From NCBI RefSeq assembly GCF_900111765.1, contig NZ_FOIB01000008.1, positions 124,001 to 188,000 of the forward strand: a stretch of 64,000 nt of DNA, read 5' to 3'. This document shows positions 1-64,000 of the stretch, one piece after another (position 1 is the stretch's first letter; every line of letters begins with the position of its first letter). The translations under genes and the position numbers were made by a program. The notes below the pieces were generated by a model that was given only the letters and a program-made list of their open reading frames with translations, was not told the origin of the DNA and ran no database searches. The stretch comes from Myxococcus fulvus. GTDB taxonomy: Bacteria > Myxococcota > Myxococcia > Myxococcales > Myxococcaceae.

Positions 1-234
1 CGACAGGTACTCCGGATGGTGCACCAGGACGGACTGTCCCTCGGGGAGCGCCGCCTGGATGTCCTGGAGGAAGTCCGCGGGGAGGCTCTCCGGTGGGGCC
101 TCCTCCACCTTCGCGCGAGCGGTGGCGAGCGAGGCCGTCGTCGGGCCCGCCTCCTCCGGATGACAGCCCCACGCCAACAGCAGACACAACGGTGACAACA
201 CCCGGTGCACCGGGCGGCACGAAATGAATGACAT
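1..234 (-). CDS. Putative lipoprotein, partial (3' end outside window)
   Basis: Only the first 78 codons are visible; the gene runs off the left edge. The ATG at 234 is preceded by GGGAG at good spacing. The N-terminus is a short polar stretch followed by a hydrophobic segment (residues 12-23) ending in LLLAWGC, so Cys24 is a plausible lipid-attachment site, although Trp at -2 is unusual for a lipobox. The rest, rich in Ala, Glu and Pro, is not recognised. It lies downstream of, and in the same direction as, the ABC-F gene, separated by a short hairpin. Function unknown; the call rests on the signal sequence only. Confidence 0.5.
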   Translation of the reverse strand, partial: MSFISCRPVHRVLSPLCLLLAWGCHPEEAGPTTASLATARAKVEEAPPESLPADFLQDIQAALPEGQSVLVHHPEYLS

Positions 235-262
235 GTCAGGGACTCCCTGGGAGGGAAGGAAT

Positions 263-279
263 GGCTCCGCACGGGAGCC
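263..279 (-). terminator. Short hairpin downstream of the ABC-F gene
   Basis: GGCTCC (263-268) and GGAGCC (274-279) form a six-pair stem with a five-base loop between the end of the ABC-F gene and the start of the partial lipoprotein gene. There is no clear T-run, so it is a weak terminator candidate. Confidence 0.3.
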
Positions 280-322
280 CCTGGATTCAAGGGCGGACTT
301 CTCGCGCCGGCAAATGGGGTGA

Positions 323-2257
<1,935 letters not shown>

Positions 2258-2279
2258 GGTGAGTCTCCCGAAAAGGCGA

Positions 2280-2309
2280 AAGGCGCCCCTCACTGATGAG
2301 GAGCGCCTT
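2280..2309 (-). terminator. Rho-independent terminator of fusA
   Basis: AAGGCGC (2280-2286) pairs with GCGCCTT (2303-2309), with an inner CCTC/GAGG extension. On the minus strand the stem is followed by a T-rich stretch (TCGCCTTTTC). It lies just past the fusA stop and before the ABC-F start, so the two genes are probably separate transcripts. Confidence 0.75.
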
Positions 2310-2340
2310 CCTTACAACCTGGACGCCTGGGAGGCGCGGA

Positions 2341-4455
2341 CTACTTGCGCGCCGCCTGCTCGGCCGCGAGCTTCTCCTTGTACGCGGCCATCAGGGCCTC
2401 GGACTCGTTGCGCGGCACCGGCGTGTACTTGGCGAACTCCATCGTGAACTCGCCCTTGCCCTGCGTCGCGGAGCGAAGGTCCGTGGAGTAGCCGAACATC
2501 GTGTTCAGCGGAACCTCGGCCACCGCCGTCACGTAGCCCTCGGCGGTCTCCGTGGAGAGGATGGTGCCGCGGCGCTGGTTGAGCTGGCCGACGACGGAGC
2601 CCTGGAAGTCCTCGGGCGCCGTGACTTCGACCTTCATCATCGGCTCGAGGATGATGGGCTTGGCGGCGGCGTAGCCCTCACGGAAGCCCATGATGGAGGC
2701 CGTCTTGAACGCCATTTCGGACGAGTCGACCGCGTGGAACGCGCCGTCGTTGATGACCACGCGCACACCGACGACGGGGAAGCCGATGAGGCTGCCCTTC
2801 TTGACGGCCTCGGCGAAGCCCTTGTCGCACGCGGGGATGAACTCGCGCGGAATCGAGCCACCGACGATGTCGTCCACGAACTCGTACTGCTGCACCGCGT
2901 CCGAGGGCAGGGGCTCGATGTAGCCGCACACGCGCGCGAACTGACCGGAACCACCGGTCTGCTTCTTGTGCGTGTAGGCGAACTCGCCCTTCTGGCTGAT
3001 GGTCTCGCGGTACGCCACCTGGGGCTTACCGGCCTTCACCTCGCACTGGTACTCGCGCTTCATGCGCTCGATGTAGATCTCCAGGTGCAGCTCACCCATG
3101 CCGCGGATGATGGTCTGCCCGGACTCCTCATCGCGGTGCACGCGGAAGGTGGGGTCTTCCTTCGTGAAGCGGTTGAGCGCCTTGGAGAAGTTCTGCAGCG
3201 CCGAGCGGTCCTTGGGCTCCACGGCGAGCGAAATCACCGCGTCCGGGACGTGCATGGACGTCATCGTGTAGCTCACCGAGCCGTCGGTGAACGTGTCGCC
3301 GGAGGCGCACTCGATGCCGAACAGCGCGACGATGTCGCCGGCCGTCGCGTCGTTGATGTCGTCCATCTTGTTGGAGTTCATCCGGACGATGCGCGGAACC
3401 TTGACCTTCTTCTGGTTCACCTGGTTGACGATGAAGTCACCCTTGCTGACGCGGCCCTGGTAGACGCGCATGTACGTCAGCTGGCCGTAGCGGCCGTCCT
3501 CCAGCTTGAACGCCAGACCGACGAAGGGCTTCTCCGGGTCGGACTCGAGGATGACCTTCGCCTCGTTGTTCTTCTGGTCCAGCGCCTCGTTGGTCGCCTC
3601 CTTGGGGTTCGGGAGGTAGTTACAGACGGCGTTCAGGAGCAGCTGCACGCCCTTGTTCTTGTACGCGGAGCCGCACATGACGGGCGTCATCTTCAGGCCG
3701 ATGGTGGCCCGGCGGATGGCCGCGGTGATGGCGTCGTTCGGGATGGCGGCGTCCGACAGGAACAGCTCACCCAGCTGGTCGTCGACCTCGGCCACGCCCT
3801 CGATCATCTGCTGACGGCGCGCCTTGGCCTCGTCCAGCATGTCCGCGGGAATCTCCTCCTCGCGGACCTGCTCGCCGTTCTCACCGTCGAAGTAGAACGC
3901 CTTCATCTGGATGAGGTCGACCAGGCCCTTGAAGCGGTCCTCGCCGCCGATGGGCAGCTGCAGCTTGACGGGGTGGTGCGACAGCTTCTCCTTCAGCTGC
4001 GCGGCCACGCGGTCATAGTTCGCGCCGGCGCGGTCCATCTTGTTGACGAACGCGATGCGCGGAACGCGGTAGCGCTTCATCTGCCGGTCGACCGTGATCG
4101 ACTGCGACTGCACGCCGGACACGGAGCAGAGCACCAGGATGGCGCCGTCCAGCACGCGCAGGGAGCGCTCCACCTCGATGGTGAAGTCCACGTGTCCCGG
4201 CGTGTCGATGAGGTTGATGTTGTACTCGCCCCACATCGCGTACGTGGCGGCCGACTGGATGGTGATGCCCTTCTCACGCTCCAGGTCCATCGAGTCCATG
4301 ACCGCGCCCACGCCGTCCTTGCCGCGGACCTCGTGGATCTCATGGATCTTGCCCGTATAGAACAGGATGCGCTCGGAGAGCGTCGTCTTGCCCGAGTCGA
4401 TGTGGGCGGAGATACCGATGTTACGAATCTTCTCGATGGGTGCGTTGGCGGCCAC
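2341..4455 (-). CDS. fusA: Elongation factor G, mitochondrial/spirochete-like subtype
   Basis: A 704-residue translational GTPase that drives ribosome translocation. It has the G1 motif [10 protein letters not shown] near residue 17, the switch II motif DTPGHVDF, the G4 motif NKMD, and domains II-V through a typical EF-G C-terminus. The P-loop reads HIDSGKTT rather than the usual bacterial HIDAGKTT, and switch I reads GITIQSAAT. Both resemble mitochondrial EF-G1 and the spirochete/planctomycete/deltaproteobacterial group (spdEFG1) rather than the canonical fusA of the str operon. No rpsL, rpsG or tuf gene lies next to it, so this is probably a second, unlinked EF-G gene. It is monocistronic, with a hairpin terminator behind it and a divergent gene in front. 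Confidence 0.95.
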
Positions 4456-4618
4456 GATCCGGTCCTTCTTTTCTTGAATGTGCCTGACGGAACAGAGCAG
4501 GCGGGGCCCTTACTTCCCACGGGACTTGGTTTCCAGCCAAATCCGCATGACGGTGGAGTCCAATACTCGCACCTTCTCCTACAATCTGGGCCCTACCTTA
4601 TATAAGAGGCGGCTTGGA

Positions 4619-4634
4619 CTCTCGCTGTCGAGAG
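4619..4634. promoter_or_regulatory. Perfect inverted repeat in the fusA / SnoaL-like divergent region
   Basis: CTCTCG-CTGT-CGAGAG forms a perfect six-pair inverted repeat in the 213-base region between divergent fusA and the SnoaL-like gene. An AT-rich patch at 4597-4606 (TTATATAAG), unusual here, could supply the -10 region of fusA. No convincing -35 was found. It could be an operator or part of a leader hairpin. Confidence 0.35.
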
Positions 4635-4668
4635 ACTGTCACCGAATTCTTCCGAGGGTTTCTGAACC

Positions 4669-5031
4669 ATGAGCGCGAGCGAAAACTTCTCCGTGGCCCG
4701 AGCCTGGCTGGCCGCCTTCAACGCCCATGACGTGGAGGGGCTGGTGGCGCTGTACGCCGAGGACTGCACCCACACCTCGCCCAAGATCAGGGTCCTGCAC
4801 CCGGAGACGGGCGGGAAGCTGGTGGGCCGGCCGGCCCTGGCGAAGTGGTGGCGGGAGGCCATCGCCCGGCTGCCTGGGCTGCGCTACGAGGAGACGGCGC
4901 TGACGGCGGACGGCGAGCGCGTCTTCATGGAGTACCTGCGGCACGCGCCCGGCGAGGAGCCCATGCCGGTGGCGGAGGTGCTGGAGGTGAAGGGCGGACG
5001 CATCGTCGCGTCGCGCGTGTACCACGGCTGA
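4669..5031 (+). CDS. SnoaL-like / NTF2-superfamily protein
   Basis: A 120-residue single-domain protein of the cone-shaped NTF2/SnoaL fold. The N-terminal helix pattern (ARAWLAAFNAHDVEGLVALYAEDCTH) and the ending VLEVKGGRIVASRVYHG are characteristic: an acidic residue and His line the pocket, and the last strand carries the GGRI turn. The family includes polyketide cyclases, isomerases and many uncharacterised ligand-binding proteins, so the substrate cannot be deduced. It is divergent from fusA and 21 bases upstream of a small unknown gene, with which it may be co-transcribed. Confidence 0.8.
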   Translation: MSASENFSVARAWLAAFNAHDVEGLVALYAEDCTHTSPKIRVLHPETGGKLVGRPALAKWWREAIARLPGLRYEETALTADGERVFMEYLRHAPGEEPMPVAEVLEVKGGRIVASRVYHG

Positions 5032-5052
5032 AGACCGGGATAGGGTGAGCGC

Positions 5053-5391
5053 ATGGCGACGAACCCCAGCGCCTTCGACAAGGACTTCGGCTACCTGCTC
5101 CCGTTCCTGGACAAGGTGGCCGCCGCGGCGGCGGGCCTCGAGGACCCCCAGGCCCGCGAGGAGCTGACGCGGCTGATGGCGGAGGAGAAGGTCCGCTGGG
5201 AGCGCGCGCGGGAGCTCTTGCGCGGCGCCAGTGGCAAGGGCGGCGGGCGCTCCGACGACCGGGCGTCCCCCGAGTCCGCGCTGGCCCGGGCGTCGGCGGA
5301 TGACGTCCACCGCACGGCGCCGAGCCCCTCGGGCCTCACCGTGGGCAGCCTGAAGAGTGACGGGGCGGCGCCGAAGTCCCGGCGCCCCTGA
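5053..5391 (+). CDS. Hypothetical protein, 112 residues
   Basis: Not recognised. Residues 1-65 are predicted helical and charged (FDKDFGYLLPFLDKVAAAAAG, then a Glu/Arg-rich helix). Residues 66-112 are low-complexity Gly/Ser/Pro/Arg and probably disordered. The ATG at 5053 follows AGGGTGA at usable spacing. It starts 21 bases after the SnoaL-like gene and ends six bases before the convergent sthA stop. Codon use matches the neighbours, which supports a real gene. Confidence 0.6.
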   Translation: MATNPSAFDKDFGYLLPFLDKVAAAAAGLEDPQAREELTRLMAEEKVRWERARELLRGASGKGGGRSDDRASPESALARASADDVHRTAPSPSGLTVGSLKSDGAAPKSRRP

Positions 5392-5397
5392 ACGCCC

Positions 5398-6804
5398 TCA
5401 GACGAGGCCGCGCTTGAGGCGGTCCATCGCGTCGAACGTGGCCGACTTGTAGGCCTCCGACAGCGTCGGGTAGTTGAAGCACGTCTCCAGGAAGAGCCGC
5501 GCGGTGGAGCCGGTGAGCATGGCCACGAGGCCGATGTGCACCAGCTCCGAGGCCTGCTCGCCGAGGACGTGCACGCCCAGCAGCTTGAGGCTCTCGCGGT
5601 GGAAGAGCAGCTTCAGGAGGCCGTGCGTCTCGCCGATGATCTGCCCGCGCGGGTTGGTGGCGAAGCGGGCGCGGCCGGCCACGTAGGGGATGGCCTTGGC
5701 GCGCAGCCCCTCCTCCGTCTCGCCGGCCGTGGAGACCTCGGGGATGGTGTAGATGCCGTAGGGCAGCACGGTGGCGATGGACAAGGGGCCGCCCAGGCAG
5801 AAGGCGTGCTCCACCGCGACGCGCGCCTGGTCCATGGAGGTGGAGGCCAGCGCGGGGAAGCCGATGACGTCTCCCACCGCGTAGATGTGCGGCACGGCCG
5901 TCTGGAAGCCGGGGCCCACCTCCACCTGTCCGCGTGCGCCCAGCTTCACGCCCAGCTCCGCCAGCCCCAGGCCGTCCGTGTTCGCCGAGCGGCCCGAGGC
6001 CACCAGCACCTGGTCCGCGGAGACCTCCTCACCAGAGGACAGCGTCAGGCGGATGGGCACCTCGCACGCGGCGGGCACGTCCACCTTCTCCACCGTCTGG
6101 CCGAAGCGCAGGCGGATGCCGAGCGCCTCCATGCGCTGGGCGAGCAGCGCGGAGAACTCGTCGTCGAGGAAGGACAAGAGCTCCGCCTTCACCTCCACCA
6201 GTGTCACGGGGATGCCGAGCGCGGCGAACATGCACGCGTACTCGCACCCGATGACGCCGCCGCCCACCACGACGAGCGACTTGGGCAGCTGGCCGATCTC
6301 CAGCACCTCGTCCGAGTCGTGCACGCGCACGTCGCCGAAGGGGTACAGCGGCGGCCGGTAGGGCTTGGAGCCGGTGGCGACGAGGATGAAGGCGCCGGTG
6401 AGGCGCACGTCGTCGGCACCCGCGCGGCGCACCACGACGGTGTGCTCGTCCAGGAGCGTGCCGCTGCCCTGGAACACCTGGATGCCGTGGTGCTCCAGGT
6501 TGTGGGCGATGCGCTCGCGCTCCATGCCCTTCACGCGGCGCTCGCGGTAGAGGAAGTCGGAGACGGTGGCCTCGTGGCGCAGCGTCGTCTCCACGCTGTA
6601 GAGGCCGCGCGCCTTGAGGCCGGACAGGTGCAGCGACGTCTCCCGCAACGTCTTGGACGGCAGCGTCCCGGTGTTGGCCGCGGTTCCACCCAGCACGGGC
6701 TCACGCTCCACCACCGCCACGCGCTTGCCCGCCAGCGCCGCCTGCACCGCCCCCCACTCACCGGCCGGGCCGGAGCCAATCACCACCAGGTCGAAGTCCC
6801 TCAT
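5398..6804 (-). CDS. sthA: Soluble pyridine nucleotide transhydrogenase (SthA)
   Basis: A flavoprotein that interconverts NADPH and NADH in the cytosol. The 468 residues show the FAD-binding GxGxxG (VIGSGPAGEWGA) at the N-terminus, the NAD(P) motif VVGGGVIGCEYA in the middle, the second FAD motif IYAVGDVIG, and the dimerisation domain ending FNYPTLSEAYKSA. The position holding the redox disulfide in dihydrolipoamide dehydrogenase reads GGTAANTGTLPSK, with both cysteines missing. That rules out a disulfide reductase; E. coli SthA likewise lacks the pair, although it keeps one Cys. Length and motif spacing match SthA. A single gene, convergent with the gene to its left. Confidence 0.9.
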   Translation of the reverse strand: MRDFDLVVIGSGPAGEWGAVQAALAGKRVAVVEREPVLGGTAANTGTLPSKTLRETSLHLSGLKARGLYSVETTLRHEATVSDFLYRERRVKGMERERIAHNLEHHGIQVFQGSGTLLDEHTVVVRRAGADDVRLTGAFILVATGSKPYRPPLYPFGDVRVHDSDEVLEIGQLPKSLVVVGGGVIGCEYACMFAALGIPVTLVEVKAELLSFLDDEFSALLAQRMEALGIRLRFGQTVEKVDVPAACEVPIRLTLSSGEEVSADQVLVASGRSANTDGLGLAELGVKLGARGQVEVGPGFQTAVPHIYAVGDVIGFPALASTSMDQARVAVEHAFCLGGPLSIATVLPYGIYTIPEVSTAGETEEGLRAKAIPYVAGRARFATNPRGQIIGETHGLLKLLFHRESLKLLGVHVLGEQASELVHIGLVAMLTGSTARLFLETCFNYPTLSEAYKSATFDAMDRLKRGLV

Positions 6805-6847
6805 AGGACCCCAAACTACGCGACCCCACGCACCCTTTGAAGCGAAC

Positions 6848-8641
6848 TCACCGTGTCAGGTGCTCCTCGAGGAAGAGAGCGGTCTGCCGCATCATCTCCC
6901 GGGAGCTCTCGACGTCGTCCGTCAGCTCGAAGCCGTGGTGGCCCTCGGGCAGCTCCAGCAGCGTGAGGGGCGCACCTCGCGTCCGGGCCTCCTTCACGAA
7001 GTCGTCGAGCGCGGCGTTGAGCGCCGGTGCGTCCTGGCCCGCGCGCAGCACGAGCAGGGGCGGCACCTTCTTCGCGTTGCCGGCCTTCAGGGCGGCGATC
7101 GGCGAGGGGCTCACGCCCGGCGCGTCGAGCAAGGGGTACCACGCCACCGCGCAGCGCAGCCAGGCGGGAGGCTCCTTGCGCAGCGCGGGCGACAGGCCCC
7201 AGAGCCCGCCCGCGGACATCGTCATCAGGCAGACGCGGCTCGCGTCGAGCTTCTCGGTGGCGGCCTGCTTGCGCACGAAGGCCAGCGCCGAGTCCAGACG
7301 CTTCTGGAGGTCCGCGACGCGCGTGTACCACTGGGCCGGCTGTGCGCCGGTAGCCGGTGAGCCGAGCTCCACCAGCGCCACCGCGTAGCCGTGTGCTGCC
7401 ACCCAGCGCGCCTGGCCGGCGAACGCGGGCAGGTCCCTCACGAAGGGCGTGAGGCCCGGGTGCATCATCCCGTGGGCCAGCACGACGACGGGGACGGGGC
7501 CTTGGGAGATGGCGTCCGGGATGTAGAGGTCCAGCTTGTAGTCGCGGTTGCCCACGCGCGTGTACGTCAGGCCCCGGCGCACCTGGACCTCCTCCATGCC
7601 GGGGATGGTGAGGACGGGGCGGGCCTTGGCCCACTCGGGCAGCGGCGTGTCCAGGGACGCGGGCAGCGTCGGCGCGGAGAACATGGGCGGGCCGTAGGCG
7701 GGCACGTCGCCGAAGCCCAGGTGCATGCGCAGCCACTGGGCCCTGTCCCTTCGCGCGGCGTCGCCCAGCTCGTGGGCGCCTTCGTAGAACCGGGCGAGCT
7801 TGGGCTCGGTGCCCGCGTCGATGAAGGCGCGGACCTGCTCGGGGGTGACCCATGGGTCCGAGCGACCGTACTGGAAGAGCAGGGCGCGGGGGCTCGCGGC
7901 GCCCACGCCCACCACGCCGTCGAGGGCGGCCATCCTCCTGGCGAACACGGCGAAGTCCTGCTCGGACATCGCGTCGGCGAGCTTCTTCTCGTTCTCGCGC
8001 TCCAGCGTGAGGATGCTCTTGGAGTAGTCGCCCACGCCGTTCATCAGCACGAAGGCGCGCACGCGGGATTCGACACCGGCCAGCGCTCCACCCACCATGG
8101 CGCCCATGCTGTGGCCCACGAAGCCGAGCCGGTTCGCGTCGACCTCGGGGCGGCTGACGAGCAGGTCCACGCCGCGCCGCATGTCGAGCAGCGTCTGGAG
8201 GTGCGTGGGGTACAGCGCCGCGCCCCGGAGCGAGCCGCGCCAGGGCTCGGGACGCACGTGCGGCGCATCGACGAGCAGCGACACCACGCCGGAGCGCGCG
8301 AGGGAGAGCGCCTCGTCGAGGAACTCGTTCTTCGAGCCCTGCCCCCAGTGCAGGAACACGAGCCCCGCGAAGGGACCTGGACCCGGTGGGGTGACGAGGA
8401 AGGCTGGGACGCGTCCGCCCCTGGGGCTGGCGTAGGTCAGCTCCGTCACCGTGACGTCTCCGCGCTTCTGCTCGCGGACCTTCTTCACGTCGAGTGGCGC
8501 GTTGGCGTCATGCTTCGTCACCTCGCGCAGCTCGGCGAGCAGCGTGGCCGGCTCCGGCGCGGGCGCGGCCGCGACGGGGAGCGTGACGAAGAGGGCCAGC
8601 AGGAAGATGCGCTGACACGACGACGGGCGGGACCCGGGCAT
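6848..8641 (-). CDS. Secreted protein with two alpha/beta-hydrolase domains
   Basis: 597 residues with a signal peptide (hydrophobic segment to about residue 25, ending VAAAPA). Two hydrolase domains follow in tandem. The first (about 40-320) has the nucleophile elbow GHSMGAM with Ser178 and a dienelactone-hydrolase-like start (VFLHWGQG). The second (about 340-597) has the oxyanion region VVLAHGMMH, the elbow MTMSAGG with Ser476, and a C-terminal EGHHGFEL that supplies the His. Both domains therefore look catalytically intact. Substrates are unknown; a secreted or periplasmic esterase or peptidase is likely. It lies 44 bases upstream of sthA but is probably unrelated to it. Confidence 0.8.
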   Translation of the reverse strand: MPGSRPSSCQRIFLLALFVTLPVAAAPAPEPATLLAELREVTKHDANAPLDVKKVREQKRGDVTVTELTYASPRGGRVPAFLVTPPGPGPFAGLVFLHWGQGSKNEFLDEALSLARSGVVSLLVDAPHVRPEPWRGSLRGAALYPTHLQTLLDMRRGVDLLVSRPEVDANRLGFVGHSMGAMVGGALAGVESRVRAFVLMNGVGDYSKSILTLERENEKKLADAMSEQDFAVFARRMAALDGVVGVGAASPRALLFQYGRSDPWVTPEQVRAFIDAGTEPKLARFYEGAHELGDAARRDRAQWLRMHLGFGDVPAYGPPMFSAPTLPASLDTPLPEWAKARPVLTIPGMEEVQVRRGLTYTRVGNRDYKLDLYIPDAISQGPVPVVVLAHGMMHPGLTPFVRDLPAFAGQARWVAAHGYAVALVELGSPATGAQPAQWYTRVADLQKRLDSALAFVRKQAATEKLDASRVCLMTMSAGGLWGLSPALRKEPPAWLRCAVAWYPLLDAPGVSPSPIAALKAGNAKKVPPLLVLRAGQDAPALNAALDDFVKEARTRGAPLTLLELPEGHHGFELTDDVESSREMMRQTALFLEEHLTR

Positions 8642-8721
8642 GGAACGCCTCGACTGTGAGAGGACCCCGTGAAGGGTGGGGCCCTCGCGAGTCTGAGCGC
8701 TCCTGGCGCGAGCGCAAGTCC

Positions 8722-10551
8722 TCAGGGGCGCGGGCCGTAGGTGGGGATGGGGGCGCCGACCTCCAGGGCGCCGAGGTCCGGGGCCGAGCCAGCGAAGCCG
8801 TCCGTGATGTTGTCGAGCGGCGTGCCGGCGTTCTCCACGGTGGAGCCCGCGCGAGGACGCAGGTCGGGTGCGGCATACAGCGTCATGGGGGACGCGGGGT
8901 AGGCGACCGTCGCCGCGAAGACCCCGAGGTCCACCTGGACAGCGTGCTTCTCGGTGGTGTTGGCGCGCAGGTCGTTCAGGCTGGTGAGGCGCGTGCCGCC
9001 CCAGTTGACGTTGAAGGTGCCGGAGGTGGAGCCGAAGCCGTCGTGGTCCAGGTCGGCGTTCGCCGTGGTGAGCGAGGGGAGGTGGAGGACGCTGCCCTGG
9101 GCGCTGCCGCTGCTGTAGCCGTTGAACGTTCCTCCGGGCCCGCCGATGAACAGGTTGTTGCGCGCGTGGAGGTGGGCCACGGGCGTGGTCGCGGTGATGC
9201 CGAAGGCGTCACCGTGCTTCACCACGGTGTTGTGCAGGAGCACGTCGCCCGAGCTGCCCCGGTAGAGTTTGAAGGCGATGTGCACCGCGTTGTAGACGGT
9301 GTTGCGGACGAAGTACGTCGGCCCGCCCAGGCTCGGCTGGGACGACAGGGCGATGAAGTTGTTGGTGAGGCGGTTGCCGACGATGCGGCAGTTGTGGGCG
9401 CAGAAGTCCGCCTCGACGCCGTCGTCCGCGTTGCCGATGAGGTCATTGTCGAGGACATCGATGCTGTACTGGTCCACCGCGGCGTCGTCCTCCATGAAGG
9501 AGATGCCGTCGCGAAAGCCGGTGACGCGGTTGTTCTGGATGACGTGTCCGGGCCCGGTGACGCAGATGCCCTCGCCCTGGTTGTTGCCGTTGACGCCGAG
9601 CGAGGACTCCGCCCAGGTGGTGATGCCCGTCACGACGTTGTCGGCGATGTACGCGTTCTCCGCGCGCAGGAAGGTGACGACCGCGTCGCCGCCGTTCGCG
9701 GAGGTGGCGTTGATGGTGGAGCGGGTGAGGGAGAAGTTCTTCGTCCCGTTGAAGCGCAGGCGGCCGTTGAGGGTGAGCCGGTCGAAGTGAACGTGGTTCT
9801 GGTTGAACAGGTTGACGGGGCCGTTGATGACGGTGCCCGACGTGCCTCGCAGGACGATGGGCTTGCCCTCCGTGCCGCTGCGCGACCAGTCGAAGCCGCT
9901 GTATGTCCCGCTGCCGAGCTCGAGCAGGTCTCCGGGCTGGGCGCTCGCCGCGATGCTGGCGAAGTTGGCGGGCGTCACGGCCTTGACAGGAGCGTTCGCC
10001 ATGGGGGCGGGGACCGCGCGCGTGGTGGCCGTCGCGGTGCGCACGGTGCCGCCACCATCCGGGTCGACGAGCGTGAGCTCCACGTCGTACGGCGTCGCGG
10101 GCTGGAGCCCGAAGATGCTGCCGGAGTGACGCTGGGCCCAGGAGAAGCCTTCGTTGCTCCCGGCGGGGATACGGCGCAGGGGCAGGGCCTTGCGCCAGGT
10201 GCTGGAGCCCGCGGGGCGGAAGCGCACGGTGACGGTGCCGTTGGCGTTGGCGTCGCCGGTGAAGGCCCACTCCACCGTCAGGTGTTGCAGCGTCGGGAAG
10301 GGGAGGGTGACGGCGCCGGGGACGGTGGCGTTGGGGCCACCGCTCGGGCCTCCATCCGGGGAGGCGTTCGTCCCGCCATCCTCTTCGGGCGCTCCGCTGT
10401 CGGGAGTACCAGCGTCCGGGGTGGGCACGGAGCCGTCAGGGGTGTTCGTCCCCGCGTCGTCTCGGGTGTCGTCGTTACCGTTGTCACCACAGGCCACGCT
10501 GAGAAACAGCGCGGCGGCACCACACCACGTCCGGAGGATGCGAGGGCTCAT
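8722..10551 (-). CDS. Lipoprotein with right-handed parallel beta-helix domain
   Basis: 609 residues. The N-terminus ends in the lipobox LSVAC (Cys about 21), followed by a Asp/Thr/Pro/Gly-rich linker (residues 25-75). A fibronectin-III-like module (about 80-185) contains VEWAF and PATPYDVELTLVD. The remainder is a parallel beta-helix with many short Asn-rich rungs (IQNNRVTG, VLDNDLIGNADDG, RNNLFIGG), as in pectate/chondroitinase-B-type lyases (PL6-like) and their non-catalytic relatives. The ending resembles the 'PDLGALE' tail common on secreted beta-helix proteins. The catalytic residues could not be assigned, so polysaccharide lyase activity is inference. Probably an anchored exported glycan-acting protein. 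Confidence 0.8.
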   Translation of the reverse strand: MSPRILRTWCGAAALFLSVACGDNGNDDTRDDAGTNTPDGSVPTPDAGTPDSGAPEEDGGTNASPDGGPSGGPNATVPGAVTLPFPTLQHLTVEWAFTGDANANGTVTVRFRPAGSSTWRKALPLRRIPAGSNEGFSWAQRHSGSIFGLQPATPYDVELTLVDPDGGGTVRTATATTRAVPAPMANAPVKAVTPANFASIAASAQPGDLLELGSGTYSGFDWSRSGTEGKPIVLRGTSGTVINGPVNLFNQNHVHFDRLTLNGRLRFNGTKNFSLTRSTINATSANGGDAVVTFLRAENAYIADNVVTGITTWAESSLGVNGNNQGEGICVTGPGHVIQNNRVTGFRDGISFMEDDAAVDQYSIDVLDNDLIGNADDGVEADFCAHNCRIVGNRLTNNFIALSSQPSLGGPTYFVRNTVYNAVHIAFKLYRGSSGDVLLHNTVVKHGDAFGITATTPVAHLHARNNLFIGGPGGTFNGYSSGSAQGSVLHLPSLTTANADLDHDGFGSTSGTFNVNWGGTRLTSLNDLRANTTEKHAVQVDLGVFAATVAYPASPMTLYAAPDLRPRAGSTVENAGTPLDNITDGFAGSAPDLGALEVGAPIPTYGPRP

Positions 10552-10599
10552 GCGCGGATTGTGCGCCGAGGGGCAGACATCCCGCGAGCTTTGGTGTGT

Positions 10600-11400
10600 C
10601 TATTCCGGTGAGTCGGTACGTCCCGTGTAGCGCAGGCCCTCACGGACCTCGTCGTCGGTGAGGAGTCGGAAGGTCCCCTCGGGGATGTCGAGCTCGATGC
10701 CGCCCACGGCTTCACGGTGGAGGGCGCGCACGGGGAGGCCGACGACGCCGAGCATCCGCTTCACCTGGTGGTGACGGCCCTCGGTGAGGGTGACCTCCAC
10801 GGTCTTCTCGTCGCGCACGCGGACGGTGGCGGGGCGGGCGGGGCCGTCGTCGAGGACCATGCCCTTGCGCAGCGGCTCCACGCGTTCGTCATCCGCGGTG
10901 CTGAAGACGGTGGCCACGTAGCGCTTGGGCAGTTGGGTGTCCGGTGACGTGGCGTGGGCGACGAGCTTGTCGTCATTGGTGAAGAGCAAGAGGCCCGTGG
11001 AGTCCACGTCGAGCCGGCCCACCGCGTGCCACGTGTAGCCAGCGAGGTCGGGAGGCAGCTGGCGCAGGAGGACCTCGAACACGGTGCCGGTGCGGTGCTG
11101 GGAGACGGTGGAGGACAGCACGCCCGCGGGCTTGTGGAACGCGAGCACCCGGGTGGCGGGGGCGGACAGCGGGACGACTCTCCCGTCGACGCGCACGGTG
11201 GCGCCCGGGGGGACGGGGGCCAGGGCCATCTTGGCGACGCGGCCGTTGATGGTGACGCGGCCGGCGTTGATGGCGTCCTCGGCTTCCTTCTGGGGGAACA
11301 CGCCCGCGCGTGCGAGGGCTCGAGACAGCCAGTCCGGCTTCTCCTTGCCCTCCCATCGTTGGTGCTGCGGGGGCTTGGTCTTGTCGGGCTTGCGCGGCAT
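10600..11400 (-). CDS. rRNA pseudouridine synthase, RsuA/RluB/E/F family
   Basis: 266 residues: an N-terminal S4 RNA-binding domain (about 25-85, LSRALARAGVFPQKEAEDAI) followed by the RsuA-type catalytic domain. The catalytic Asp131 lies in GRLDVDSTGLLLFTND, the family motif, and LTEGRHHQVKRML is the conserved C-terminal motif. The enzyme converts specific uridines of rRNA (or tRNA-Glu, for RluE/F relatives) to pseudouridine; the exact site cannot be told from sequence. Its stop lies 49 bases downstream of the divergent end of the beta-helix gene's start, and it looks monocistronic. Confidence 0.9.
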   Translation of the reverse strand: MPRKPDKTKPPQHQRWEGKEKPDWLSRALARAGVFPQKEAEDAINAGRVTINGRVAKMALAPVPPGATVRVDGRVVPLSAPATRVLAFHKPAGVLSSTVSQHRTGTVFEVLLRQLPPDLAGYTWHAVGRLDVDSTGLLLFTNDDKLVAHATSPDTQLPKRYVATVFSTADDERVEPLRKGMVLDDGPARPATVRVRDEKTVEVTLTEGRHHQVKRMLGVVGLPVRALHREAVGGIELDIPEGTFRLLTDDEVREGLRYTGRTDSPE

Positions 11401-11498
11401 GGGCTTCCAGAGGGGACGATGGAGTCGGGCGTCATATCATCGTCACCTGGAGCGCGTGATGACTCTGGCGAGGGTGGGGAAGGCGTAGAGTCGGGGAC

Positions 11499-12503
11499 AT
11501 GACCGCTCGTGCCGGGAATCCGTCTGTCCGGGATGAATCACGGATGCATCCGCTGGATGCGTTCATGGCCGCCCTGGCCAGTCGCCGGCTGTTCTGTGAT
11601 GGCTGGGGGGATGAGGAGACGTTCGCGGGGGCGCCGTTGTCGGGGCGGCTCGCGGCGACGGTGTTGCCGCTGGAGGTCCGCTGGGGCGCGGAGCAGGCGG
11701 CGGGGCGGCGACGGTTCCGGGATGGTGCGTTCGATTCGCCGTGGGTGGCGTTGCCGTCTGAGGTGCGGTTGGGCTCGGTGCGGTGGATGACGTCCGAGCG
11801 GGGTCGGGGGCGGGACGCGTGTGTGGTGCTCGCGGCGTCGCGGGACGAGGGGTTCCGGCTGCGGAGCTGGTTGTTCGCGCCGTTGGTGGAGGAGGGGGTG
11901 GATTTGTTCCTGCTGGAGAACCCCTATTACGGGACGCGGCGGGCTTTGGGGCAGAAGGGGCCGCACATCCGCACGGTGAGCGAGCAGCTCCAGATGAACA
12001 TCGCGTCCATCGAGGAGGCGAGGGCGCTGGTGGCGCACGCACGGCGGGAGGGCTACGAGCGCGTCGCGGTCGCGGGCTACAGCATGGGGGGCTACATGGC
12101 GGCGTTGACGGCGGCGACGATTCCGGAGCCGGTGGGCGTCGCGGCGCTCGCGGCGGGGGCCTCGCCGGCGCCGGTGTTCACGAAGGGCGTGCACTCACGC
12201 TCCATCGACTTCAGGAGGCTGGCGGGTTCTCCGGACGAGACGGAAGCGAGGACGCGGCTCGCGACCATTTTGGATGCGGCGAGCGCGCGCCTGTTGCCGC
12301 CGCCCGTGAAGCCGAGCGCCGCCGTCATCCTGGCGTGCGCGAGGGACGCCTTCGTTCCCTTGGCGGAGGCACGCGCGCTCCATGCGCACTGGCCCGGAAG
12401 TGAGCTGCGCATCGTGGACGCGGGACATATCTCCGCGGTGATTACGTCAGGTGCCGCGCTTCGAGGCGCCATCCGGGACGCGGTGCACCGCGCGGGGACG
12501 TGA
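11499..12503 (+). CDS. ABHD18-like alpha/beta-hydrolase
   Basis: 334 residues. The middle shows the motif LLENPYYGTRR followed by a nucleophile elbow GYSMGGYMAAL (Ser195), the arrangement of the ABHD18 (DUF2048) family of alpha/beta hydrolases. A C-terminal strand with ARDAFVPLAEARALH and DAGHISAVI probably supplies the acid and His. There is no signal peptide, so it is cytosolic. The substrate is unknown for the whole family. The start at 11499 is used; Met16 (11544) is an alternative. A strong hairpin follows the gene. Confidence 0.75.
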   Translation: MTARAGNPSVRDESRMHPLDAFMAALASRRLFCDGWGDEETFAGAPLSGRLAATVLPLEVRWGAEQAAGRRRFRDGAFDSPWVALPSEVRLGSVRWMTSERGRGRDACVVLAASRDEGFRLRSWLFAPLVEEGVDLFLLENPYYGTRRALGQKGPHIRTVSEQLQMNIASIEEARALVAHARREGYERVAVAGYSMGGYMAALTAATIPEPVGVAALAAGASPAPVFTKGVHSRSIDFRRLAGSPDETEARTRLATILDAASARLLPPPVKPSAAVILACARDAFVPLAEARALHAHWPGSELRIVDAGHISAVITSGAALRGAIRDAVHRAGT

Positions 12504-12509
12504 GTTGGG

Positions 12510-12528
12510 GGCGCGCTCCTCGCGCGCC
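12510..12528 (+). terminator. Hairpin after ABHD18-like gene
   Basis: GGCGCGC (12510-12516) and GCGCGCC (12522-12528) form a perfect seven-pair stem seven bases past the stop. There is no T-run, but the position fits a terminator. The rest of 12529-12788 shows no gene. Confidence 0.45.
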
Positions 12529-12788
12529 TGTGCGAAGTCACGGAGCCACGACGGGGACTTGGCGCGAGTCTCAGCATCGCGAGGCAATGCCCCGCGCGAA
12601 CTGGGAGGAGTCCATGCCCTGGCAAGGAGCGTGATCGCCTCACGCGTGGGCGGGGGCGCGCATCCTTGACGGAGAATCGGCACCAGGCCCTGCGATGCAG
12701 GGGATGTCTCGCGCCGTTCGGAGCAAGTCTCGCGAGGTCATGGTACGTGTCCCCGAGTCATAAGCCCTGGCTTCGGGACTCCTGCTCC

Positions 12789-13118
12789 ATGTCGTTTGCG
12801 CGCGCGCTCGGACTCTTCATCCTCACGGCCCTGGCTGAGATCATCGGCTGCTATCTGCCGTATCTCTGGCTGCGACAGGGGCGCTCGGTGTGGTGGCTGG
12901 TCCCCGCGGTCGCGAGCCTCGCGCTCTTCGCGTGGCTGCTGACGCTGCATCCGACAGGCGCCGCGCGGACGTACGCCGCCTATGGAGGCGTCTACATCGC
13001 CGTGGCGCTCGCGTGGCTCTGGCTCGTCGAGGGAGAGCGGCCCACTCCCTGGGATGTCGTGGGCGCGCTCGTCGCCATCGCTGGCATGGCCATCATCATC
13101 CTGGCCCCTCGTCGTTAG
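12789..13118 (+). CDS. UPF0060 (YnfA-like) membrane protein
   Basis: 109 residues forming four transmembrane helices, the length and layout of the UPF0060/YnfA family. Characteristic stretches are [21 protein letters not shown], the central [18 protein letters not shown] and the final helix [15 protein letters not shown]. Members are related to small multidrug resistance-type transporters, and YnfA has been linked to efflux. The ATG at 12789 gives the family's standard N-terminus; the reading frame is open further upstream, but that part has no family match. The ribosome-binding site is weak. Confidence 0.9.
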
Positions 13119-13148
13119 CGGCCGTGTCCACGTGAACGTGGACTCTCC

Positions 13149-13361
13149 CTACCTCCGCGGAGCCGGGTCCTCGCCCTCGGCGCTCCCAGGCGTCTTCCCG
13201 GGCTCCTCCTGAGGCATCCGGCGCTCCTCCTCGAGCCCACCCGCCTCCGCCGACTTGGGCGTCCGTCCCGGCGCCTCCTCCTCGGGAGAACTCTGCCGCC
13301 GGCCGTTCTGTCCCGGCTCCTCGTCACCGACCTCCATCGACTCATAAGGCATGTGGTCCAT
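13149..13361 (-). CDS. Small acidic hypothetical protein, 70 residues
   Basis: Begins MDHMPYESMEVGDEEPG and is almost entirely Glu, Pro, Gly, Ser, Lys and Arg, so probably disordered. The ATG at 13361 is preceded by GGAGG at seven to eight bases, a strong ribosome-binding site. That is the main reason to call it despite the low complexity. It is convergent with the UPF0060 gene and divergent from the DUF1028 gene. No function can be proposed. Confidence 0.5.
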   Translation of the reverse strand: MDHMPYESMEVGDEEPGQNGRRQSSPEEEAPGRTPKSAEAGGLEEERRMPQEEPGKTPGSAEGEDPAPRR

Positions 13362-13492
13362 GCTGCGTCCTCCTCTCGCGGGTTCAGGACTTCCTCGAAG
13401 GTAAGGCCGCCGCCGCGCCCCATGCCGCGTCGGGCCTTGCGGTCGCACGCCCCCTCGCTCAGCCTGCGCCCCTCCTCCGTGGGAGTCCCCGC

Positions 13493-14476
13493 ATGTCCCG
13501 ACTCGCCCTCTGCCTCGCGCTCCTGTCCCTCCACGCCGTGGCCGCCGAGCCCTCCACCGTGCCGCGCCGTCCCGTGAACACCTACTCCATCGTCGCCCGA
13601 GATCCGGCGACAGGGGACCTGGGTGTCGCCGTGCAATCCCACTGGTTCTCCGTGGGCGCCACCGTGCCCTGGGCCGAGGCGGGCGTGGGCGCCGTCGCCA
13701 CCCAGTCCTTCGTCGACCCGTCCTACGGCCGTCTCGGTCTGGACCTCATGCGCGCGGGCCGCTCGGCCCCCGATGCGCTCAAGGGCCTGCTCGCCGCCGA
13801 CTCCGCCAGTCAGGTGCGCCAGGTCGCCATGGTGGACGCCCAGGGCCGCGTCTCCGCGCACACGGGCTCGAATTGCATCGCCGCCGCCGGACACGTCGTG
13901 GGCGAGGGCTTCTCCGTCCAGGCCAACATGATGCAGAAGGACACCGTCTGGCCCGCCATGGCCAAGGCCTACCGCGCCTCCAAGGGGGACCTCGCCGAGC
14001 GCATGCTCGCCGCGCTCGAGGCCGCCGAAGCCCAAGGCGGAGACCTGCGCGGCAAGCAATCCGCCGCCCTCATCATCGTCTCCGCGAAGCCCTCGGGCCG
14101 CCCCTGGATGGACCGCCGCTTCGACCTGCGCGTCGACGACCACCCCGAGCCCCTCAAGGAACTGCGCCGCCTCGTCACCCTCCAGCGCGCCTACAACTTC
14201 ATGAACGAAGGCGACCTCGCCCTGGAGCACAAGGACACCGACGCCGCCCTCGCCGCCTACTCCTCCGCGGAGAAGCTCGCGCCGGGCAACGCGGAGATGA
14301 CCTTCTGGCACGCCATCTCCCTCGTGGGCGTGGGCCGCGTGGACCAGGCCCTGCCGCTCCTCCAGCGCGCCTACGCCGCCGACCCGCGCTGGCGCGAGCT
14401 CCTCACCCGCCTGCCCGCCGCGGGCCTGCTCCCCGATGACCCCAAGCTCCTCGCGCGCTTGAAGAGCGCGAAATAG
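13493..14476 (+). CDS. DUF1028-family secreted protein with TPR-like tail
   Basis: 327 residues with a signal peptide (MSRLALCLALLSLHAVAA). The next 200 residues match the DUF1028 family, an Ntn-hydrolase-like fold of unknown reaction: NTYSIVARDPATGDLGVAVQS, then PWAEAGVGAVATQS, then a conserved QANMM and the Asp-rich DRRFDLRVDDHPEPLKEL. Residues about 235-310 add two TPR-like helix pairs (DTDAALAAYSSAEKLAPGN and DQALPLLQRAYAADPRW), a common extension in this family. Probably periplasmic or secreted. A single gene. Confidence 0.85.
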   Translation: MSRLALCLALLSLHAVAAEPSTVPRRPVNTYSIVARDPATGDLGVAVQSHWFSVGATVPWAEAGVGAVATQSFVDPSYGRLGLDLMRAGRSAPDALKGLLAADSASQVRQVAMVDAQGRVSAHTGSNCIAAAGHVVGEGFSVQANMMQKDTVWPAMAKAYRASKGDLAERMLAALEAAEAQGGDLRGKQSAALIIVSAKPSGRPWMDRRFDLRVDDHPEPLKELRRLVTLQRAYNFMNEGDLALEHKDTDAALAAYSSAEKLAPGNAEMTFWHAISLVGVGRVDQALPLLQRAYAADPRWRELLTRLPAAGLLPDDPKLLARLKSAK

Positions 14477-14586
14477 CCCCGAGCCCACCGAGCGGGGACC
14501 CGAGCGGTGGGCACGCCACCTCGCGGACACGGCGAGCCCCACCGCTTGTAGCGGCCCACGAGGATGGAGAGGTTACCTGGACGAGG

Positions 14587-14835
14587 ATGCCCATGAGCGA
14601 CCCCCAGTCCGCACTTGCCGCATTGACCGTCCCGCTCCTCGCGCTGGCGCAGGTGCCCCAGGAGGTGTCCGTCTCTCCCGAGGGCGCCACGGGGCACAGC
14701 TACTGGTACTGGGTGGCGCTGCTCGTGCTGGCCGCGGCCGTCTTCGCGTGGGTCGCCGTGGCGCTGGCCCGCAAGCGCAAGGCCCCGCCCCCCAGGTCCA
14801 CGCGCACCACCCCCCGCTATCGCCGCCCCGTCTAG
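14587..14835 (+). CDS. Small single-pass membrane protein
   Basis: 82 residues: a moderately hydrophobic N-terminus (ALTVPLLALAQVPQ, possibly a cleaved signal), a transmembrane helix at about residues 40-60 (WYWVALLVLAAAVFAWVAVAL), then a strongly basic Pro-rich tail (RKRKAPPPRSTRTTPRYRRP) that should stay in the cytoplasm. Met1 or Met3 may be used. It overlaps the convergent trmJ stop by four bases. Function unknown. Confidence 0.6.
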   Translation: MPMSDPQSALAALTVPLLALAQVPQEVSVSPEGATGHSYWYWVALLVLAAAVFAWVAVALARKRKAPPPRSTRTTPRYRRPV

Positions 14836-15545
14836 CCTCGCTTGCGCAGCGTGTGCAGCGCGGCCAGCCACAGCCGCGCCTCCTTGCGCGTCAGCCGTGA
14901 GCGCCGCAGCGGCGCGAACAAGTCCCGCAAGCCCGTGCGTCCCGGCTGCTCGTCGATGAGGAACCCCCCCGACGTCAGCACCCCCTCCAGCGTCGACTCC
15001 ACCTGCGCCAGCTCCGTGTCCGTCGCCGCCACCGGCAGGGGCCCGGGCGGCGGCGCGTGCGCCTCCAGCGTGGCCACGCGGACCTCATAGGCGTACAGCA
15101 ACACCGCCTGCGCCAGGTTGATGGAGGGCTGCTCCGGCGCGGTGGGCACCGCGGACAGGTCATGGCACCGCTCCACCTCCGCGTTGGTGAGCCCGCTGCG
15201 CTCATCCCCGAAGACCACGGCCACCGTGCCCTGTGTCGAGCGCGACACCCACTCCTCCGCCACCGCGCGCGGAGCCAGGCGCCGCTTGCCCTCCACCTTG
15301 CGGGAGCTGGTCCCCACCACCCACACGCAGTCGGAGATGGCCTCCTCCAACGTGTCCGCGCGACGCGCGCCGTCGAGAACGTCCTCGGCATGGACCGCCA
15401 GCCGGCGCGCGGGCGTCAAATCCTCCACCTCGGGCGTCACCCAGACCCAATCCGACAGGCCGCAGTTCTTCAGCGCCCGAGCAGCGGCACCCAGGTTCTC
15501 CGCGTTGCGCGGACGCATCAGGACGAAACGGACGGGCAGCACCAT
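14832..15545 (-). CDS. trmJ: tRNA (cytidine/uridine-2'-O)-methyltransferase TrmJ-like (SPOUT)
   Basis: 237 residues. A TrmH/SpoU-type SPOUT methyltransferase with all three family motifs: motif 1 NAENLGAAARALKNCGL, motif 2 VVFGDERSGLTNAEVERC, motif 3 PSINLAQAVLLYAYEV. The C-terminal helical extension (about 170-237) with LRRSRLTRKEARLWLAALHTL matches TrmJ, which methylates the ribose at position 32 of tRNAs using S-adenosylmethionine. The ATG at 15545 begins directly with the conserved RFVLMRPRN strand. The assignment to TrmJ rather than another TrmH relative is likely, not proven. Confidence 0.85.
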   Translation of the reverse strand: MVLPVRFVLMRPRNAENLGAAARALKNCGLSDWVWVTPEVEDLTPARRLAVHAEDVLDGARRADTLEEAISDCVWVVGTSSRKVEGKRRLAPRAVAEEWVSRSTQGTVAVVFGDERSGLTNAEVERCHDLSAVPTAPEQPSINLAQAVLLYAYEVRVATLEAHAPPPGPLPVAATDTELAQVESTLEGVLTSGGFLIDEQPGRTGLRDLFAPLRRSRLTRKEARLWLAALHTLRKRG

Positions 15546-15795
15546 GCCAGACCACCATACCCGCTTCCCTGGGGACGTTGACCCCGATGCGTGGCCCTCC
15601 TATAGCGTGACGCCATCGACCGCTGGGTGCGTGCTCGGAGGCCACCTGGAGTGTGGCTCCGCGTACACCCTGTGGGCCCGAGGACGCGTGGGGGACGCGT
15701 GCGGGCCGTGGGCGTTCGACCGCACTCCCCAAGCTTCCAGGCGTGTGCGCCGTCGGCACGTCGCATGAAGAACAGCAGGCACCTTCGGAGGAAAC

Positions 15796-18700
15796 ATGGG
15801 TCCGCAGTCCGTCGTCTCCATTTCGCCACCGCGCGCCAGACGCGCCGGCTGGCTCGTCGCCGCGCTGCTCCTGGGCGTCTCGCTCTCCGGCTGCAAGAAG
15901 GACGAGCAGCAGCCCGCCACCCCCTCGCCGAGCACCCCGGATACCACCTCGGCGTCACCCGCCGTCTCCAGCGGTGACGCGGGGACGACCGCCGCCGTCG
16001 TGAAGGTGCCGCCCAAGCCGGAGGCCGTCACCCCCATCATCCGCCCGCAGGGCGCGGTGGGCGTGCTGCCCCAGTCCATCGTCATCGAGCTGGCGCGGCC
16101 GCTGCGCCCCGATGACCACGAGGTGAAGCCGGGCACCGTCGTCTCCATCTCGCCGCAGGTGCCTGGGAACCTGACCTGGAGCGGGCCCTCCACGCTGACG
16201 TTCAACACCTCGTCCGGTCAGGCCTTCGCCTTCGGCACCGAGTACACCGTCAAGGTCGTCTCGCTGGAGACCGACGCGGGCGTGGTGAAGGCGCCCTCCG
16301 ACGACGCCTGGAAGCACGTCTTCAAGACGCCGGCCTTCCAGTTCCTCCGCATCCAGCCCAAGCAACTGGACCTGGCCAAGAGCCGCATCGAGATGGACGT
16401 CGTCTTCTCCGGCCCGGTGTCCCCCAACGCCATGCGCGGCAAGGGCACGTTCCTGGTGGGCACCCAGCCCGTCTCCGACGTGAAGTGGCGCTCCGTCGCC
16501 GGCGTGTCGAACGCCGTCACCGCGGAGCTCGCCAACCCCGGCCTCAAGCCCTCCGCCACGGTGCGCTTCGCCCTCAAGCAGGGCCTGGCCGCCGCGTCCG
16601 ACGCGAAGGCGCTCGCCCCCGCGGCCGAGGCCACCTTCGTCCTGCACGGCGGCCAGCGCATGGACATCACCGGCATCAACCGGAAGGAGGGCAGCAGCGG
16701 GCACTACCTCGAGGTGGCCTGCCGCGACGTGGCGGCGGAGGCGCCGGCCAGCCCCCGCTACTATCAGGAGTACGATTCGTACTACTGGGAGTCGGGCAAC
16801 AAGGGCTGCGTGCTGGACGACGCCACGGCGGAGGCCTCCATCCACGTGACGCCCCCGGTGAAGGTCTCCGTGGCGCCCACGCGGCAGGGCTTCCGCATCT
16901 TCGGCGACTTCAAGCGCGGCACGTACACGCTGCGCATCGACGCGGGCACCACGTCCGTGGGCGGCGGCACGCTGCTGGCGAACTTCGAGCAGGAGCTGTC
17001 CATCCCCGCGCGCCAGTCGCAGCTCTCCTTCACCTCCGCCGGGCGCTACCTGCCGCGCGGCGCGTGGCGCAACCTGCCCCTGCAGCACCTCAACCTGGAC
17101 TCCGTGGAGCTCACCGTCCGCAACGTCCCGCCGGAGAACCTCATCTTCTGGATGAGCGATGACCAGCGCGAGACGGCGGACGAGCGCACGTCCAACCTCG
17201 TGGTGAAGAAGACGCTGCCGCTCCAGTCGGCCTCGGACACGCTCACCACCACGTACCTGGACGTCGCGAGCCTGGTGCCCGCGTCGACGCGGGGCCTGGT
17301 GGAGGTCTCCGTCCGGCGCAACGAGCAGTCGGCCGCCACGCGCGTGCTGCTCACGGAGTTGAGCCTCGTGGCCAAGCGCGGTGGACCGGCGCCGGGCTCG
17401 AAGGACGCGGGCGAGGTGTGGGTCTGGGCGCTCGGCATCGAGAGCACGGACCCGGTGTCCGGCGTGGAGGTGTCGCTGGTGAAGAAGAGCGGCCAGGCCG
17501 TCAGTCGCTGCGTCACCAAGGGCGCGGACGGGTGCGTGCTCAACGTGCCCCCGGCCGGCGCGGATGACAGCCAGCCCTTCGCGCTCATCGCGCGCCAGGG
17601 CGACGAGATGACGTACCTCAAGTACAACGAGCTCAAGACGGAGATCGCCAACTCCGACGTGCAGGGAGAGCCGTACCGCTCCGAGAAGGCCTACCGCGCC
17701 TCGCTCTGGTCCGACCGCGGCGTGTACCGCCCCGGCGACACCGCGCACATCGCCGCCGTGCTGCGCGGCCAGGATGACCTGGCGCCGCCCACGGGCATGC
17801 CGGTGGAGCTGGTGGTGGTGGACCCGCGCGAGCGCGAGCTCAAGAAGGTGCCGCTGAAGACGAACGACGCGGGCCTGGTCTCGCTCGACGTGCCCTTCGA
17901 GGCGTTCCAGGACACGGGCCACTACCGCGTCATGTTGAAGGTCGCCGACCGCGAGGTGGCGTCCTACGGCCTCAACGTGGAGGAGTTCGTCCCCGAGCGC
18001 ATGAAGGTGACGGCCACCGCGGAGGCCCCGGGCTACGTGCAGGGCGTGGAGATTCCCGTCGCCGTGGAGGCGGCCTACCTCTTCGGCGGCTCGGCCGAGG
18101 GCAGCCCCGTGGAGCTCAACTGCCGGCTGGTGCCGTCCGACTTCAAGCCGAAGCAGAACGCGCAGTTCACCTACGGCCTGTGGCGCCAGGACGGCAAGGA
18201 GCCGCGCCCCGTCACGCTGGGCCAGGCGAAGGGCACGCTGGACGCGAAGGGCCAGGCGCTCATCAACTGCCCGGCGCTGGCGGCCATGGGCGGGCTGCGC
18301 GGGGCCGCGCGGCTGAGCGCGCTCGCGAGCGTGTTCGAGTCCGGCAGCGGCCGCTCCACGGTGAACGAGGCCAGCGTGCCCGTGCACCCGGAGCGCTACT
18401 ACGTGGGCCTGCAGGCCAGCGTGGGCAAGGTGAAGGCGGGCAAGCCCTTCACGGTGAATGGCCTGGTGGTGGATTGGGACGGCAAGCCCGTCACGTCCTC
18501 GTCGCTGGCGCCGGCCACCGTGCAGGTGGAGTACGTGCGGCTGGAGGAGGAGTACGGCTACTACTACGACGAGGGCGAGGGCTATGACCGCTACCAGCGC
18601 TACCTGCGCCCCCTGCGCGAGGGCAGCGCCACGGTGAAGGTGGCGGACGGCCGCTTCAACCTCACCGTCACGCCGGGCGCGGACGCCGCGGGCTACCTGG

Positions 18701-21549
18701 TGCGCGTGCGCTCCGGCAACGCGCAGACGGACCTGGAGCTGGAGGGCGAGGGCCGCTACTACTGGTGGGGCGAGGGCTCGCGCGTGGACCAGACGCCGCG
18801 TCCGCTCAAGCCCACCTCGCTGGACGTGGCCGTGCCCGCGAGGGCCGTCGTCGGCAAGCCCATCAACGTGAAGCTCAAGGTGCCCTACAAGGGCCGCATC
18901 CTGTTCACCGCGGAGACCGACCGCGTCCTCGCCACCGAGTGGAAGGCCGTGGAGCCGGGCGAGGTGACGTGGAGCTTCACGCCCAAGCAGTTCGCGCCCA
19001 ACGTCTACGTGAGCACCTTCCTGGTGAAGGACCCGCACCTCGAGTCCGCCGAGGCCTTCATGCCGGACCGCGCCTTCGGCGTGGCCAGCGTCGTGCTGGA
19101 GCCGGTGGACTACACGCAGCAGGTTACGCTGAACGTGCCCAAGGAGGTCCGCTCCAACGACACGCTCACCGTGGACCTGGACCTGGGCGCGCTCGAGGGC
19201 GCCACCTTCGCCACCGTGGCCGTGGTGGACGAGGGCATCCTCTCCCTCACGCGCTTCCAGAGCCCGGATCCGCTCAAGGACATCTTCACCAAGCGCGCCC
19301 TGGGCGTGGACACCTTCGAGACCATCGGCTGGACGCTGCTGGTGCCCCCGGGCGGCAGCTCGCGCTCCACCGGTGGTGACGCGGAAGGGGACGCCGCGGG
19401 CCGCGTGCAGCCCGTCAAGCCCGTGGCCCTGTGGAGCGGCGTGGTGCCGGTGCCGGCCAACGGCAAGCTGCGCCTGCCGTTCCAGCTCCCGCAGTACCGG
19501 GGCGCGGTGCGGGTGATGGCGGTGACGGCGGGGCCCAAGCGCCTGGGCCGCGCCAGCGCGCAGGTGCTGGTCAGAGACCCGCTGGTGCTCCAGACGACGC
19601 TGCCGCGCTTCCTCACGCAGAACGATGAAATCCAGGTGCCCGTCTTCGTCACCAACCTGTCCGGCAAGGCGCAGGACGTGAAGGTGACGCTGGCCGCCCA
19701 GGCGCTGCCGGTGCCCGGGCTCACCATGCCCGCGGACACCGCGTCACCGCTGCAACTGCTCGGCAAGAGCGAGGGCCGCGCGCGCGTGGAGGATGGCAAG
19801 TCCACGACGTTCGTCTTCCAGGCCCGCGCGGTGCAGTCGGTGGGCGCCGCGCGGCTGAGCGTGGTGGTGGAGGGCGGCGGCTACACATCGAAGGAGACGC
19901 TGGACGTGCCGCTGTCGCCGTCCGGTCCTCGCGAGCGCCGCGTGCAGCGCATCGAGCTGGCGCAGGGCGTGACGGACGTGTCCAAGCACCTGCAGGGGTG
20001 GGTGCCCACCACGGAGCGCTCCACGCTCTGGGTGACGGCCAATCCCTATGCGCAGTCGCTCCAGCACCTGTCGTACCTGGTGCAGTACCCGTACGGCTGC
20101 ATCGAGCAGACGACGTCCTCCACGCGGCCGCTGCTCTTCGTGTCGGAGCTGGTGGACCAGGTGGACCCCACGCTGAAGAAGAACGGGGACGTGGGGGACA
20201 TGGTGCTCGCGGGCATCAACCGCGTGCTGTCCATGCAGACGCCGTCGGGAGGCTTCGGCTACTGGCCGGGCGCGATGGAGCCGCAGCTGTGGGGCACCGC
20301 GTACGCGACACACATGCTCCTGGACGCGCAGAAGCAGAAGTTCCCCGTCCCGCAGGACCGGCTGGACGACGCCCTCCTGTGGATGGGCAACACGCTCAAC
20401 TCCATGGAGGGCAACGCGAACGTCCGGGACTACCACGGCAACTCGGAGGCCTACATGCACTACGTGCTGGCGGTGTCCGGCAAGGGCCGCAAGGCGCGCG
20501 TGCAGAAGCTGGTGGACGGGCTCGCGGAGAGCGCGAAGAAGGCCCCGCTCAAGGGCGAGCAGCTGGAGGAGGCCTACATGCTCAAGGCGGCGCTGTGGCT
20601 CGCGGGAGACCGCCGCTACGAGAAGGAGCTGCGCAACCCGGACCTGTCGCCCGTCACCGACGAGCGGAGCAACAGCTGGTCCTTCTACTCGGACCGGCGC
20701 CGGCGCGGCTTCATGCTGAGCACCTACCAGGACCTCTTCGGCACCGACGCCGCGGGTGAGCCGCTGGCCGCCATGGTCGCCAGCGCGCTGCAGTCCAGCC
20801 CCAGCTCCTGGTACACGACGCAGGAGCTGGTCTGGGGCATCACCGGCCTGGGCAAGCGGCTCAAGGGCGCGGCCACCAGCTTCACCCCGCCGACGCTGAC
20901 GGTGGATGGCAAGGAGGTGGTGGCGAAGCAGGCCAAGGACGCGCGCGCCTCGGACCGCACCTGGGCGCTGGCCCGCGCGAGCGAGCGCAAGAGCCTCCAG
21001 CTCGACCTGAAGGACAAGTCCGCGGGCACGCTGTTCCTCGTGCTGAGCAGCGAGGGCGTGCGCTCGGATGGGCCGCCGCGCGTGGGCGGCGAGGGGCTGA
21101 AGCTCAGCCGCAAGTACCGCGGCCAGGATGGCTCGGAGGTGGACCTGAAGAGCGCGCCGGTGGCGCTCGCGCAGCTGGTCTACGTGGAGCTGGAGCTGAC
21201 CAACACCACGGGCGAGCGGGTGCAGAACATCGCCCTGGTCGACCGGCTGCCGGCGGGCTGGGAGATCGAGAACGCGCGGCTGGGCCGGGGCGGCTCGGTG
21301 GACTGGGTTCAGGCGGACGCGCTGTGGACCCCGGACTACGTCAACATCCGGGATGACCGCATGGAGGTCTTCGGCGCGCTGGGGGCTCGCGAGTCGAAGA
21401 AGATTGTCTACGCGGTGCGAGCGGTGACGGCGGGTGCCTTCACGCTGCCCACGGCGGAGGCCGAGGCGATGTACGACCCGCGCCTGTGGGCCCGCGAGGC
21501 GGGCGGCACGGTGCAGGTGTCCGGCCCGTGGAAGGACAACCTCCTCTGA
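15796..21549 (+). CDS. Bacterial alpha-2-macroglobulin lipoprotein with thioester
   Basis: 1917 residues. Signal sequence and lipobox LSGC (Cys about 33) anchor it in the envelope. The layout is that of the large YfhM-type bacterial macroglobulins: several MG domains, an MG2/bait region (about 570-800), then the thioester domain with PYGCIEQTT (Cys1435 and Gln1438 form the internal thioester), an alpha-helical TED toroid (QTPSGGFGYWPG), and a C-terminal receptor-like domain. The family traps attacking proteases in the periplasm. The ATG follows GGAGGAAAC. The penicillin-binding protein 1C gene begins one base after the stop, the conserved pairing that suggests coupling of protease defence to wall repair. 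Confidence 0.93.
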   Translation: MGPQSVVSISPPRARRAGWLVAALLLGVSLSGCKKDEQQPATPSPSTPDTTSASPAVSSGDAGTTAAVVKVPPKPEAVTPIIRPQGAVGVLPQSIVIELARPLRPDDHEVKPGTVVSISPQVPGNLTWSGPSTLTFNTSSGQAFAFGTEYTVKVVSLETDAGVVKAPSDDAWKHVFKTPAFQFLRIQPKQLDLAKSRIEMDVVFSGPVSPNAMRGKGTFLVGTQPVSDVKWRSVAGVSNAVTAELANPGLKPSATVRFALKQGLAAASDAKALAPAAEATFVLHGGQRMDITGINRKEGSSGHYLEVACRDVAAEAPASPRYYQEYDSYYWESGNKGCVLDDATAEASIHVTPPVKVSVAPTRQGFRIFGDFKRGTYTLRIDAGTTSVGGGTLLANFEQELSIPARQSQLSFTSAGRYLPRGAWRNLPLQHLNLDSVELTVRNVPPENLIFWMSDDQRETADERTSNLVVKKTLPLQSASDTLTTTYLDVASLVPASTRGLVEVSVRRNEQSAATRVLLTELSLVAKRGGPAPGSKDAGEVWVWALGIESTDPVSGVEVSLVKKSGQAVSRCVTKGADGCVLNVPPAGADDSQPFALIARQGDEMTYLKYNELKTEIANSDVQGEPYRSEKAYRASLWSDRGVYRPGDTAHIAAVLRGQDDLAPPTGMPVELVVVDPRERELKKVPLKTNDAGLVSLDVPFEAFQDTGHYRVMLKVADREVASYGLNVEEFVPERMKVTATAEAPGYVQGVEIPVAVEAAYLFGGSAEGSPVELNCRLVPSDFKPKQNAQFTYGLWRQDGKEPRPVTLGQAKGTLDAKGQALINCPALAAMGGLRGAARLSALASVFESGSGRSTVNEASVPVHPERYYVGLQASVGKVKAGKPFTVNGLVVDWDGKPVTSSSLAPATVQVEYVRLEEEYGYYYDEGEGYDRYQRYLRPLREGSATVKVADGRFNLTVTPGADAAGYLVRVRSGNAQTDLELEGEGRYYWWGEGSRVDQTPRPLKPTSLDVAVPARAVVGKPINVKLKVPYKGRILFTAETDRVLATEWKAVEPGEVTWSFTPKQFAPNVYVSTFLVKDPHLESAEAFMPDRAFGVASVVLEPVDYTQQVTLNVPKEVRSNDTLTVDLDLGALEGATFATVAVVDEGILSLTRFQSPDPLKDIFTKRALGVDTFETIGWTLLVPPGGSSRSTGGDAEGDAAGRVQPVKPVALWSGVVPVPANGKLRLPFQLPQYRGAVRVMAVTAGPKRLGRASAQVLVRDPLVLQTTLPRFLTQNDEIQVPVFVTNLSGKAQDVKVTLAAQALPVPGLTMPADTASPLQLLGKSEGRARVEDGKSTTFVFQARAVQSVGAARLSVVVEGGGYTSKETLDVPLSPSGPRERRVQRIELAQGVTDVSKHLQGWVPTTERSTLWVTANPYAQSLQHLSYLVQYPYGCIEQTTSSTRPLLFVSELVDQVDPTLKKNGDVGDMVLAGINRVLSMQTPSGGFGYWPGAMEPQLWGTAYATHMLLDAQKQKFPVPQDRLDDALLWMGNTLNSMEGNANVRDYHGNSEAYMHYVLAVSGKGRKARVQKLVDGLAESAKKAPLKGEQLEEAYMLKAALWLAGDRRYEKELRNPDLSPVTDERSNSWSFYSDRRRRGFMLSTYQDLFGTDAAGEPLAAMVASALQSSPSSWYTTQELVWGITGLGKRLKGAATSFTPPTLTVDGKEVVAKQAKDARASDRTWALARASERKSLQLDLKDKSAGTLFLVLSSEGVRSDGPPRVGGEGLKLSRKYRGQDGSEVDLKSAPVALAQLVYVELELTNTTGERVQNIALVDRLPAGWEIENARLGRGGSVDWVQADALWTPDYVNIRDDRMEVFGALGARESKKIVYAVRAVTAGAFTLPTAEAEAMYDPRLWAREAGGTVQVSGPWKDNLL

Positions 21550-21550
21550 C

Positions 21551-23923
21551 ATGCGCCGCGTCCGTCCACTCCTGAAGAAGCTCCTCTGGACCGCCGCGGG
21601 GCTCTTGCTCCTCGCGGCGGCGGGAGTGGCGGCGGCGTGGTCCGTGCCGCTGCCGTCACGGCTCTCCGCTCCACCCTCGGTGGTGATGGAGTACCGCGAC
21701 GGCACCCCGGCCCACGTCTTCCTCGCGCCCGACGAGCGCTGGCGCATCGCCGCGCCCGTCGAGCGCATCGACCCGGCCTACCTCCGGGCGTTGTTCGCGC
21801 TGGAGGACAAGCGCTTCTACTCACATCCCGGCGTGGACCCCCTCGCCGTGGCGCGCGCCGCCGCGCTCAACGTGGCCCGGGGGCGCCGGGTGTCGGGAGC
21901 CTCCACGCTGACGATGCAGCTGGTGCGCATGCTGGAGCCCCGGCCGCGCACCTTCACCTCGAAGCTCGTGGAGTCCCTGCGCGCGGTGCAGCTGGAGCTG
22001 CGCCTGACGAAGCAGGAGGTGCTCGCGGCCTATCTCCAGTTCGTCCCCTACGGGCGCAACGTGGAGGGCGTGGAGGCCGCGGCCCTGGCGTACTTCGGCC
22101 ACACCGCGGCGCACCTGAGCCCGGCCGAAATCGCCACGCTGCTGGCGGTGCCGCAGAACCCCAACCGCCGCTTCCCCACGCCGGAGAACCGCGAGCGGCT
22201 GCGCTCGGCGCGCGACGACGTGGCCCGCAGGCTGCTGGAGGCCGACGCGCTCCCTCGCGGACCGGAGGAGGCGAGGGTGCCCGCCGCGCAGGTGCTCGCC
22301 GACGTGCGCGCCTCGGACGTTCCGGGAGGGCTCAAGGCGTTTCCCCGCGAGGCGCCGCATGTGGCCGTGTGGCTCAGGGCCCAGCGCCCCGGCCAGACGC
22401 GGCTGTCCACCACGCTGGATGGGGGCACGCAGCGCCTGGTGGAGCGGGTGATGCGCGACGCGGCCCGGGAGCTGAAGTCCAAGGGCATCCACAACGGCAC
22501 GGCGGTGGTGGTGGAGCGGGAGCAGGGCGCGGTGCTCGCGCTGGTGGGCAACTTCGACTTCTTCGACGCGGAGCACGGCGGGCAGATTGTCGGCTTCGCC
22601 ACGCCGCGCTCGCCGGGCTCGGCGCTCAAGCCGCTGCTCTACGCCATGGGCATCGACCAGGGACTCACCGGCCCCGAGCAGCTCGTGGCGGACATCCCCA
22701 CGACGTACGGCGGCTATGCGCCGCGCAACTTCGACGGCCGCTTCCTGGGGCTCGTGCGGCTGGAGTACGCGCTGTCCCAGTCCCTCAACATGCCCTTCGT
22801 GCGGCTGCTCGAGCGCGTGGGCGTGGAGCGCTTCCTGTCCGCGCTGAGGACCTCGGGTGTCACCAGCCTGGTGCCGGACCCGGGCCACTACGGCCTGTCC
22901 GCGGCCGTGGGTGGCATCGAGCTGACGCCCATGGAGCTCGCCGGGCTCTACGTGGCCATCGCGGGGGATGGCCGCGCCCGTCCGCTGCGCCTGCTCGACG
23001 AGGGCCAGGCGCCGGAGGCCCCGGTGGAGGTCATGTCCCCGGGCGCCGCGTGGCTGACGCGCAAGGCGCTGGCGCTGAGAGATCGGCCGGACTTCCCGGA
23101 GCGACGACGGCTGACGGGCCTGCCCGCGCGGGTGCACTGGAAGACGGGCACGAGCTTCGGCCACCGCGACGCGTGGGCCGCGGGCTCCGGTCCCCGGCAC
23201 ACCGCCGTCGTGTGGCTGGGCAACTTCAACCACGCGCCGAGCGTGCACCTGGTGGGCGCGGACGCGGCGGGCCCGGTGCTGTTCGACATCCTGGAGGGCG
23301 TGGGGCCCCGGGGCCGCTCGCTGCCCGAGGACGAGACGGTGGTGCCGGAGGACCTGATGCGGGTGGAGGTCTGCGCGTACTCGGGACACCTGCCGACGGA
23401 GGCGTGCACCCAGCGCAAGCAGGTCCACGCGCGCCGCTCGGCCGTTCCCACCGCGGTGTGTCCGTATCACCAGCGCGTGGAGGTGGACGTGGCCACGGGC
23501 CTGTCCGTGGGCCCCACGTGCAGCGCGGGGCGCAAGACGGAGTCGCGCGTCTTCGTCACGTGGCCGGCGACGATTCGCCGCTGGCTGGAAGAGCAGCACC
23601 GCCGGCTGCCCGAGCCTCCCGCGCCCGCTCCGGGGTGTGAGCCCGGCGGCGCCCGGGCGGCGCCCTCCATCGTCTCACCGGCCCCTGGCCACGTCGCGCT
23701 GCTGATTCCGGGCGTGCCCGCCGCCCAGCAGGAGGTGCCGCTGGAGGCGGAGGCCTCACACGAGCGCGCGCTCACCTGGTTCGTGGACGGCGCGCTGCTC
23801 GGCTCGGCTCGCGCGGACGAGCGGGTGTGGTGGACGCCGTCGGTGGGCTCGCACGAAATCCTCGTCACCGATGACCGGGGCCTCACCGCCCGTCGCACGC
23901 TCGTCGTCCGTGAGCGGCGTTAG
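21551..23923 (+). CDS. pbpC: Penicillin-binding protein 1C
   Basis: 790 residues. One N-terminal transmembrane anchor (about 8-32), a GT51 glycosyltransferase domain with catalytic Glu85 in ALEDKRFYSHPG, a transpeptidase domain with SALK (Ser357/Lys360), SQSLN and WKTGTS (Lys531), and a C-terminal BiPBP_C-type beta domain (about 690-790). Together these make it a PBP1C-class peptidoglycan synthase. The start at 21551, one base after the macroglobulin stop, gives the expected short cytoplasmic N-terminus. Translational coupling with the macroglobulin gene is likely. Confidence 0.95.
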   Translation: MRRVRPLLKKLLWTAAGLLLLAAAGVAAAWSVPLPSRLSAPPSVVMEYRDGTPAHVFLAPDERWRIAAPVERIDPAYLRALFALEDKRFYSHPGVDPLAVARAAALNVARGRRVSGASTLTMQLVRMLEPRPRTFTSKLVESLRAVQLELRLTKQEVLAAYLQFVPYGRNVEGVEAAALAYFGHTAAHLSPAEIATLLAVPQNPNRRFPTPENRERLRSARDDVARRLLEADALPRGPEEARVPAAQVLADVRASDVPGGLKAFPREAPHVAVWLRAQRPGQTRLSTTLDGGTQRLVERVMRDAARELKSKGIHNGTAVVVEREQGAVLALVGNFDFFDAEHGGQIVGFATPRSPGSALKPLLYAMGIDQGLTGPEQLVADIPTTYGGYAPRNFDGRFLGLVRLEYALSQSLNMPFVRLLERVGVERFLSALRTSGVTSLVPDPGHYGLSAAVGGIELTPMELAGLYVAIAGDGRARPLRLLDEGQAPEAPVEVMSPGAAWLTRKALALRDRPDFPERRRLTGLPARVHWKTGTSFGHRDAWAAGSGPRHTAVVWLGNFNHAPSVHLVGADAAGPVLFDILEGVGPRGRSLPEDETVVPEDLMRVEVCAYSGHLPTEACTQRKQVHARRSAVPTAVCPYHQRVEVDVATGLSVGPTCSAGRKTESRVFVTWPATIRRWLEEQHRRLPEPPAPAPGCEPGGARAAPSIVSPAPGHVALLIPGVPAAQQEVPLEAEASHERALTWFVDGALLGSARADERVWWTPSVGSHEILVTDDRGLTARRTLVVRERR

Positions 23924-23944
23924 GCCCCGGCCGAGGACTCCGCT

Positions 23945-25726
23945 TCAGCGGGCCTCCCAGCCCGCCTCGCCGCGCTGGTACTGCTGGCCCGAGGGCAGCG
24001 CGCCGTAGAAGAGGAAGTCCTTCACGCCCACCACGGACTTGCCGTCGAACAGGCCCAGCTCGCCCTTGGGCGCCAGCTGGATGCCCAGCTCGGACACCTT
24101 CAGCCGCACCTTCGCGCCCGGGGCCACGGTGAGCGCCGGGAGCACCGCGCCCATGGGCGGGTGCACCTGCGTCGGCGGGTGGTCGCTCTGCGCCAGGCTC
24201 ACCCGCAGGTTGGTGGTCAGCACCATGCCCTGGAGCGACACGGCCGTGGTGCCGTGGTTGGCCACGTCCACCCAGCCCTCCACCGGGTCGAACGCGTCGA
24301 ACACCAGCGTGGAGCGCTGCGCCTTGAGCCGCGCCCAGTCCTTCTCCACGAAGGCCCGCCGCTCCCGGACGTAGCGCTTCATGTAGTCGCGGCTCGCGCG
24401 GAAGCGCTCGTAGTCGATGTACGGGGCCGTGCGCATGTGCGAGTCGATGAGCGCGTGCACCGCGTCGATGTACGGGTTGAGCACCTCGGGCTTGAAGAGC
24501 TCGTCCAGCGCCTTCTCCAACCGCTCATCCAGCCGCCCGCGCAGCTCCGGATTCATCAGCACGCGCGTGGCCAGGTTGGAGAACACGGGCAGGTAGCCCG
24601 GGTAGGACTGCGACTCCTTCTTGCGCTGCAGGTACATCTTCTCCGTCCACGCGTCGAACAGCGTGAAGTTGAACAGCGGGTGGCGCATGCTGTTGGTGCT
24701 CGTGGCCATGTCGGGCACCGGGTTCAGGTACCACCAGCGCGCGTCCACGTTGTTGAGGTCCCACGGCACGTAGGACCACTTCGCCACGGCCCGGTCGTAG
24801 ATGAAGTAGCTCTCCGAGTCCTCGACGAAGTTGTTGGACATCAGCGCGTCCATCACCATGGAGCGCAGGTAGTGCTCCAGCTGGAGATGCTTGCCCAGCT
24901 TCTCGGCGAACTCGGGCTCCGGCGAGTGGTTGATGACGTCCATCATCGCGACGAGCGCGTCGTCCGGCTGCCGCTCGTTCGTCTTCTTCGTCCAGTCGCC
25001 CTGGTAGGGCACCTTCCACGTCTTCATCTCGCAGTCCTTCCACCCGCATCGGTAGATGGTCGCGTCGTCATCCGCGAAGGCGTGGGCCTTGAGGAAGGCC
25101 TTGTTCACCTGCTCGATTTCCAGGAACACGCCCTGGGGACTGCCGTTGACCGTGAGCAGCACGTACGTCGCCTTGGACGCGGGCACGCGCATCGCCTCCA
25201 GCAGGTCGAAGGCCATCTTCTCCGCCAGCATGGACGCGTCGGCGAACTCGGCCACCAGGTTGAGCGACGTGCGCCCTTCGAAGCGGGTGCCGTCCGCGAA
25301 GCTCACGTTCCAGCTCTTCTTGTCGAAGAACCGCGCGGACGCGCCGCGCAGCCGCACCTTCACCGGGTACGTCATCCCCTTGGCCTTGAAGACGGCGTCC
25401 TGCTCGGGCGTCCACACGTCCTCGGCGAACTTCTTCATCGCCTCCGGAGGGATGATGAGCTCGTACTCGGGCACGCTCGTCTGCAGCTTCGGCATCACGT
25501 AGGGCCGCTGGGCCTCGGGTGTCACCGGTGGAGGTGGTGGAGGTGGCGGGTCCACCGGGTCTGGGTCCACGGGCGTCGGATTCGGCGTCGGGTCCACGGG
25601 CGTCGGATTCGACGGCGTCGGGTCCTCGATGACGGGTGGCGGCTGCGTCGGCGGAGACGGGGCCTCGGAACCACAAGCCCACATCCACATCACTGGAAGA
25701 CAGAGCAAGAGTCGTGAGCGAGTCAT
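23945..25726 (-). CDS. CotH-kinase-family lipoprotein with lamin-tail-like end
   Basis: 593 residues. Lipobox WMWAC (Cys about 18) is followed by a Pro/Thr/Asp/Val linker with a TPVDPTPNP repeat (residues 25-70). The CotH-like domain (about 80-430) has VKVRLRGASARFFDKKSWNV, the pattern VNGSPQGVFLEIEQVN, and a metal/ATP-type segment WSYVPWDLNNVDA. CotH proteins of spore-formers phosphorylate coat proteins; in myxobacteria secreted homologues are common and their substrates unknown. The last ~90 residues (WVDVANHGTTAVSLQG) resemble a lamin-tail beta-sandwich. Convergent with pbpC. Confidence 0.85.
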   Translation of the reverse strand: MTRSRLLLCLPVMWMWACGSEAPSPPTQPPPVIEDPTPSNPTPVDPTPNPTPVDPDPVDPPPPPPPPVTPEAQRPYVMPKLQTSVPEYELIIPPEAMKKFAEDVWTPEQDAVFKAKGMTYPVKVRLRGASARFFDKKSWNVSFADGTRFEGRTSLNLVAEFADASMLAEKMAFDLLEAMRVPASKATYVLLTVNGSPQGVFLEIEQVNKAFLKAHAFADDDATIYRCGWKDCEMKTWKVPYQGDWTKKTNERQPDDALVAMMDVINHSPEPEFAEKLGKHLQLEHYLRSMVMDALMSNNFVEDSESYFIYDRAVAKWSYVPWDLNNVDARWWYLNPVPDMATSTNSMRHPLFNFTLFDAWTEKMYLQRKKESQSYPGYLPVFSNLATRVLMNPELRGRLDERLEKALDELFKPEVLNPYIDAVHALIDSHMRTAPYIDYERFRASRDYMKRYVRERRAFVEKDWARLKAQRSTLVFDAFDPVEGWVDVANHGTTAVSLQGMVLTTNLRVSLAQSDHPPTQVHPPMGAVLPALTVAPGAKVRLKVSELGIQLAPKGELGLFDGKSVVGVKDFLFYGALPSGQQYQRGEAGWEAR

Positions 25727-26070
25727 CGACCGGGGTTGAGCAAGGCGCGTGCCTCATGAAGGCGGAGGTGCGCTGCCCGGTAGTGGACGAATCCACTGCG
25801 CCTTGGGGTCATGGGGTGGGAAGTCGATGAAAGGGATTTCCCATCCTGGTCCGGTCAATCGCCCCACCCTGGAGGGCAGAGGACCCGTCGCGCCGCGTGT
25901 CGTCTCCTGGGTCGGAGCGGGAGCGGCCCCCTCGGACGCGGGCCCTCTGGCGGGGCAGGCAAGCAGTCAGGGAAGCCACTTCTCTTCCCACCCGGCGCTG
26001 TTCCCGACGCGCCGTGGCGCCCCTAGCTTCATCAAGAAGAGGGGAGCGCCGCGACAGGGAGACGCCCGCG
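25727..26070. other. Intergenic region between divergent cotH-like and membrane-protein genes
   Basis: 344 bases with no supportable gene. It must hold promoters for both divergent genes. A loose inverted repeat TGGGAA...TTCCCA lies near 25818-25845. No clear -35/-10 pair was found. Confidence 0.4.
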
Positions 26071-26538
26071 ATGGAGACCTGGAACCAGTCGTCTGATTCC
26101 GCCCGCAGCCACACGCCGCTGATGGTGAACCGTCGTATCGACGAGCACGTGGAGGCGTGCGTGCGGCACATGGCGACCCACGCCGACCGCCCGGAGATGA
26201 GCCGCTACCTCCAGACGCTGGAGCGCGAGTGGGACCTCAACCGTGCCGTCATGGTGGGCACCGCCGTGGCCGGTGCGCTGGGCCTCTTGCTGGGCAGGCG
26301 GGACGGCGGCGGCTGGCGGTGGCTCAGCGCGGTGGCCGCCGGAGTGCTCCTCCAACATGGTGCCCTGGGCTTCGGTCCCCTGTCCGCTCCCTTGCGCGCG
26401 CTGGGCATCCGCACGCGCCGGGAGATTGACCTGGAGAAGTTCGCCATCAAGGCGCTGCGCGGTGACTTCGAGCGCATCCCCAATGACGGCGGCCCCATGG
26501 CCCGCGCCAACGCGGCGCTCGTGGCCGCGCAGTCCTGA
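26071..26538 (+). CDS. Membrane protein, DUF2892-like
   Basis: 155 residues. A soluble N-terminal helix region, two closely spaced transmembrane helices at about 60-110 (AVMVGTAVAGALGLLLG and WLSAVAAGVLLQHGALGFGPL), and a C-terminal segment RTRREIDLEKFAIKALRGDF that recurs in proteins annotated as DUF2892-containing. The ATG at 26071 is chosen because the upstream open frame is low-complexity. Function unknown. Confidence 0.65.
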   Translation: METWNQSSDSARSHTPLMVNRRIDEHVEACVRHMATHADRPEMSRYLQTLEREWDLNRAVMVGTAVAGALGLLLGRRDGGGWRWLSAVAAGVLLQHGALGFGPLSAPLRALGIRTRREIDLEKFAIKALRGDFERIPNDGGPMARANAALVAAQS

Positions 26539-26562
26539 GCCACCGGAGACTCGAGCCGGACT

Positions 26563-27933
26563 TCAAGGCTCGATGCGCAGGAGGTGGACCTGCGACTCGC
26601 GTGTGACTCCCACGAGCCTGTCCCCCATGAAGGCCATGTGATGGAAGTGGTGGTCATCGCGCACCACGCCGATGTGGGTTCCCTCGTCATCGACGATGAC
26701 GAGGTCGTCCACGTACCAGTCGGAGAGCCACGTCTCTCCCGTCCGGTACGCGATGCCCCCGGCGCGGTGGGCACTCCGCTGGATGAAGGGACTGGGGAGG
26801 ACACTCACCGAACCCCCGGTGGATGGGTCGAGCCGCTCGATGTATCCCCAGCCCCGCTGCTTGTTGGCGCTCGACACCAGGTGGGTCCCGGTCCACGCGA
26901 GGGCTTCCACGGTCTCGGCGAGGAGGAACTCCCGTGTAGGGGCTCCCGTGGCGGGGTCGATGCGCACGAGCTTGCGCTCATGGGCCTCCAGGTAGAGCCA
27001 GAGCGACGTTCCGTCCCAGGTCAATCCCCTGGGGACCCGGTGGTCCATGAACGTCCACGCCTGGAGCACGGCCAGCGTCTGGGGGTCGAGTCGGGTCAGC
27101 GTGAGCCGGTCATCGTCGTAGAAGCCGCCCAGCTCCTCTCGATACACGAGCCAGAGTGCCTCGCCGTCATAGGCCACGCCGTGGATGGGCTGTCGCCCCG
27201 CGAAGCCGCTCTCGGGAACGAGCGTGTAGTGGCGGGTGAAGAGGGCCTCGTTGTGCCACTCGGGTGTCTTCACGTGGAGGATGTTGCTGGTGGTGACGGA
27301 GCCGTCGTCCCTGTCGACGTACAGGCGGAAGTAGAGGTCCGTGGCCGCCGCGACGAGGGGACTGCCCGCGAGGATGACGCCCGCCAGGTTGAAGTCCGCC
27401 CTGGCCACGTCGTCCCCCTCGTGGATGAGCAGGCCGTTCGTCGCGCTGACCGTGGGGAAGTGCTGCAGGGCGTAGAGCCTGTATCGACGGAAGCCGCGCG
27501 CATGGCTTCGCTGCCACGCGAGGTGCACCGACGAGGTCGTCACTTCGAGCGGCGCGAGCAATCGGACAGGACGCGCCAGGTGGATGACGGCCTCCTCGCT
27601 CGGAGGCCCCTCGAAGGCCTGCGTCACCTGGGCGAACTCACCATCCTCCCGGGCGTGACGCAGCTCGAGTTGGAACGGTCCGGAGGGGAGCGCCAGGGCC
27701 AGCTTGCCCGCGGAGTCCGTCTTCCCCTGCTCGACTCCATCGAGGAGGACCAGGATGCCCTCCGCGGGCTGCTCGTCGTCATAGGCCACGCGCAGAATGG
27801 GCCGGGTCTCTGGGGCGGGCACTTCGGGCACTTCGGGCACTTCGGGCGCCGGCCGCGAGGGCGCTGGGGCGCGTTCGCAAGCCAGCAACAGGCTGAGGCC
27901 CAGCAATCCGAGCCAGGACTTTCCAGAAGACAT
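26563..27933 (-). CDS. Lipoprotein with carboxypeptidase-regulatory-like and propeller-like domains (paralogue A)
   Basis: 456 residues. The start at 27933 is fixed by GGAGG seven bases upstream. Lipobox LLLAC near residue 19, then a Pro/Glu/Val repeat (VPEVPEVPAPE). Residues about 45-110 look like a carboxypeptidase-regulatory-like beta-sandwich (QPAEGILVLLDGVEQGKTD), followed by a fibronectin-III-like module (VTTSSVHLAWQRSHARGFRRY). The rest consists of repeated strands with YDGEALWLVYREE and LTWDGTSLWLYLEA, compatible with a beta-propeller. It is a tandem paralogue of the gene at 27969-29312, 35 bases away. Probably surface-exposed; function unknown. Confidence 0.75.
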   Translation of the reverse strand: MSSGKSWLGLLGLSLLLACERAPAPSRPAPEVPEVPEVPAPETRPILRVAYDDEQPAEGILVLLDGVEQGKTDSAGKLALALPSGPFQLELRHAREDGEFAQVTQAFEGPPSEEAVIHLARPVRLLAPLEVTTSSVHLAWQRSHARGFRRYRLYALQHFPTVSATNGLLIHEGDDVARADFNLAGVILAGSPLVAAATDLYFRLYVDRDDGSVTTSNILHVKTPEWHNEALFTRHYTLVPESGFAGRQPIHGVAYDGEALWLVYREELGGFYDDDRLTLTRLDPQTLAVLQAWTFMDHRVPRGLTWDGTSLWLYLEAHERKLVRIDPATGAPTREFLLAETVEALAWTGTHLVSSANKQRGWGYIERLDPSTGGSVSVLPSPFIQRSAHRAGGIAYRTGETWLSDWYVDDLVIVDDEGTHIGVVRDDHHFHHMAFMGDRLVGVTRESQVHLLRIEP

Positions 27934-27968
27934 GTCTCGACCTCCTCGCATGCGTCGTCGCGTCCTGC

Positions 27969-29312
27969 TCAGGGTTCGATGTTCAGCACATGGACCTGGG
28001 ACTCCTGGGTGACGCCCACGAGGCGGTCTCCCATGAAGGCCATGTAGACGAAGGGGTGTGACGACGTCGTCACGCCGATGTGCGCTCCCGTGTCATCCAT
28101 GATGACGATGGCCGAGTCGACCGGGGAGGCGAGCCACGTCTCTCCCGCACGATGGGCAATGCCTCCTGAACCGGGTGAGGCCCGTTGGTTGAAGGGGCTG
28201 GGCCAGGCGTCCGTGATGGCGCCCGTGACGGGGTGGACCGCGGTGACGGAGGGCGAAGGGCCGTTGGTGCTCAGCAGCAGGTGGGTGCCTGACCAGGCCA
28301 GCGAGGTCGCCGCGCCGCCCGCCACGAACTCGAAGTCACGCGCGCCTGTGGTCGGATTGAAGCGCGCGAGCTTGCGGTCATTCGCCTCCAGATACAGCCA
28401 GAGTGACGTGCCGTCCCAGGTCAATCCCCTGGGCTGTCGGTGGTCCCAGAAGGTCCATGACTGGAGGACCGCCAGTGTCTGGGGGTCGAGTCGGGCCAGC
28501 GTGAGCCGGTCCTCGTCGTAGAATCCACCACCCGATTCCTCGCGATACAGGAACCAGAGCGCGCTGCCGTCATAGGCCACCCCACGGATGGGCAATGTCC
28601 CCGCGAAGTTGCGCTCGGGCTCGAGCGTGTAGTGCCGGGTGAAGCGGGCCTCGTCGGCCCACTCGGGTGTCTTCACGTGGAGGATGTTGCTGCCGGAGAG
28701 CGAGCCGTCGTCCTTCTGGACATAGACTCGGAAGTGGAGGTGCTGGTTGGCGGTGACGAAGGGCGCGCCGCCTTCGTACCCGGCCCCCACCACGAAGCTC
28801 GTGTGGGAGATGTCCGTCCCGACGAAGAGGAGGACGGCGTTCGACTCGTCGAGCGCCGATGCGTTCCGGTGCCCGTAGACCCTGTACTCACGGAAGGCGC
28901 GCTCATGGCTGCGTTGCCACGCGAGCTGCACCCGCGTGGTCGTCACCTCGAGTGGCGCGAGCAACTGGACGGGACGTGGCAGGTGGATGGCCACGTCGTC
29001 CCACGCCTCCGGGTCGTCACCGTCCTGGTCCTGGAAGGTTCGGGTGAACGAGCCGTCCAGCGCCGTGATGCTCAGCTCGAGTCGGAAGGGTCCCGAGGGG
29101 AGGGTCAGCTCGAGCCTTCCGTCGACATCCGTCTGACCCTGCTCGGCGTCATTGACCCGCACGCTCGCGCCCGCGGCCGGCTGCCCGTCCTCGTAGGTGA
29201 CCCGGATGGAGGGCCTTCGCTTCGAGGGGAGCTCTTCCGAGCTCAGGGGCGCGGCACAGGACACCACCAGCCCGACCCACAGGAACAGGAGCCAGGGACC
29301 GCTTCGAGGCAT
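27969..29312 (-). CDS. Lipoprotein with carboxypeptidase-regulatory-like and propeller-like domains (paralogue B)
   Basis: 447 residues, start at 29312 giving MPRSGPWLLFLWVGLVVSC with a lipobox (Cys about 19). Same domain order as its downstream neighbour: regulatory-like beta-sandwich (YEDGQPAAGASVRVNDAEQG), fibronectin-like module with VTTTRVQLAWQRSHERAF, then propeller-like strands. Long stretches are shared almost word for word (ILHVKTPEW, LDPQTLAVLQ, LTWDGTSLWLYLEA, MAFMGDRLVGVT), marking a tandem duplication. The open frame continues upstream, but that part has no signal sequence and was not used. The two genes are probably one transcript. Confidence 0.75.
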   Translation of the reverse strand: MPRSGPWLLFLWVGLVVSCAAPLSSEELPSKRRPSIRVTYEDGQPAAGASVRVNDAEQGQTDVDGRLELTLPSGPFRLELSITALDGSFTRTFQDQDGDDPEAWDDVAIHLPRPVQLLAPLEVTTTRVQLAWQRSHERAFREYRVYGHRNASALDESNAVLLFVGTDISHTSFVVGAGYEGGAPFVTANQHLHFRVYVQKDDGSLSGSNILHVKTPEWADEARFTRHYTLEPERNFAGTLPIRGVAYDGSALWFLYREESGGGFYDEDRLTLARLDPQTLAVLQSWTFWDHRQPRGLTWDGTSLWLYLEANDRKLARFNPTTGARDFEFVAGGAATSLAWSGTHLLLSTNGPSPSVTAVHPVTGAITDAWPSPFNQRASPGSGGIAHRAGETWLASPVDSAIVIMDDTGAHIGVTTSSHPFVYMAFMGDRLVGVTQESQVHVLNIEP

Positions 29313-29411
29313 GGTCACACCGCCAGATGACGCGAGCCGGCCGCTCGCGGGACGTCCAGGATACGCAACGAGCCCACGTTCCTGGCTGTGGGCCCGGCTC
29401 CGAAGAGGCCT

Positions 29412-29443
29412 GCCCCCGCTCACGAAGGCGTGCGAGCGGGGGC
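29412..29443 (-). terminator. Hairpin after the metallopeptidase/barrel gene
   Basis: GCCCCCGCTC (29412-29421) pairs perfectly with GAGCGGGGGC (29434-29443). A second stem (GCCCAC 29372-29377 with GTGGGC 29388-29393) follows. They lie between the barrel gene's stop and paralogue B, so the long gene is probably not co-transcribed with the paralogues. No T-run. Confidence 0.5.
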
Positions 29444-29460
29444 GGGTGCCTCGACGACGC

Positions 29461-32400
29461 TCAGTGCCGGGGCGAGGTGTAGCCGCCACCCAGCGCCGGC
29501 ATCAGCGCGGGCGAGGAAGGCTGCGGCGCGCTGTTCTTGGCGCCCGTGTCGGCCGTGTCGAAGAAGCCGTTGAGGCCGGCGATGCCCAGCGAGAAGTTCG
29601 TCACCCAGCCCGAGTCCGGCTTGCCCGCGGCCGCGTTGATGTCGAGCGGCCGGGCGAAGTGCAGGCGCATCAGGAGCGGCCCCAGCGCCACGTTGAGGCC
29701 GATGGCGGCGTCCAGCACGCGGTGGTCCCACAAGTCGCGTGAGCTGTTGCCCACGCCGCCCACGTCGATGCCGGCGACCGCCTCCAGGTCACTGAGGAAG
29801 GCCACCCGGACGATGTCGTTGAGCGGCAGCTGCAGCTCCAGCGTGGAGTAGACGAAGTTGCGGCCCAACAGCCACCGCTCGTCGCCGAAGTTCACGCCGC
29901 GCAGGGTGTCGAACGAGGACAGGAAGTAGGAGCGCGCGTAGCGTCCGCCCAGCGTGGTGCCCGCGCCGCCGCGCAGGAACAGGTGCGTGCGGCCGTAGAT
30001 GGGGAAGTAGCGCTCGGCGTCGACGCGCACGTTGCCGTAGGCCTCGGAGTTGAAGGGCTGCACGCCCACCGTCGTCTCGAGCAGCGCGGAGCTGCCCGAC
30101 AGCGGGCCCGTGGCGTAGTGGTACTTGAGGCTGTCGTAGCCGATCTGCCCGCTCAGCTCGGTCTGGAAGCGGATGGAGCCGTTCTTCTGGTTCCACAGCG
30201 ACAAGAGCTCCCGGTTGGCCTCGTTGCGGTCCGGGAAGAAGAGGCGGAACTCCGTGTCGTCGTCGAGGAAGTACTTGGTGCCACCCACGCTCAAATCACC
30301 CTGGATGAACAGGAAGGTGCTCAGCGGGTAGCGCAGGCTGCCGAGCGCGCCGAAGTAGCGCTCCGCCGACGTGAAGAAGACGGGCAGGTCGTCGAACGTC
30401 TGGTCCACGCGGAAGCGCAGCGACTGAAAGAGGCCGCCGCCCCACGTCGTGCGCCGCTCGTCGTTGATGTAGAGCATGTAGCCGTCGGTGAGGTCGAAGC
30501 TGCCGTAGACCGCCAGCGTGAGGATGAACTGGTGGTCCCGCATGCGGTCGCTCGCCGCGGCGAAGAGCTGACCGACGAAGCCGCCGCCACCCGCGCCGGC
30601 GAAGCCGAAGATGGGGCCGAACTCCAGGTTCTGCCGGGCGAAGGGCCGGTAGGGCGTGGCGTCCGTGAGCGGGCGCACCGCGAGCGGGTTGGGCGGCTCG
30701 GGCGGCGGCTCGGCCGGCACGTCGAGCGCGAGCATGCGCGGCGGCCGGAGCACCGCGGGCTTCCGCTCGCCGGAGACGTGGAAGAGCATCCACAGGCTGC
30801 CCTCGGGACCGGGGCCCGGCTCGAACACGCCCGTGGTCAGGTCCGTGCGCCGGACGATGCGGCCGTCCGCCATCAGCTCGTGCAAATCCGAGCTGCTGTT
30901 GTTGAAGGCGGTGAAGAACACGCGCCCGTCCGCCAGCGCCACCGGGTCCGCGTGGTCGCGGTCCTCGCTCGTCAGCCGCTCCACCTGGCGGGGCGCGTCC
31001 ACCTTCACGCGGAAGAGGTTGAACTTGCGGTGCGACGTCGCATCCGACGTGAAGACGATTCCCGAGGGGCCCCACGTCACCTGGCGCTCGGAGAACACGT
31101 CGTCGGTGAGCCGCAGCGGCTTGGCGTCGGGGCTGGCGTTCAGGTCGATGACGTACACGTCCCGCAGGCCCTCGTCCTGGATGCCGATGAAGGCCACCCA
31201 GCGGCCGTCCGGGGAGATGGCCGGCGAGTACGCGGCGAGCAGCCCGTGCTTGTCGATGCGGTACGCCTTGCGGTCCCCCAGCTCCAGGTTCACCGACGTG
31301 CCCACCTCCCGGTCGATGCCGGTGCGGATGGGGTTGCGGCGCACCAGCACGTCCTGGGAGCGCTTCTCCACGGTGTGCTTGTAGTCCTGCACGTAGATGA
31401 CGTCGCGCCCGGTGATTTCCGCGACGAACGCCAGCTTGTCCTTGGACAGCGCGAAGTTGCGGCCGGAGATGGGGTGCAGGGACTCCACGCCCGGCATGCC
31501 GTCGCTGGCCACCCGCACGTTCTTGTCCGGCGCGCGCGGGTCCATCATGTACAGCCGGCTCTCGCCCGTCTCCGGGACGATGGTGCGCATGGCCAGCACC
31601 GAGCCGTCCGGGGAGCTGGTGAACGCGGTGATGTAGCCGGGCGCCTTGTCGAGCAGATCCAACGCGGGCGCGGACTGCTCCGAGCCCAGGTAGGTCTTGT
31701 ACGCCCGGCGCTTCAGCCAGTTCTCGAACCGCGCCGACAGCCGCTTCGGGTCATCACCCGTCAGCCGCTCCAGCAGCTCCTCGAACTTGAGCGACGGCGT
31801 GTCCTTGGCGCCGCCCACCAGCCGGGGCGACTCCTCCAGCACGCGCTGGATGAAGCCCTTGCCGTACTCCTCCTCGAGGAAGGCCACGCGCACCTGGCCG
31901 ACCTTGTAGATCCACAGGTAGCCGTAGGGCCCGGGGGAGAAGAAGTCGAGGAACGCGTAGCCCTTGTAGAGGTCCGGGTTCACGAGCAGGTCCCTGACCA
32001 GCATCTCCGCCTCGGGGTCCATGCCCCGCTTGGCGTAGAACTCGGCGAGGCCTTCGATGAACCACAGGGGGATGGCCTGGAGCGGCTCGCCGAACACCTT
32101 CGCCTGCTCCGTCACGGTGCGCACCTTCTGGATGGTGAACTGGTGCGCGAGCTCGTGCGTGCTGACCTCCTCGAAGAGCCGGTGGTCACCCAGGTACGGC
32201 AGGGTGAGCTTCAGGTCACCCTCGGTGCTGGTGACACCCAGGGTGCCCTCGGACAGCGGGAAGAGGTTGGTCTGCAGGAACTCCTGGTAGCTGCTGTAGA
32301 GGATGTACGGGAAGGTCTCCGTGGGGACGTACTGGAACGTGTCCACCAGGTAGCGGTAGGCCTCCTCGATGAGCGGCGCGGCGCGCTCGGCGACGATGCG

Positions 32401-33012
32401 CTCACGCTCGTAGAAGTAGAAGCGCACCCCGCCGGCCTTCGCCCCCAGCGACCTCGCGTAGGTGTAGTTGAAGCCGCCATCCGGTGAGCCGCCCAGCGCG
32501 GGGCCCCCCAACGCGGGCGCGCCGAGCGCGGTGCCTCCGTCGGGGTCTCCGACGGCGGTGCCTCCGTCGGGGGCCCCGAGCGCGGCGGTGCTCAGGGGCG
32601 TGCCGCCGTCCTCGTTGGAGGCGACGGGGCCCGGAGGGGGCGGGGTGCCGGCGTCCTCGGTCTGGACCAGCTCGGGTGCGGGGCTGGGCGACAGCGTCGT
32701 GGACGGGTCGGTCGGCGCGGCCGGGCTGGTAGGCGGGGATTTCGTGTCTCCGGCCTCGGCGTTGGCGGCGGGGACGTCCGGGTTGGCGCCACCCTGGACT
32801 CCGGGGGGCTGCTCGTGCGCCGTCCTGTCCGGGGGCTTGGCCTCTTCGCCCGTGGCCTGGGGGCCGACGAGGATGTCGACGTGCCGCCACTCGAACTCGT
32901 AGCTGTTCACCGGCGTCTTGCCCGGGCGACGAGGCACGACGAAGACCTGGGCCAGCGCCAGCTCCGGCAGGAGCAGGGCCAGCGCGGCGGCAGCGAGGAG
33001 ACGGGGGTTCAC
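29461..33012 (-). CDS. Secreted metallopeptidase-like / TolB-like propeller / outer-membrane barrel protein
   Basis: 1183 residues from GTG 33012 (AGAGG upstream). Signal peptide (LLAAAALALLLPELALAQ), then a low-complexity Pro/Thr/Gly/Asp region (about 45-165) with a GGxALGAPxL repeat. A peptidase-MA-like domain carries HELAH (286-290) and a downstream Glu in WFIEGLAEFYA, a complete gluzincin-type zinc site. WD40/TolB-like repeats follow (about 470-790: SPDGSVLAMRT, SPDGRWVAFIG). The final ~350 residues alternate polar and aromatic strands (LYINDERRTTWGGGLF, FSLGIAG) like an outer-membrane beta-barrel. Enzyme, sensor and barrel fused in one chain suggest a surface protein; activity is inferred from the motif. 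Confidence 0.8.
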   Translation of the reverse strand: MNPRLLAAAALALLLPELALAQVFVVPRRPGKTPVNSYEFEWRHVDILVGPQATGEEAKPPDRTAHEQPPGVQGGANPDVPAANAEAGDTKSPPTSPAAPTDPSTTLSPSPAPELVQTEDAGTPPPPGPVASNEDGGTPLSTAALGAPDGGTAVGDPDGGTALGAPALGGPALGGSPDGGFNYTYARSLGAKAGGVRFYFYERERIVAERAAPLIEEAYRYLVDTFQYVPTETFPYILYSSYQEFLQTNLFPLSEGTLGVTSTEGDLKLTLPYLGDHRLFEEVSTHELAHQFTIQKVRTVTEQAKVFGEPLQAIPLWFIEGLAEFYAKRGMDPEAEMLVRDLLVNPDLYKGYAFLDFFSPGPYGYLWIYKVGQVRVAFLEEEYGKGFIQRVLEESPRLVGGAKDTPSLKFEELLERLTGDDPKRLSARFENWLKRRAYKTYLGSEQSAPALDLLDKAPGYITAFTSSPDGSVLAMRTIVPETGESRLYMMDPRAPDKNVRVASDGMPGVESLHPISGRNFALSKDKLAFVAEITGRDVIYVQDYKHTVEKRSQDVLVRRNPIRTGIDREVGTSVNLELGDRKAYRIDKHGLLAAYSPAISPDGRWVAFIGIQDEGLRDVYVIDLNASPDAKPLRLTDDVFSERQVTWGPSGIVFTSDATSHRKFNLFRVKVDAPRQVERLTSEDRDHADPVALADGRVFFTAFNNSSSDLHELMADGRIVRRTDLTTGVFEPGPGPEGSLWMLFHVSGERKPAVLRPPRMLALDVPAEPPPEPPNPLAVRPLTDATPYRPFARQNLEFGPIFGFAGAGGGGFVGQLFAAASDRMRDHQFILTLAVYGSFDLTDGYMLYINDERRTTWGGGLFQSLRFRVDQTFDDLPVFFTSAERYFGALGSLRYPLSTFLFIQGDLSVGGTKYFLDDDTEFRLFFPDRNEANRELLSLWNQKNGSIRFQTELSGQIGYDSLKYHYATGPLSGSSALLETTVGVQPFNSEAYGNVRVDAERYFPIYGRTHLFLRGGAGTTLGGRYARSYFLSSFDTLRGVNFGDERWLLGRNFVYSTLELQLPLNDIVRVAFLSDLEAVAGIDVGGVGNSSRDLWDHRVLDAAIGLNVALGPLLMRLHFARPLDINAAAGKPDSGWVTNFSLGIAGLNGFFDTADTGAKNSAPQPSSPALMPALGGGYTSPRH

Positions 33013-33057
33013 GAACACCTCTTGGGTGGGGTACTGGCGAGACAGGGGCTTCCTGGG

Positions 33058-33081
33058 AGGCTCGCTCTCAGGAGCGAGCCT
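33058..33081. promoter_or_regulatory. Perfect 10-bp inverted repeat in divergent promoter region
   Basis: AGGCTCGCTC-TCAG-GAGCGAGCCT forms a perfect ten-pair stem, 46 bases upstream of the metallopeptidase start in the divergent region with the LVIVD gene. On the minus strand it could lie in the mRNA leader, or it could be an operator for either gene. Confidence 0.45.
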
Positions 33082-33201
33082 ATACAAGGGCCTCGTTTAT
33101 TTCTTTCCGTTTACTTGCCCGACGGCGGGCGTCCCGCATCCCTTGGGGAGAGTGAGGGAGGGGCTTTCGTTGTGTGGCATGGCCCGGTATGCATACGGGT
33201 C

Positions 33202-34653
33202 ATGAGACGCCTCTTCGTACTGAGCAGCACGCTGGTCCTTGCCCTGGGTTGCGGCAAGGACGGGGACTCCAAGAACAAGGCGGAGTGTCACCTTGCCGCC
33301 ATCAACCTGTCGTCCTGTCAGCGTTCAAGCCTCGCGACCCTGCAACCCGCGGGCGTGTGGAACGTCAATGTCGAACTGAACGATGGATCGGGTTCGGCGG
33401 GCGCGCTGCGTCTGTCGGGTGCGGACGGCGCGAAGGTGCTGGGCTTCACCGTGACGGAGCAGCAGCACACGGAGGACTCGTACTACCTGGCCGCGGACGT
33501 GGTCGACCCGTTCCAGCGCACGGTGCGGTACGCCTTCGCCGGCTGCGAGGCGAGCTCGGCGACGCGCATGAAGGGCACCTTCCGTCGCTGCGTGGACGGA
33601 GAGCTGGACCTGCAGGGCACGTTCGAGGCGGCGCGCCTGCAGCGCAAGGCGGATGAGGTCGAGGGCTCCGGGGTGGAGCTGGTGCGCGAGATTCCCCTCG
33701 GCGAGGCGCTGGTCCCCAAGGAGCTGACGGTGGTGGGCGGCCGCGCCTACGTCACGCTCGGCAAGGATGGCTTCGCCATCTACGACGTGAGCGTCCCGTC
33801 GGAGACGCGGAAGCTGTCGGGGCCCAAGCCGTCGAGTGACGTCTACAACGACCTGGTGGTGCACGGCACGCTGGCGTACGTGGCCAGCCAGAAGAGCGGC
33901 CTGGTCATCTACGACGTGGCGAACCCGGAGCAGCCCACGCTGCTGCGCTCGTTGACGGACCCGTCGGTGGAGGTGGGCTCCCTGGCGTTGAACGGCAACC
34001 TGCTGTTCGCGGCGTCGCCCGCGCCCAACGGCGAGGTGTTGGTGTTCGATGTGACGACGCCGCTGCAGCCGAAGCTGCTGGACCGCTACTTCATCGAGGG
34101 CGCCGAGCCGCTGAACGGCGAGGTTCCGTTCGACGTGATGTCGGTGGGGAACCGGCTCTACGTGAGCAACTGGACGTTCGGCGTCTCGGTGTCGGACATC
34201 ACGACGCCCTCGGCGCCGAAGCTGCTGGGGCGCTTCGGGGGCACCGCGTCGCGTTCGTTGGCGGTGGGCTCGGTGAATGAGCGGCCGTTGGTGTTCTCGG
34301 GTGGCGAGGACTGGGGGTCGTTCGTCAGCGTGCTGGACGTATCCAATCCGGCGAGCACCCTCCAGGTGGGCGAGTTCCGGGTCCGGCCGGAGACCTCCGT
34401 CCGCGCGATGGCGTTGTCGGGGACGAAGCTCTATGTCGCGCACTACCAGGATGGTCTGCGGGTGGCGGACGTGAGCAACCCCGCTGCTCCTCGGCAGGTG
34501 GCGTACTTCAACACCTACCGTGAGACGGACGCGGGCCGCGGCCTGTCGTTCTTCGAGGGGCTCAACGCCATCGCGGTCCCGGGTGACGGGTACATCTACA
34601 CGACGGAGTCGTCGCGGGGGCTGCTCATCTTCCGCGAGACGCCGGCGCCCTGA
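33202..34653 (+). CDS. LVIVD-repeat (beta-propeller) lipoprotein
   Basis: 483 residues from ATG 33202. Lipobox ALGC (Cys about 17) with an Asp at +4. An N-terminal domain with several Cys (about 20-150) precedes a propeller made of LVIVD-type repeats: FAIYDVSVPSETRKL, LVIYDVANPEQPTLL, VLVFDVTTPLQPKLL, VSVSDITTPSAPKLL, VSVLDVSNPASTLQV, LRVADVSNPAAPRQV, each ending a blade of about 45 residues. Such propellers are common on myxobacterial surfaces; the ligand is unknown. The upstream open frame has no signal sequence and was not used. Confidence 0.85.
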   Translation: MRRLFVLSSTLVLALGCGKDGDSKNKAECHLAAINLSSCQRSSLATLQPAGVWNVNVELNDGSGSAGALRLSGADGAKVLGFTVTEQQHTEDSYYLAADVVDPFQRTVRYAFAGCEASSATRMKGTFRRCVDGELDLQGTFEAARLQRKADEVEGSGVELVREIPLGEALVPKELTVVGGRAYVTLGKDGFAIYDVSVPSETRKLSGPKPSSDVYNDLVVHGTLAYVASQKSGLVIYDVANPEQPTLLRSLTDPSVEVGSLALNGNLLFAASPAPNGEVLVFDVTTPLQPKLLDRYFIEGAEPLNGEVPFDVMSVGNRLYVSNWTFGVSVSDITTPSAPKLLGRFGGTASRSLAVGSVNERPLVFSGGEDWGSFVSVLDVSNPASTLQVGEFRVRPETSVRAMALSGTKLYVAHYQDGLRVADVSNPAAPRQVAYFNTYRETDAGRGLSFFEGLNAIAVPGDGYIYTTESSRGLLIFRETPAP

Positions 34654-34670
34654 GTCCGGCGTGACTTCCG

Positions 34671-34700
34671 GTGAGGCGCCTCATGCAGGAGGCGCCTCAC
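34671..34700. terminator. Bidirectional hairpin between convergent genes
   Basis: GTGAGGCGCCT (34671-34681) pairs perfectly with AGGCGCCTCAC (34690-34700), 18 bases after the LVIVD gene. A second stem, CCCTCCC (34745-34751) with GGGAGGG (34758-34764), lies nearer the convergent repeat-protein gene. Confidence 0.65.
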
Positions 34701-34796
34701 GCGGTCGGGGTGGTGTGTCGGGCGTCGAGGCGTGAAGCCAGGCTCCCTCCCGAAGCAGGGAGGGTCATGCTTAGCTGCGTAGGCGGGTCGCTGTGA

Positions 34797-36485
34797 CTAG
34801 GGAGTCAGCAGCGAGTTGCCCGTTCCGCTCCGACCGAGGCTGGCGCCGCGTGCGAGGTTGAGCTCGACGCCGGCTTCCTGGAGCGCGAGCCGCGCTGCGT
34901 AACCGTCGCTGCGTCCTGCCGCGTCACGAGCGAGGTTGAGCAGCGCTCGGGCGCGGTCCGCGTGGACGATGACGTTGCCCTGACCGAACGAAGCGGCGCT
35001 CTCACGAATCTCCGCGAAGGCGCTGTCGGCGATATCGAGGGCATCGTCGACGTCATCCTCGCCCTGCTGGATGGCGGCGTCGGCGGCCATCATCCATTCG
35101 CCGGCACTCTGGAGCGCGGAGAGCCGCTGCTGGCGTGACTGCTCGGTCTCGACGGCGCGCTCGCCGAACGTGTCGACCTGCTGCTGGGTGGCGACGGCGT
35201 TCTGCTCGATCTCCGCGTCGCGAGCCCGGAGCTCTTCCTCGAGCTCGTCGAGACGGGCGCGCCGCTGCGCGACCTCCGTGTCGTTAGCCGCGGGGGGATT
35301 CGAGGTCGCCGACGTCTGCTGCTGTCCGGACGTGGTGGACTGGGTGGTGTTGTTCTGGGGCACGGAGGTGCCCTGCGTGTCGGTGGATTGCGGCACGGTG
35401 TTCGAGCCCGAGCCACCGGTGCCGTTCGGGGAGACGGGCGCAGTGTTCGGGGTGTTCTGCCCACCGCCTTGCTCGGCTTCAGTGGGACCGAAGCCGCCCA
35501 GCGAGTCTTGAGTCTCGGGCTGCGCGCCTGAACCGCCCGTGCCCGTCTGCGTCGAGGGTTGAGTCGTCGTGCCAGTCCCGACGCCACTCGAGTCGTTCGG
35601 AACCGAGGTCTGCGGAGTCGTGCTGGTCCCGACGCCACTCTGGTCATTCGGAACAGAGGTTTGAGGCGTCGTGCCGGAGCCACCGATTCCACTCGGATCA
35701 TTCGGAACAGAGGTCTGCGGAGTGGTGCCCGAACCACCGATGCCGCTTTGGTCATTCGGAATCGAAGTCTGTGGCGTCGTGCCGGAGCCACCGATTCCAC
35801 TCGGATCATTCGGAACCGAGGTCTGCGGAGTGATGCCAGAGCCACCGATGCCACCCTGGTCGTTCGGAACCGAGGTCTGCGGAGTCGTACCAGAGCCACC
35901 CGTGCCGTCGACCTGGCCACTCGACTCCGAGCCCTGCGGGGCCACGGTGCCGTAGTCCCCCGAGCCGCCGGTGGAGTCCTGTCCGCCCAGCGGAGCGGGG
36001 GCGGGCTGTGGCAGCGCGGACGTATTCGAACCACCCGGTTGATTCACCCGAGCATCGCCCCCTTCATCGCCCACAGCACCCGAACCGCTGACGCCCAGGT
36101 CCGTATCGGACACGGTCGGGCCCACGTTCTCCTCAGTACCGCTTCCACCCGTGCCCTCCTGCACCTGCGCGGGGATGGGTACATAACTCTGATACGTCTC
36201 GTCGACGGCGACCTCGCTGGGCGTCGCCGGAGCACGCCCATCCGGGAGAGCGGGCGTCACCACATACCCGCCATATGGCGTCGTCCCGTCGGTGGTCGGC
36301 TGCTGGATGACGTAGTTCGGGGGAATCCACGCGCCATCCGCCTCCTCGGCGGCCTGCTCGTTCGCGTCGCGCAGGGCCTCCGCGGCTGGGTCGCGGACGT
36401 TCGGGTCCATGGGAGAGGGGTAGCGCGTCTCGCTCTGTCCCTGAGCGACGCTCAACCCCGCGGCGAGGGCGATCCACAGGTTCAT
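34797..36485 (-). CDS. Secreted protein with 18-residue tandem repeats and helical C-terminus
   Basis: 562 residues from ATG 36485 (short signal peptide MNLWIALAAGLSVAQG). A GTG at 36521 is an alternative. Residues about 190-320 contain six good copies and one decayed copy of an 18-residue unit, GGSGTTPQTSVPNDQSGI, with Val/Ile and Gln/Pro alternating. Flanking regions are Gly/Ser/Thr/Gln-rich and disordered. The last ~150 residues are helical and charged (RRARLDELEEELRARDAEIE), probably a coiled coil followed by a helical bundle (ARALLNLARDAAGRSDGYAA). No enzyme motif. Possibly an exported structural or surface protein. Confidence 0.7.
   Translation of the reverse strand: MNLWIALAAGLSVAQGQSETRYPSPMDPNVRDPAAEALRDANEQAAEEADGAWIPPNYVIQQPTTDGTTPYGGYVVTPALPDGRAPATPSEVAVDETYQSYVPIPAQVQEGTGGSGTEENVGPTVSDTDLGVSGSGAVGDEGGDARVNQPGGSNTSALPQPAPAPLGGQDSTGGSGDYGTVAPQGSESSGQVDGTGGSGTTPQTSVPNDQGGIGGSGITPQTSVPNDPSGIGGSGTTPQTSIPNDQSGIGGSGTTPQTSVPNDPSGIGGSGTTPQTSVPNDQSGVGTSTTPQTSVPNDSSGVGTGTTTQPSTQTGTGGSGAQPETQDSLGGFGPTEAEQGGGQNTPNTAPVSPNGTGGSGSNTVPQSTDTQGTSVPQNNTTQSTTSGQQQTSATSNPPAANDTEVAQRRARLDELEEELRARDAEIEQNAVATQQQVDTFGERAVETEQSRQQRLSALQSAGEWMMAADAAIQQGEDDVDDALDIADSAFAEIRESAASFGQGNVIVHADRARALLNLARDAAGRSDGYAARLALQEAGVELNLARGASLGRSGTGNSLLTP
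35560..35910 (-). repeat. 54-bp in-frame tandem repeat
   Basis: Six near-identical copies and one decayed copy of a 54-base unit inside the 34797-36485 gene, encoding GGSG(T/I)TPQTS(V/I)PND(Q/P)SG(I/V). Copies alternate between PNDQ and PNDP forms, suggesting duplication of a two-unit block. Confidence 0.8.
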
Positions 36486-36594
36486 GTCGCCAAAGTGTTC
36501 ACTGCTCGAATTCTCCGGCACCTCGGCGGCCCGCTATCCCCTCGCTCGCATGCCCGACGTGCGACCGCGCCGCCGCCCGCTGAGGAAAGTCGAA

Positions 36595-36624
36595 GGGCCG
36601 TGTCCCTACCCAGGAACACGGCCC
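36595..36624 (-). terminator. Terminator of the GbsR-ABC-LolA-barrel operon
   Basis: GGGCCGTGT (36595-36603) pairs perfectly with ACACGGCCC (36616-36624), 27 bases past the last gene of the minus-strand operon. Confidence 0.65.
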
Positions 36625-36650
36625 CTCGAATCCATCCACGGACCACCCAC

Positions 36651-38294
36651 TCAGATGCTGATGCGCAGTCCCGCGCCCAGCTCGAAGGTGGGCACGTTGA
36701 ACGTGATGGGAGGATTGGGGTCCTGGCCCTCGGGCACCTCGGCACCAGGAATCGTGAACCCACCGAAGCGGAACTCGCCGCCCTTGTGGCCGTAGTGGAC
36801 CGCACCGTACGCCTCGACCGTCAGATAGCTGAGCGCGCGGTGCGTGACGTTGAGCCGGCTGATGTACGACTTGTCCGAGAGGTTGCTCAACGTGAACAGG
36901 TTGAACGACGTGCGCTCGAGCGAGCCAGGACGGTCCAGGAAGAGGTACGCGGAGCCGTAGTGGCGCCCCGTGTACAGCGGCTGGAAGGCCTGCTTGTAGA
37001 TCAGGAACGGGTACCCGAACGAGCTCGTATAGCCCGTCGAGTTGTAGAAGTACTCCACGCCCAACACGGCGATGTCGTTCTCCCCGTACGCGAAGCTGTA
37101 GTTCGCGCCGCCCGTCACCTGGGGCGTGAGCCCCGAGGGGAAGTATTCCTCGACGAGGTTGGGATTGAGGAACACATCCTCCGCCGTGGTCCCCGGAGGA
37201 ACCCGGTACAGCGGCTGCTCCGTGCTCTTCTTCAGCGCCAGCTCGCCATACACATCGATGGGCCCCAGCGCGGACGACACATCGAGGCCGAAGCGAGGCT
37301 TGCGCCCCCGCTGCGCCACCGTGCTCAGGCCCACCTCGGCGGGCCCCAGCACAACCTCCGCGCGCAGCGCGCCACCGATGCGGCTCAGGCTGTTGACGGG
37401 CTCGGACACACCCGCGCGAGGCACGCCGCCGGTGTTGTCCGTGAGCACGCCGGTGTCGGTGCCCAAATCATCCATCACCGCGAGCGCATAGAAGTTCCAG
37501 CCCCGAGCCTCCCAGGGGACATGGACCTTCAGCATCGACACACCGGTGCGCAGGTCGACGAAGGCCAGCGGGTTGCGCCGCTGTGGGGACAGGAAGTCGG
37601 TGGGGTTCCAGATCTGCCCCGTGCCCCACTTCACGTGCTGCTTGCCGACGGTGAGGAACACCGTCCGCTCGATGTCGAAGCGCAGCCACGCCTGGTCCAA
37701 CAGGACGCGAGGGTTCGCCGGCGCGCCCGCGACCCCCGACTGCGTGGACACGGTGGGGTCGTAGCTCAACCGGCCCACCACGAAGCCTCGCAGGCGGTCC
37801 ATGGGCCGCGCGTCGAAGTACCCATCCACCAGCGTGGGCGCGGAGAACGACGTGTCGCCGAACGACGTGCCCTGCGACGCGGCCGCGAAGCCGCGCAGGT
37901 AGAACTGTCCGCCAATCTTCAGCGGATCATCCACCGCCTCCTCGGAGTCGAACGCGCTGCGCGTCGCCGGCCCGGAGAGCGAGCGCGAGTCCCGGTCTCC
38001 AGGTTCCGGCGGAGCCTCCGTCAGCGGCCGCTGGCGCTCGGTCGCGTCGCCCGTGTTGCTGGCATCCGCGCCCGCCGAGGGCTCCGAGTCCCCGCCGAAC
38101 AGGGCATCCTCGCTCGGACGCTCCGATGACGGAGCCTCCGAGGGTGGCGTCGAGGACGGGTCCGCCTGAGCGGGCGTGTCGTCCCCTCCGCCGAACAAGG
38201 CATCGTCGTCCCGCTGCGCCGACTGGCCGAGCGCGGTGGGAGCAACGAGGGCCACGGACAGCGCCGTGGCCAGGGTGAGGGCGCGAGGGCTCAT
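36651..38294 (-). CDS. Outer-membrane beta-barrel protein, DUF1302/porin-like
   Basis: 547 residues from ATG 38294. Signal peptide (ALSVALVAPTALGQ), then a disordered acidic linker with two DDALFGG / EDALFGG boxes (about 30-110). The remaining ~420 residues are alternating beta-strands ending in a C-terminal hydrophobic strand (FELGAGLRISI), typical of outer-membrane barrels. The segment VGKQHVKWGTGQIWNPTDFL resembles the DUF1302/alginate-export-like group. The ATG overlaps the stop of the LolA-like gene by four bases, so the two are translationally coupled; it is probably the outer-membrane end of the transport system encoded upstream. Confidence 0.8.
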   Translation of the reverse strand: MSPRALTLATALSVALVAPTALGQSAQRDDDALFGGGDDTPAQADPSSTPPSEAPSSERPSEDALFGGDSEPSAGADASNTGDATERQRPLTEAPPEPGDRDSRSLSGPATRSAFDSEEAVDDPLKIGGQFYLRGFAAASQGTSFGDTSFSAPTLVDGYFDARPMDRLRGFVVGRLSYDPTVSTQSGVAGAPANPRVLLDQAWLRFDIERTVFLTVGKQHVKWGTGQIWNPTDFLSPQRRNPLAFVDLRTGVSMLKVHVPWEARGWNFYALAVMDDLGTDTGVLTDNTGGVPRAGVSEPVNSLSRIGGALRAEVVLGPAEVGLSTVAQRGRKPRFGLDVSSALGPIDVYGELALKKSTEQPLYRVPPGTTAEDVFLNPNLVEEYFPSGLTPQVTGGANYSFAYGENDIAVLGVEYFYNSTGYTSSFGYPFLIYKQAFQPLYTGRHYGSAYLFLDRPGSLERTSFNLFTLSNLSDKSYISRLNVTHRALSYLTVEAYGAVHYGHKGGEFRFGGFTIPGAEVPEGQDPNPPITFNVPTFELGAGLRISI

Positions 38295-39073
38295 CGGCTC
38301 TTGCTCTCGAGCCAGGCCTTGGTGAAGAGGTTGGCCTCCAGCGAGCGCAGGTCCACCGACTTGATGAGGATGATGGTGGAGTTGGCCTTCTCCACCTCGT
38401 CGTAGATGCGGATCTCCTCGGGGAACCAGACGTCGGCGCCCTTGGACTCGCTGAAGATCTTCTTCCAGCGCGGGTAGAGCGCGGTGCGCATCAGCCGGCC
38501 GGACAGCGCGTACTCCTCGCGCTTGAGGATGTTGGTGGAGTCCTTGTCCACCCACAGCTTCACGACGGGGTAGGCCACGTCGATGTTGGGCTTCACCTTG
38601 AGCGACAGCTTGTGCGCCGTGTACTTGCCCAGCTTGGCCTCGCCCTCGTACGTCGGGTCGAACTCCTCGGCCAGGCGGGACTCGTCGAAGTCGGCGCGGC
38701 GGCTGTCGGTGCCGGCGATGCGCTCGCGCTCCGTGCGACGCTCCCACTTGCCCACGTTGGGGTCGTAGCTCCAGAGGTTCTTGTCCATGCGGAGGTAGCC
38801 CTTGCCGGCCTCCGTCTTGGGCTTGCTGAAGAGGATCATCAGCTTGTCGTCCGCGTCGCGTCGGTACACGAACGCCTCGCGCACGTTGTCCGTCTTGTCC
38901 TTCTCCTTCTGCTCCAGATAGATGAGCGCCTTGTAGTCGCCACCATTGCGCTGGCGATCATCGATGGTCGCCAGCATCTGCGTCATGACGGCCGGCTCCA
39001 GGGCCAGGGCCACGGGCGCGGACAGCAGGGCCACGGTGACGACCGCGGCGGACAGCAGGCTCTTGAGGCTCAT
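38291..39073 (-). CDS. LolA-like periplasmic carrier (outer membrane lipoprotein-sorting family)
   Basis: 260 residues. Signal peptide (MSLKSLLSAAVVTVALLSAPVALA), then a LolA-like half-barrel with KALIYLEQKEKDK, KLMILFSKPKTEAGKGYLRMDKNLWSYDP and the C-terminal LFTKAWLE. This is the larger LolA_like family found beside RND or ABC exporters, not housekeeping LolA. The likely role is to carry a hydrophobic molecule across the periplasm from the ABC permeases to the barrel. It lies six bases downstream of permease 2 and overlaps the barrel gene by four. Confidence 0.85.
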   Translation of the reverse strand: MSLKSLLSAAVVTVALLSAPVALALEPAVMTQMLATIDDRQRNGGDYKALIYLEQKEKDKTDNVREAFVYRRDADDKLMILFSKPKTEAGKGYLRMDKNLWSYDPNVGKWERRTERERIAGTDSRRADFDESRLAEEFDPTYEGEAKLGKYTAHKLSLKVKPNIDVAYPVVKLWVDKDSTNILKREEYALSGRLMRTALYPRWKKIFSESKGADVWFPEEIRIYDEVEKANSTIILIKSVDLRSLEANLFTKAWLESKSR

Positions 39074-39078
39074 GGAAA

Positions 39079-40380
39079 TCACCCGATGTGGTGCATCGCC
39101 GTCACCGGCTTGAGCCGCGCGGCGAGGAAGGAGGGAATCAACGAGATGAGCGTGGTGCAGGTCGTGATGAACACCATGGCGCCCACCACCGCGCCCGCGT
39201 CCACCACCAGGTTCAGCCGCTCGGACATGATGAACATCGCCACCACCTCGGGGACGCTCACGTGCGCGGCCGTCACGCCCAGGCACACCGCCAGGCCGAG
39301 CAGCGCCCCCACCAGCGTGCCCAGCGCCCCGAGCGTCATCGCCTCGAAGAGGAACATCGCCACCACGCGCGTCCTCTGCATGCCGATCGCGCGCAGCGTC
39401 CCAATCTCCCGGGTGCGCTCGCGGATGGCGATCCACAGCGTGTTCATGATGCCCACGCCGATGATGACCAGCAGCACGAAGATGAGCACACCCGTCAGTC
39501 CGTTGAGCGCGGTGAGCGTCCAGGTGATGAAGGACAGCTCGTCCTCCCAGTTGGTGATGTCCAGCTTCTGGCCCGTCCACGCCTCGCGATTGACGACGTC
39601 GAACTTGAACCAGAACGCGCGCGGGTCGTTGTCCATCACGGTGAAGCCGGCCTTGGCCAGCACATCGCGCAGGCGCGCCTGGACCTGCGGCACCTGCGAG
39701 ACGTCCTTCAGGTACAGGTAGAGCGCGCCGGTGGTGTCATCGCGCAGCTGGTAGAGCGAGCGCAGGGTGGAGGCTTCGACGTAGATGTTGAAGTCGCTCA
39801 TCATCCCCATGTCGCCGGCGATGGCCGCCACGCGCACGTCCACCGTGTTGTTGGTGCCGCGCATGGTGGGCGCGGAGATGGTGATGGTGTCGCCCACCTT
39901 CACCTCCAGCCGCTTGGCCTGCTTCTCGAACAGCAGCGCCGTGCCTGACTCCGACAGCCCGTCGAGCGAGCCCTCGCGAATCTGGAGGACCTTGTGGAGG
40001 CCGGGCTCGTTCTTCACGTCGACGCCGCCGATGCCCACCTGCATGGAGCTCTTCTCGCTGACGATCTTCGCCCAGCCGCGCCCGCGCTGGACGGCGTAGT
40101 CGAGCTCCGGAATCTCCTTCCGGACCAGCTCCATGACCTTCGGGTAGGACGTCACCACGGGGGCGGCCTGCCCGGCGGTGACCTTGTAGAAGCCGCCCAC
40201 GTTGACGTGGCCGGTGGACAGGATGGTGGCCGAGCGCAGCAGCGTCTCCTTCATGCCCGTGGACAGGCCCATGAGGATGACGAGCAGCGCGGTGACACCC
40301 GCGATGGCCCCGCCGAGCAGCAGCGTGCGCCGCCGGTGGGTGCCGAGGTTACGGAATGCGATGAGGAAGAGCTGGAACAT
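39079..40380 (-). CDS. ABC transporter permease, FtsX/MacB/LolC-like (permease 2)
   Basis: 433 residues. One N-terminal transmembrane helix (TLLLGGAIAGVTALLVILMG), a periplasmic domain of about 220 residues, and three C-terminal helices (VLIFVLLVIIGVGIMNTLW, LGTLVGALLGLAVCL, VVGAMVFITTCTTLISLIP). The motif IAIRERTREIGTLRAIGM is the FtsX/MacB coupling signature. Such permeases work as mechanotransducers that extract or push substrates rather than as classic channels. Three bases separate it from permease 1. It ends with the conserved LKPVTAMHHIG tail. Confidence 0.9.
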   Translation of the reverse strand: MFQLFLIAFRNLGTHRRRTLLLGGAIAGVTALLVILMGLSTGMKETLLRSATILSTGHVNVGGFYKVTAGQAAPVVTSYPKVMELVRKEIPELDYAVQRGRGWAKIVSEKSSMQVGIGGVDVKNEPGLHKVLQIREGSLDGLSESGTALLFEKQAKRLEVKVGDTITISAPTMRGTNNTVDVRVAAIAGDMGMMSDFNIYVEASTLRSLYQLRDDTTGALYLYLKDVSQVPQVQARLRDVLAKAGFTVMDNDPRAFWFKFDVVNREAWTGQKLDITNWEDELSFITWTLTALNGLTGVLIFVLLVIIGVGIMNTLWIAIRERTREIGTLRAIGMQRTRVVAMFLFEAMTLGALGTLVGALLGLAVCLGVTAAHVSVPEVVAMFIMSERLNLVVDAGAVVGAMVFITTCTTLISLIPSFLAARLKPVTAMHHIG

Positions 40381-40383
40381 GGG

Positions 40384-42492
40384 TCACTCGTCCGTCTGCA
40401 TCGCCTGGAGGGGCGAGACGCGCGTCGCGAGGAACGCGGGGTAGAGGGTGGAGATGGCGGAGACCAACAGGACGATGACGAACGCCGCGATGAGGTTGCC
40501 GGCGCTCAACGTCGGGTAGAGGCGGGGACCGGAGAAGAAGAAGTACAGCGCCTCGTTGCCGGCGGGGATGCCCGCGCTGCCCAGCGCGCTCATGATGCCG
40601 CTGCCCACCAGCGCGCCGCCCAGGCCGAACACCGCCCCGAGCAGCACCGTCTCGATGAGCACCATGCTCAGCACGAAGGAGCGCTGCGCGCCGATGGCCC
40701 GCATCGTCCCCACCTCGCGCACCCGCTGCAGCGTCGCCATCATCATCGCGTTGTTGATGATGACCAGCGCCACCACGAAGATGATGAACACCGCGAAGTA
40801 CAGCACCAGCTTCGCCATCAGCACGAACTGGCCGATGATGCCCGCGGCCTGCTGCCAGGACACCACGCGCAGCTTGAGCCCCGCGGCCTTGGTCGACTCG
40901 CGCAGCTCCTCCATCGTCCGGTCCAACTGCTCCGGGTCCTTCAGGATGACCGCCGCGCTGAGCGCCTCGCCCTGTTCGATCTCCTGCTGCGAGTAGACGC
41001 GCGCCACCAGGTCCTCGCGGGCCAGCGCGCCCAGGCCACCCTCGAACACCTTGGACTCCTCGATGAGTCCGGGCGTGGCGTCCGCCACCAGCGTGTTGCC
41101 GCTGTCCTCGCCGAAGAGCGCCTCCTCCGCGCTGCCCCGGTCCAGCTCCTTCAGGCCGCTGCCCTTCTGCAGCTCGGTGATCTCCGCCTTGCGCTCCGGG
41201 CTCAGGTAGCCGTAGAGGTCGCGGAAGGTCATCAGGTCCATCAGGTTGATGGCGCCCGCCATGAAGGACTTCTCCAGGCCCTTGAACTGGTAGGTGCCGT
41301 AGACCTTCACGTTGATGCTCTGCACGTAGCCGGTGCGCGTGAAGGCGGTGATGGTGAGCGAGTCCCCCATGCGCAGCCGGTACAAGTCGAGCAGCGGCGC
41401 CAGCTCCGCGTAGAACTGCTGGTAGCGCGTGTCGAAGTTGTCGTCGGTGGTGGTGAAGAACTCCGACAGGAGCTTCTCCAGGGACGGCTCCTGGCTTCCG
41501 AGCACCTTCTGCAGCCGCTCCACCGCCTGACGCGTCTTCACCGGATCCAACTGGAAGAGGATTTCACGCGTCTGGGTCTGGTTCTCCTTCACCCAGCGCT
41601 GCAGGGTCGGGTCGGCGTCGATGCGCTTCTGGTTGACGTCCCGCTCCTGCTTGATGTTGTCCATGCGCAGCGCGGACTTCAGCTTGAGGAAGTTCTCGTA
41701 ATAGAACTTGGACATCAGCATGCCGCGCTTGCCCGCGGGCACCGCCTGTCCGTCCACGACCTCCATGCGGTCGAACGACTTCTGGAACGCGTCCAGGTCC
41801 GTGCCCACGTAGCGCAGGTCCAGCAGGTCGCCGTCCGGCAGCTGCGGGGCGATGCGGTTCTCCAGGAACTCGAGCGAGCCGAACGGGTCCTCCTCGAAGG
41901 CGTTCCAGAACGCGTCGGTGCGAGCGCGCGCGAGCGCCTCCACCTCCACGGGGTCCTGGGCGGCCTCGGTGAGCAGCTCGCGGCTCTTGGCCCGCTGCTC
42001 CTCCATCAGCGCCACCATCTGCCGCACGTGGCCCTTGACGCTGTCGATGTTCTCGCGAAGGGCAGGGGACTCGCCCTCCGTCTGGCGCTTCTTGTAGAGG
42101 TCGCGCAGCCGCGCGAGCGTCAGGTCCACCGTGTTGCCGGAGGTGATGAGCGCGCCGCTGGTGCCCATGGGCACCACCGTCTTCACGTTGGGGTGCTTCT
42201 CCAGCACGGGCTTGATGCGGCTGAAGTCGTCCACCACCGCCAGGTCCGGCTCGCCGCTCATGCCGCCGTACAGGCTCAGCTCGTCCTTGGAGTCGTCCGA
42301 GTAGACCTGGATGTGGCCCGCGACGCTGCCGATGATGCTGCGGCTCATCGCGCTGTCCATGCTGTCGAGCAGCGCGCCGCCCACGACCACCAGCAGGGTG
42401 CCGAAGAAGATGATGCCGCCGATGAGGATGTTGATCTTGCTGGTGAACAGGTTGCGGAACGCCACCTGCAGCAGCAACCGGAGCTGCCCCAT
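40384..42492 (-). CDS. ABC transporter permease, FtsX/MacB/LolE-like with large periplasmic domain (permease 1)
   Basis: 702 residues. The same topology as permease 2 (N-terminal helix ILIGGIIFFGTLLVVVGGALL, three C-terminal helices, tail RVSPLQAMQTDE), but the periplasmic domain is about 430 residues, nearly twice as long and largely helical, charged and coiled-coil-like (about 140-330). The coupling motif MATLQRVREVGTMRAIG is present. Its stop is three bases from permease 2, and it starts one base after the ATPase stop. The pair probably forms a heterodimer. The enlarged domain is the distinctive part of this transporter. Confidence 0.9.
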   Translation of the reverse strand: MGQLRLLLQVAFRNLFTSKINILIGGIIFFGTLLVVVGGALLDSMDSAMSRSIIGSVAGHIQVYSDDSKDELSLYGGMSGEPDLAVVDDFSRIKPVLEKHPNVKTVVPMGTSGALITSGNTVDLTLARLRDLYKKRQTEGESPALRENIDSVKGHVRQMVALMEEQRAKSRELLTEAAQDPVEVEALARARTDAFWNAFEEDPFGSLEFLENRIAPQLPDGDLLDLRYVGTDLDAFQKSFDRMEVVDGQAVPAGKRGMLMSKFYYENFLKLKSALRMDNIKQERDVNQKRIDADPTLQRWVKENQTQTREILFQLDPVKTRQAVERLQKVLGSQEPSLEKLLSEFFTTTDDNFDTRYQQFYAELAPLLDLYRLRMGDSLTITAFTRTGYVQSINVKVYGTYQFKGLEKSFMAGAINLMDLMTFRDLYGYLSPERKAEITELQKGSGLKELDRGSAEEALFGEDSGNTLVADATPGLIEESKVFEGGLGALAREDLVARVYSQQEIEQGEALSAAVILKDPEQLDRTMEELRESTKAAGLKLRVVSWQQAAGIIGQFVLMAKLVLYFAVFIIFVVALVIINNAMMMATLQRVREVGTMRAIGAQRSFVLSMVLIETVLLGAVFGLGGALVGSGIMSALGSAGIPAGNEALYFFFSGPRLYPTLSAGNLIAAFVIVLLVSAISTLYPAFLATRVSPLQAMQTDE

Positions 42493-42493
42493 G

Positions 42494-43243
42494 TCAGTGA
42501 CCCTCCGCGCCCGCGGCCATGGCCCGCTTCGCCTCGGCGGGGGTGAGCCTGTCGAGGATCTTCCCGTCCGCCAGGCGCACCACCGCGTTGGCGTGGTTCA
42601 TCACCTTGGCGTCGTGCGTGGAGAAGATGAAGGTGGTGCCCTCCTTCTGGTTGAGCTCCTTCATCAGGTCGATGATGTGCTGGCCCGTCACCGAGTCCAG
42701 GTTCGCCGTGGGCTCGTCGGCGAGCACCAGCTGCGGCCGGGTGACGAGCGCGCGCGCCACCGCCACGCGCTGACGCTGGCCGCCGGACAGCTCGTTGGGG
42801 CGGTGCTTCGAGTGGTCGGCCAGGCCCACCTGCTCCAGCAGCTGCATCACCCGCTCCTTGCGCTGGTTCTTGTCCAGCTTGCGCTGCAGGAGCAGGGGGA
42901 ACTCCACGTTCTGGAAGACGCTGAGCACCGACACCAGGTTGAAGGACTGGAAGATGAAGCCGATGGTGTGCAGTCGCAGGTGCGTGAGCTGACGCTCGCT
43001 GAGCTGCTTGGTGTCCTGACCCGCGACGCTGACCACGCCCGAGGTGGCGGTGTCCACGCAGCCGATGAGGTTGAGCAGCGTCGTCTTGCCGCTGCCGGAC
43101 GGGCCGGCGATGGAGATGAACTCCCCGGGGTGCACCAGCAGGTCCACGCCCCTCAACGCTGGGACCACCACCTTGCCCAGGGTGTAGTCCTTGGTCACCT
43201 GGGTGATGGAGACGATGGGAGACTGCGCGACAGCGCCATTCAT
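42494..43243 (-). CDS. ABC transporter ATP-binding protein, LolD/MacB type
   Basis: 249 residues from ATG 43243 (AAAGGA upstream). Walker A GPSGSGKTTLLNLIGC, Q-loop FIFQSFNLV, signature LSGGQRQRVAVARAL, Walker B LVLADEPTANLD, H-loop FSTHDAKVM: a complete cassette of the LolD/MacB class that powers FtsX-like permeases. The start overlaps the regulator stop by four bases (ATGA). Confidence 0.93.
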   Translation of the reverse strand: MNGAVAQSPIVSITQVTKDYTLGKVVVPALRGVDLLVHPGEFISIAGPSGSGKTTLLNLIGCVDTATSGVVSVAGQDTKQLSERQLTHLRLHTIGFIFQSFNLVSVLSVFQNVEFPLLLQRKLDKNQRKERVMQLLEQVGLADHSKHRPNELSGGQRQRVAVARALVTRPQLVLADEPTANLDSVTGQHIIDLMKELNQKEGTTFIFSTHDAKVMNHANAVVRLADGKILDRLTPAEAKRAMAAGAEGH

Positions 43244-43740
43244 GCGGTGCGTCCTTTCGAAGCCTTGGAAGTGCGGGGTGTGGGGCGGGCGGCGCGCGAG
43301 GCTCGCCACCGCTCGGCGATACCGGCCATCTCGGCAAGGTAGAAGTCACAGAAGTCCGCCGCCTCGCGCAGGTGGTGCTTGTTCGCGAGCTGCGGCACGG
43401 AGAGGGCTTCCTGGCACACGCGGACGAACGCCTTGACGCTGTCCTCGGCGGTGCGGAGCCGGCTCTCCCAGCCATTGCCATTGACGACGTAGTAGTGCTG
43501 CCGGTCTCCCGGCACGCTGACGGGCTCCACCAGTCCAATCGCCATGCTGGCACGGATGTTGGTGGACACGGAGGCCGCGCTCACCTTGAGCACGCGCGCG
43601 AGCTGCTGCAGCGACAAGGGTTCGTCCGTCAGCATCAACAGCGCGTGGATGCGCCCGCCGATGCGCGTGCCGCCCTGCCGCTCGAAGTACAGCCCCATCG
43701 ACTCGATGAAGCGCTGCTCCGCGACGCCCAGCTCCTTCAT
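43240..43740 (-). CDS. GbsR/MarR-family transcriptional regulator
   Basis: 166 residues from ATG 43740, with GGAGG six bases upstream; the longer open frame is not supported. Residues about 20-90 form a winged helix (GGRIHALLMLTDEPLSLQQLARVLKVSAASVSTNIRASMAIGLVEPV) of the GbsR type, followed by a wing with RQHYYVVNG. The C-terminal helices (about 100-150) should dimerise and may sense a ligand. It is the first gene of the export operon and probably autoregulates through the palindrome at 43831-43850. Confidence 0.88.
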   Translation of the reverse strand: MKELGVAEQRFIESMGLYFERQGGTRIGGRIHALLMLTDEPLSLQQLARVLKVSAASVSTNIRASMAIGLVEPVSVPGDRQHYYVVNGNGWESRLRTAEDSVKAFVRVCQEALSVPQLANKHHLREAADFCDFYLAEMAGIAERWRASRAARPTPRTSKASKGRTA

Positions 43741-43812
43741 GCACGGCCTCCGTCCCACCCGCGTGGGGGCCGCGCGCGACGCGCTTCCGCCGGGGCCCAG
43801 GGTGGCGCCCGG

Positions 43813-43841
43813 CATCTAGTTCGTTCAGACCATTCAGTCAA
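43813..43841 (-). promoter_or_regulatory. Candidate promoter of the GbsR-ABC operon
   Basis: On the minus strand, TTGACT (complement of 43836-43841) is followed after exactly 17 bases by TAGATG (complement of 43813-43818). The -35 is five of six to consensus, the -10 weaker. It would give a leader of about 65 bases before the regulator ATG. The -35 lies inside the palindrome. Confidence 0.6.
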
Positions 43842-43850
43842 TACTGAATG
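43831..43850. promoter_or_regulatory. Palindromic operator, probably bound by the GbsR/MarR regulator
   Basis: CATTCAGT-CAAT-ACTGAATG is a perfect 8-bp inverted repeat, AT-rich against its surroundings, about 90 bases upstream of the regulator start. It overlaps the candidate -35. A further TGAATGG half-site follows at 43854-43860. Size and position fit a MarR/GbsR dimer site. Confidence 0.7.
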
Positions 43851-43895
43851 AAGTGAATGGGCCGCCCCGGCGCGTCGAGCGGGGCGGGTGAAGCA

Positions 43896-43927
43896 AAGGC
43901 CCACGACCGTGAGTGGTCGTGGGCCTT
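43896..43927 (-). terminator. Strong terminator hairpin
   Basis: AAGGCCCACGACC (43896-43908) pairs perfectly with GGTCGTGGGCCTT (43915-43927) around a six-base loop. It terminates the minus-strand gene ending at 43976. Confidence 0.8.
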
Positions 43928-43975
43928 GGATTCCCTCTGGGAAGAGGGCGTCACGCGGGCGTGTGCCCGGTGTCG

Positions 43976-44608
43976 TTAGTACGTGTCGGGGCTGGTGCTC
44001 TTGTCACCGCTGGTGTCGCCGCCCATGTCCCGGTTCTTGCTCGAGTCCATGCCGGAGCCGCCGGTGCCCGGCTCATCCAGGGTGTCGCCCGTGTCCAGGG
44101 TGCCGTTGTCCTGCGGCTGCGTGCCCTGGTTGATGGAGGAGTCCGGCGTCATGACGTCCGTGCCCGCGCCGCCGGTGCCCGACAGCGAGATGCTCTTGGC
44201 CATGTTCTTCGTCTCCTTCACCTCGAAGGAGGCGCGGATCTCCTGGCCCTCCTTGAGGTCCTTGGCCTTCTTCAGGGTCGGGTCGGTGAACATGGTGCTC
44301 TTGTCGATGTCGAGCGGCACCACCGCGCCCTGCGCGTCCTGCACGAAGACCTTGCTGCTCTCGGTCTTCACCACCTTGCCGCTCAGCTCCTTCTGGCCCA
44401 TGGCATTGGAGCCCATGGTGGAGCCCGAGCCGCCCACGGAGCTGCCGGGCTGCATCGTGCTGTCCTGGGGCATGCTGGTGCTACCTGAGGTGCCCGAGCC
44501 GCCCTGCGCCGAGGTGTCCGTCTGGGGCTTGTTCTTGTCGTCGCCCGCCAAGGCCGTGCCAGAACCGACCAGCGCCAGCGCCGCGAAAATCCCGATCAGC
44601 TTCTTCAT
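43976..44608 (-). CDS. Secreted Gly/Ser/Thr-rich protein with OB-like core
   Basis: 210 residues from ATG 44608 (AGGAGA upstream). Signal peptide MKKLIGIFAALALVGSGTALA. Disordered Gly/Ser/Thr/Met-rich segments (about 25-75 and 140-210, with GTGGAGT and GTGGSGM) flank a compact beta-rich core at about 75-140 (LSGKVVKTESSKVFVQDAQG, then EGQEIRASFEV), which resembles small OB-fold/DUF5666-like domains. Function unknown. The longer open frame upstream lacks a signal and is not used. Confidence 0.75.
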   Translation of the reverse strand: MKKLIGIFAALALVGSGTALAGDDKNKPQTDTSAQGGSGTSGSTSMPQDSTMQPGSSVGGSGSTMGSNAMGQKELSGKVVKTESSKVFVQDAQGAVVPLDIDKSTMFTDPTLKKAKDLKEGQEIRASFEVKETKNMAKSISLSGTGGAGTDVMTPDSSINQGTQPQDNGTLDTGDTLDEPGTGGSGMDSSKNRDMGGDTSGDKSTSPDTY

Positions 44609-44883
44609 GGGAGAGTCTCCTGTGTGAGTGCGACGGGGGGCGTTGCGTGGTGCGTCATCCCCCGCTGTTCCAAAAGCTAGGTGCGGATGTGGAAGGGGAC
44701 AGGGCTGGGGGGGCAAGGCTGGCGCGTGCCCGGTTCCTCCCCTGCCGGTGGGCCTGGGGCCAGCCAATCCCATGGGGCAGGGTGGAAGGCGGCTTGAAGC
44801 AGGGGCCGCTTTTCCCCTAGCGTCCCGTCGGCAAGCGTCCCGCGGCCCTGGTGCCGTGGGCCCGACAGGAGACCCCCTCCGCG

Positions 44884-45165
44884 ATGCCCCCGTCCGCCAA
44901 GCCGTCGTCCGCCCCCCCGCCGCAGGAGCTTCCGGCGCCCTCGTACCCCGCAATCGAGTCGCTGCTGGAGGCGACCCCCGCGGAGGACGTCCGGGCCCTG
45001 TTCGCCCCGGTGAAGGAGGGCCTGGCCGGCCTCAAGGGCCCCAAGGTGGAGGTGGGCAAGAAGGCCCAGGTCGCGCTGGCCCACGCCGAGCAGCTGCTGG
45101 AGCTGCTGGTGGACACCCGCGAGCGGCTGATCGCCGAGGCCAAGGGGGCCAAGGGTCGGAAATGA
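44884..45165 (+). CDS. Small hypothetical protein just upstream of the T3S cluster
   Basis: 93 residues from ATG 44884. A Pro/Ser/Ala-rich N-terminus, then two amphipathic helices (VRALFAPVKEGLAGLKG and AQVALAHAEQLLELLVDTRERLIAEAKG). No family recognised. It is followed at once by a terminator with a T-run, and the next gene has its own sigma-28-like promoter, so it is a separate transcript. Membership of the secretion system is only suggested by position. Confidence 0.6.
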   Translation: MPPSAKPSSAPPPQELPAPSYPAIESLLEATPAEDVRALFAPVKEGLAGLKGPKVEVGKKAQVALAHAEQLLELLVDTRERLIAEAKGAKGRK

Positions 45166-45194
45166 CGGGCTTTTACCCGTTCGTCACGGTTTTT
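45165..45194 (+). terminator. Intrinsic terminator before the T3S cluster
   Basis: ACGGG (45165-45169) pairs with CCCGT (45176-45180), with flanking TG/CA pairs possible, followed by TTTTT at 45190-45194. It starts at the stop codon of the small gene and insulates the cluster. Confidence 0.6.
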
Positions 45195-45206
45195 AGCTCC
45201 GGGCAG

Positions 45207-45233
45207 GCAACTGGCGGAGCGCCGGGACGATAA
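45207..45233 (+). promoter_or_regulatory. Sigma-28 (FliA)-type promoter before the needle-like gene
   Basis: GCAACTGG (45207-45214), an 11-base spacer, then GACGATAA (45226-45233). The -10 matches the FliA consensus GCCGATAA at 7 of 8 and the spacer is the consensus length. The -35 is closer to the local motif GAAACTT seen at two other sites in the cluster than to TAAAGTTT. The ATG lies 68 bases after the end of the -10. Confidence 0.6.
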
Positions 45234-45300
45234 TGGGAGAAAGAGCACTGGATCATCCGGGAGCTCTGTCTACTTCTTCTCGCAGCGCCTGGAGGATGAA

Positions 45301-45867
45301 ATGGCGAACATCAACAGCATGCAGGGCCCCAGCATCCGGCTCTCTACCCACGTCACGACGGCGCGCCAGACCCCTGAGACGGGCTTCGGCGCTCGGCTCC
45401 ACAACGGGCTGAACAGCGCGGCGGGCGCGGTGGGCACGGGCGTCGGCGCGGTCGCCGGCATGATTCCCGGTGGGCAGATCGTCTCCGCGGCGGTCTCCTC
45501 CGTGCACACGCTGTCCAACACGAGCGGCTCGGGCGCTGGCCCCTACGCCGGCGTGATGAGCACCGCGGTGGGCGTGGGCGGCGGCAGCGTCGGCGGCGCC
45601 TCCGTGGGCGGCGCGGCGGTCGGCATCAGCGGCGTGGCCGGTGGCATCGGCGGCGGCGTGGCCGGTCCGGGCACGGGCGCGCTGGGCACCAGCACGTCGG
45701 ACACCGTCGGCGGCAACTTCTCCCTGAACCAGATGGCGGCGGAGAACTCCAAGCTGCTCAACCTGCAGGCGGCCATCCAGCAGGAGTCGCAGACGTTCAC
45801 GGCGATTTCCAACGTGATGAAGTCGCGGCACGATTGCATCAAGAACTCCATCAGCAACGTCCGCTAG
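45301..45867 (+). CDS. T3S-associated protein with needle-like C-terminus
   Basis: 188 residues from ATG 45301 (GGAGGATGAA upstream). Residues 1-30 are polar. Residues 35-135 are Gly/Ala/Val/Ser-rich and weakly hydrophobic (GVGGGSVGGASVGGAAVG). The last 40 are a charged helix. The final 21 residues align without gaps to the end of Salmonella PrgI (recalled from memory), sharing A, S, N, K, D, I, N and R at the same positions (8 of 21). It may be a needle or filament subunit with a long extension, or a secreted early substrate. First gene of the cluster, behind a sigma-28-like promoter and followed by a hairpin. Confidence 0.55.
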   Translation: MANINSMQGPSIRLSTHVTTARQTPETGFGARLHNGLNSAAGAVGTGVGAVAGMIPGGQIVSAAVSSVHTLSNTSGSGAGPYAGVMSTAVGVGGGSVGGASVGGAAVGISGVAGGIGGGVAGPGTGALGTSTSDTVGGNFSLNQMAAENSKLLNLQAAIQQESQTFTAISNVMKSRHDCIKNSISNVR

Positions 45868-45880
45868 GCCCGTAGGGCCT
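45866..45880 (+). terminator. Hairpin at the stop codon of the needle-like gene
   Basis: AGGCCC-GTA-GGGCCT, a perfect six-pair stem overlapping the TAG stop. With no T-run, it is more likely an mRNA-stabilising or partial terminator hairpin than a full stop. Confidence 0.4.
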
Positions 45881-45959
45881 GGGTCGGGCCGAAGCACGGC
45901 GGGGAGGGGAGCGGCGCCGCTTCCCTCCTGGCCGGGCGCGGAAAGGAAGAGCGAAGTCC

Positions 45960-46394
45960 ATGGCGGAGAGCGTCTCGGAGATCTCGAACAGCCTGGTCCC
46001 CCTGGGGCGCCAGCAGGCCATGGTGTTGCTGGAGGCCGGCTACCTGTGGCTGGACATGGGACAGTTCGACAAGGCGAAGGAGATCTTCGCCGGGGCCGCG
46101 GCGCTGATGCCCAAGAGCGAGGTGCCGCAGCTGGGTCTGGGCGCCGTGGAGTTCGCGCAGGGCCGTCACGACAAGGCGCTCCAGGCCTACCGCTCCGCGC
46201 AGCGGCTGGCCCCGCAGGCGTCGCTGCCGCGCGCGCATGTGGGCGAGGCGCTCCTGTTCCTGGGCAAGGTGCCGGAGGCGCTCAAGGAGCTCAAGGCGGC
46301 CATCGACCTGGAGCCGGAAGGTGACGGGGCGCGTCTTGCGCAGGCGCTCCTCCAGGCGAAGGATGCGGGAGTCCTGCCTCCCGCGAAGAAGTAG
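45960..46394 (+). CDS. TPR protein of the T3S cluster
   Basis: 144 residues: about three tetratricopeptide repeats (LLEAGYLWLDMGQFDKAKEI, LGLGAVEFAQGRHDKALQAY, VGEALLFLGKVPEALKELKA), a fold used by T3S chaperones (SctG/YscG and SycD types). No catalytic residues. Its position directly after the needle-like gene suggests a chaperone for that protein, as YscG is for the needle YscF; this is inference. AGGAAGAG precedes the ATG. Confidence 0.75.
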   Translation: MAESVSEISNSLVPLGRQQAMVLLEAGYLWLDMGQFDKAKEIFAGAAALMPKSEVPQLGLGAVEFAQGRHDKALQAYRSAQRLAPQASLPRAHVGEALLFLGKVPEALKELKAAIDLEPEGDGARLAQALLQAKDAGVLPPAKK

Positions 46395-46413
46395 GGGCAG
46401 GGGAGGTTCACCC

Positions 46414-46806
46414 ATGGCTGTCGGTGGCGTTGGACGCGGAGGAGGGAAGGGGCGCGCCGGTGGCGCGAAGGGGCCGTCGTCCGCGGCGCCCACGGGTGGG
46501 GCTTTCGGCGCCCGGGTGGACAAGGCCGAGTCTCTCGTCGGAGTCTCCGGTCTGGTAGGCTCCAGCAACGTCCAGGGCCCCCAGGCCGCGGATCCGGTCG
46601 CCGCGCAGGCGATGGCGATTGCCCGCGGGTTGAAGAACGGGGGCTTCAAGAGCAAGGAAGAGGCGACGCGGGCGTTGGTCGCCGAGGTCCTGAAGGAGAA
46701 GCTGCGCATGAAGTCCTCCTCCCTCACCACGAAGATTGCGGACGCACTGCAGGATGACCCGCGGCTGAACCAGGTTCTCGAGCGGCTGTGGTCCAAGGCC
46801 GAGTGA
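46414..46806 (+). CDS. FlgM-like anti-sigma candidate, upstream of the sigma gene
   Basis: 130 residues from ATG 46414 (GGGAGG upstream). The first ~60 residues are Gly/Ala/Ser-rich and disordered, the rest helical. The stretch AIARGLKNGGFKSKEEATRALVAEVL follows the FlgM pattern (A-I/L-x-x-A/G-I/L-R/K-N-G-x-L/F-K, then a short helix). FlgM also has a disordered N-terminus, binds FliA and is secreted through the T3S channel. The sigma gene starts eight bases downstream. Similarity is short and no search was run, so FlgM function is a hypothesis; otherwise an unknown T3S-associated protein. Confidence 0.45.
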   Translation: MAVGGVGRGGGKGRAGGAKGPSSAAPTGGAFGARVDKAESLVGVSGLVGSSNVQGPQAADPVAAQAMAIARGLKNGGFKSKEEATRALVAEVLKEKLRMKSSSLTTKIADALQDDPRLNQVLERLWSKAE

Positions 46807-46813
46807 GCAGCGC

Positions 46814-47650
46814 TTGCCACTGGGCGACGACAGACAGGCCATCCTCACGAAGTACGGCCCCTACGTTCGGTCCCTCGCGGCGACCGTGCGCAAGCAGTTC
46901 AACGCCCAGCTGGAGCTGGACGAGCTGGTGGCGTACGGACAGATAGGCCTGCTGGAGGCCGCCGAGCGCTTCGACCCGAAGGTGGGCGCCAACTTCCTCA
47001 CCTTCGCCCACTACCGCATCAAGGGCGCCATCTTCGATGGGCTCCGGAAGATGGGCATCCTGCGGGGCTCGGATGCCCGGGCGGCGTATGTCGGGGAGCG
47101 GGCGGCGGCGTATCTGGGGAATTTGTCGGACCGCGAGTCGGGCTCAAGCAACCGCGGCAGCTCATTCGACGATGATGTCAGTGACATCTCGGATGCTGTG
47201 CAGGGGCTGGCGATGGTGTTCGCCTCCAGCCTCGAGGGTGCGGACAGCGCGGGCTACACCGACGAGTCCCTGCCGGTGGACATCCGGCTGGAGCAGGAGC
47301 AGCTGAAGACGCGGGTGCGGGCGGCGATAGAGAAGCTCCCGGAGAAGGAGCGAAAGCTTCTTCAGGGGTACTACTTCCAGGGCAGGACGCTGGAAGAGGC
47401 GGGGGCGGAAATCGGGCAGTCGAAGAGTTGGGCGTCTCGGCTTCATGCGCGCGCCATCGACCGGCTCAAGGAACTCTTGAACGAGGAGGAGGAACTTCCT
47501 CCCACCTCGACGGATGCAAGGAGGCTGTCACATGGCGGGTCCGATGGCGGGCATCTCCGCGGCACAGGTGGCGCAGCAAAAGCTGCAGGATCAGGGCGCT
47601 CAGCAGACGACGAAGCAGGGCGCGTCGAAGTTCGACGGAGTTCTCGCTGA
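46814..47650 (+). CDS. FliA/WhiG-type (sigma-28) RNA polymerase sigma factor
   Basis: 278 residues from a TTG at 46814. Region 2 is clear (LELDELVAYGQIGLLEAAERFDP, FLTFAHYRIKGAIFDGLRKM), region 3 runs to about residue 150 with an Asp/Ser-rich insert, and region 4 is LPEKERKLLQGYYFQGRTLEE followed by the recognition helix KSWASRLHARAIDRLK. This is the FliA subfamily that reads flagellar late promoters. Non-flagellar T3S systems normally lack one. The last ~60 residues are basic and disordered, and the final 119 bases overlap sctI in another frame. It probably drives the three sigma-28-type promoters in this window. Confidence 0.88.
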   Translation: MPLGDDRQAILTKYGPYVRSLAATVRKQFNAQLELDELVAYGQIGLLEAAERFDPKVGANFLTFAHYRIKGAIFDGLRKMGILRGSDARAAYVGERAAAYLGNLSDRESGSSNRGSSFDDDVSDISDAVQGLAMVFASSLEGADSAGYTDESLPVDIRLEQEQLKTRVRAAIEKLPEKERKLLQGYYFQGRTLEEAGAEIGQSKSWASRLHARAIDRLKELLNEEEELPPTSTDARRLSHGGSDGGHLRGTGGAAKAAGSGRSADDEAGRVEVRRSSR

Positions 47651-48083
47651 CAAGGCGCAGGGCGCCGGTCAGGTGGACGCCGCGCAGGGCGTGAACAAGG
47701 CCCAGGCGACGCAGAAGACGGACATGGTCCGGCAGGTGGAGACGGTCAACAAGACGGAGAAGGCGGGCCTGAACAAGGTCAACGCCAACGCCGCCCAGCC
47801 CGTGTCCGCGAAGGCGGCCGAGCCCGTCGCCGCGAAGACGGAGACCGGCAAGACGGCCAAGGCCACCGACATGATGGAGCAGGTGCTCGGTGACCTGGAG
47901 AAGGGCCAGGGCAACCTGGAGAAGATCATCTCCCAGGCCGCCAGCGGCAAGCAGTTCTCCAACGCGGAGCTGCTCTCCCTGCAGGCGTCCATGTATCAGT
48001 ACACCCAGCAGCTGGACCTGACGAGCAAGGTGGTGGAGAAGGCGACCACCGGTCTCAAGGACGTCGTCAAGACGCAGGTCTGA
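47532..48083 (+). CDS. sctI: T3S inner-rod protein SctI
   Basis: 183 residues. The ATG at 47532 has AGGAGG seven bases upstream, better than the earlier ATG at 47514. Long Ala/Gln/Lys-rich N-terminal region, then a C-terminal helix LLSLQASMYQYTQQLDLTSK followed by VVEKATTGLKDVVKTQ, the SctI/YscI/HrpB signature (LQMQ...TSKVV.KAT..L..L.K.Q). SctI forms the rod that joins the export gate to the needle. The start lies inside the sigma gene, so the two are translationally linked. Confidence 0.85.
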   Translation: MAGPMAGISAAQVAQQKLQDQGAQQTTKQGASKFDGVLADKAQGAGQVDAAQGVNKAQATQKTDMVRQVETVNKTEKAGLNKVNANAAQPVSAKAAEPVAAKTETGKTAKATDMMEQVLGDLEKGQGNLEKIISQAASGKQFSNAELLSLQASMYQYTQQLDLTSKVVEKATTGLKDVVKTQV

Positions 48084-48114
48084 GTCCGTCCACCGTCCTT
48101 GGTGGCGCTTGACG

Positions 48115-48149
48115 AAGGGCGGCTCCTCCTGGTTGGAGGGGGCGCCCTT
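48115..48149 (+). terminator. Hairpin between sctI and sctJ
   Basis: AAGGGCG (48115-48121) pairs with CGCCCTT (48143-48149), with an inner CTCC/GGAG stem, followed by a TTTT at 48155-48158. It looks like an attenuating terminator inside the operon. Confidence 0.5.
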
Positions 48150-48186
48150 CCGCGTTTTCCGAGGCCCTAGTAAGCTCCCCGTGCCC

Positions 48187-49002
48187 ATGATTCGCCGACC
48201 GCAAGCGTTTGTCGCCCCGCTCCTCGCCCTCGTGCTCGTGACGGGCTGTCACATCGAGCTCCAGCACGACCTGAGTGAGGCGGACGCCAACGAAATCTAC
48301 GTCCTGCTCAGCAAGAACGGCATCAACGCGAAGAAGGAGAAGGAGGAGGGCGGCAACGAGGTCCGGTTCATGATCACCGTGCCCAAGACGGATGCCGCCG
48401 AGGCCGCGGAGCTGCTCAAGCTCAACTCGCTTCCGCGTCCGGTGGAGAAGGGCCTGTCCCACTTCGCCAAGGGAAGCATGGTGCCCACCGCCACGGAGGA
48501 GCGAGCCATGCTCCTCAAGGCGATGGGCGGCGAGGTCTCCAACGCGCTCAATCAGATCGACGGCGTGTTGGAAGCACGCGCCATCGTCAGCGTCCCGGAG
48601 AACAACGACCTGACGCAGCCGGAGAACAAGCCGATGCCGTCCGCGTCGGTGTTCATCAAGTTCCGGCCTGGCGCGGAGGGCAAGCCGCCCATCGACGTCA
48701 GCGCGGTGAAGTCGTTCGTCGCCACGGCGGTTCCGGAGATGAAGCCGGACGCGGTGACGGTGCTGATGACGCCCGCGCTGGGGCCCAAGGCGGAGAAGAC
48801 CGACGAGAACCGGCAGCAGGACGTGCTGGGCCTGCGCATGACGGCCTCCAGCGCCAGCCAGTTCAAGGTGATGATCGCCGGCGCCTTCGCGCTCATCCTG
48901 GGGATGATGGGCGTCACGGCGTGGTCCATCATGCGCGGTGGTGGAGGCAATGCCCCCACGGCGCGTGGCCCCCGCCCCCGGGTCCGCCCGCCCGAGGCCT
49001 GA
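48187..49002 (+). CDS. sctJ: T3S inner-membrane ring lipoprotein SctJ
   Basis: 271 residues from ATG 48187 (GTG at 48181 possible). Lipobox VTGC, then the YscJ/FliF-like domains: SEADANEIYVLLSKNGINA, the Asn-rich loop, EGELSNALNQIDGV-type motif (here GGEVSNALNQIDGVLEARAIVSVPE), and a C-terminal transmembrane helix (FKVMIAGAFALILGMMGVTAW). SctJ forms the inner MS ring. The C-terminal tail is short and basic. No SctD partner gene was found in the window. Confidence 0.95.
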   Translation: MIRRPQAFVAPLLALVLVTGCHIELQHDLSEADANEIYVLLSKNGINAKKEKEEGGNEVRFMITVPKTDAAEAAELLKLNSLPRPVEKGLSHFAKGSMVPTATEERAMLLKAMGGEVSNALNQIDGVLEARAIVSVPENNDLTQPENKPMPSASVFIKFRPGAEGKPPIDVSAVKSFVATAVPEMKPDAVTVLMTPALGPKAEKTDENRQQDVLGLRMTASSASQFKVMIAGAFALILGMMGVTAWSIMRGGGGNAPTARGPRPRVRPPEA

Positions 49003-49010
49003 CCGGTTCC

Positions 49011-49031
49011 GCGCCCCCTTCGAGGGGGCGC
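49011..49031 (+). terminator. Strong hairpin between sctJ and the FliG-like gene
   Basis: GCGCCCCCT (49011-49019) pairs perfectly with AGGGGGCGC (49023-49031) and is followed by CTTCTTTCC. Only 74 bases separate sctJ from the next T3S gene, so it may act as a partial terminator setting the ratio of ring to downstream components. Confidence 0.55.
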
Positions 49032-49076
49032 CTTCTTTCCTCCCAGCGGGCGTCGGTGGGGCCCGCGAGGTGACGT

Positions 49077-51572
49077 TTGGACTCGTTCTTCACCTCGCTC
49101 AACAAGCGCCAGAGCATGCTGCTGCTGACCGCCGTGACGTTCGGCGGGCAGGAGAGCCTGGGCGCGATGGAGCACCTCCCGACGGAGGAAGGTGAGCTCT
49201 TGCGCCACCGTGCGCAGGAGATCCTCCAGATTCCTCGCGACAAGCGCATCCCGGCGCTGGTCCAGGAGATCAAGCGGCTGGTGAAGGACCGCCGCGGGCA
49301 GCTGTGGACCGCGGAGCCGGAGCGGCTGGCGGCGCTGCTGCAGCGCGAGCGTGGGGCGCTGGTGGAGATCGTCCTGCGCGCGCTGCCCGCGCCCCTGGCC
49401 GAGGCCGTGCGCGGCCACCTGCCGCCGCCCCGGGTGAAGCTGACGCGCGAGGTCCGGCCGCAGGTGCTGGACATCGTCCGGTGGAAGCTCGAGGAGGCGC
49501 TGGCGCGCGAGACGGGCGACTCGCAGTCCGCGGGGTTCAAGTTCTCCGACGTGCTCCTGCTGACGCAGCGCGAGCTGTTCACGGTGTGCGACCGGTTGGG
49601 CGCGCGCGTGCTGGGGCCGGCGCTGGCGGGGCTTCCCGACGCGGAGCGCGAGGCCCTGTTCGAGCCGCTGCCTCCGGACCTGAAGCTGCTCGCCTCCAAG
49701 TCGGTGGCGGCGAACGCGCCGCGCAAGCTGCCCGAGGAGGACGCTCGCGCGCAGTTGGAGCAGCACGACGCGCTGAGGAATCCGGCGGGCTCCATCCGCA
49801 GCGCGGGCGTGCAGCGCCTGGTGCGCGCGTGCGTGGCCCAGTCCGCGGAGTTCGCCGCGCGCATGGTGGAGAAGTACCGGGGCGAGTTCGGCGGGCTCAT
49901 CGCGAAGTGGCTGCGCGAGGAGCGAAACCGGCAACCGGCGCGGGGTGACGGTGGCCGCACGGACATCGTCATGGACCTGGAGCGGCTTGCCTCGCGAGGG
50001 CTCATCGAGCGCCCGGTGCGCCTGGCCACGCCCCCGCCGCCGCGTCAGTCCGCGGTGCTGCCGCCTCCGCCCGGTGCGCGCAAGGCCGCCGCGGCCGCCG
50101 CCGCTGCACGTCCCGCCGTGCCTCCCGCGGGTCGGGAGGCGGCGCCTCCCTCGGGGCGGGATGTCGCGAGTCCTCCTCCTCGTGAGCCCGCCGCCGCGCG
50201 CCCCGCGCCGGGGGCTCCCAAGGCCGCGGCCGGACAGGGTGGGACGGTCTCCCGTCGTCCCCCTGGCGCGGAGCCCGCAGCCCGGCGCGACTTCATGGCC
50301 GAGCGCGCCGCGAGGAACGCGGGCGCCATGTCCAGCCGCGAGGGCTCGCCTGTCGCGCGCCCCAAGGACGGGGCCTCGGATGGCTCGGCGATGCATCGGG
50401 TTCCGCCTCGTCGCGACCCTGGGGCCTCCCCGGAGGTGTCGGGTGGGGCGCGGGACGCCCGGCGAGACCCCGCGGCCCCGGTGGCCCGCAGGGACCCGTC
50501 TGGAGCGGAGCCCCGGTCCGCGCGTCCCGGACGGGTGGATCCGGAAGGGGCCCGCATTGGACCGCCTCCGTCTCGCCTGGGGCAGGGTGGGGCTCGTCCC
50601 CGTCCGTCGAGCGCGGCAGCGGGCGCGCCCGAGGCTCCGGCACGTGCTCGCATCGGACCGCCTCCTTCGCGGCTGGGTGGCCCTCGTCCGTCGAGCGCGG
50701 CCGCCGGTGAGCCCATGCCTCCTGGCGCCCGAGAGCGTTCCCGTGTGGCCCCCGACGCCGATGGTTCGCGGATAGGGCCCGCGGGTGATGGCTCCCGTGT
50801 AGCGCCGGCCGCCGGGGGCTCACGCGTGGCTCCCGCCGGTGATGGTTCGCGCGTGGGGCCCGCCGGTGATGGTTCGCGCGTGGCACCGGCCGCCGGAGGC
50901 TCCCGCGTGGCTCCCGCTGCGGATGGCTCGCGAGTGGCTCCCGCCGGTGATGGTTCGCGTGTGGCACCGGCCGCCGGAGGCTCCCGCGTGGCTCCCGCCG
51001 GTGATGGTTCGCGTGTGGGGCCCGCCGGGGGCTCCCGGGTAGCGCCTGCCGGTGATGGTTCCCGTGTGGGACCCGCCGGGGGCTCTCGGGTAGCGCCTGC
51101 CGGTGACGGCTCCCGAGTGGCGCCTGCCGGTGATGGCTCTCGCGTGGCACCCGCTGGTGATGGCTCCCGTGTGGGGCCCGCCGGTGCCTCCCGGGTAGCG
51201 CCCGCGGCCGATGGCTCCCGGGTAGCGCCCGCGGCTGGGGGCTCTCGCATCCAGCGTCCCCCCGAGGCAGGGTCGCGCGTGCGGCCTCGCCCGGAAGCCT
51301 CCGCGTCCCAGGACGCTCCGGAGGTCTCGCGTGTGTTCCGCTCGCGCTCGTCGGTCTCCATCGCGGCGGTGCGCCCCGAGCCTCCCCGTGAGGGTGGGGC
51401 GGAGCGGCCTCCTCGGGTGCTGGCCGGGCGGGCTGGCACCTCCGCGGGGTCGGCCCCCGCGGGCGGGCAGGAGGGGACCGCCGTGCAGCGCAGGCCGCGT
51501 TCACCGTCCGGGACGGACGACTCTTCGTCCTCGGGCTCGGGCGGGCGTGGACCTCGCGGCGGAACGCGCTAG
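49077..51572 (+). CDS. FliG-like protein with long repeat tail, in the sctK position
   Basis: 831 residues from a TTG at 49077 (GAGG upstream). Residues 1-290 are helical. The segment PERLAALLQRERGALVEIVL followed by RALPAPLAEAVRGHLP has the spacing of the FliG middle domain (LA.LL..E....I..IL..LP...A..V...LP). The part after 310 is disordered: Pro/Ala/Arg stretches, GPPPSRLG boxes, then about 19 copies of an 8-9-residue unit GDGSRVAPA (561-726), and a basic end. It lies between SctJ and SctL, where SctK is encoded in other systems, so it may be the adaptor between ring and sorting platform. The FliG relation is by pattern only. Confidence 0.6.
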   Translation: MDSFFTSLNKRQSMLLLTAVTFGGQESLGAMEHLPTEEGELLRHRAQEILQIPRDKRIPALVQEIKRLVKDRRGQLWTAEPERLAALLQRERGALVEIVLRALPAPLAEAVRGHLPPPRVKLTREVRPQVLDIVRWKLEEALARETGDSQSAGFKFSDVLLLTQRELFTVCDRLGARVLGPALAGLPDAEREALFEPLPPDLKLLASKSVAANAPRKLPEEDARAQLEQHDALRNPAGSIRSAGVQRLVRACVAQSAEFAARMVEKYRGEFGGLIAKWLREERNRQPARGDGGRTDIVMDLERLASRGLIERPVRLATPPPPRQSAVLPPPPGARKAAAAAAAARPAVPPAGREAAPPSGRDVASPPPREPAAARPAPGAPKAAAGQGGTVSRRPPGAEPAARRDFMAERAARNAGAMSSREGSPVARPKDGASDGSAMHRVPPRRDPGASPEVSGGARDARRDPAAPVARRDPSGAEPRSARPGRVDPEGARIGPPPSRLGQGGARPRPSSAAAGAPEAPARARIGPPPSRLGGPRPSSAAAGEPMPPGARERSRVAPDADGSRIGPAGDGSRVAPAAGGSRVAPAGDGSRVGPAGDGSRVAPAAGGSRVAPAADGSRVAPAGDGSRVAPAAGGSRVAPAGDGSRVGPAGGSRVAPAGDGSRVGPAGGSRVAPAGDGSRVAPAGDGSRVAPAGDGSRVGPAGASRVAPAADGSRVAPAAGGSRIQRPPEAGSRVRPRPEASASQDAPEVSRVFRSRSSVSIAAVRPEPPREGGAERPPRVLAGRAGTSAGSAPAGGQEGTAVQRRPRSPSGTDDSSSSGSGGRGPRGGTR
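50758..51255 (+). repeat. 24-27-bp in-frame tandem repeat (GDGSRVAPA)
   Basis: About 19 consecutive units of 24-27 bases encoding G-D/G-G-S-R-V-A/G-P-A. Spacing of Arg every eight or nine residues makes an extended, positively charged tail. The number of units is likely to vary between strains. Confidence 0.85.
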
Positions 51573-51596
51573 CATCCGGCCCGCAAGGAGCGGCGC

Positions 51597-52271
51597 ATGG
51601 CGATCGGCAAGGTGATCAAGGGAGACGGGACGGCCGAGCCGTCCGTCGTGTCGGAGCGGCCGGTGTTGCGGCCTCCGCGCGCGGGGGTGATGAACGCCGA
51701 GGTCTTCGAGGCGCGCCAGGGCGCCCAGGGCATCCTCGAGGAGGCGCAGCGCGAGAAGGAGCGCATCCTCGCGGAGGCGCAGCGTGAGCGTGAGGCGCTC
51801 CTCGTGAAGACCCGCGAGGAGGGACGCCAGGAGGGACTCGCCCAGGCCACGGAGATCATCCTCCGGGCGAAGATGCAGGCGGGCGAGATCCTCGCCACCT
51901 ACGAGCAGGACGTCATCGCCCTGGGGCTGCGCGTCGGGGAGAAGATCATCGGCCGGAGCCTGGAGAAGGACCCGGACCTGATGCTGGAGCTGTGCGCGTC
52001 GGCCATCGACAACCTGCGCAGCGCGCGCTCCATGGTGCTGCGGGTGCATCCCAAGACGGCGGCGGTGCTGCGCGCGAAGAAGCCGGTGTTGATGGAGCTC
52101 ATCGGCCGCGCGGTGGACCTGGCCATCAAGGAGGACCCCGAGGTGGCCCCGGTGGGCTGCATCGTCCAGACGGAGTTCGGCACGGTGGACGCGCAGCTGC
52201 CCACGCAGCTGGAGATGCTCCAGAGCGTGCTCTTGCCCGACCAGAACGGCCCGAAGGAAGGCCCGGCGTAG
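51597..52271 (+). CDS. sctL: T3S ATPase stator SctL (FliH/YscL family)
   Basis: 224 residues from ATG 51597 (AAGGAG upstream). A long charged coiled coil at about 40-95 (ILEEAQREKERILAEAQRER) precedes the FliH/SctL globular domain with LGLRVGEKIIGRSLEKDPD and VGCIVQTEFGTVDAQLPTQL. SctL dimers hold the ATPase SctN under the export gate. It sits directly upstream of sctN with 25 bases between them, the usual order. Confidence 0.93.
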   Translation: MAIGKVIKGDGTAEPSVVSERPVLRPPRAGVMNAEVFEARQGAQGILEEAQREKERILAEAQREREALLVKTREEGRQEGLAQATEIILRAKMQAGEILATYEQDVIALGLRVGEKIIGRSLEKDPDLMLELCASAIDNLRSARSMVLRVHPKTAAVLRAKKPVLMELIGRAVDLAIKEDPEVAPVGCIVQTEFGTVDAQLPTQLEMLQSVLLPDQNGPKEGPA

Positions 52272-52296
52272 CCGGGACGGGAAGGAGCCCACGTCC

Positions 52297-53610
52297 ATGG
52301 CCATCGACCTCTCGCGCTATCTCGACCTCATCAAGGACGCCCAGACGGTCCGCGTCCGCGGCCGCGTCACCGAGCTGACGGGCCTCATCATCAAGGCGAG
52401 CGTCCCCAACGTCCGCGTGGGCGAGCTGGTGCTCATCAAGAGCCGCGCCCGCGGCGCCGTGAAGGCCGAGGTCGTCGGCTTCCAGGGCGACGAGGTCATG
52501 CTCATGCCCCTGGGCGAGCTGTACGGCATCGGCCCGGACAGCGAGGTGGTCCCCACCGGCAGGCCCTTGAGCATCAAGTGCGGCGAGGCGCTCCTGGGCC
52601 GCGTGCTCAACGGCATCGGCGAGCCGATGGACGGCAGCCCCCTCCCAGAAGAGGGGCTCATCGACTGGTCCGTGGACCGCGACTGTCCGGACCCCTTCAC
52701 CCGTCAGCGCATCGAGCGGCCGCTGCCCCTGGGCGTGCGCTGCATCGACGGACTGCTCACCGTGGGCGAGGGCCAGCGCGTGGGCCTCTTCGCAGGCTCC
52801 GGCGTCGGCAAGTCGACGCTGATGGGACAAATAGCGCGCAACACCCAGGCCGACCTGTGCGTCGTGGCGCTCATCGGCGAGCGTGGTCGCGAGGTGCGCG
52901 AGTTCATCGAGGACGCCATGGGCGAGGAGGGCATGAAGCGCTCCGTGCTCGTGTGCGCCACGTCCGACCAGCCCAGCCTGGTGCGTCTGCGCGCCGCCTA
53001 CGTCGCCACCGCCATCGCCGAGTACTTCCGCGAGCGCGGCGGCAACGTGCTCTTCATGCTCGACACGGTGACGCGTCTGGCGCGTGCCCAGCGTGAGATT
53101 GGCCTCGCGGTGGGGGAGCCCCCGGCGCGTCAGGGCTATCCGCCGAGCGTGTTCTCCATGCTGCCGCGCATCCTGGAGCGCACGGGCAACTCGCAGAAGG
53201 GCAAGTGCACCGCCATCTACACGTGCCTGGTGGCCGGCGGTGACATGGAGGAGCCCATCGCGGACGAGGTCCGCGGTATTCTCGACGGCCACTTCATCCT
53301 CAACCGCGCCCTGGGTGAGCGAAACCAGTGGCCCGCCATGGACGTGCTCGCGAGCCTCAGCCGTGTGATGAGCGGCATCGTCTCCAAGGAGCACAAGAAG
53401 GCCGCCGGCAAGCTGCGCGAGACGCTGGCCACGTACGAGAAGCAGCGCGACCTCATCCTGCTGGGCGCCTACCAGTACGGGACGGACCCCCGCACGGACT
53501 ACGCCATCGACAAGTACGACGCCATCATCGACTTCCTCAAGCAGGACACCCACTCCAACTCCGGCTTCGAGGAGACGGTGGAGCAGCTGGTGGCCTTGTT
53601 CGAGGAGTGA
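52297..53610 (+). CDS. sctN: T3S ATPase SctN
   Basis: 437 residues, the family's length. Walker A AGSGVGKST with Lys172, catalytic-region GERGREVREF, Walker B NVLFMLDTVTR, and the arginine-finger-containing C-terminal third. The hexamer unfolds and hands over substrates and releases chaperones. GAGEPPARQGYPPSVFSMLP-type substrate motif (here VGEPPARQGYPPSVF) is intact. The flagellar FliI and SctN are closely related; context decides for SctN. A hairpin (53611-53632) follows. Confidence 0.96.
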   Translation: MAIDLSRYLDLIKDAQTVRVRGRVTELTGLIIKASVPNVRVGELVLIKSRARGAVKAEVVGFQGDEVMLMPLGELYGIGPDSEVVPTGRPLSIKCGEALLGRVLNGIGEPMDGSPLPEEGLIDWSVDRDCPDPFTRQRIERPLPLGVRCIDGLLTVGEGQRVGLFAGSGVGKSTLMGQIARNTQADLCVVALIGERGREVREFIEDAMGEEGMKRSVLVCATSDQPSLVRLRAAYVATAIAEYFRERGGNVLFMLDTVTRLARAQREIGLAVGEPPARQGYPPSVFSMLPRILERTGNSQKGKCTAIYTCLVAGGDMEEPIADEVRGILDGHFILNRALGERNQWPAMDVLASLSRVMSGIVSKEHKKAAGKLRETLATYEKQRDLILLGAYQYGTDPRTDYAIDKYDAIIDFLKQDTHSNSGFEETVEQLVALFEE

Positions 53611-53632
53611 GGTCCACCCCGGAGGGTGGGCC
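53611..53632 (+). terminator. Weak hairpin after sctN
   Basis: GGTCCACCC (53611-53619) can pair with GGGTGGGCC (53624-53632) with one G-T pair. No T-run. It fits the pattern of hairpins at gene boundaries in this cluster but could be chance in GC-rich DNA. Confidence 0.3.
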
Positions 53633-53696
53633 CCAGGCCCCCTGGCCCACTGGACAGGGGTGCACCTCCGGGAAACCGGGGTAGGATGGGGACACC

Positions 53697-54185
53697 ATGC
53701 CCCCGTACCGGTTGCAGACCCTGCTGGACATGCGGACCCGGGCCAAGGAGGAGGCCGAGCAGGCCTTCTCCGACGCCATCAAGGCCCTGGAGCGCGAGAA
53801 GGTGGAGCTCCAGCGCCTGATGGACGAGCTGGAGCGGCGCAAGCGCGAGCGCAAGGAGAAGGTCGCCGCCTACCTCAAGGAGATCATGGCCAAGGGTGCC
53901 GGCATCAACGGCATGAACATGATGGGCCGCTTCGAGGAGCGCCTGAAGGACGAGGAGGCGCAGGTGGCGCTGGAGGTCGAGCGTCAGCGTGAAGCGGTGA
54001 AGGTGGCCGAGCGCCTGGTCGAGCAGCGGCGCCGGGAGATGGCCGAGGCGGCCAAGGAGCTCAAGGCCATCGAGAAGCACAAGGAGACCTGGCAGAAGCA
54101 GGTGAAGCACGAGCGCCAGCAGCGCGAGGAGTTGAGCCAGGAGGAGATTGGCAACGCCTTGTTCCTGGCTCGGCAGCGCAAGTAA
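53697..54185 (+). CDS. sctO: T3S ATPase stalk protein SctO (FliJ/YscO family)
   Basis: 162 residues forming one long antiparallel coiled coil (almost all Glu, Lys, Arg, Ala, Leu; a break near GAGINGMNMMG at about residue 67). This is the size and shape of FliJ/SctO, which inserts into the ATPase hexamer and contacts the export gate. It lies directly after sctN, the conserved position. Confidence 0.88.
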   Translation: MPPYRLQTLLDMRTRAKEEAEQAFSDAIKALEREKVELQRLMDELERRKRERKEKVAAYLKEIMAKGAGINGMNMMGRFEERLKDEEAQVALEVERQREAVKVAERLVEQRRREMAEAAKELKAIEKHKETWQKQVKHERQQREELSQEEIGNALFLARQRK

Positions 54186-54218
54186 CCTGCCGCCACCCCA
54201 TCCCTCGGGAAAGATGTC

Positions 54219-55118
54219 ATGAGCCGTGTCGACGACGACCGTGAAGCAGCGCGCCTGGCCGAGCGCATCATGCAGGAGAAGAAGCTCGCCGAGGGCCAGG
54301 CCAAGAAGCGCCAGGAGGGCACGTCCGCCTTCCAGAAGCTGATGCAGCCGCAGGCGCAGCCCCAGGCGACGGCGCCCACCCAGACGCCCCAGACCCCGGG
54401 CGGTCTGGCACGTCAGGTGCTGGCCAAGGCGACCCAGCAGGGGAAGACCTTCGGCGAGCACCTCCAGCAGCCGCCCCAGATGGGCGGCAACCCCGCCTCC
54501 ACGCTGGCCCAGGCGCAGCGCCGCGGCGACACGAACACCTCGGAGGCTCGCTCCGGCTCGCGCGCCTCGGACGCCAAGGAGACCCAGCGCACCTCCGAGG
54601 GGCGTGAGAAGGACCTGGACAAGGCCGACTCGGCCCTGGGGCAGGTCAGCTCCGAGCGCGGCGCGGCCATCCGCGCGGACGCGGACGCGGGCGGCAAGGG
54701 CAGCGGCGGTGGCGGTGGCAAGGAGGACAAGAAGGGCGGCGGCGGCACGGAGATGGGGGCGGGCTTCCGCTTCAACCCCGCGCTGATGGCGCCGGTGCCA
54801 GTGGCCAAGCCCAAGGACACCGCGGGCTCCGAGCGGCTGCGCGCCATGGCGAGCGAGATCGCCCAGAAGATCGTCGACCGCGTGCGCGTGGGGACGAACG
54901 CCGCGGGCCTGGCCGAGTTCCAGATTGATTTGCGTGGGGATGTGCTCAACGGCCTGTCCATCAAGGTCAGCGCGCGCAACGGGAAGATCTCCGCCACCTT
55001 CAGCGGCACCAACCGTGACGTGCTGAAGATGCTCGAGGAGCAGAGCGACGGGCTGCGCACCGCGCTCGGGGGCCGTGGGCTGAAGCTCGAGACGGTCCGC
55101 TTCGAGGCGAAGACATGA
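54219..55118 (+). CDS. sctP: Needle-length / hook-length control protein SctP (FliK-like)
   Basis: 299 residues. A disordered Gln/Pro/Ala/Gly/Ser-rich first two-thirds, usable as a molecular ruler, then a C-terminal T3S4-type domain at about 200-299 (FQIDLRGDVLNGLSIKVSARNGKISATFSG ... VLKMLEEQSDGLRTALGGRGLKLETVRF, given here in parts), the FliK/SctP substrate-switch fold. SctP contacts SctU to change substrate class. Its stop overlaps the sctQ start by four bases. Confidence 0.8.
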   Translation: MSRVDDDREAARLAERIMQEKKLAEGQAKKRQEGTSAFQKLMQPQAQPQATAPTQTPQTPGGLARQVLAKATQQGKTFGEHLQQPPQMGGNPASTLAQAQRRGDTNTSEARSGSRASDAKETQRTSEGREKDLDKADSALGQVSSERGAAIRADADAGGKGSGGGGGKEDKKGGGGTEMGAGFRFNPALMAPVPVAKPKDTAGSERLRAMASEIAQKIVDRVRVGTNAAGLAEFQIDLRGDVLNGLSIKVSARNGKISATFSGTNRDVLKMLEEQSDGLRTALGGRGLKLETVRFEAKT

Positions 55119-56539
55119 GCGTGGAGCCGGAGGACGAGTCTCCCGGCGTGCACGAGCGCACGATGCTCGTGGACCTGCGCAACCTCAAGCCCGTCAAGCC
55201 TCCTCCCGAGAAGGCCGGCGCGCCGGAGAAGGTGGAGCCGCGTCCCGAGAAGGTGGAGCGTCCCGAGAGGGTCGAGCGGAGCGCCTGGCGTCCCTTCACG
55301 TTCAAGGGGCTGGAGAAGGTGTCGCGCGCGCAGGGGCAGCTCGCCGAGCGGCTGCGCTGGCTGACGCCCAACGCGGGGACGCTGACGGGGGTGTCCGCCC
55401 GGCTCAAGGGGCTCTTCGACGCGGAGGTCGGCCTGTCGCTGGAGTCCGTGCAGGTGCGGCCCATGGCAGAGCTGCGCCGCTTCCTGGGCGACCCGACGTT
55501 CCTCGCGGTGCTGGCGCCCGGGGCGCTGCCGGGGCGGGCGGTGCTCGAGGTGGAGCTGGCGCTGGCGCACACGGCGGTGGACCTGCTGTTGGGCGGCGCG
55601 GGCGAGACGGTGGGCTTGAGGCCCCTGACGGACATCGAGGAGGGCGTGATGGGCTACGTCATCCTGGAGGCGCTGCGGGTGCTGGTGCCCGCGCTCCAGG
55701 CCGGCGTGCCTCGCCCGAGGCTGGACGGGGTCGCCCGAGGCGTGGACGAGGTGTCCGCGCGCCTGGGCGACGACGGGCCGATGTTGACGGTGCACCTGAA
55801 CGCCACGCTGGGTCCGCACGGCGGCATGGTGCGGTTCGTGGTGCCGGCGGCGGTGCTGGAGGCGGCCGAGCCCGCGGTGGAGAGCGCCCAGCGGCGTGCC
55901 CGCGTGAAGGCGGACCTGGCGGCGAACGCGGGGCGGCTGTCGGCGGTGCGCGGGTGGCTGCGGGCGGAGATTGGCACGGCGGAGCTGACCACCCAGGACC
56001 TGGCGAGCCTGCGCGTCAAGGACGTGGTCCTGGTGGACGTGCTGTCGGCGCGGCCGGACCGGGGCGAGCCGGGCACGGCTCAGCTGCGGCTGGGCGCGGG
56101 GCGCTCGGGGCACGCCGAGGCCGAGGTCTTCGTCGAGGACGGGCGCTACCAGGCGCGCATCACCCGCATCATCCCCGGGGAGTCGGGGAACCCGCGCTCG
56201 GCCACCGAGGAGGGTGGGGGGCGGGACGAGGAAGAGGATTTCACCAACCCGGAGCTGGACGTTCCTCCGGAGCTCGAAGGGGCGCCCTTGGACGACGTGA
56301 ACAAGCCGGACGGAAGCGACCTGCTGGGCGACGTGCCGCTGCAGATCGCCGTGGAGCTGGCGCGCATCCCGGTCACCGCCGAGCAGGTGGTGGGCATGCG
56401 GGCCGGTCAGGTCATCGAGCTGAGCCGGGGCCCCGGCGAGCCGGTGGAGTTGTCCATCAACGGCAAGGTGGTGGCCCGCGGTGAGCTGGTGGAGATGGAA
56501 GGCCAGCTCGGCGTGCGCGTCACCACGCTGGCGAGCTGA
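55115..56539 (+). CDS. sctQ: T3S C-ring / sorting-platform protein SctQ
   Basis: 474 residues. An N-terminal linker, a FliM-like middle region, a first SPOA-like domain at about 285-345, and a clear C-terminal SPOA domain at about 400-474 (VPLQIAVELARIPVTAEQVV, GQVIELSRGPGEPVELSING, VARGELVEMEGQLGVRV), the hallmark of FliN/SctQ. It forms the cytosolic sorting platform with SctL and SctN. The four-base overlap with sctP indicates coupled translation. An internal start producing the C-terminal SPOA alone, as in other SctQ genes, is possible but not evident. Confidence 0.92.
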   Translation: MSVEPEDESPGVHERTMLVDLRNLKPVKPPPEKAGAPEKVEPRPEKVERPERVERSAWRPFTFKGLEKVSRAQGQLAERLRWLTPNAGTLTGVSARLKGLFDAEVGLSLESVQVRPMAELRRFLGDPTFLAVLAPGALPGRAVLEVELALAHTAVDLLLGGAGETVGLRPLTDIEEGVMGYVILEALRVLVPALQAGVPRPRLDGVARGVDEVSARLGDDGPMLTVHLNATLGPHGGMVRFVVPAAVLEAAEPAVESAQRRARVKADLAANAGRLSAVRGWLRAEIGTAELTTQDLASLRVKDVVLVDVLSARPDRGEPGTAQLRLGAGRSGHAEAEVFVEDGRYQARITRIIPGESGNPRSATEEGGGRDEEEDFTNPELDVPPELEGAPLDDVNKPDGSDLLGDVPLQIAVELARIPVTAEQVVGMRAGQVIELSRGPGEPVELSINGKVVARGELVEMEGQLGVRVTTLAS

Positions 56540-56627
56540 GGACCCGTGCGAGGACTGGAAGCAAGCGGGCTGCCAGACGGGGGCCCGTGGCGGTCCTCCG
56601 TCCTTTGAACTAGCCTCGCCCCCAGCC

Positions 56628-57566
56628 ATGGCAGTCCTCCGCAACCCCCTCTCGCGCCTGACCCTGGGCGTCACGCTGCTGCTCGCGCCCGCGTCCGTGT
56701 GGGCGCAGGCGCCCGTGGCGAGTGCGCCGTCCGTTCCCGCCGCGCCCACCGGGGCCGTGGCGCCGCCGCAGACAGGGCAGGGCGCCTCGGTCGCGCCCGT
56801 CCCCGCCTCGCCTCGTGCGGCCCCAGCGCCTTCTCCGCGCGTCGCTTCCGAGTCGGCCTCGTCGCCCGCCGCGACCTCCGTGGCCGCCGGAGCCGCGGCG
56901 CCTTCCGGACGAGCCCCGGGCGATACGACGGCCCCGAGTGCGCCCACGATGGCCGCCGGCGCTGCCGCACCTTCCGGGCGCGCCACGGGCGCGATGGCCG
57001 TGCCCACGACGGCTGCGCCGGCCGCGGTGCCTGCTCCGGGTGAGTCGTCCGCCGAAAGCGCGCCCGCCGCTCCTCTCGAGAGCGCCCCCGTGAAGGCCGC
57101 CGAGGCGACGCGTCGCACGGGCGAGGCGCCCGTCTGGGAGGACCCGTCCATCGATGCGGCCGCGGCGGCGGAGGCGGAGCCGGAGAGCATGGGCTGGATG
57201 CTCGTGCGCACCCTGATGGTCCTGGGCGCGGTGGTGGCGTCCATCTACCTGACGTTGAACGTGGGCCTGCGCCGGTTGATGGGCCTGCAGTCCGCCTCCC
57301 CGGGGCGGCAGACGGTGGTCTCCGTGGTGGAGCGGCTCCCCCTGGACCCCAAGCGCGCGCTCTTCGTGGTGAAGGCCGCGGACGAATACCTGTTGGTGGG
57401 CGGCGGCGAGGCGGGCCTGCAGTTGCTGTCGAAGCTGGATGCCGAAGCCGTGGAGCGCATCCGGGCACAGCGCCCGCAGACGAACGTGGTTCCACTCAGC
57501 CCTTTCCTCCAGAAGCTCCTTTCCCGTCGCTCCGGTGGCTCGTCGTCCGAGCCCCCTGGCGCCTGA
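56628..57566 (+). CDS. FliO-like protein, next to sctR
   Basis: 312 residues from ATG 56628. Signal-like N-terminus (LTLGVTLLLAPASVWAQ), a 140-residue Ala/Pro-rich linker, a transmembrane helix (MLVRTLMVLGAVVASIYLTL), then the FliO pattern: VVSVVERLPLDPKRALFVVK and YLLVGGGEAGLQLLSKL. FliO assists assembly of the FliP ring in flagella and is normally absent from non-flagellar T3S systems. Here it stands immediately before sctR, as fliO precedes fliP. The long linker is unusual for FliO. The identification rests on motif and position together. Confidence 0.78.
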   Translation: MAVLRNPLSRLTLGVTLLLAPASVWAQAPVASAPSVPAAPTGAVAPPQTGQGASVAPVPASPRAAPAPSPRVASESASSPAATSVAAGAAAPSGRAPGDTTAPSAPTMAAGAAAPSGRATGAMAVPTTAAPAAVPAPGESSAESAPAAPLESAPVKAAEATRRTGEAPVWEDPSIDAAAAAEAEPESMGWMLVRTLMVLGAVVASIYLTLNVGLRRLMGLQSASPGRQTVVSVVERLPLDPKRALFVVKAADEYLLVGGGEAGLQLLSKLDAEAVERIRAQRPQTNVVPLSPFLQKLLSRRSGGSSSEPPGA

Positions 57567-57579
57567 TGGCCCCCTTCCC

Positions 57580-58410
57580 GTGAACGCCCTGACACCCGCC
57601 CTCCCTCGTCTTCCGCGCGTCGCGCCCTGGCTGTTCGCGGCCGTGGTGTCGCTGCATCCCTTCATCGCGCTCGCGCAGAAAAAGGGGCGCCCGGGCGGCA
57701 TCCCCGACTCCGTCGCCAACGAAGCGGTGAGCGCGGACTCCTTCACCTCGCGCCCCCTCGTCCTCATCCTCGCGCTCGCCGCCATGGGCCTGGTGCCCTT
57801 CGCGCTGATGATGGTGACGAGCTTCGTGAAGATCTCCGTCGTCCTCTCCATCGTCCGCTCGGCGCTGGGCACCCAGCAGATTCCCCCCACCCAGGTGATT
57901 ACGGGCCTGGCCGTCATCCTCACCGTCTACATCATGGCCCCCGTGGGCACCTCGATGTACCGGGCCTCCGAGGTGGACATCTGGGACACCGGCGGCGCGG
58001 GCAACTTCTCCTCCGCCAAGGTGGGCACGCTCCTGGAGGGCGCCGACCGCGCCAAGGAACCCCTGCGCGCGTGGCTGATGAAGAAGGTCACGGTGAAGGA
58101 CCGCTCGCTCTTCTACAACCTCGCCAAGAAGATGCGCACGGGCGAGGACCGCGACTCGGTGAAGAGCGAGGACTTCATGGTCATCATCCCCGCCTTCGTC
58201 GTGTCCGAATTGAAGGAGGCCTTCCAGATTGGCTTCCTGCTCTTCGTCCCGTTCATCGTCATCGACATGGTGGTGGCCAACATCCTGCTCGCGCTCGGCA
58301 TGCACATGCTGTCGCCGACCACCATCTCCATGCCCTTCAAGCTGCTCCTGTTCGTGCTCGTGGACGGCTGGTACCTCATCGCCAAGGGCCTGGTCGTCGG
58401 CTACCTGTAA
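57580..58410 (+). CDS. sctR: T3S export-gate protein SctR (FliP family)
   Basis: 276 residues from GTG 57580, 13 bases after the FliO-like gene. An N-terminal signal-like helix (LFAAVVSLHPFIALAQ) resembles the cleaved signal of flagellar FliP and is uncommon in SctR. Then the family motifs: LVPFALMMVTSFVKISVVLSI, ALGTQQIPPTQVITGLAVIL, the periplasmic loop, and IGFLLFVPFIVIDMVVANIL ... GMHMLSPTTISMPFKLLLF. Five copies form the gate with SctS and SctT. Confidence 0.95.
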   Translation: MNALTPALPRLPRVAPWLFAAVVSLHPFIALAQKKGRPGGIPDSVANEAVSADSFTSRPLVLILALAAMGLVPFALMMVTSFVKISVVLSIVRSALGTQQIPPTQVITGLAVILTVYIMAPVGTSMYRASEVDIWDTGGAGNFSSAKVGTLLEGADRAKEPLRAWLMKKVTVKDRSLFYNLAKKMRTGEDRDSVKSEDFMVIIPAFVVSELKEAFQIGFLLFVPFIVIDMVVANILLALGMHMLSPTTISMPFKLLLFVLVDGWYLIAKGLVVGYL

Positions 58411-58423
58411 GAGGAAGGCACCC

Positions 58424-58687
58424 ATGAACCAGCTCACGTTCATCACCCAGGAAGCGCTGTTCCTGGTGCTCGTGGTCTCGGCCCCGCCGGTGTTGATGAG
58501 CCTGTTGGTGGGCTTCATGATCTCCCTGTTCCAGGCGACCACGCAGATCCAGGAGCAGACGCTCACCTTCGCCCCCAAGGTCATCATCGTCTTCGGGGTG
58601 CTCGCCATGACGGGCCCGTGGATCGGCAGCCAGTTGGTGCGCTTCACGTTCCACGTCTTCGACCGGTTCCCCGCCCTCATCAAATGA
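58424..58687 (+). CDS. sctS: T3S export-gate protein SctS (FliQ family)
   Basis: 87 residues, two transmembrane helices (ALFLVLVVSAPPVLMSLLVG and VIIVFGVLAMTGPWIGSQLV) joined by FQATTQIQEQTLTFAPK, the family's most conserved stretch. Four copies pack around the SctR5-SctT ring. GAGGAAGG precedes the ATG. The stop overlaps the sctT start by four bases. Confidence 0.95.
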   Translation: MNQLTFITQEALFLVLVVSAPPVLMSLLVGFMISLFQATTQIQEQTLTFAPKVIIVFGVLAMTGPWIGSQLVRFTFHVFDRFPALIK

Positions 58688-59502
58688 ACGCCGCGGAACT
58701 CGTGTCCGAGCTGGCTGCCCGGACCAACTTCTCCGCCGCCATCTTCACGGTCGCCCTGCTCATGTGCCGGGTGATGCCCGTGCTCATCTTCAGCCCGTTC
58801 CTGGGCGGCGAGGTGGTGCCCACGGAGATGAAGATGGGCATCGGCCTGACGCTGGCCATCGTCCTGTATCCGTCCATCGCGCACTCGGTGACGACCATTC
58901 CCCTGAGCGCGCTGCCGTACATCGCGCTGATGGCCAAGGAGATCTTCATCGGCTTCTCCATGGCCTTCGTCGTCAACGGCGTGTTCGAGGCCGCGCGCAT
59001 CGCCGGCACGCTCGCGGACACCATGTCCGGCAGCAACAACGCCCAGCTCTACGTGCCGCAGCTCGGCCAACAAGTCTCGCTCTTCTCCAACCTGAAGGTG
59101 CAGCTGTCCGTGGTGCTCTTCCTCACCCTGGACGGCCACCACCTGGTCATCCGCGCCCTGGCGGACAGCCTCACCACGGTGCCGCTGGATGGCTTCCCGC
59201 GCTTCAGCCAGGGCTCGTGGACCTTCTTCGACGTGCTCATCCGCGTCTTCGCGGACATGCTGCGCGTCAGCCTGGCCCTGGCGGCCCCCGCCACGCTGGC
59301 CGCGTTCCTCACCGACGTGGCGCTGGGCGCCATCAACCGCGTGGCGCCGCAAATCCAGGTGTTCTTCATCTCCATGGCCATCAAGCCGCTCGTCGGCGTG
59401 CTCATCACCTTCCTGGTGTTGGGGACGTTGATTGGCCGCATCCAGGACGAGCTGGCCCACATGCTGAAGGTGCTCCACGACGCCCTTCGGCTGCTGGCCT
59501 AG
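58684..59502 (+). CDS. sctT: T3S export-gate protein SctT (FliR family)
   Basis: 272 residues with about six transmembrane helices. Family motifs are MPVLIFSPFLGGEVVPTEMK, KEIFIGFSMAFVVNGVFEAA and GSNNAQLYVPQLGQQVSLFS. It closes the SctR ring. The gene order R-S-T-U and coupling to sctS are those of both flagella and injectisomes. Confidence 0.95.
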   Translation: MNAAELVSELAARTNFSAAIFTVALLMCRVMPVLIFSPFLGGEVVPTEMKMGIGLTLAIVLYPSIAHSVTTIPLSALPYIALMAKEIFIGFSMAFVVNGVFEAARIAGTLADTMSGSNNAQLYVPQLGQQVSLFSNLKVQLSVVLFLTLDGHHLVIRALADSLTTVPLDGFPRFSQGSWTFFDVLIRVFADMLRVSLALAAPATLAAFLTDVALGAINRVAPQIQVFFISMAIKPLVGVLITFLVLGTLIGRIQDELAHMLKVLHDALRLLA

Positions 59503-59526
59503 CGCCCACGGAAAAAGCGCGCGCCC

Positions 59527-60609
59527 ATGTCCGACGAGAGTGGAGACAAGACAGAAGAACCGTCGCAGAAGAAGCTCGACGACTCTCGCAAGAAGGGTCA
59601 GGTCTGGAAGAGCAAGGACCTGAGCGGCGTGGCGGTGCTCGTGGTGGGCCTGGCCGCCCTGAAGGCGAGCTGGGACAACGTCGAGAAGGAGATCTCCAGC
59701 CTCTTCCTCTTCAGCTTCGACCACATGGCCCGGGGCGGGGACCTGTCCGACGCGACGGGGCAGCTGCTCTACCTGGGCGTGCGCGCGCTCTTGCTCGTGA
59801 CGATGCCGGTGCTCCTGGGCGGCGCGGTGATTGGCGGACTGATGGAGTTCCTGCAGGTGGGCTCCCTGTTCACCATGGACCCGCTGATGCCCAAGCTGGA
59901 CAAGCTCAACCCGCTGGGCGGGTTGAAGAACATGTTCAGCAAGAAGTCGCTGGTGGAGCTGCTCAAGAACCTCATCAAGATTTCGGTCACCGCCTACGTC
60001 GTCTACGGCGTGGTGCGCGACGCGATGCCCATGGTGCTGGAGACGGTGCGCCAGGACACGCACACCATCATGGTCATCATGGGGGAGCTGGTGACGCGCG
60101 TGGCCGCGCGCGTGGCGCTGCTCTTCGTCATCTTCGCCATCTTCGACGTCTGGTGGCAGCGCAAGTCCTTCATGAAGGACATGATGATGTCCAAGGACGA
60201 GGTGAAGAAGGAGTACAAGGAGAGCGAAGGCGACCCGCACCACAAGGCCAAGCGCAAGGAGTTCCACCAGGAGATCATGGAGGGCCAGCAGATGGAGGCC
60301 GTGCGGGACGCGGACGTCATCGTCACCAACCCCGACCACGTGGCCGTCGCCCTCAAGTATGACCGGGAGAAGGACGGCGCCCCCCGGGTCCTCGCCAAGG
60401 GCGTGGACCACAAGGCCGAGCGCATCAAGGGCATCGCCCGCGAGCAGGAAGTCCCCACGCTGCGCAACGTGCCGCTGGCGCACGCGCTCCTGCGGGTGGA
60501 GGTGGGCCACGAGGTGCCGGAGGAGCTGTACGACGCGGTCGCCGAGGTCCTCAACTTCGTCTACGAGCTGAAGAACGGCGCCCCCCAGGCCCCCGCGGCC
60601 CGCGCATGA
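59527..60609 (+). CDS. sctU: T3S switch protein SctU (FlhB family) with NPDH cleavage site
   Basis: 360 residues: four transmembrane helices (about 35-205), a charged linker, and the cytosolic autoprotease domain. The cleavage motif reads N-P-D-H (residues 268-271) instead of N-P-T-H: the Asn-Pro needed for self-cleavage is kept, and Thr is replaced by Asp. The following HVAVALKYDREKDGAPRVLAKG and VPTLRNVPLAHALLR are typical. The usual PTH loop interacts with the substrate-switch protein, so the change may affect cleavage or SctP recognition. Confidence 0.95.
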   Translation: MSDESGDKTEEPSQKKLDDSRKKGQVWKSKDLSGVAVLVVGLAALKASWDNVEKEISSLFLFSFDHMARGGDLSDATGQLLYLGVRALLLVTMPVLLGGAVIGGLMEFLQVGSLFTMDPLMPKLDKLNPLGGLKNMFSKKSLVELLKNLIKISVTAYVVYGVVRDAMPMVLETVRQDTHTIMVIMGELVTRVAARVALLFVIFAIFDVWWQRKSFMKDMMMSKDEVKKEYKESEGDPHHKAKRKEFHQEIMEGQQMEAVRDADVIVTNPDHVAVALKYDREKDGAPRVLAKGVDHKAERIKGIAREQEVPTLRNVPLAHALLRVEVGHEVPEELYDAVAEVLNFVYELKNGAPQAPAARA

Positions 60610-60655
60610 CGGGGTGGGGTGAGGCTACAATCGCCGGGACTTCGCGGAGCTGCCC

Positions 60656-60937
60656 ATGAGTGACGACGCCGAAATCGCCATCGCGCTGAAGTACGACAAG
60701 GAGAATGACGGCGCTCCGCGCGTGGTGGCCAAGGGCCTGCGGCTCAAGGCGGAGAAGATTCGCGCCATCGCCAAGGAGCACGGCATCCCCGTGATGCGCA
60801 ACGTGCCCCTGGCCAACGCGCTGTACCGGGTGGACGTGGGCCAGGAGGTGCCCGAGGAGCTGTACGACGCGGTGGCCGAGGTCCTCAACTTCATCTACGA
60901 GCTCCAGCGGGAACAGGCCGCCTCGGGCGGCAGGTAG
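60656..60937 (+). CDS. Stand-alone FlhB/SctU C-terminal domain protein
   Basis: 93 residues matching only the part of SctU after the cleavage site: AIALKYDKENDGAPRVVAKG, IPVMRNVPLANALYRVDVGQ, PEELYDAVAEVLNFIYEL, nearly identical to the end of the preceding sctU (VPEELYDAVAEVLNF in both). It lacks the membrane part and the Asn-Pro-x-His. Free FlhB_C-like proteins (YlqH/FlhX type) exist beside flagellar genes and can partly replace the cleaved piece. Here, directly after sctU, it looks like a duplication of that gene's 3' end. Confidence 0.85.
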   Translation: MSDDAEIAIALKYDKENDGAPRVVAKGLRLKAEKIRAIAKEHGIPVMRNVPLANALYRVDVGQEVPEELYDAVAEVLNFIYELQREQAASGGR

Positions 60938-60990
60938 GCGAGGGGGGCTGGACGGCCCCCCCCTGTCTGGGGTGTGCTCCGGAATCGACG

Positions 60991-61470
60991 ATGGCCAGAA
61001 TCAATAATCAGCCTCCCGGTGGACCCCAGTGGCCCTGGGGGGGACCCCGAAGCGTCCGTGAGCGGCTGGTCGACCCGTCCCAGGTCGACCGCAAGAAGCT
61101 GCGCAAGACGGGCAACCCCAAGAACCCGGCGCTCGCGTCCGCGGCGCTGCTGGACTTCATCGGTCCGGCGCACTCCTCGGAGGAGCTGCGCCTGCCCCTG
61201 CCGCCGCACCCCGGCGGACACGAGGCGGACCTGGAGGGCTTCAGTGACCGGCCCCACCTGGCCAGCGTGGCGGGGCGGGGGAGCGACGAGTCGCGCCACC
61301 TGCTGGAGCGCGGCCTGTCGCGCATCAACGCGACGCCGGACCGGCTGGAGCGACTCAAGGCCCTGCTCAACCGGGAGGCCTCCATGCTCACCCTGGTGGA
61401 CCAGGTGAACGAGGAGACCAAGGAGATCATCCGCCGGATGTGGGCGGAGCAGAAGGACGAGGGTTACTAG
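60991..61470 (+). CDS. Unknown protein of the T3S cluster, 159 residues
   Basis: Not recognised. Residues 1-80 are basic and Pro/Gly-rich. The C-terminal ~60 residues are helical (HLLERGLSRINATPDRLERL, TLVDQVNEETKEIIRRMW), possibly a coiled coil that could bind the chaperone encoded four bases downstream. It could be a gatekeeper-like or substrate protein. Codon use and tight spacing support a real gene. Confidence 0.6.
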   Translation: MARINNQPPGGPQWPWGGPRSVRERLVDPSQVDRKKLRKTGNPKNPALASAALLDFIGPAHSSEELRLPLPPHPGGHEADLEGFSDRPHLASVAGRGSDESRHLLERGLSRINATPDRLERLKALLNREASMLTLVDQVNEETKEIIRRMWAEQKDEGY

Positions 61471-61474
61471 CGCC

Positions 61475-61939
61475 ATGCCGGAGGACCCTCAGGACGAGGC
61501 ACAGCTGGCGGCCCGGCTGCAGCGTTGGGCGGATGGAAAGTCCACGCTGCGCGAGGTGCGCGGCTATTCCAACGACGAGCTCTACGCCATCGCCAAGACG
61601 GCGTACTTCTTCTTCTACCAGGGGCGCATCAACGAGGCCCGCACGCTCTTCCAGGGCCTGTACGCCGTGAACCCCACGGACGGCTACTTCGCCAAGGCCC
61701 TGGGCGTGGTGGAGATGGCCGCCGGCAACGGGCAGGGCGCCCTGGCCGCCTTCGACGTGGCCGCCAAGCTTTCCCCGCAGGACCCGTCCGTCTACGTGGG
61801 CCGCGCCGAGGTGAAACTGGCCCTGGGTCAGAAGCAGCAGGCGCTGGAGGACCTTCGCCGCGCCGCGGCGATGACGCCCCAGGATGATCCCGTGGTGCGC
61901 AAGGCCGGCGCCATGGTGACGGCGCTCACCCGGCGCTGA
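61475..61939 (+). CDS. SycD/LcrH-like TPR chaperone
   Basis: 154 residues with three TPRs. The sequence ELYAIAKTAYFFFYQGRINE-ARTLFQGLYAVNPTDGYF has the first-repeat pattern of class II T3S chaperones (SycD/LcrH/IpgC), which hold translocator proteins before export. The rest follows with LGVVEMAAGNGQGALAAFDVA and ALEDLRRAAAM. No translocator gene was recognised nearby, so the client is unknown. Confidence 0.8.
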   Translation: MPEDPQDEAQLAARLQRWADGKSTLREVRGYSNDELYAIAKTAYFFFYQGRINEARTLFQGLYAVNPTDGYFAKALGVVEMAAGNGQGALAAFDVAAKLSPQDPSVYVGRAEVKLALGQKQQALEDLRRAAAMTPQDDPVVRKAGAMVTALTRR

Positions 61940-62061
61940 GTCCGGTGCGCTCCGGCGTCCGGCTCCGGCCAGACGCCGGGTAGGTGAGCCTGGAACAGTC
62001 TGCTAGGCTCGCCGGGTTCACTCACCCCAACCCTCTTTGTGGAGAGGTGGAGAGTCATTCG

Positions 62062-62655
62062 ATGAGCACGCAGAAGGCGAAGATGGGCGCGCTGCCGCCA
62101 GAGCCCGCGGCGCTGGTGGAGAAGCGCGAGAAGCTGCTGGCGGAGCTGGAGAAGCAGTCGAAGACGGCCGAGGGCACCTTCCTCCAGGTCGTCCGCACCA
62201 TGAAGATGCTGGTGTCGTCCACCACGCCCGGCGCCCCGTTCGATGAGCGGCTCTATGCCGACGTGTCCGGCGCGCTCGAGCGCTTCATGGCGGACCCCAT
62301 CCTCCCCGTTCCTCCCGCGCTGGGCATGGTGGTGTCGTACCTGTCCGAGCGCCTGAACACCTACGGGATGACCATTCAGAACGCCGTCAAGGAGGCGAAC
62401 CCGGAGATGCACGCGAAGCTCGCGTTCACGCCTCCGAGCGCCCCGCAGGCCCCCGCCCCGGCGGCGCCGGCCGCGGCGGCCCGCGCCCCCGCCGCCAAGG
62501 ATGGCTTCGAGAGCGGCTCTTCTCGCCGGGGCCTGGCCCTGGACCCCGAGGCCAGCCCCCCTCCGCCCGCGGCGGACCCGAAGAACGAGCAGCAGAAGCT
62601 GGAGGGGTTCAAGGCCTGGATGAAGAACCCGAGCCTTGGAAAGATCAAGGGTTAG
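62062..62655 (+). CDS. Unknown protein of the T3S cluster, 197 residues
   Basis: Start at 62062 (GGAGAG upstream); an earlier ATG at 61984 is less likely. Residues 15-120 are helical (VEKREKLLAELEKQSKTAEG, FDERLYADVSGALERFMAD, PALGMVVSYLSERLNTYG). Residues 120-197 are Pro/Ala-rich and disordered. Not recognised. Position between chaperone and needle candidate suggests a secreted or accessory component. Confidence 0.6.
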   Translation: MSTQKAKMGALPPEPAALVEKREKLLAELEKQSKTAEGTFLQVVRTMKMLVSSTTPGAPFDERLYADVSGALERFMADPILPVPPALGMVVSYLSERLNTYGMTIQNAVKEANPEMHAKLAFTPPSAPQAPAPAAPAAAARAPAAKDGFESGSSRRGLALDPEASPPPPAADPKNEQQKLEGFKAWMKNPSLGKIKG

Positions 62656-62718
62656 GCCTGTTTCCGGAGGGGAACCGGGACGGGCGGATAAGCCGGAAAT
62701 GATCCGGATAATTCGCAG

Positions 62719-62745
62719 GAAACTTCTGAACCCCTCCCCCGATAA
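62719..62745 (+). promoter_or_regulatory. Sigma-28 (FliA)-type promoter before the needle candidate
   Basis: GAAACTTC (62719-62726), exactly 11 bases, CCCGATAA (62738-62745): the -10 matches GCCGATAA at 7 of 8. The -35 keeps AAA-TT of TAAAGTTT. The distance from the -10 to the ATG is 66 bases, nearly the same as at 45207-45233. Confidence 0.7.
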
Positions 62746-62810
62746 TCTTTTTGTAGCCGCCGCTGCACTTCACCTCGCAGCACTCACGAATTAATCACAG
62801 GAGAACGTCC

Positions 62811-63029
62811 ATGAGCATCTCTGCCAACTTCAACGCCGCTGCGAGCAGCATCCTGGCCGGTTCCAAGGCCTCCAACGACATGATCGCGGCGGCCCCGAAG
62901 GATCAGCAGCCGTTCCTCCGCGCGCAGGAGCAGATGCAGCGCGAGGCCAAGCTGGTGGAGCTCATCTCCAACTCGATGAAGAAGATCGAGCAGATGCAGA
63001 GCGCCATCGTCGGCAACATGCGCGGCTAG
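62811..63029 (+). CDS. Candidate T3S needle protein (SctF-like)
   Basis: 72 residues, within the size range of needle subunits (about 70-90). AGGAGAACGTCC precedes the ATG. The last 45 residues line up without gaps to the end of Salmonella PrgI (recalled from memory): A, P and D of the turn (APKD against KPSD), then Gln, Ser, Asn, Lys, Ala, Ile, Asn and the near-terminal Arg, about 12 identities in 45. The layout is helix, Pro turn, helix, as in needle proteins. The gene has its own sigma-28-like promoter and a strong hairpin behind it, as expected of a highly expressed filament subunit. No search was possible. Confidence 0.65.
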   Translation: MSISANFNAAASSILAGSKASNDMIAAAPKDQQPFLRAQEQMQREAKLVELISNSMKKIEQMQSAIVGNMRG

Positions 63030-63057
63030 TCGTAGCCCGCAGCCTGCAGCACCCTGG

Positions 63058-63088
63058 CCTCGCAACAGCTCTCCGAGCTGCTGCGGGG
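63058..63088 (+). terminator. Strong hairpin after the needle candidate
   Basis: CCTCGCAACAGCTC (63058-63071) pairs with GAGCTGCTGCGGGG (63075-63088), 13 of 14 positions, loop TCC, followed by TTCATTTT. It makes the needle candidate a separate transcript. Confidence 0.7.
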
Positions 63089-63148
63089 CCGGTTCATTTT
63101 CGGGCCGGTTGCTTTCGGGCTGGGTTGGACAAGGCCCCACGCCTGTCC

Positions 63149-63174
63149 GAAACTTTCCACCCCCACCCCGCGAA
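63149..63174 (+). promoter_or_regulatory. Weak sigma-28-type promoter before the next gene
   Basis: GAAACTTT (63149-63156), 10 bases, CCCGCGAA (63167-63174). The -35 is almost the same as at 62719, while the -10 is only 5 of 8. A shared ATCTTTTTG follows both sites (62745-62753 and 63188-63196 area). Confidence 0.4.
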
Positions 63175-63206
63175 AATCCCTTCAACCCATCTTTTTGGAG
63201 AAACCC

Positions 63207-63662
63207 ATGGTCGCTCCTGTCAACGGCGGTTCCCGCTCCATCCCCTCGCAGAAGACCGCGTCGGAGTCCACGACCCAGACCCCGTCGGATCCGGCCGCGG
63301 AGCGGGCCAAGCAGAAGTCCACCATGGACGGCATCCGCAAGAAGGACGAGACCAAGCTGACCGGGGGAGATCGCGAGAACTACGCGAACGCCAAGGGCAC
63401 GGACCTGCTGCTCGAGAACAAGCCGTTCCTCGGCTTCTTCCCCGACTCCGTGTCGGAGACCATCGCCAAGAAGATGGATGAGGACGTCGCCAGCTACCTG
63501 AAGCAGCATCCGGATGCGTCCCTGAAGGACATCGACAGCCACATCGGCGAGCGCTTCAAGACGCACATGTTCAGCGCCGTGGTCGCCCAGAAGGGCGTGG
63601 ACATGGCCATCGCGAACCTCAAGAAGCAGCTGCAGAAGATCCGCGACGGCTTCGACGACTAG
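63207..63662 (+). CDS. Possible T3S substrate or accessory protein, 151 residues
   Basis: Start ATG 63207 (GGAG upstream). A Ser/Thr/Gln-rich polar N-terminus of about 40 residues, typical of T3S secretion signals. Then a mainly helical, charged body (DRENYANAKGTDLLLENKPF, SETIAKKMDEDVASYLKQHP) and a C-terminal amphipathic helix (GVDMAIANLKKQLQKIRDGF). No family recognised. It follows the needle candidate and its own weak sigma-28-like site; it could be a secreted early substrate, tip protein or regulator. Confidence 0.6.
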   Translation: MVAPVNGGSRSIPSQKTASESTTQTPSDPAAERAKQKSTMDGIRKKDETKLTGGDRENYANAKGTDLLLENKPFLGFFPDSVSETIAKKMDEDVASYLKQHPDASLKDIDSHIGERFKTHMFSAVVAQKGVDMAIANLKKQLQKIRDGFDD

Positions 63663-63750
63663 TGCGGTCGGCGCCTCTTGACTGGTGGGCCTGCTGGAGG
63701 CGGGCTAGACTCCAGGCCGCCTCCATGTTCCGCCCCGGGAATGAGTCCAG

Positions 63751-64000
63751 ATGACGACGACCCAAGCCAAGGCGCCGGTCTCCGAGAATGATGTGAAGCC
63801 GTTGTCCGGCCCGGCGCTGCTGGAGCGGGCCACGCAGGGCTTCGACCTGTTCCAGGAAGGACGCTTCCAGGAGTCGCTGGCCCTCTTCGAGGAGCTGGCC
63901 GGCATGGATGGCTCGGAGGCGTACTTCCAGACCGCCCTCGGCGCCTGCCACCTGGCGCTGGAGAACCTGGACCAGGCGGAGGCCTACTTCAACCGGGCCA
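63751..64000 (+). CDS. TPR protein, partial (3' end outside window)
   Basis: The first 83 codons are visible. A polar N-terminus (about 20 residues) leads into TPR helices: LLERATQGFDLFQEGRFQES, LALFEELAGMDGSEAYFQTA, LGACHLALENLDQAEAYFNR. The pattern resembles the SycD-like gene at 61475, so it is probably another T3S chaperone. The cluster evidently continues to the right. Confidence 0.75.
   Translation, partial: MTTTQAKAPVSENDVKPLSGPALLERATQGFDLFQEGRFQESLALFEELAGMDGSEAYFQTALGACHLALENLDQAEAYFNRA

Follow-up and report, generated by a model that had tools for sequence, protein, structure and literature searches.

The stretch of DNA analysed here (the window: 64,000 nucleotides of Myxococcus fulvus, contig NZ_FOIB01000008.1) carries, at positions 56628-57566 of the forward strand, a gene whose product is very probably a true FliO of a non-flagellar type III secretion system (T3SS). 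This system in all likelihood corresponds to the M. xanthus T3SS*, and the protein most likely works in it as the flagellar FliO does. The observed basis comprises homology, gene position, co-occurrence, purifying selection and the absence of flagellin and rod genes. A first-pass annotation of this DNA had presented the protein as unexpected on the grounds that FliO is flagellum-specific. This premise is out of date: FliO is frequent in the non-flagellar T3SSs of Myxococcota, both M. xanthus systems being named, and also occurs in some Pseudomonadota (PNAS 2025, PMC12403147). Its presence in a myxobacterial non-flagellar T3SS is already published, and the window provides a further example.

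The fliO reading frame starts with an ATG and encodes 312 amino acids. In the PF04347 search that had been proposed as a check, residues 214-286 match the Pfam FliO family with 42 bits (E 9.9e-11), above the cut-off of 22. Against TIGR03500, the NCBIfam equivalog model of flagellar FliO, the protein scores 45.5 bits (E 5.9e-12) and stays below the equivalog cut-off of 55.25, a miss that is to be expected since it belongs to a diverged subfamily; judged by its sequence it is a member of the FliO family, and equivalence to flagellar FliO is not claimed. When orthologues from diverse Myxococcota are aligned, PF04347 is the sole family matched, by 39/39 of them. Profile-profile comparison, named beforehand as the step that could overturn the first-pass claim of a FliO homologue, returned a FliO match instead: the orthologue profile aligns to a set of 21 flagellar FliOs from Myxococcota with a probability of 97.9 (E 5.8e-13), and profile-profile alignment of the FliO of the second T3SS in this genome gives 93.8 (E 1.7e-7).

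From its N-terminus the protein comprises a signal-like stretch (56628-56708, ending in LLLAPASVWAQ; hydrophobic stretch 1.91), a linker rich in Ala, Pro, Ser and Thr that is probably periplasmic (56709-57188), a membrane helix (57189-57278; hydropathy 2.04) and a beta domain, predicted to be cytoplasmic, whose four-stranded core (57318-57437) contains VERLPLDPKRALFVVK, the motif that had been quoted as characteristic of FliO. In the AlphaFold (AF2) model, residues 33-62 of the modelled piece form the helix (pLDDT 90-98) and residues 76-83, 89-95, 98-105 and 108-115 the strands, for which block means of pLDDT are mostly 93-95. One membrane helix and a small four-stranded antiparallel beta sheet thus make up the FliO core, and the same core is described in PMC12403147. 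Conservation is limited to the helix and the beta domain, and the core is under purifying selection (dN/dS about 0.2-0.4 among near relatives). A sequence search of the core against the PDB returned nothing up to E 1, comparison of the model with a library of viral structures gave no meaningful match, and a scan for promoters and terminators around fliO found nothing.

In the flagellum, FliO keeps FliP from being proteolysed, favours formation of the FliP-FliR complex and is absent from the finished basal body (PMC5542435). By analogy, the window protein is most likely a membrane chaperone for the assembly of the SctR ring in a needleless T3SS. It would be held in the inner membrane by its single helix with the beta domain in the cytoplasm, would guard newly made SctR against degradation, would aid the formation of the SctR ring and the acceptance of SctT, and would leave the export gate once finished; the tight coupling of fliO to sctR would bring both proteins to the membrane together. 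This role is the one most simply proposed because the same helix-plus-beta-domain protein is found here coupled to an SctR with a FliP-like signal.

The linker might point to another role. It extends over about 170 residues from the signal to the membrane helix in our segmentation and is 66% Ala, Pro, Ser and Thr. The Ala/Pro arm singled out by the first-pass annotation is real, but its unusualness was overstated, as the length varies from 37 to 171 residues across relatives, differs even among close ones and is greatest in the genus Myxococcus. One could imagine that the FliO fold has been kept for a different task, for instance to tether the basal body to the cell wall via this long periplasmic arm, in line with the LysM or AMIN domains that some Myxococcota FliOs carry outside the cytoplasm (PMC12403147). 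We consider this unlikely, since a Pfam scan detects no domain in the arm of the window protein and the arm varies in length while only the helix and the beta domain are conserved; nothing suggests that the length of the linker serves a specific function.

The cluster to which fliO belongs lies entirely on the forward strand and reads, in order: sctJ, encoding the FliF-like inner ring lipoprotein (48187-49002; PF01514 E 5.2e-24; TIGR02544 144.4, below the cut-off of 161.95), a FliG-like gene, sctL (fliH; 51597-52271; PF02108 57.1 > 24.1), the ATPase gene sctN (52297-53610; TIGR02546 654.8 > 604.75), sctO in the position of fliJ (53697-54185; YscO-like PF16789 E 8.4e-50), the fliK-like sctP (54219-55118; PF02120 30.8 > 29.8), sctQ, encoding a FliM/N-like C-ring protein (55115-56539; TIGR02551 171.8 > 100.8), fliO, sctR (57580-58410), sctS (fliQ; 58424-58687; PF01313 E 7.7e-28), sctT (fliR; 58684-59502; PF01311 E 2.8e-55), sctU (flhB; 59527-60609; TIGR01404 392.5 > 358), directly followed by a stand-alone FlhB/SctU C-terminal cytoplasmic domain (60656-60937; PF01312 E 5.2e-29, covering only profile positions 260-335), and a gene for an LcrH/SycD-type secretion chaperone (61475-61939; TIGR02552 110.9 > 104.8). 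The SctV/FlhA gene lies 407 bases past the end of the window. The export set of a non-flagellar T3SS is complete, with SctR, SctN, SctQ and SctU above their cut-offs, SctS, SctT and SctO matched and SctV/FlhA adjoining. SctR scores 231.4 bits against the SctR model TIGR01102 (cut-off 208.6) and only 202.1 against the FliP model (cut-off 217.45); since FliO matches its family, a FliO-family protein is present in a non-flagellar system. In the genome, rated 100% complete, neither Flagellin_N nor Flg_bb_rod has a match, control genomes being positive, and no secretin or needle gene was matched among the window genes scanned. Judging by its gene content, the cluster is most likely the counterpart of the predation T3SS* of M. 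xanthus (MXAN_2434-2464).

Upstream of sctJ lies a FliA/WhiG-like sigma factor gene (46814-47650, forward strand), whose best NCBIfam match, TIGR02479 (E 1.5e-33), falls below its cut-off; a FliA-like sigma gene precedes the T3SS in 15 related clusters within the family, and one distant family shows the same arrangement. Two further regions of the locus can be mentioned. An open reading frame between the sigma factor gene and sctJ (47481-48083) has a C-terminus that resembles, by eye, the inner-rod protein SctI, and two open reading frames after the chaperone gene (61984-62655 and 63195-63662), which have no family match, could encode T3SS substrates.

The stop codon of fliO is separated by 13 bases from the GTG start of sctR at 57580, as the first-pass annotation had it, and a stop/start overlap or a short gap is found at this junction in nearly all loci. 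The distribution of FliO among myxobacteria, which had been suggested for examination, agrees with the close association. PF04347 is present in 118 of the 145 genomes of the order and PF00813 (FliP/SctR) in 122. A dedicated profile places FliO directly upstream of sctR or fliP in 81/81 Myxococcota loci read; 20 of these (phylum-level) lie outside the training set of the profile, with a weakest E of 0.0045, while for the other loci, part of which served for training, the count is partly circular. A true absence of FliO from genomes that lack it in the PF04347 counts, such as G042, was considered and rejected at least in that case, where the dedicated profile detects FliO and the absence reflects a detection limit. 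In the same genome as the window, the second T3SS (contig C2) likewise has FliO between sctQ and sctR. The picture differs in canonical injectisome loci: in 6/6 of those in which sctQ abuts sctR, all from non-pathogenic bacteria, fliO is absent from between the two genes and there is no room for it; in a seventh, from Pandoraea, a divergent gene precedes sctR. A second difference concerns SctR itself. The window protein begins with a signal-like stretch, WLFAAVVSLHPFIALA-Q, which bears out the FliP-like signal sequence noticed at first pass, and such an N-terminus is found in 47/47 SctRs of the window type versus 0/7 canonical SctRs, all seven of which start at the first membrane helix.

These patterns bear on the question whether FliO was retained or recruited. 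The SctR/FliP tree resolves the window type (47 rows), the second T3SS, flagellar FliP and canonical SctR, and the FliO tree yields the same three groups as that of SctR/FliP, with the minimum number of changes (two). Given these matching groups, and since the Myxo systems are the earliest to diverge within the non-flagellar T3SSs (PMC3459982), shared descent and retention from a flagellar ancestor fit better than recent recruitment, without being proven. Recruitment at a later stage, from the flagellar operon of a myxobacterial relative with insertion before sctR, would be compatible with the weak support of the T3SS-FliO branch (52/84 on 87 columns), but it would have to account for FliO groups that mirror those of SctR/FliP with two changes only, and for a gene position and coupling to sctR that are alike across many families of Myxococcota; we consider it quite unlikely. 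The ancestral assembly pathway put forward by the first-pass annotation agrees with the tree groups and with how early the Myxo systems diverge, but it is not proven, and FliO could also have been gained from a flagellum at an early stage. That FliO is a functionless relic of a lost flagellum is highly improbable: flagellin and rod genes are indeed absent from the genome, but the gene is under purifying selection and conserved throughout the phylum, and in M. xanthus the T3SS* serves to lyse prey (PMC10433427).

The part of the cluster that deserves most follow-up is the gene between sctJ and sctL (49077-51572, forward strand), at the place where flagellar loci have fliG and injectisome loci have sctK. 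Its product consists of a conserved domain of 300 residues (49077-49976), 49-89% identical across 15 relatives, and a low-complexity tail rich in Ala, Pro and Gly, which measures roughly 530 residues here and 156-531 in relatives. In comparison with the Pfam FliG families (PF01706/PF14841), FliG_C is matched by 16/16 orthologues, with 3.2e-11 as the best E and 1 as the limit, and FliG_M weakly by seven; the window protein itself reaches 22.4 bits against FliG_C, just under the cut-off of 23.3, and one distant orthologue scores above the FliG_M cut-off (25.8 vs 25). A profile of the homologues finds FliG in the PDB (1lkv, E 2.1e-5). When the model is compared with known structures, FliG accounts for the 13 top-scoring chains out of 951 aligned (Z 6.1-9.4; the overall rmsd is large in multi-domain matches), and the middle domain alone reaches Z 8.2 with an rmsd of 2.6 over 71 residues; the best E of a Foldseek search with the model is only 0.025. 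The product appears to be a FliG homologue that folds like the middle and C-terminal domains of FliG. It is conserved in Myxococcaceae, the nearest named relatives are Myxococcus species, and M. xanthus is among the matches. Orthologues at about 25% identity occur in two distant families, in one of them between sctJ and sctL and in the other adjacent to sctJ; among the named loci, sctJ is directly upstream in 47/47 and sctL is seen downstream in 41. The alignment with T. maritima FliG was read at the ALKG, KR, KDE and VR positions of FliG_C, which we take to be the torque positions with their stator-facing charges. The lysine of ALKG is an alanine in the homologue and the other positions lose the charge pattern, so that the protein appears to be without the torque-residue pattern of FliG.

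SctK/NolU was considered as a sequence relative of this protein and rejected, with an hhalign probability of 4.3 and a C-terminal half scoring below column-shuffled controls; only a weak structural hint connects the two (Z 4.8 to PscK, 6uie). Abby and Rocha (2012) described Myxo T3SSs as lacking FliG (PMC3459982), whereas a homologue is present both here and in M. xanthus. No published report of a FliG homologue in a Myxo T3SS was found in the literature searched, and its occurrence is apparently unreported. An assembly that bears the name Comamonas sp. KCTC 72670 (L200) contains the FliG-like gene of Myxococcus at 84% identity beside sctJ and sctL, and is probably mislabelled or contaminated. 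An Azospirillum plasmid (L152:4405-5433) has an unusual flagellar locus with fliF, fliH, fliN and fliP followed by a gene annotated as FliG, which the FliG-like profile of the window matches weakly (E 0.0028).

The occurrence of a FliG relative in the same cluster as FliO suggests that this machine has kept several flagellar parts. A broader reading is about as likely as not. In it, the predation T3SS of myxobacteria would be a living intermediate with a flagellar-style assembly and ring module arranged in the flagellar operon order: FliO with a signal-bearing SctR, a FliG-type ring adaptor that occupies the fliG/sctK position but has no torque residues, a sigma factor resembling FliA, and an additional copy of the FlhB C-terminal domain. 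The SctK of injectisomes might then descend from this FliG or have replaced it. Finding FliO outside flagella raises the possibility that the assembly aid for SctR did not arise as a flagellar novelty but is an ancient component since lost from injectisomes, and a step in the origin of the injectisome becomes testable in a harmless laboratory predator. Should the FliG homologue be confirmed, the gene content published for the non-flagellar T3SS that diverges earliest would have to be changed, and the finding would be relevant to the unsolved question of where the sorting platform came from.

How does the window compare with known systems? With canonical injectisome operons it shares the order sctQ-sctR-sctS-sctT-sctU; they differ in that their sctQ abuts sctR without fliO (six non-pathogen loci) and in that their SctR is signal-less. 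With flagellar FliO (PF04347), the window protein has in common one membrane helix, a cytoplasmic beta domain and a gene placed directly before that of FliP or its counterpart, but its system has neither flagellin nor rod, and it forms a sequence group of its own. The M. xanthus T3SS*, the "Myxo" NF-T3SS of Abby and Rocha, resembles the window cluster in SctJ, L, N, Q, RSTU(V) and the LcrH-type chaperone, and no secretin or needle gene was recognised among the window genes tested; the component list of T3SS* in a review names neither FliO nor FliG (PMC10433427). The two M. xanthus FliOs, WP_020477618.1 and WP_216608840.1 (PMC12403147), belong to the same family, kind of system and phylum as the window protein, whose genome likewise has two T3SSs, each with its FliO. 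No qualitative difference between these proteins and that of the window was found, the Ala/Pro arm of the latter simply being among the longest.

Follow-up and report, generated by a model that had tools for sequence, protein, structure and literature searches.

Within the 64,000-nucleotide stretch of Myxococcus fulvus DNA analysed here (the window), a gene for a 72-residue protein very probably specifies SctF, the major needle subunit of the myxobacterial T3SS*. The gene displays clear needle homology, occupies a constant position between sctU and sctV, is preceded by a dedicated FliA-like promoter, has multi-copy versions in relatives and co-occurs with T3SS genes, while its expression, and the export of its product and assembly of that product into a filament, are inferred. 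This assignment concerns a system that has been described for more than ten years as having no needle. In the tree of Abby and Rocha (2012; PMC3459982), the myxobacterial system forms the deepest non-flagellar T3SS branch, and those authors argued that it may not secrete to the outside; the Myxo systems were reported to lack SctF, which was judged detectable if present and hence lost. T3SS* is termed needleless in reviews of 2023 and 2024 and by Herrou et al. (2025), and the predation literature of 2023-2025 contains models, built on the absence of a needle, in which Tips replace the missing structure. Our literature search retrieved no report of SctF in Myxococcota; the pairing of SctF with Myxococcus or Myxococcota appeared in Abby and Rocha alone, as an absence.

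The gene, its signals and its immediate neighbours are as follows:

62811..63029, + strand: sctF-like needle subunit gene, 72 aa with an ATG start, supported by the ORF, PF09392 and family-profile evidence
62719..62745, + strand: FliA/sigma-28-like promoter, GAAACTTC-N11-CCCGATAA, located by motif scans and conserved before the needle genes of other genera
63053..63091 (approximate limits), + strand: RNA hairpin with a poor U-tract, a possible terminator, from folding of 63030-63110
62062..62655, + strand: p197, of unknown function, conserved directly upstream of the needle gene(s) by synteny
63207..63662, + strand: p151, of unknown function, the next gene after the needle gene by synteny and itself preceded by a GAAACTTT-type motif

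The reading frame was confirmed as real and stands apart from both neighbours, with 155 bp of intergenic DNA on its upstream side and 177 bp on its downstream side. Its protein is conserved in sister species (94, 89 and 86% identity) and is under purifying selection in the closest species pair (dN 0.033, dS 0.31); in comparisons beyond the closest relatives, dN approaches or exceeds dS. Searches of Rfam and PHROGs gave no match.

A preliminary description made from the sequence had read this gene as a needle subunit gene with a sigma-28-like promoter, a good ribosome-binding site and a strong terminator, and apart from the terminator it was right. The ribosome-binding site, CAGGAGAACGTCC-ATG, is present. 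The promoter motif is the sole match in the window with two or fewer mismatches (0.06 expected), and the 10.8-Mb genome contains a single exact match; in other species, GAAACTYC-N11/12-CCCGATAA lies about 50-80 nt before the start of nearly every short needle copy, and 93% of short needle genes reach a promoter score of at least 11 of 14, compared with 2.9% of shuffled sequences. The hairpin behind the gene is indeed very stable (z = -3.2; folding of 63030-63110 gives -41.1 kcal/mol), but a proper U-run is missing and the terminator scan did not call it; the combined sigma-70 and terminator scan returned nothing on the strand of the needle gene.

The identity of the protein rests chiefly on profile comparisons, since single-sequence searches gave scores too weak to decide. 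A family profile that included more distant Myxococcota relatives, compared with 177,635 PDB sequences, matched EsaG at E = 5.4e-7, MxiH at 0.0028 and PrgI at 0.03, and all 12 PDB matches with E ≤ 1 were needles or needle fusions. An HMM built from 30 short relatives, without the N-extended rows, matched chain F of PDB entry 7y6c at E = 1.7e-5; this chain comprises residues 33-73 of EsaG, the needle protein of Edwardsiella, in complex with its co-chaperones (PMC9426511). The alignment with short relatives and the broader one, both free of misread loci, gave the same ranking of needle matches in the PDB. Among relatives, PF09392 (T3SS_needle_F) was the most frequent top Pfam family (18 of 38, best E = 2.3e-8), a count made on an alignment in which one locus had been taken from the wrong strand, and one relative genome exceeded the PF09392 cut-off with 33 bits. 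Taken alone, the 72-residue protein of the window falls below the gathering score (17.2 vs 29.4 bits, E = 0.006), which is a database threshold rather than a biological trait. Comparison by hhalign with Bordetella/Achromobacter-type needles gave P = 0.0024 in the expected register, and both MxiH and PrgI aligned end to end with the whole protein. With PrgI letters taken from the PDB alignment, the last 45 residues of PrgI and of the 72-residue protein match without gaps, as the preliminary description had stated, at 11 identities rather than the approximately 12 it had counted (shuffling mean 3.1, P = 1.3e-4). On these comparisons, homology of the predicted protein to SctF, as a divergent member of the family, is near certain.

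A predicted fold unlike the needle hairpin would have spoken against this reading. The AlphaFold model (pLDDT 76) instead begins with a helix that is interrupted, passes through a turn containing Pro and ends in a long C-terminal helix; the helices span residues 3-15, 19-27 and 33-71. A plain Foldseek search of the PDB with this model gave nothing significant, and needles emerged only after VIA re-alignment: among the 24 best Foldseek candidates so re-aligned, MxiH ranked first (Z 7.0), and three further T3SS chains were listed (PrgI, one more needle protein and a chain from the Salmonella export apparatus complex), together with unrelated hairpins. A two-helix hairpin is generic, and we regard the model as consistent with a needle subunit rather than decisive. 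The corresponding model of the M. xanthus protein is of low confidence (pLDDT 56) and too poor for a structure search.

The distribution of the family follows that of the secretion system closely. A plain search of the genomes of the family Myxococcaceae found the protein in about half, and the absence from M. xanthus-type genomes suggested by the first search for relatives (E ≤ 0.01) was overturned by an iterated profile. Profile searching recovered the needle in 94 of 96 genomes at E ≤ 1e-3. With the broader profile, the needle family is present in each of the 95 genomes with sctU and missing from the only one that has no sctU. Across the phylum (n = 195 genomes, SctU at E ≤ 1e-30), both occur together in 150, the needle family occurs without SctU in 12, SctU alone in 7 and neither in 26; five of the 12 have FlhB/SctU by Pfam. 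Presence without T3S genes, which would have contradicted the needle reading, is thus confined to the seven remaining genomes, in which no SctU is detectable; of these, five are 66-87% complete and two 94-95% complete.

Gene order across genera runs sctU, sctU C-domain, p159, SycD1, p197, needle(s), SycD2, sctV. M. xanthus AM003 has the same order as the window, with an 83% identical sctU and a 74-residue needle copy beside it (positions 6954-7178 of locus L111); related genomes with this M. xanthus copy type have two needle copies. From gene content and order, by which the DK1622 locus tags were matched, we infer that the cluster of the window is the M. xanthus MXAN_2434-2464 system. The profile matches to real needles, the conserved synteny and promoter, and the M. 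xanthus copy all support the needle-subunit interpretation.

Most other genera carry two to seven near-identical tandem copies of the needle gene. Coding DNA of copies within a genome is 95-100% (mostly 97-100%) identical, and in nearly all of them the sequence farther upstream is divergent in an ungapped comparison, a pattern that points to homogenisation by gene conversion or to recent duplication. Near-identical tandem copies break draft assemblies, and contigs end directly after p197 in several draft genomes, which may help to explain why the needle gene has been missed. Several genomes also have extra small needle genes scattered well away from the T3SS cluster (three loci in one genome and five further loci).

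The surrounding cluster contains the following parts:

45200..45240 (approximate), + strand: related promoter GCAACTGG-N11-GACGATAA, ending 67 nt before 45301
45301..45867, + strand: second needle-domain protein, 188 aa, with a Gly-rich N-terminus and a C-terminal needle motif (ISNVMKSRHDCIKNSISNVR), by profile comparison and PF09392
45960..46394, + strand: TPR chaperone of the SycD/needle-chaperone type (TIGR02552 6.5e-13, SctY 2.4e-6, both below cut-offs)
46814..47650, + strand: FliA-like sigma factor (Sigma70_r2/r4), candidate reader of the needle promoters, the pairing being inferred
47532..48083, + strand: SctI-like inner rod (PF17001 E = 0.0017 over the C-terminus, below cut-off), conserved in relatives
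48109..49002, + strand: SctJ (YscJ_FliF 5e-24)
51597..52271, + strand: SctL (FliH/T3SS_SCTL)
52297..53610, + strand: SctN ATPase
53697..54185, + strand: SctO (YscO-like 8e-50)
54219..55118, + strand: SctP/FliK-type needle or hook length ruler (Flg_hook 2.7e-7)
55115..56539, + strand: SctQ (FliMN_C, FliM)
57439..58410, + strand: SctR (FliP 1.7e-68)
58229..58687, + strand: SctS (Bac_export_3)
58618..59502, + strand: SctT
59527..60609, + strand: SctU (TIGR01404 1.9e-117)
60656..60937, + strand: free-standing second SctU/FlhB C-terminal (switch) domain, after sctU
61475..61939, + strand: SycD/LcrH TPR chaperone, two genes before the needle gene, at a conserved position by synteny (TIGR02552 110.9 bits, above cut-off)
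63751..64000, + strand: start of another SycD/LcrH TPR chaperone, continuing past the window and followed by sctV

SctV and an FHA/YscD-type protein lie beyond the window. Several further features of the cluster deserve mention in their own right. The free-standing SctU/FlhB C-terminal domain is kept in nearly all relatives compared. Between sctJ and sctL, positions 49170-51572 encode a long repetitive protein with a weak FliG_C match (0.003) in its N-terminal part, possibly an SctK-like or FliG-like component. Also inside the T3SS cluster, past the window (positions 4622-5704 of locus L004), is a gene for a DUF1521 protein (PF07481, 1e-17) that carries a GDPHV motif, and a SycD-type gene comes next; DUF1521 is the domain of NopE-type rhizobial T3SS effectors, and the protein is a candidate self-cleaving T3SS substrate. 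No tip or translocon proteins were recognised by Pfam in the genes scanned, which did not amount to a systematic search.

We propose that the FliA-like sigma factor of the cluster, by inference the natural candidate to read the needle promoters, would transcribe the needle gene strongly. In needle-chaperone complexes the C-terminal helix of the needle protein is held by a TPR chaperone, and a TPR chaperone may hold the same helix of the myxobacterial subunit, which would then be exported through SctRSTUV and polymerise on the SctI-like rod, with the SctP/FliK-type ruler determining the length reached. Where the filament would end is less clear. The cluster has no secretin (SctC), the three secretins of the genome all being encoded elsewhere, the nearest about 65 kb away, so a surface needle is not guaranteed, and the needle may either stay periplasmic or pass through another outer-membrane pore. 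T3SS* co-localises with the Tad/Kil machinery at prey and its recruitment depends on Kil (PMC12075869), and for this reason the Tad/Kil secretin is suggested as a possible route.

Overlapping with the preferred reading is the possibility that needle assembly is restricted to the periplasm, where an ancestral needle would serve as a channel or sensor and never be exposed at the surface. The missing secretin is in keeping with such an arrangement, and a periplasmic SctF structure in the ancestor was discussed by Abby and Rocha (PMC3459982); set against these points, the combination of fast divergence between species with near-identical copies within genomes would suit contact with a variable outside, albeit as indirect evidence, and we consider confinement to the periplasm possible but rather doubtful.

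The second needle-domain protein complicates the assignment of roles. Its profile matches that of the small needle family at P = 2e-9, PF09392 is its top Pfam family (best E = 0.0015), and its gene is the first of the cluster in 19 of the 20 upstream regions fetched from relatives, the remaining one being a short contig; in relatives, its promoter takes the variant form GCAACYG-N11-RCCGATAA. This N-extended paralogue is probably a minor needle component, such as a cap, base or adaptor. The roles could conceivably be reversed, with the 188-residue protein the true needle and the small protein, although of the needle family, serving in the inner rod or as an adaptor: the gene of the N-extended protein is single-copy and heads the cluster, the protein's own ending supports this too, since its C-terminus is nearer to the canonical SN..K..D..K.xI.N.R needle ending, and in the shorter second T3SS of the genome an N-extended protein comes right before SctI. 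Yet it is the small protein that is multi-copy, has its own promoter and is of needle size (72-78 aa), and a rod identity for it was judged unlikely, given that a separate SctI-like protein exists and that profile comparison of the latter with the needle family detected no similarity; we hold the reversed assignment to be unlikely. The N-extended needle-tail protein located directly before the SctI of the second system has a counterpart in a relative. In outgroup genera, N-extended proteins occupy the slot of the small needle gene, and the short form may therefore be derived.

Needle tails also occur on much larger proteins. One distant Myxococcota genome (G118) has 28 needle-tail matches, and at the five loci examined the tails form the C-termini of proteins of about 500-1400 residues. 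Several of these are arranged in tandem, and a TPR chaperone-like gene usually comes next; the proteins are candidates for needle-docked T3SS cargo. The genome of the window itself encodes, far from the T3SS cluster (positions 2463-4596 of locus L199, contig C2 at about 617 kb), a needle-tailed protein of up to 534 residues with weak NolX and EF-hand matches and a SycD/LcrH-type chaperone gene after it, a candidate translocator or effector. Since a tail that ends large proteins with TPR-protein genes mostly following can act as a modular export or docking signal, the small protein might be a secreted substrate, regulator or effector that shares with needles just their chaperone-binding C-terminal helix; its needle size over the whole 72 residues and its end-to-end alignment with MxiH and PrgI make this very improbable. 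A chance resemblance of an unrelated amphipathic helical hairpin, a common enough structure and one that the weak single-sequence scores do not exclude, is hardly credible when needles alone top the PDB profile search, the Pfam result is shared by many relatives and T3SS clusters are where the gene is located.

Extending the SctF assignment, we tentatively envisage, as a speculation that may well prove wrong, that the T3SS* of predation is a genuine injectisome lacking a secretin of its own, whose needle passes through a borrowed pore (e.g. the Tad/Kil secretin), and that the Myxococcota needle domain is modular and fused to large proteins with TPR chaperones. Much as with evolved T6SS spike effectors, cargo could then be mounted on the needle or exported together with it.

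At the gene level, the needle gene of M. xanthus, as predicted from its sequence, contradicts both Abby and Rocha (2012) and the papers on a needleless T3SS*, its function being inferred. It removes the missing-needle premise of the predation models and opens the way to direct deletion, labelling and filament experiments on prey lysis by these predators; the phenotype published for T3SS* is a loss of prey lysis while killing persists. The gene further lends support to the view that the ancestral injectisome already possessed a needle when it had no secretin yet, and the needle-tailed cargo constitutes a new lead.

In comparison with known systems, the myxobacterial protein resembles the SctF needles (EsaG/SsaG, MxiH, PrgI, YscF, BscF; PF09392) in size, conserved C-terminal arm and full-length alignment with MxiH and PrgI, its predicted hairpin is consistent with theirs although generic, and its gene is likewise linked to sctI, sctP, TPR chaperones and the export apparatus. 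It differs in being too divergent on its own for the Pfam cut-off and in often being present as multiple near-identical copies, and the system differs in its FliA-like promoter, its cluster without a secretin and its N-extended paralogue. Flagellin and the late flagellar genes under sigma-28 (FliA) offer an analogy, in that a GAAACT/CCGATAA-type promoter drives a filament subunit and the cluster includes a FliA-like sigma gene; however, the needle protein is not a flagellin, and the single exact occurrence of the motif in the genome indicates that, unlike the FliA-dependent late flagellar genes, it does not define a large regulon. The M. xanthus T3SS* (MXAN_2434-2464) is by synteny the same system, with a sctU about 83% identical in AM003; it is a system which was published as having no needle homologue and in which a needle gene is here found beside sctU.
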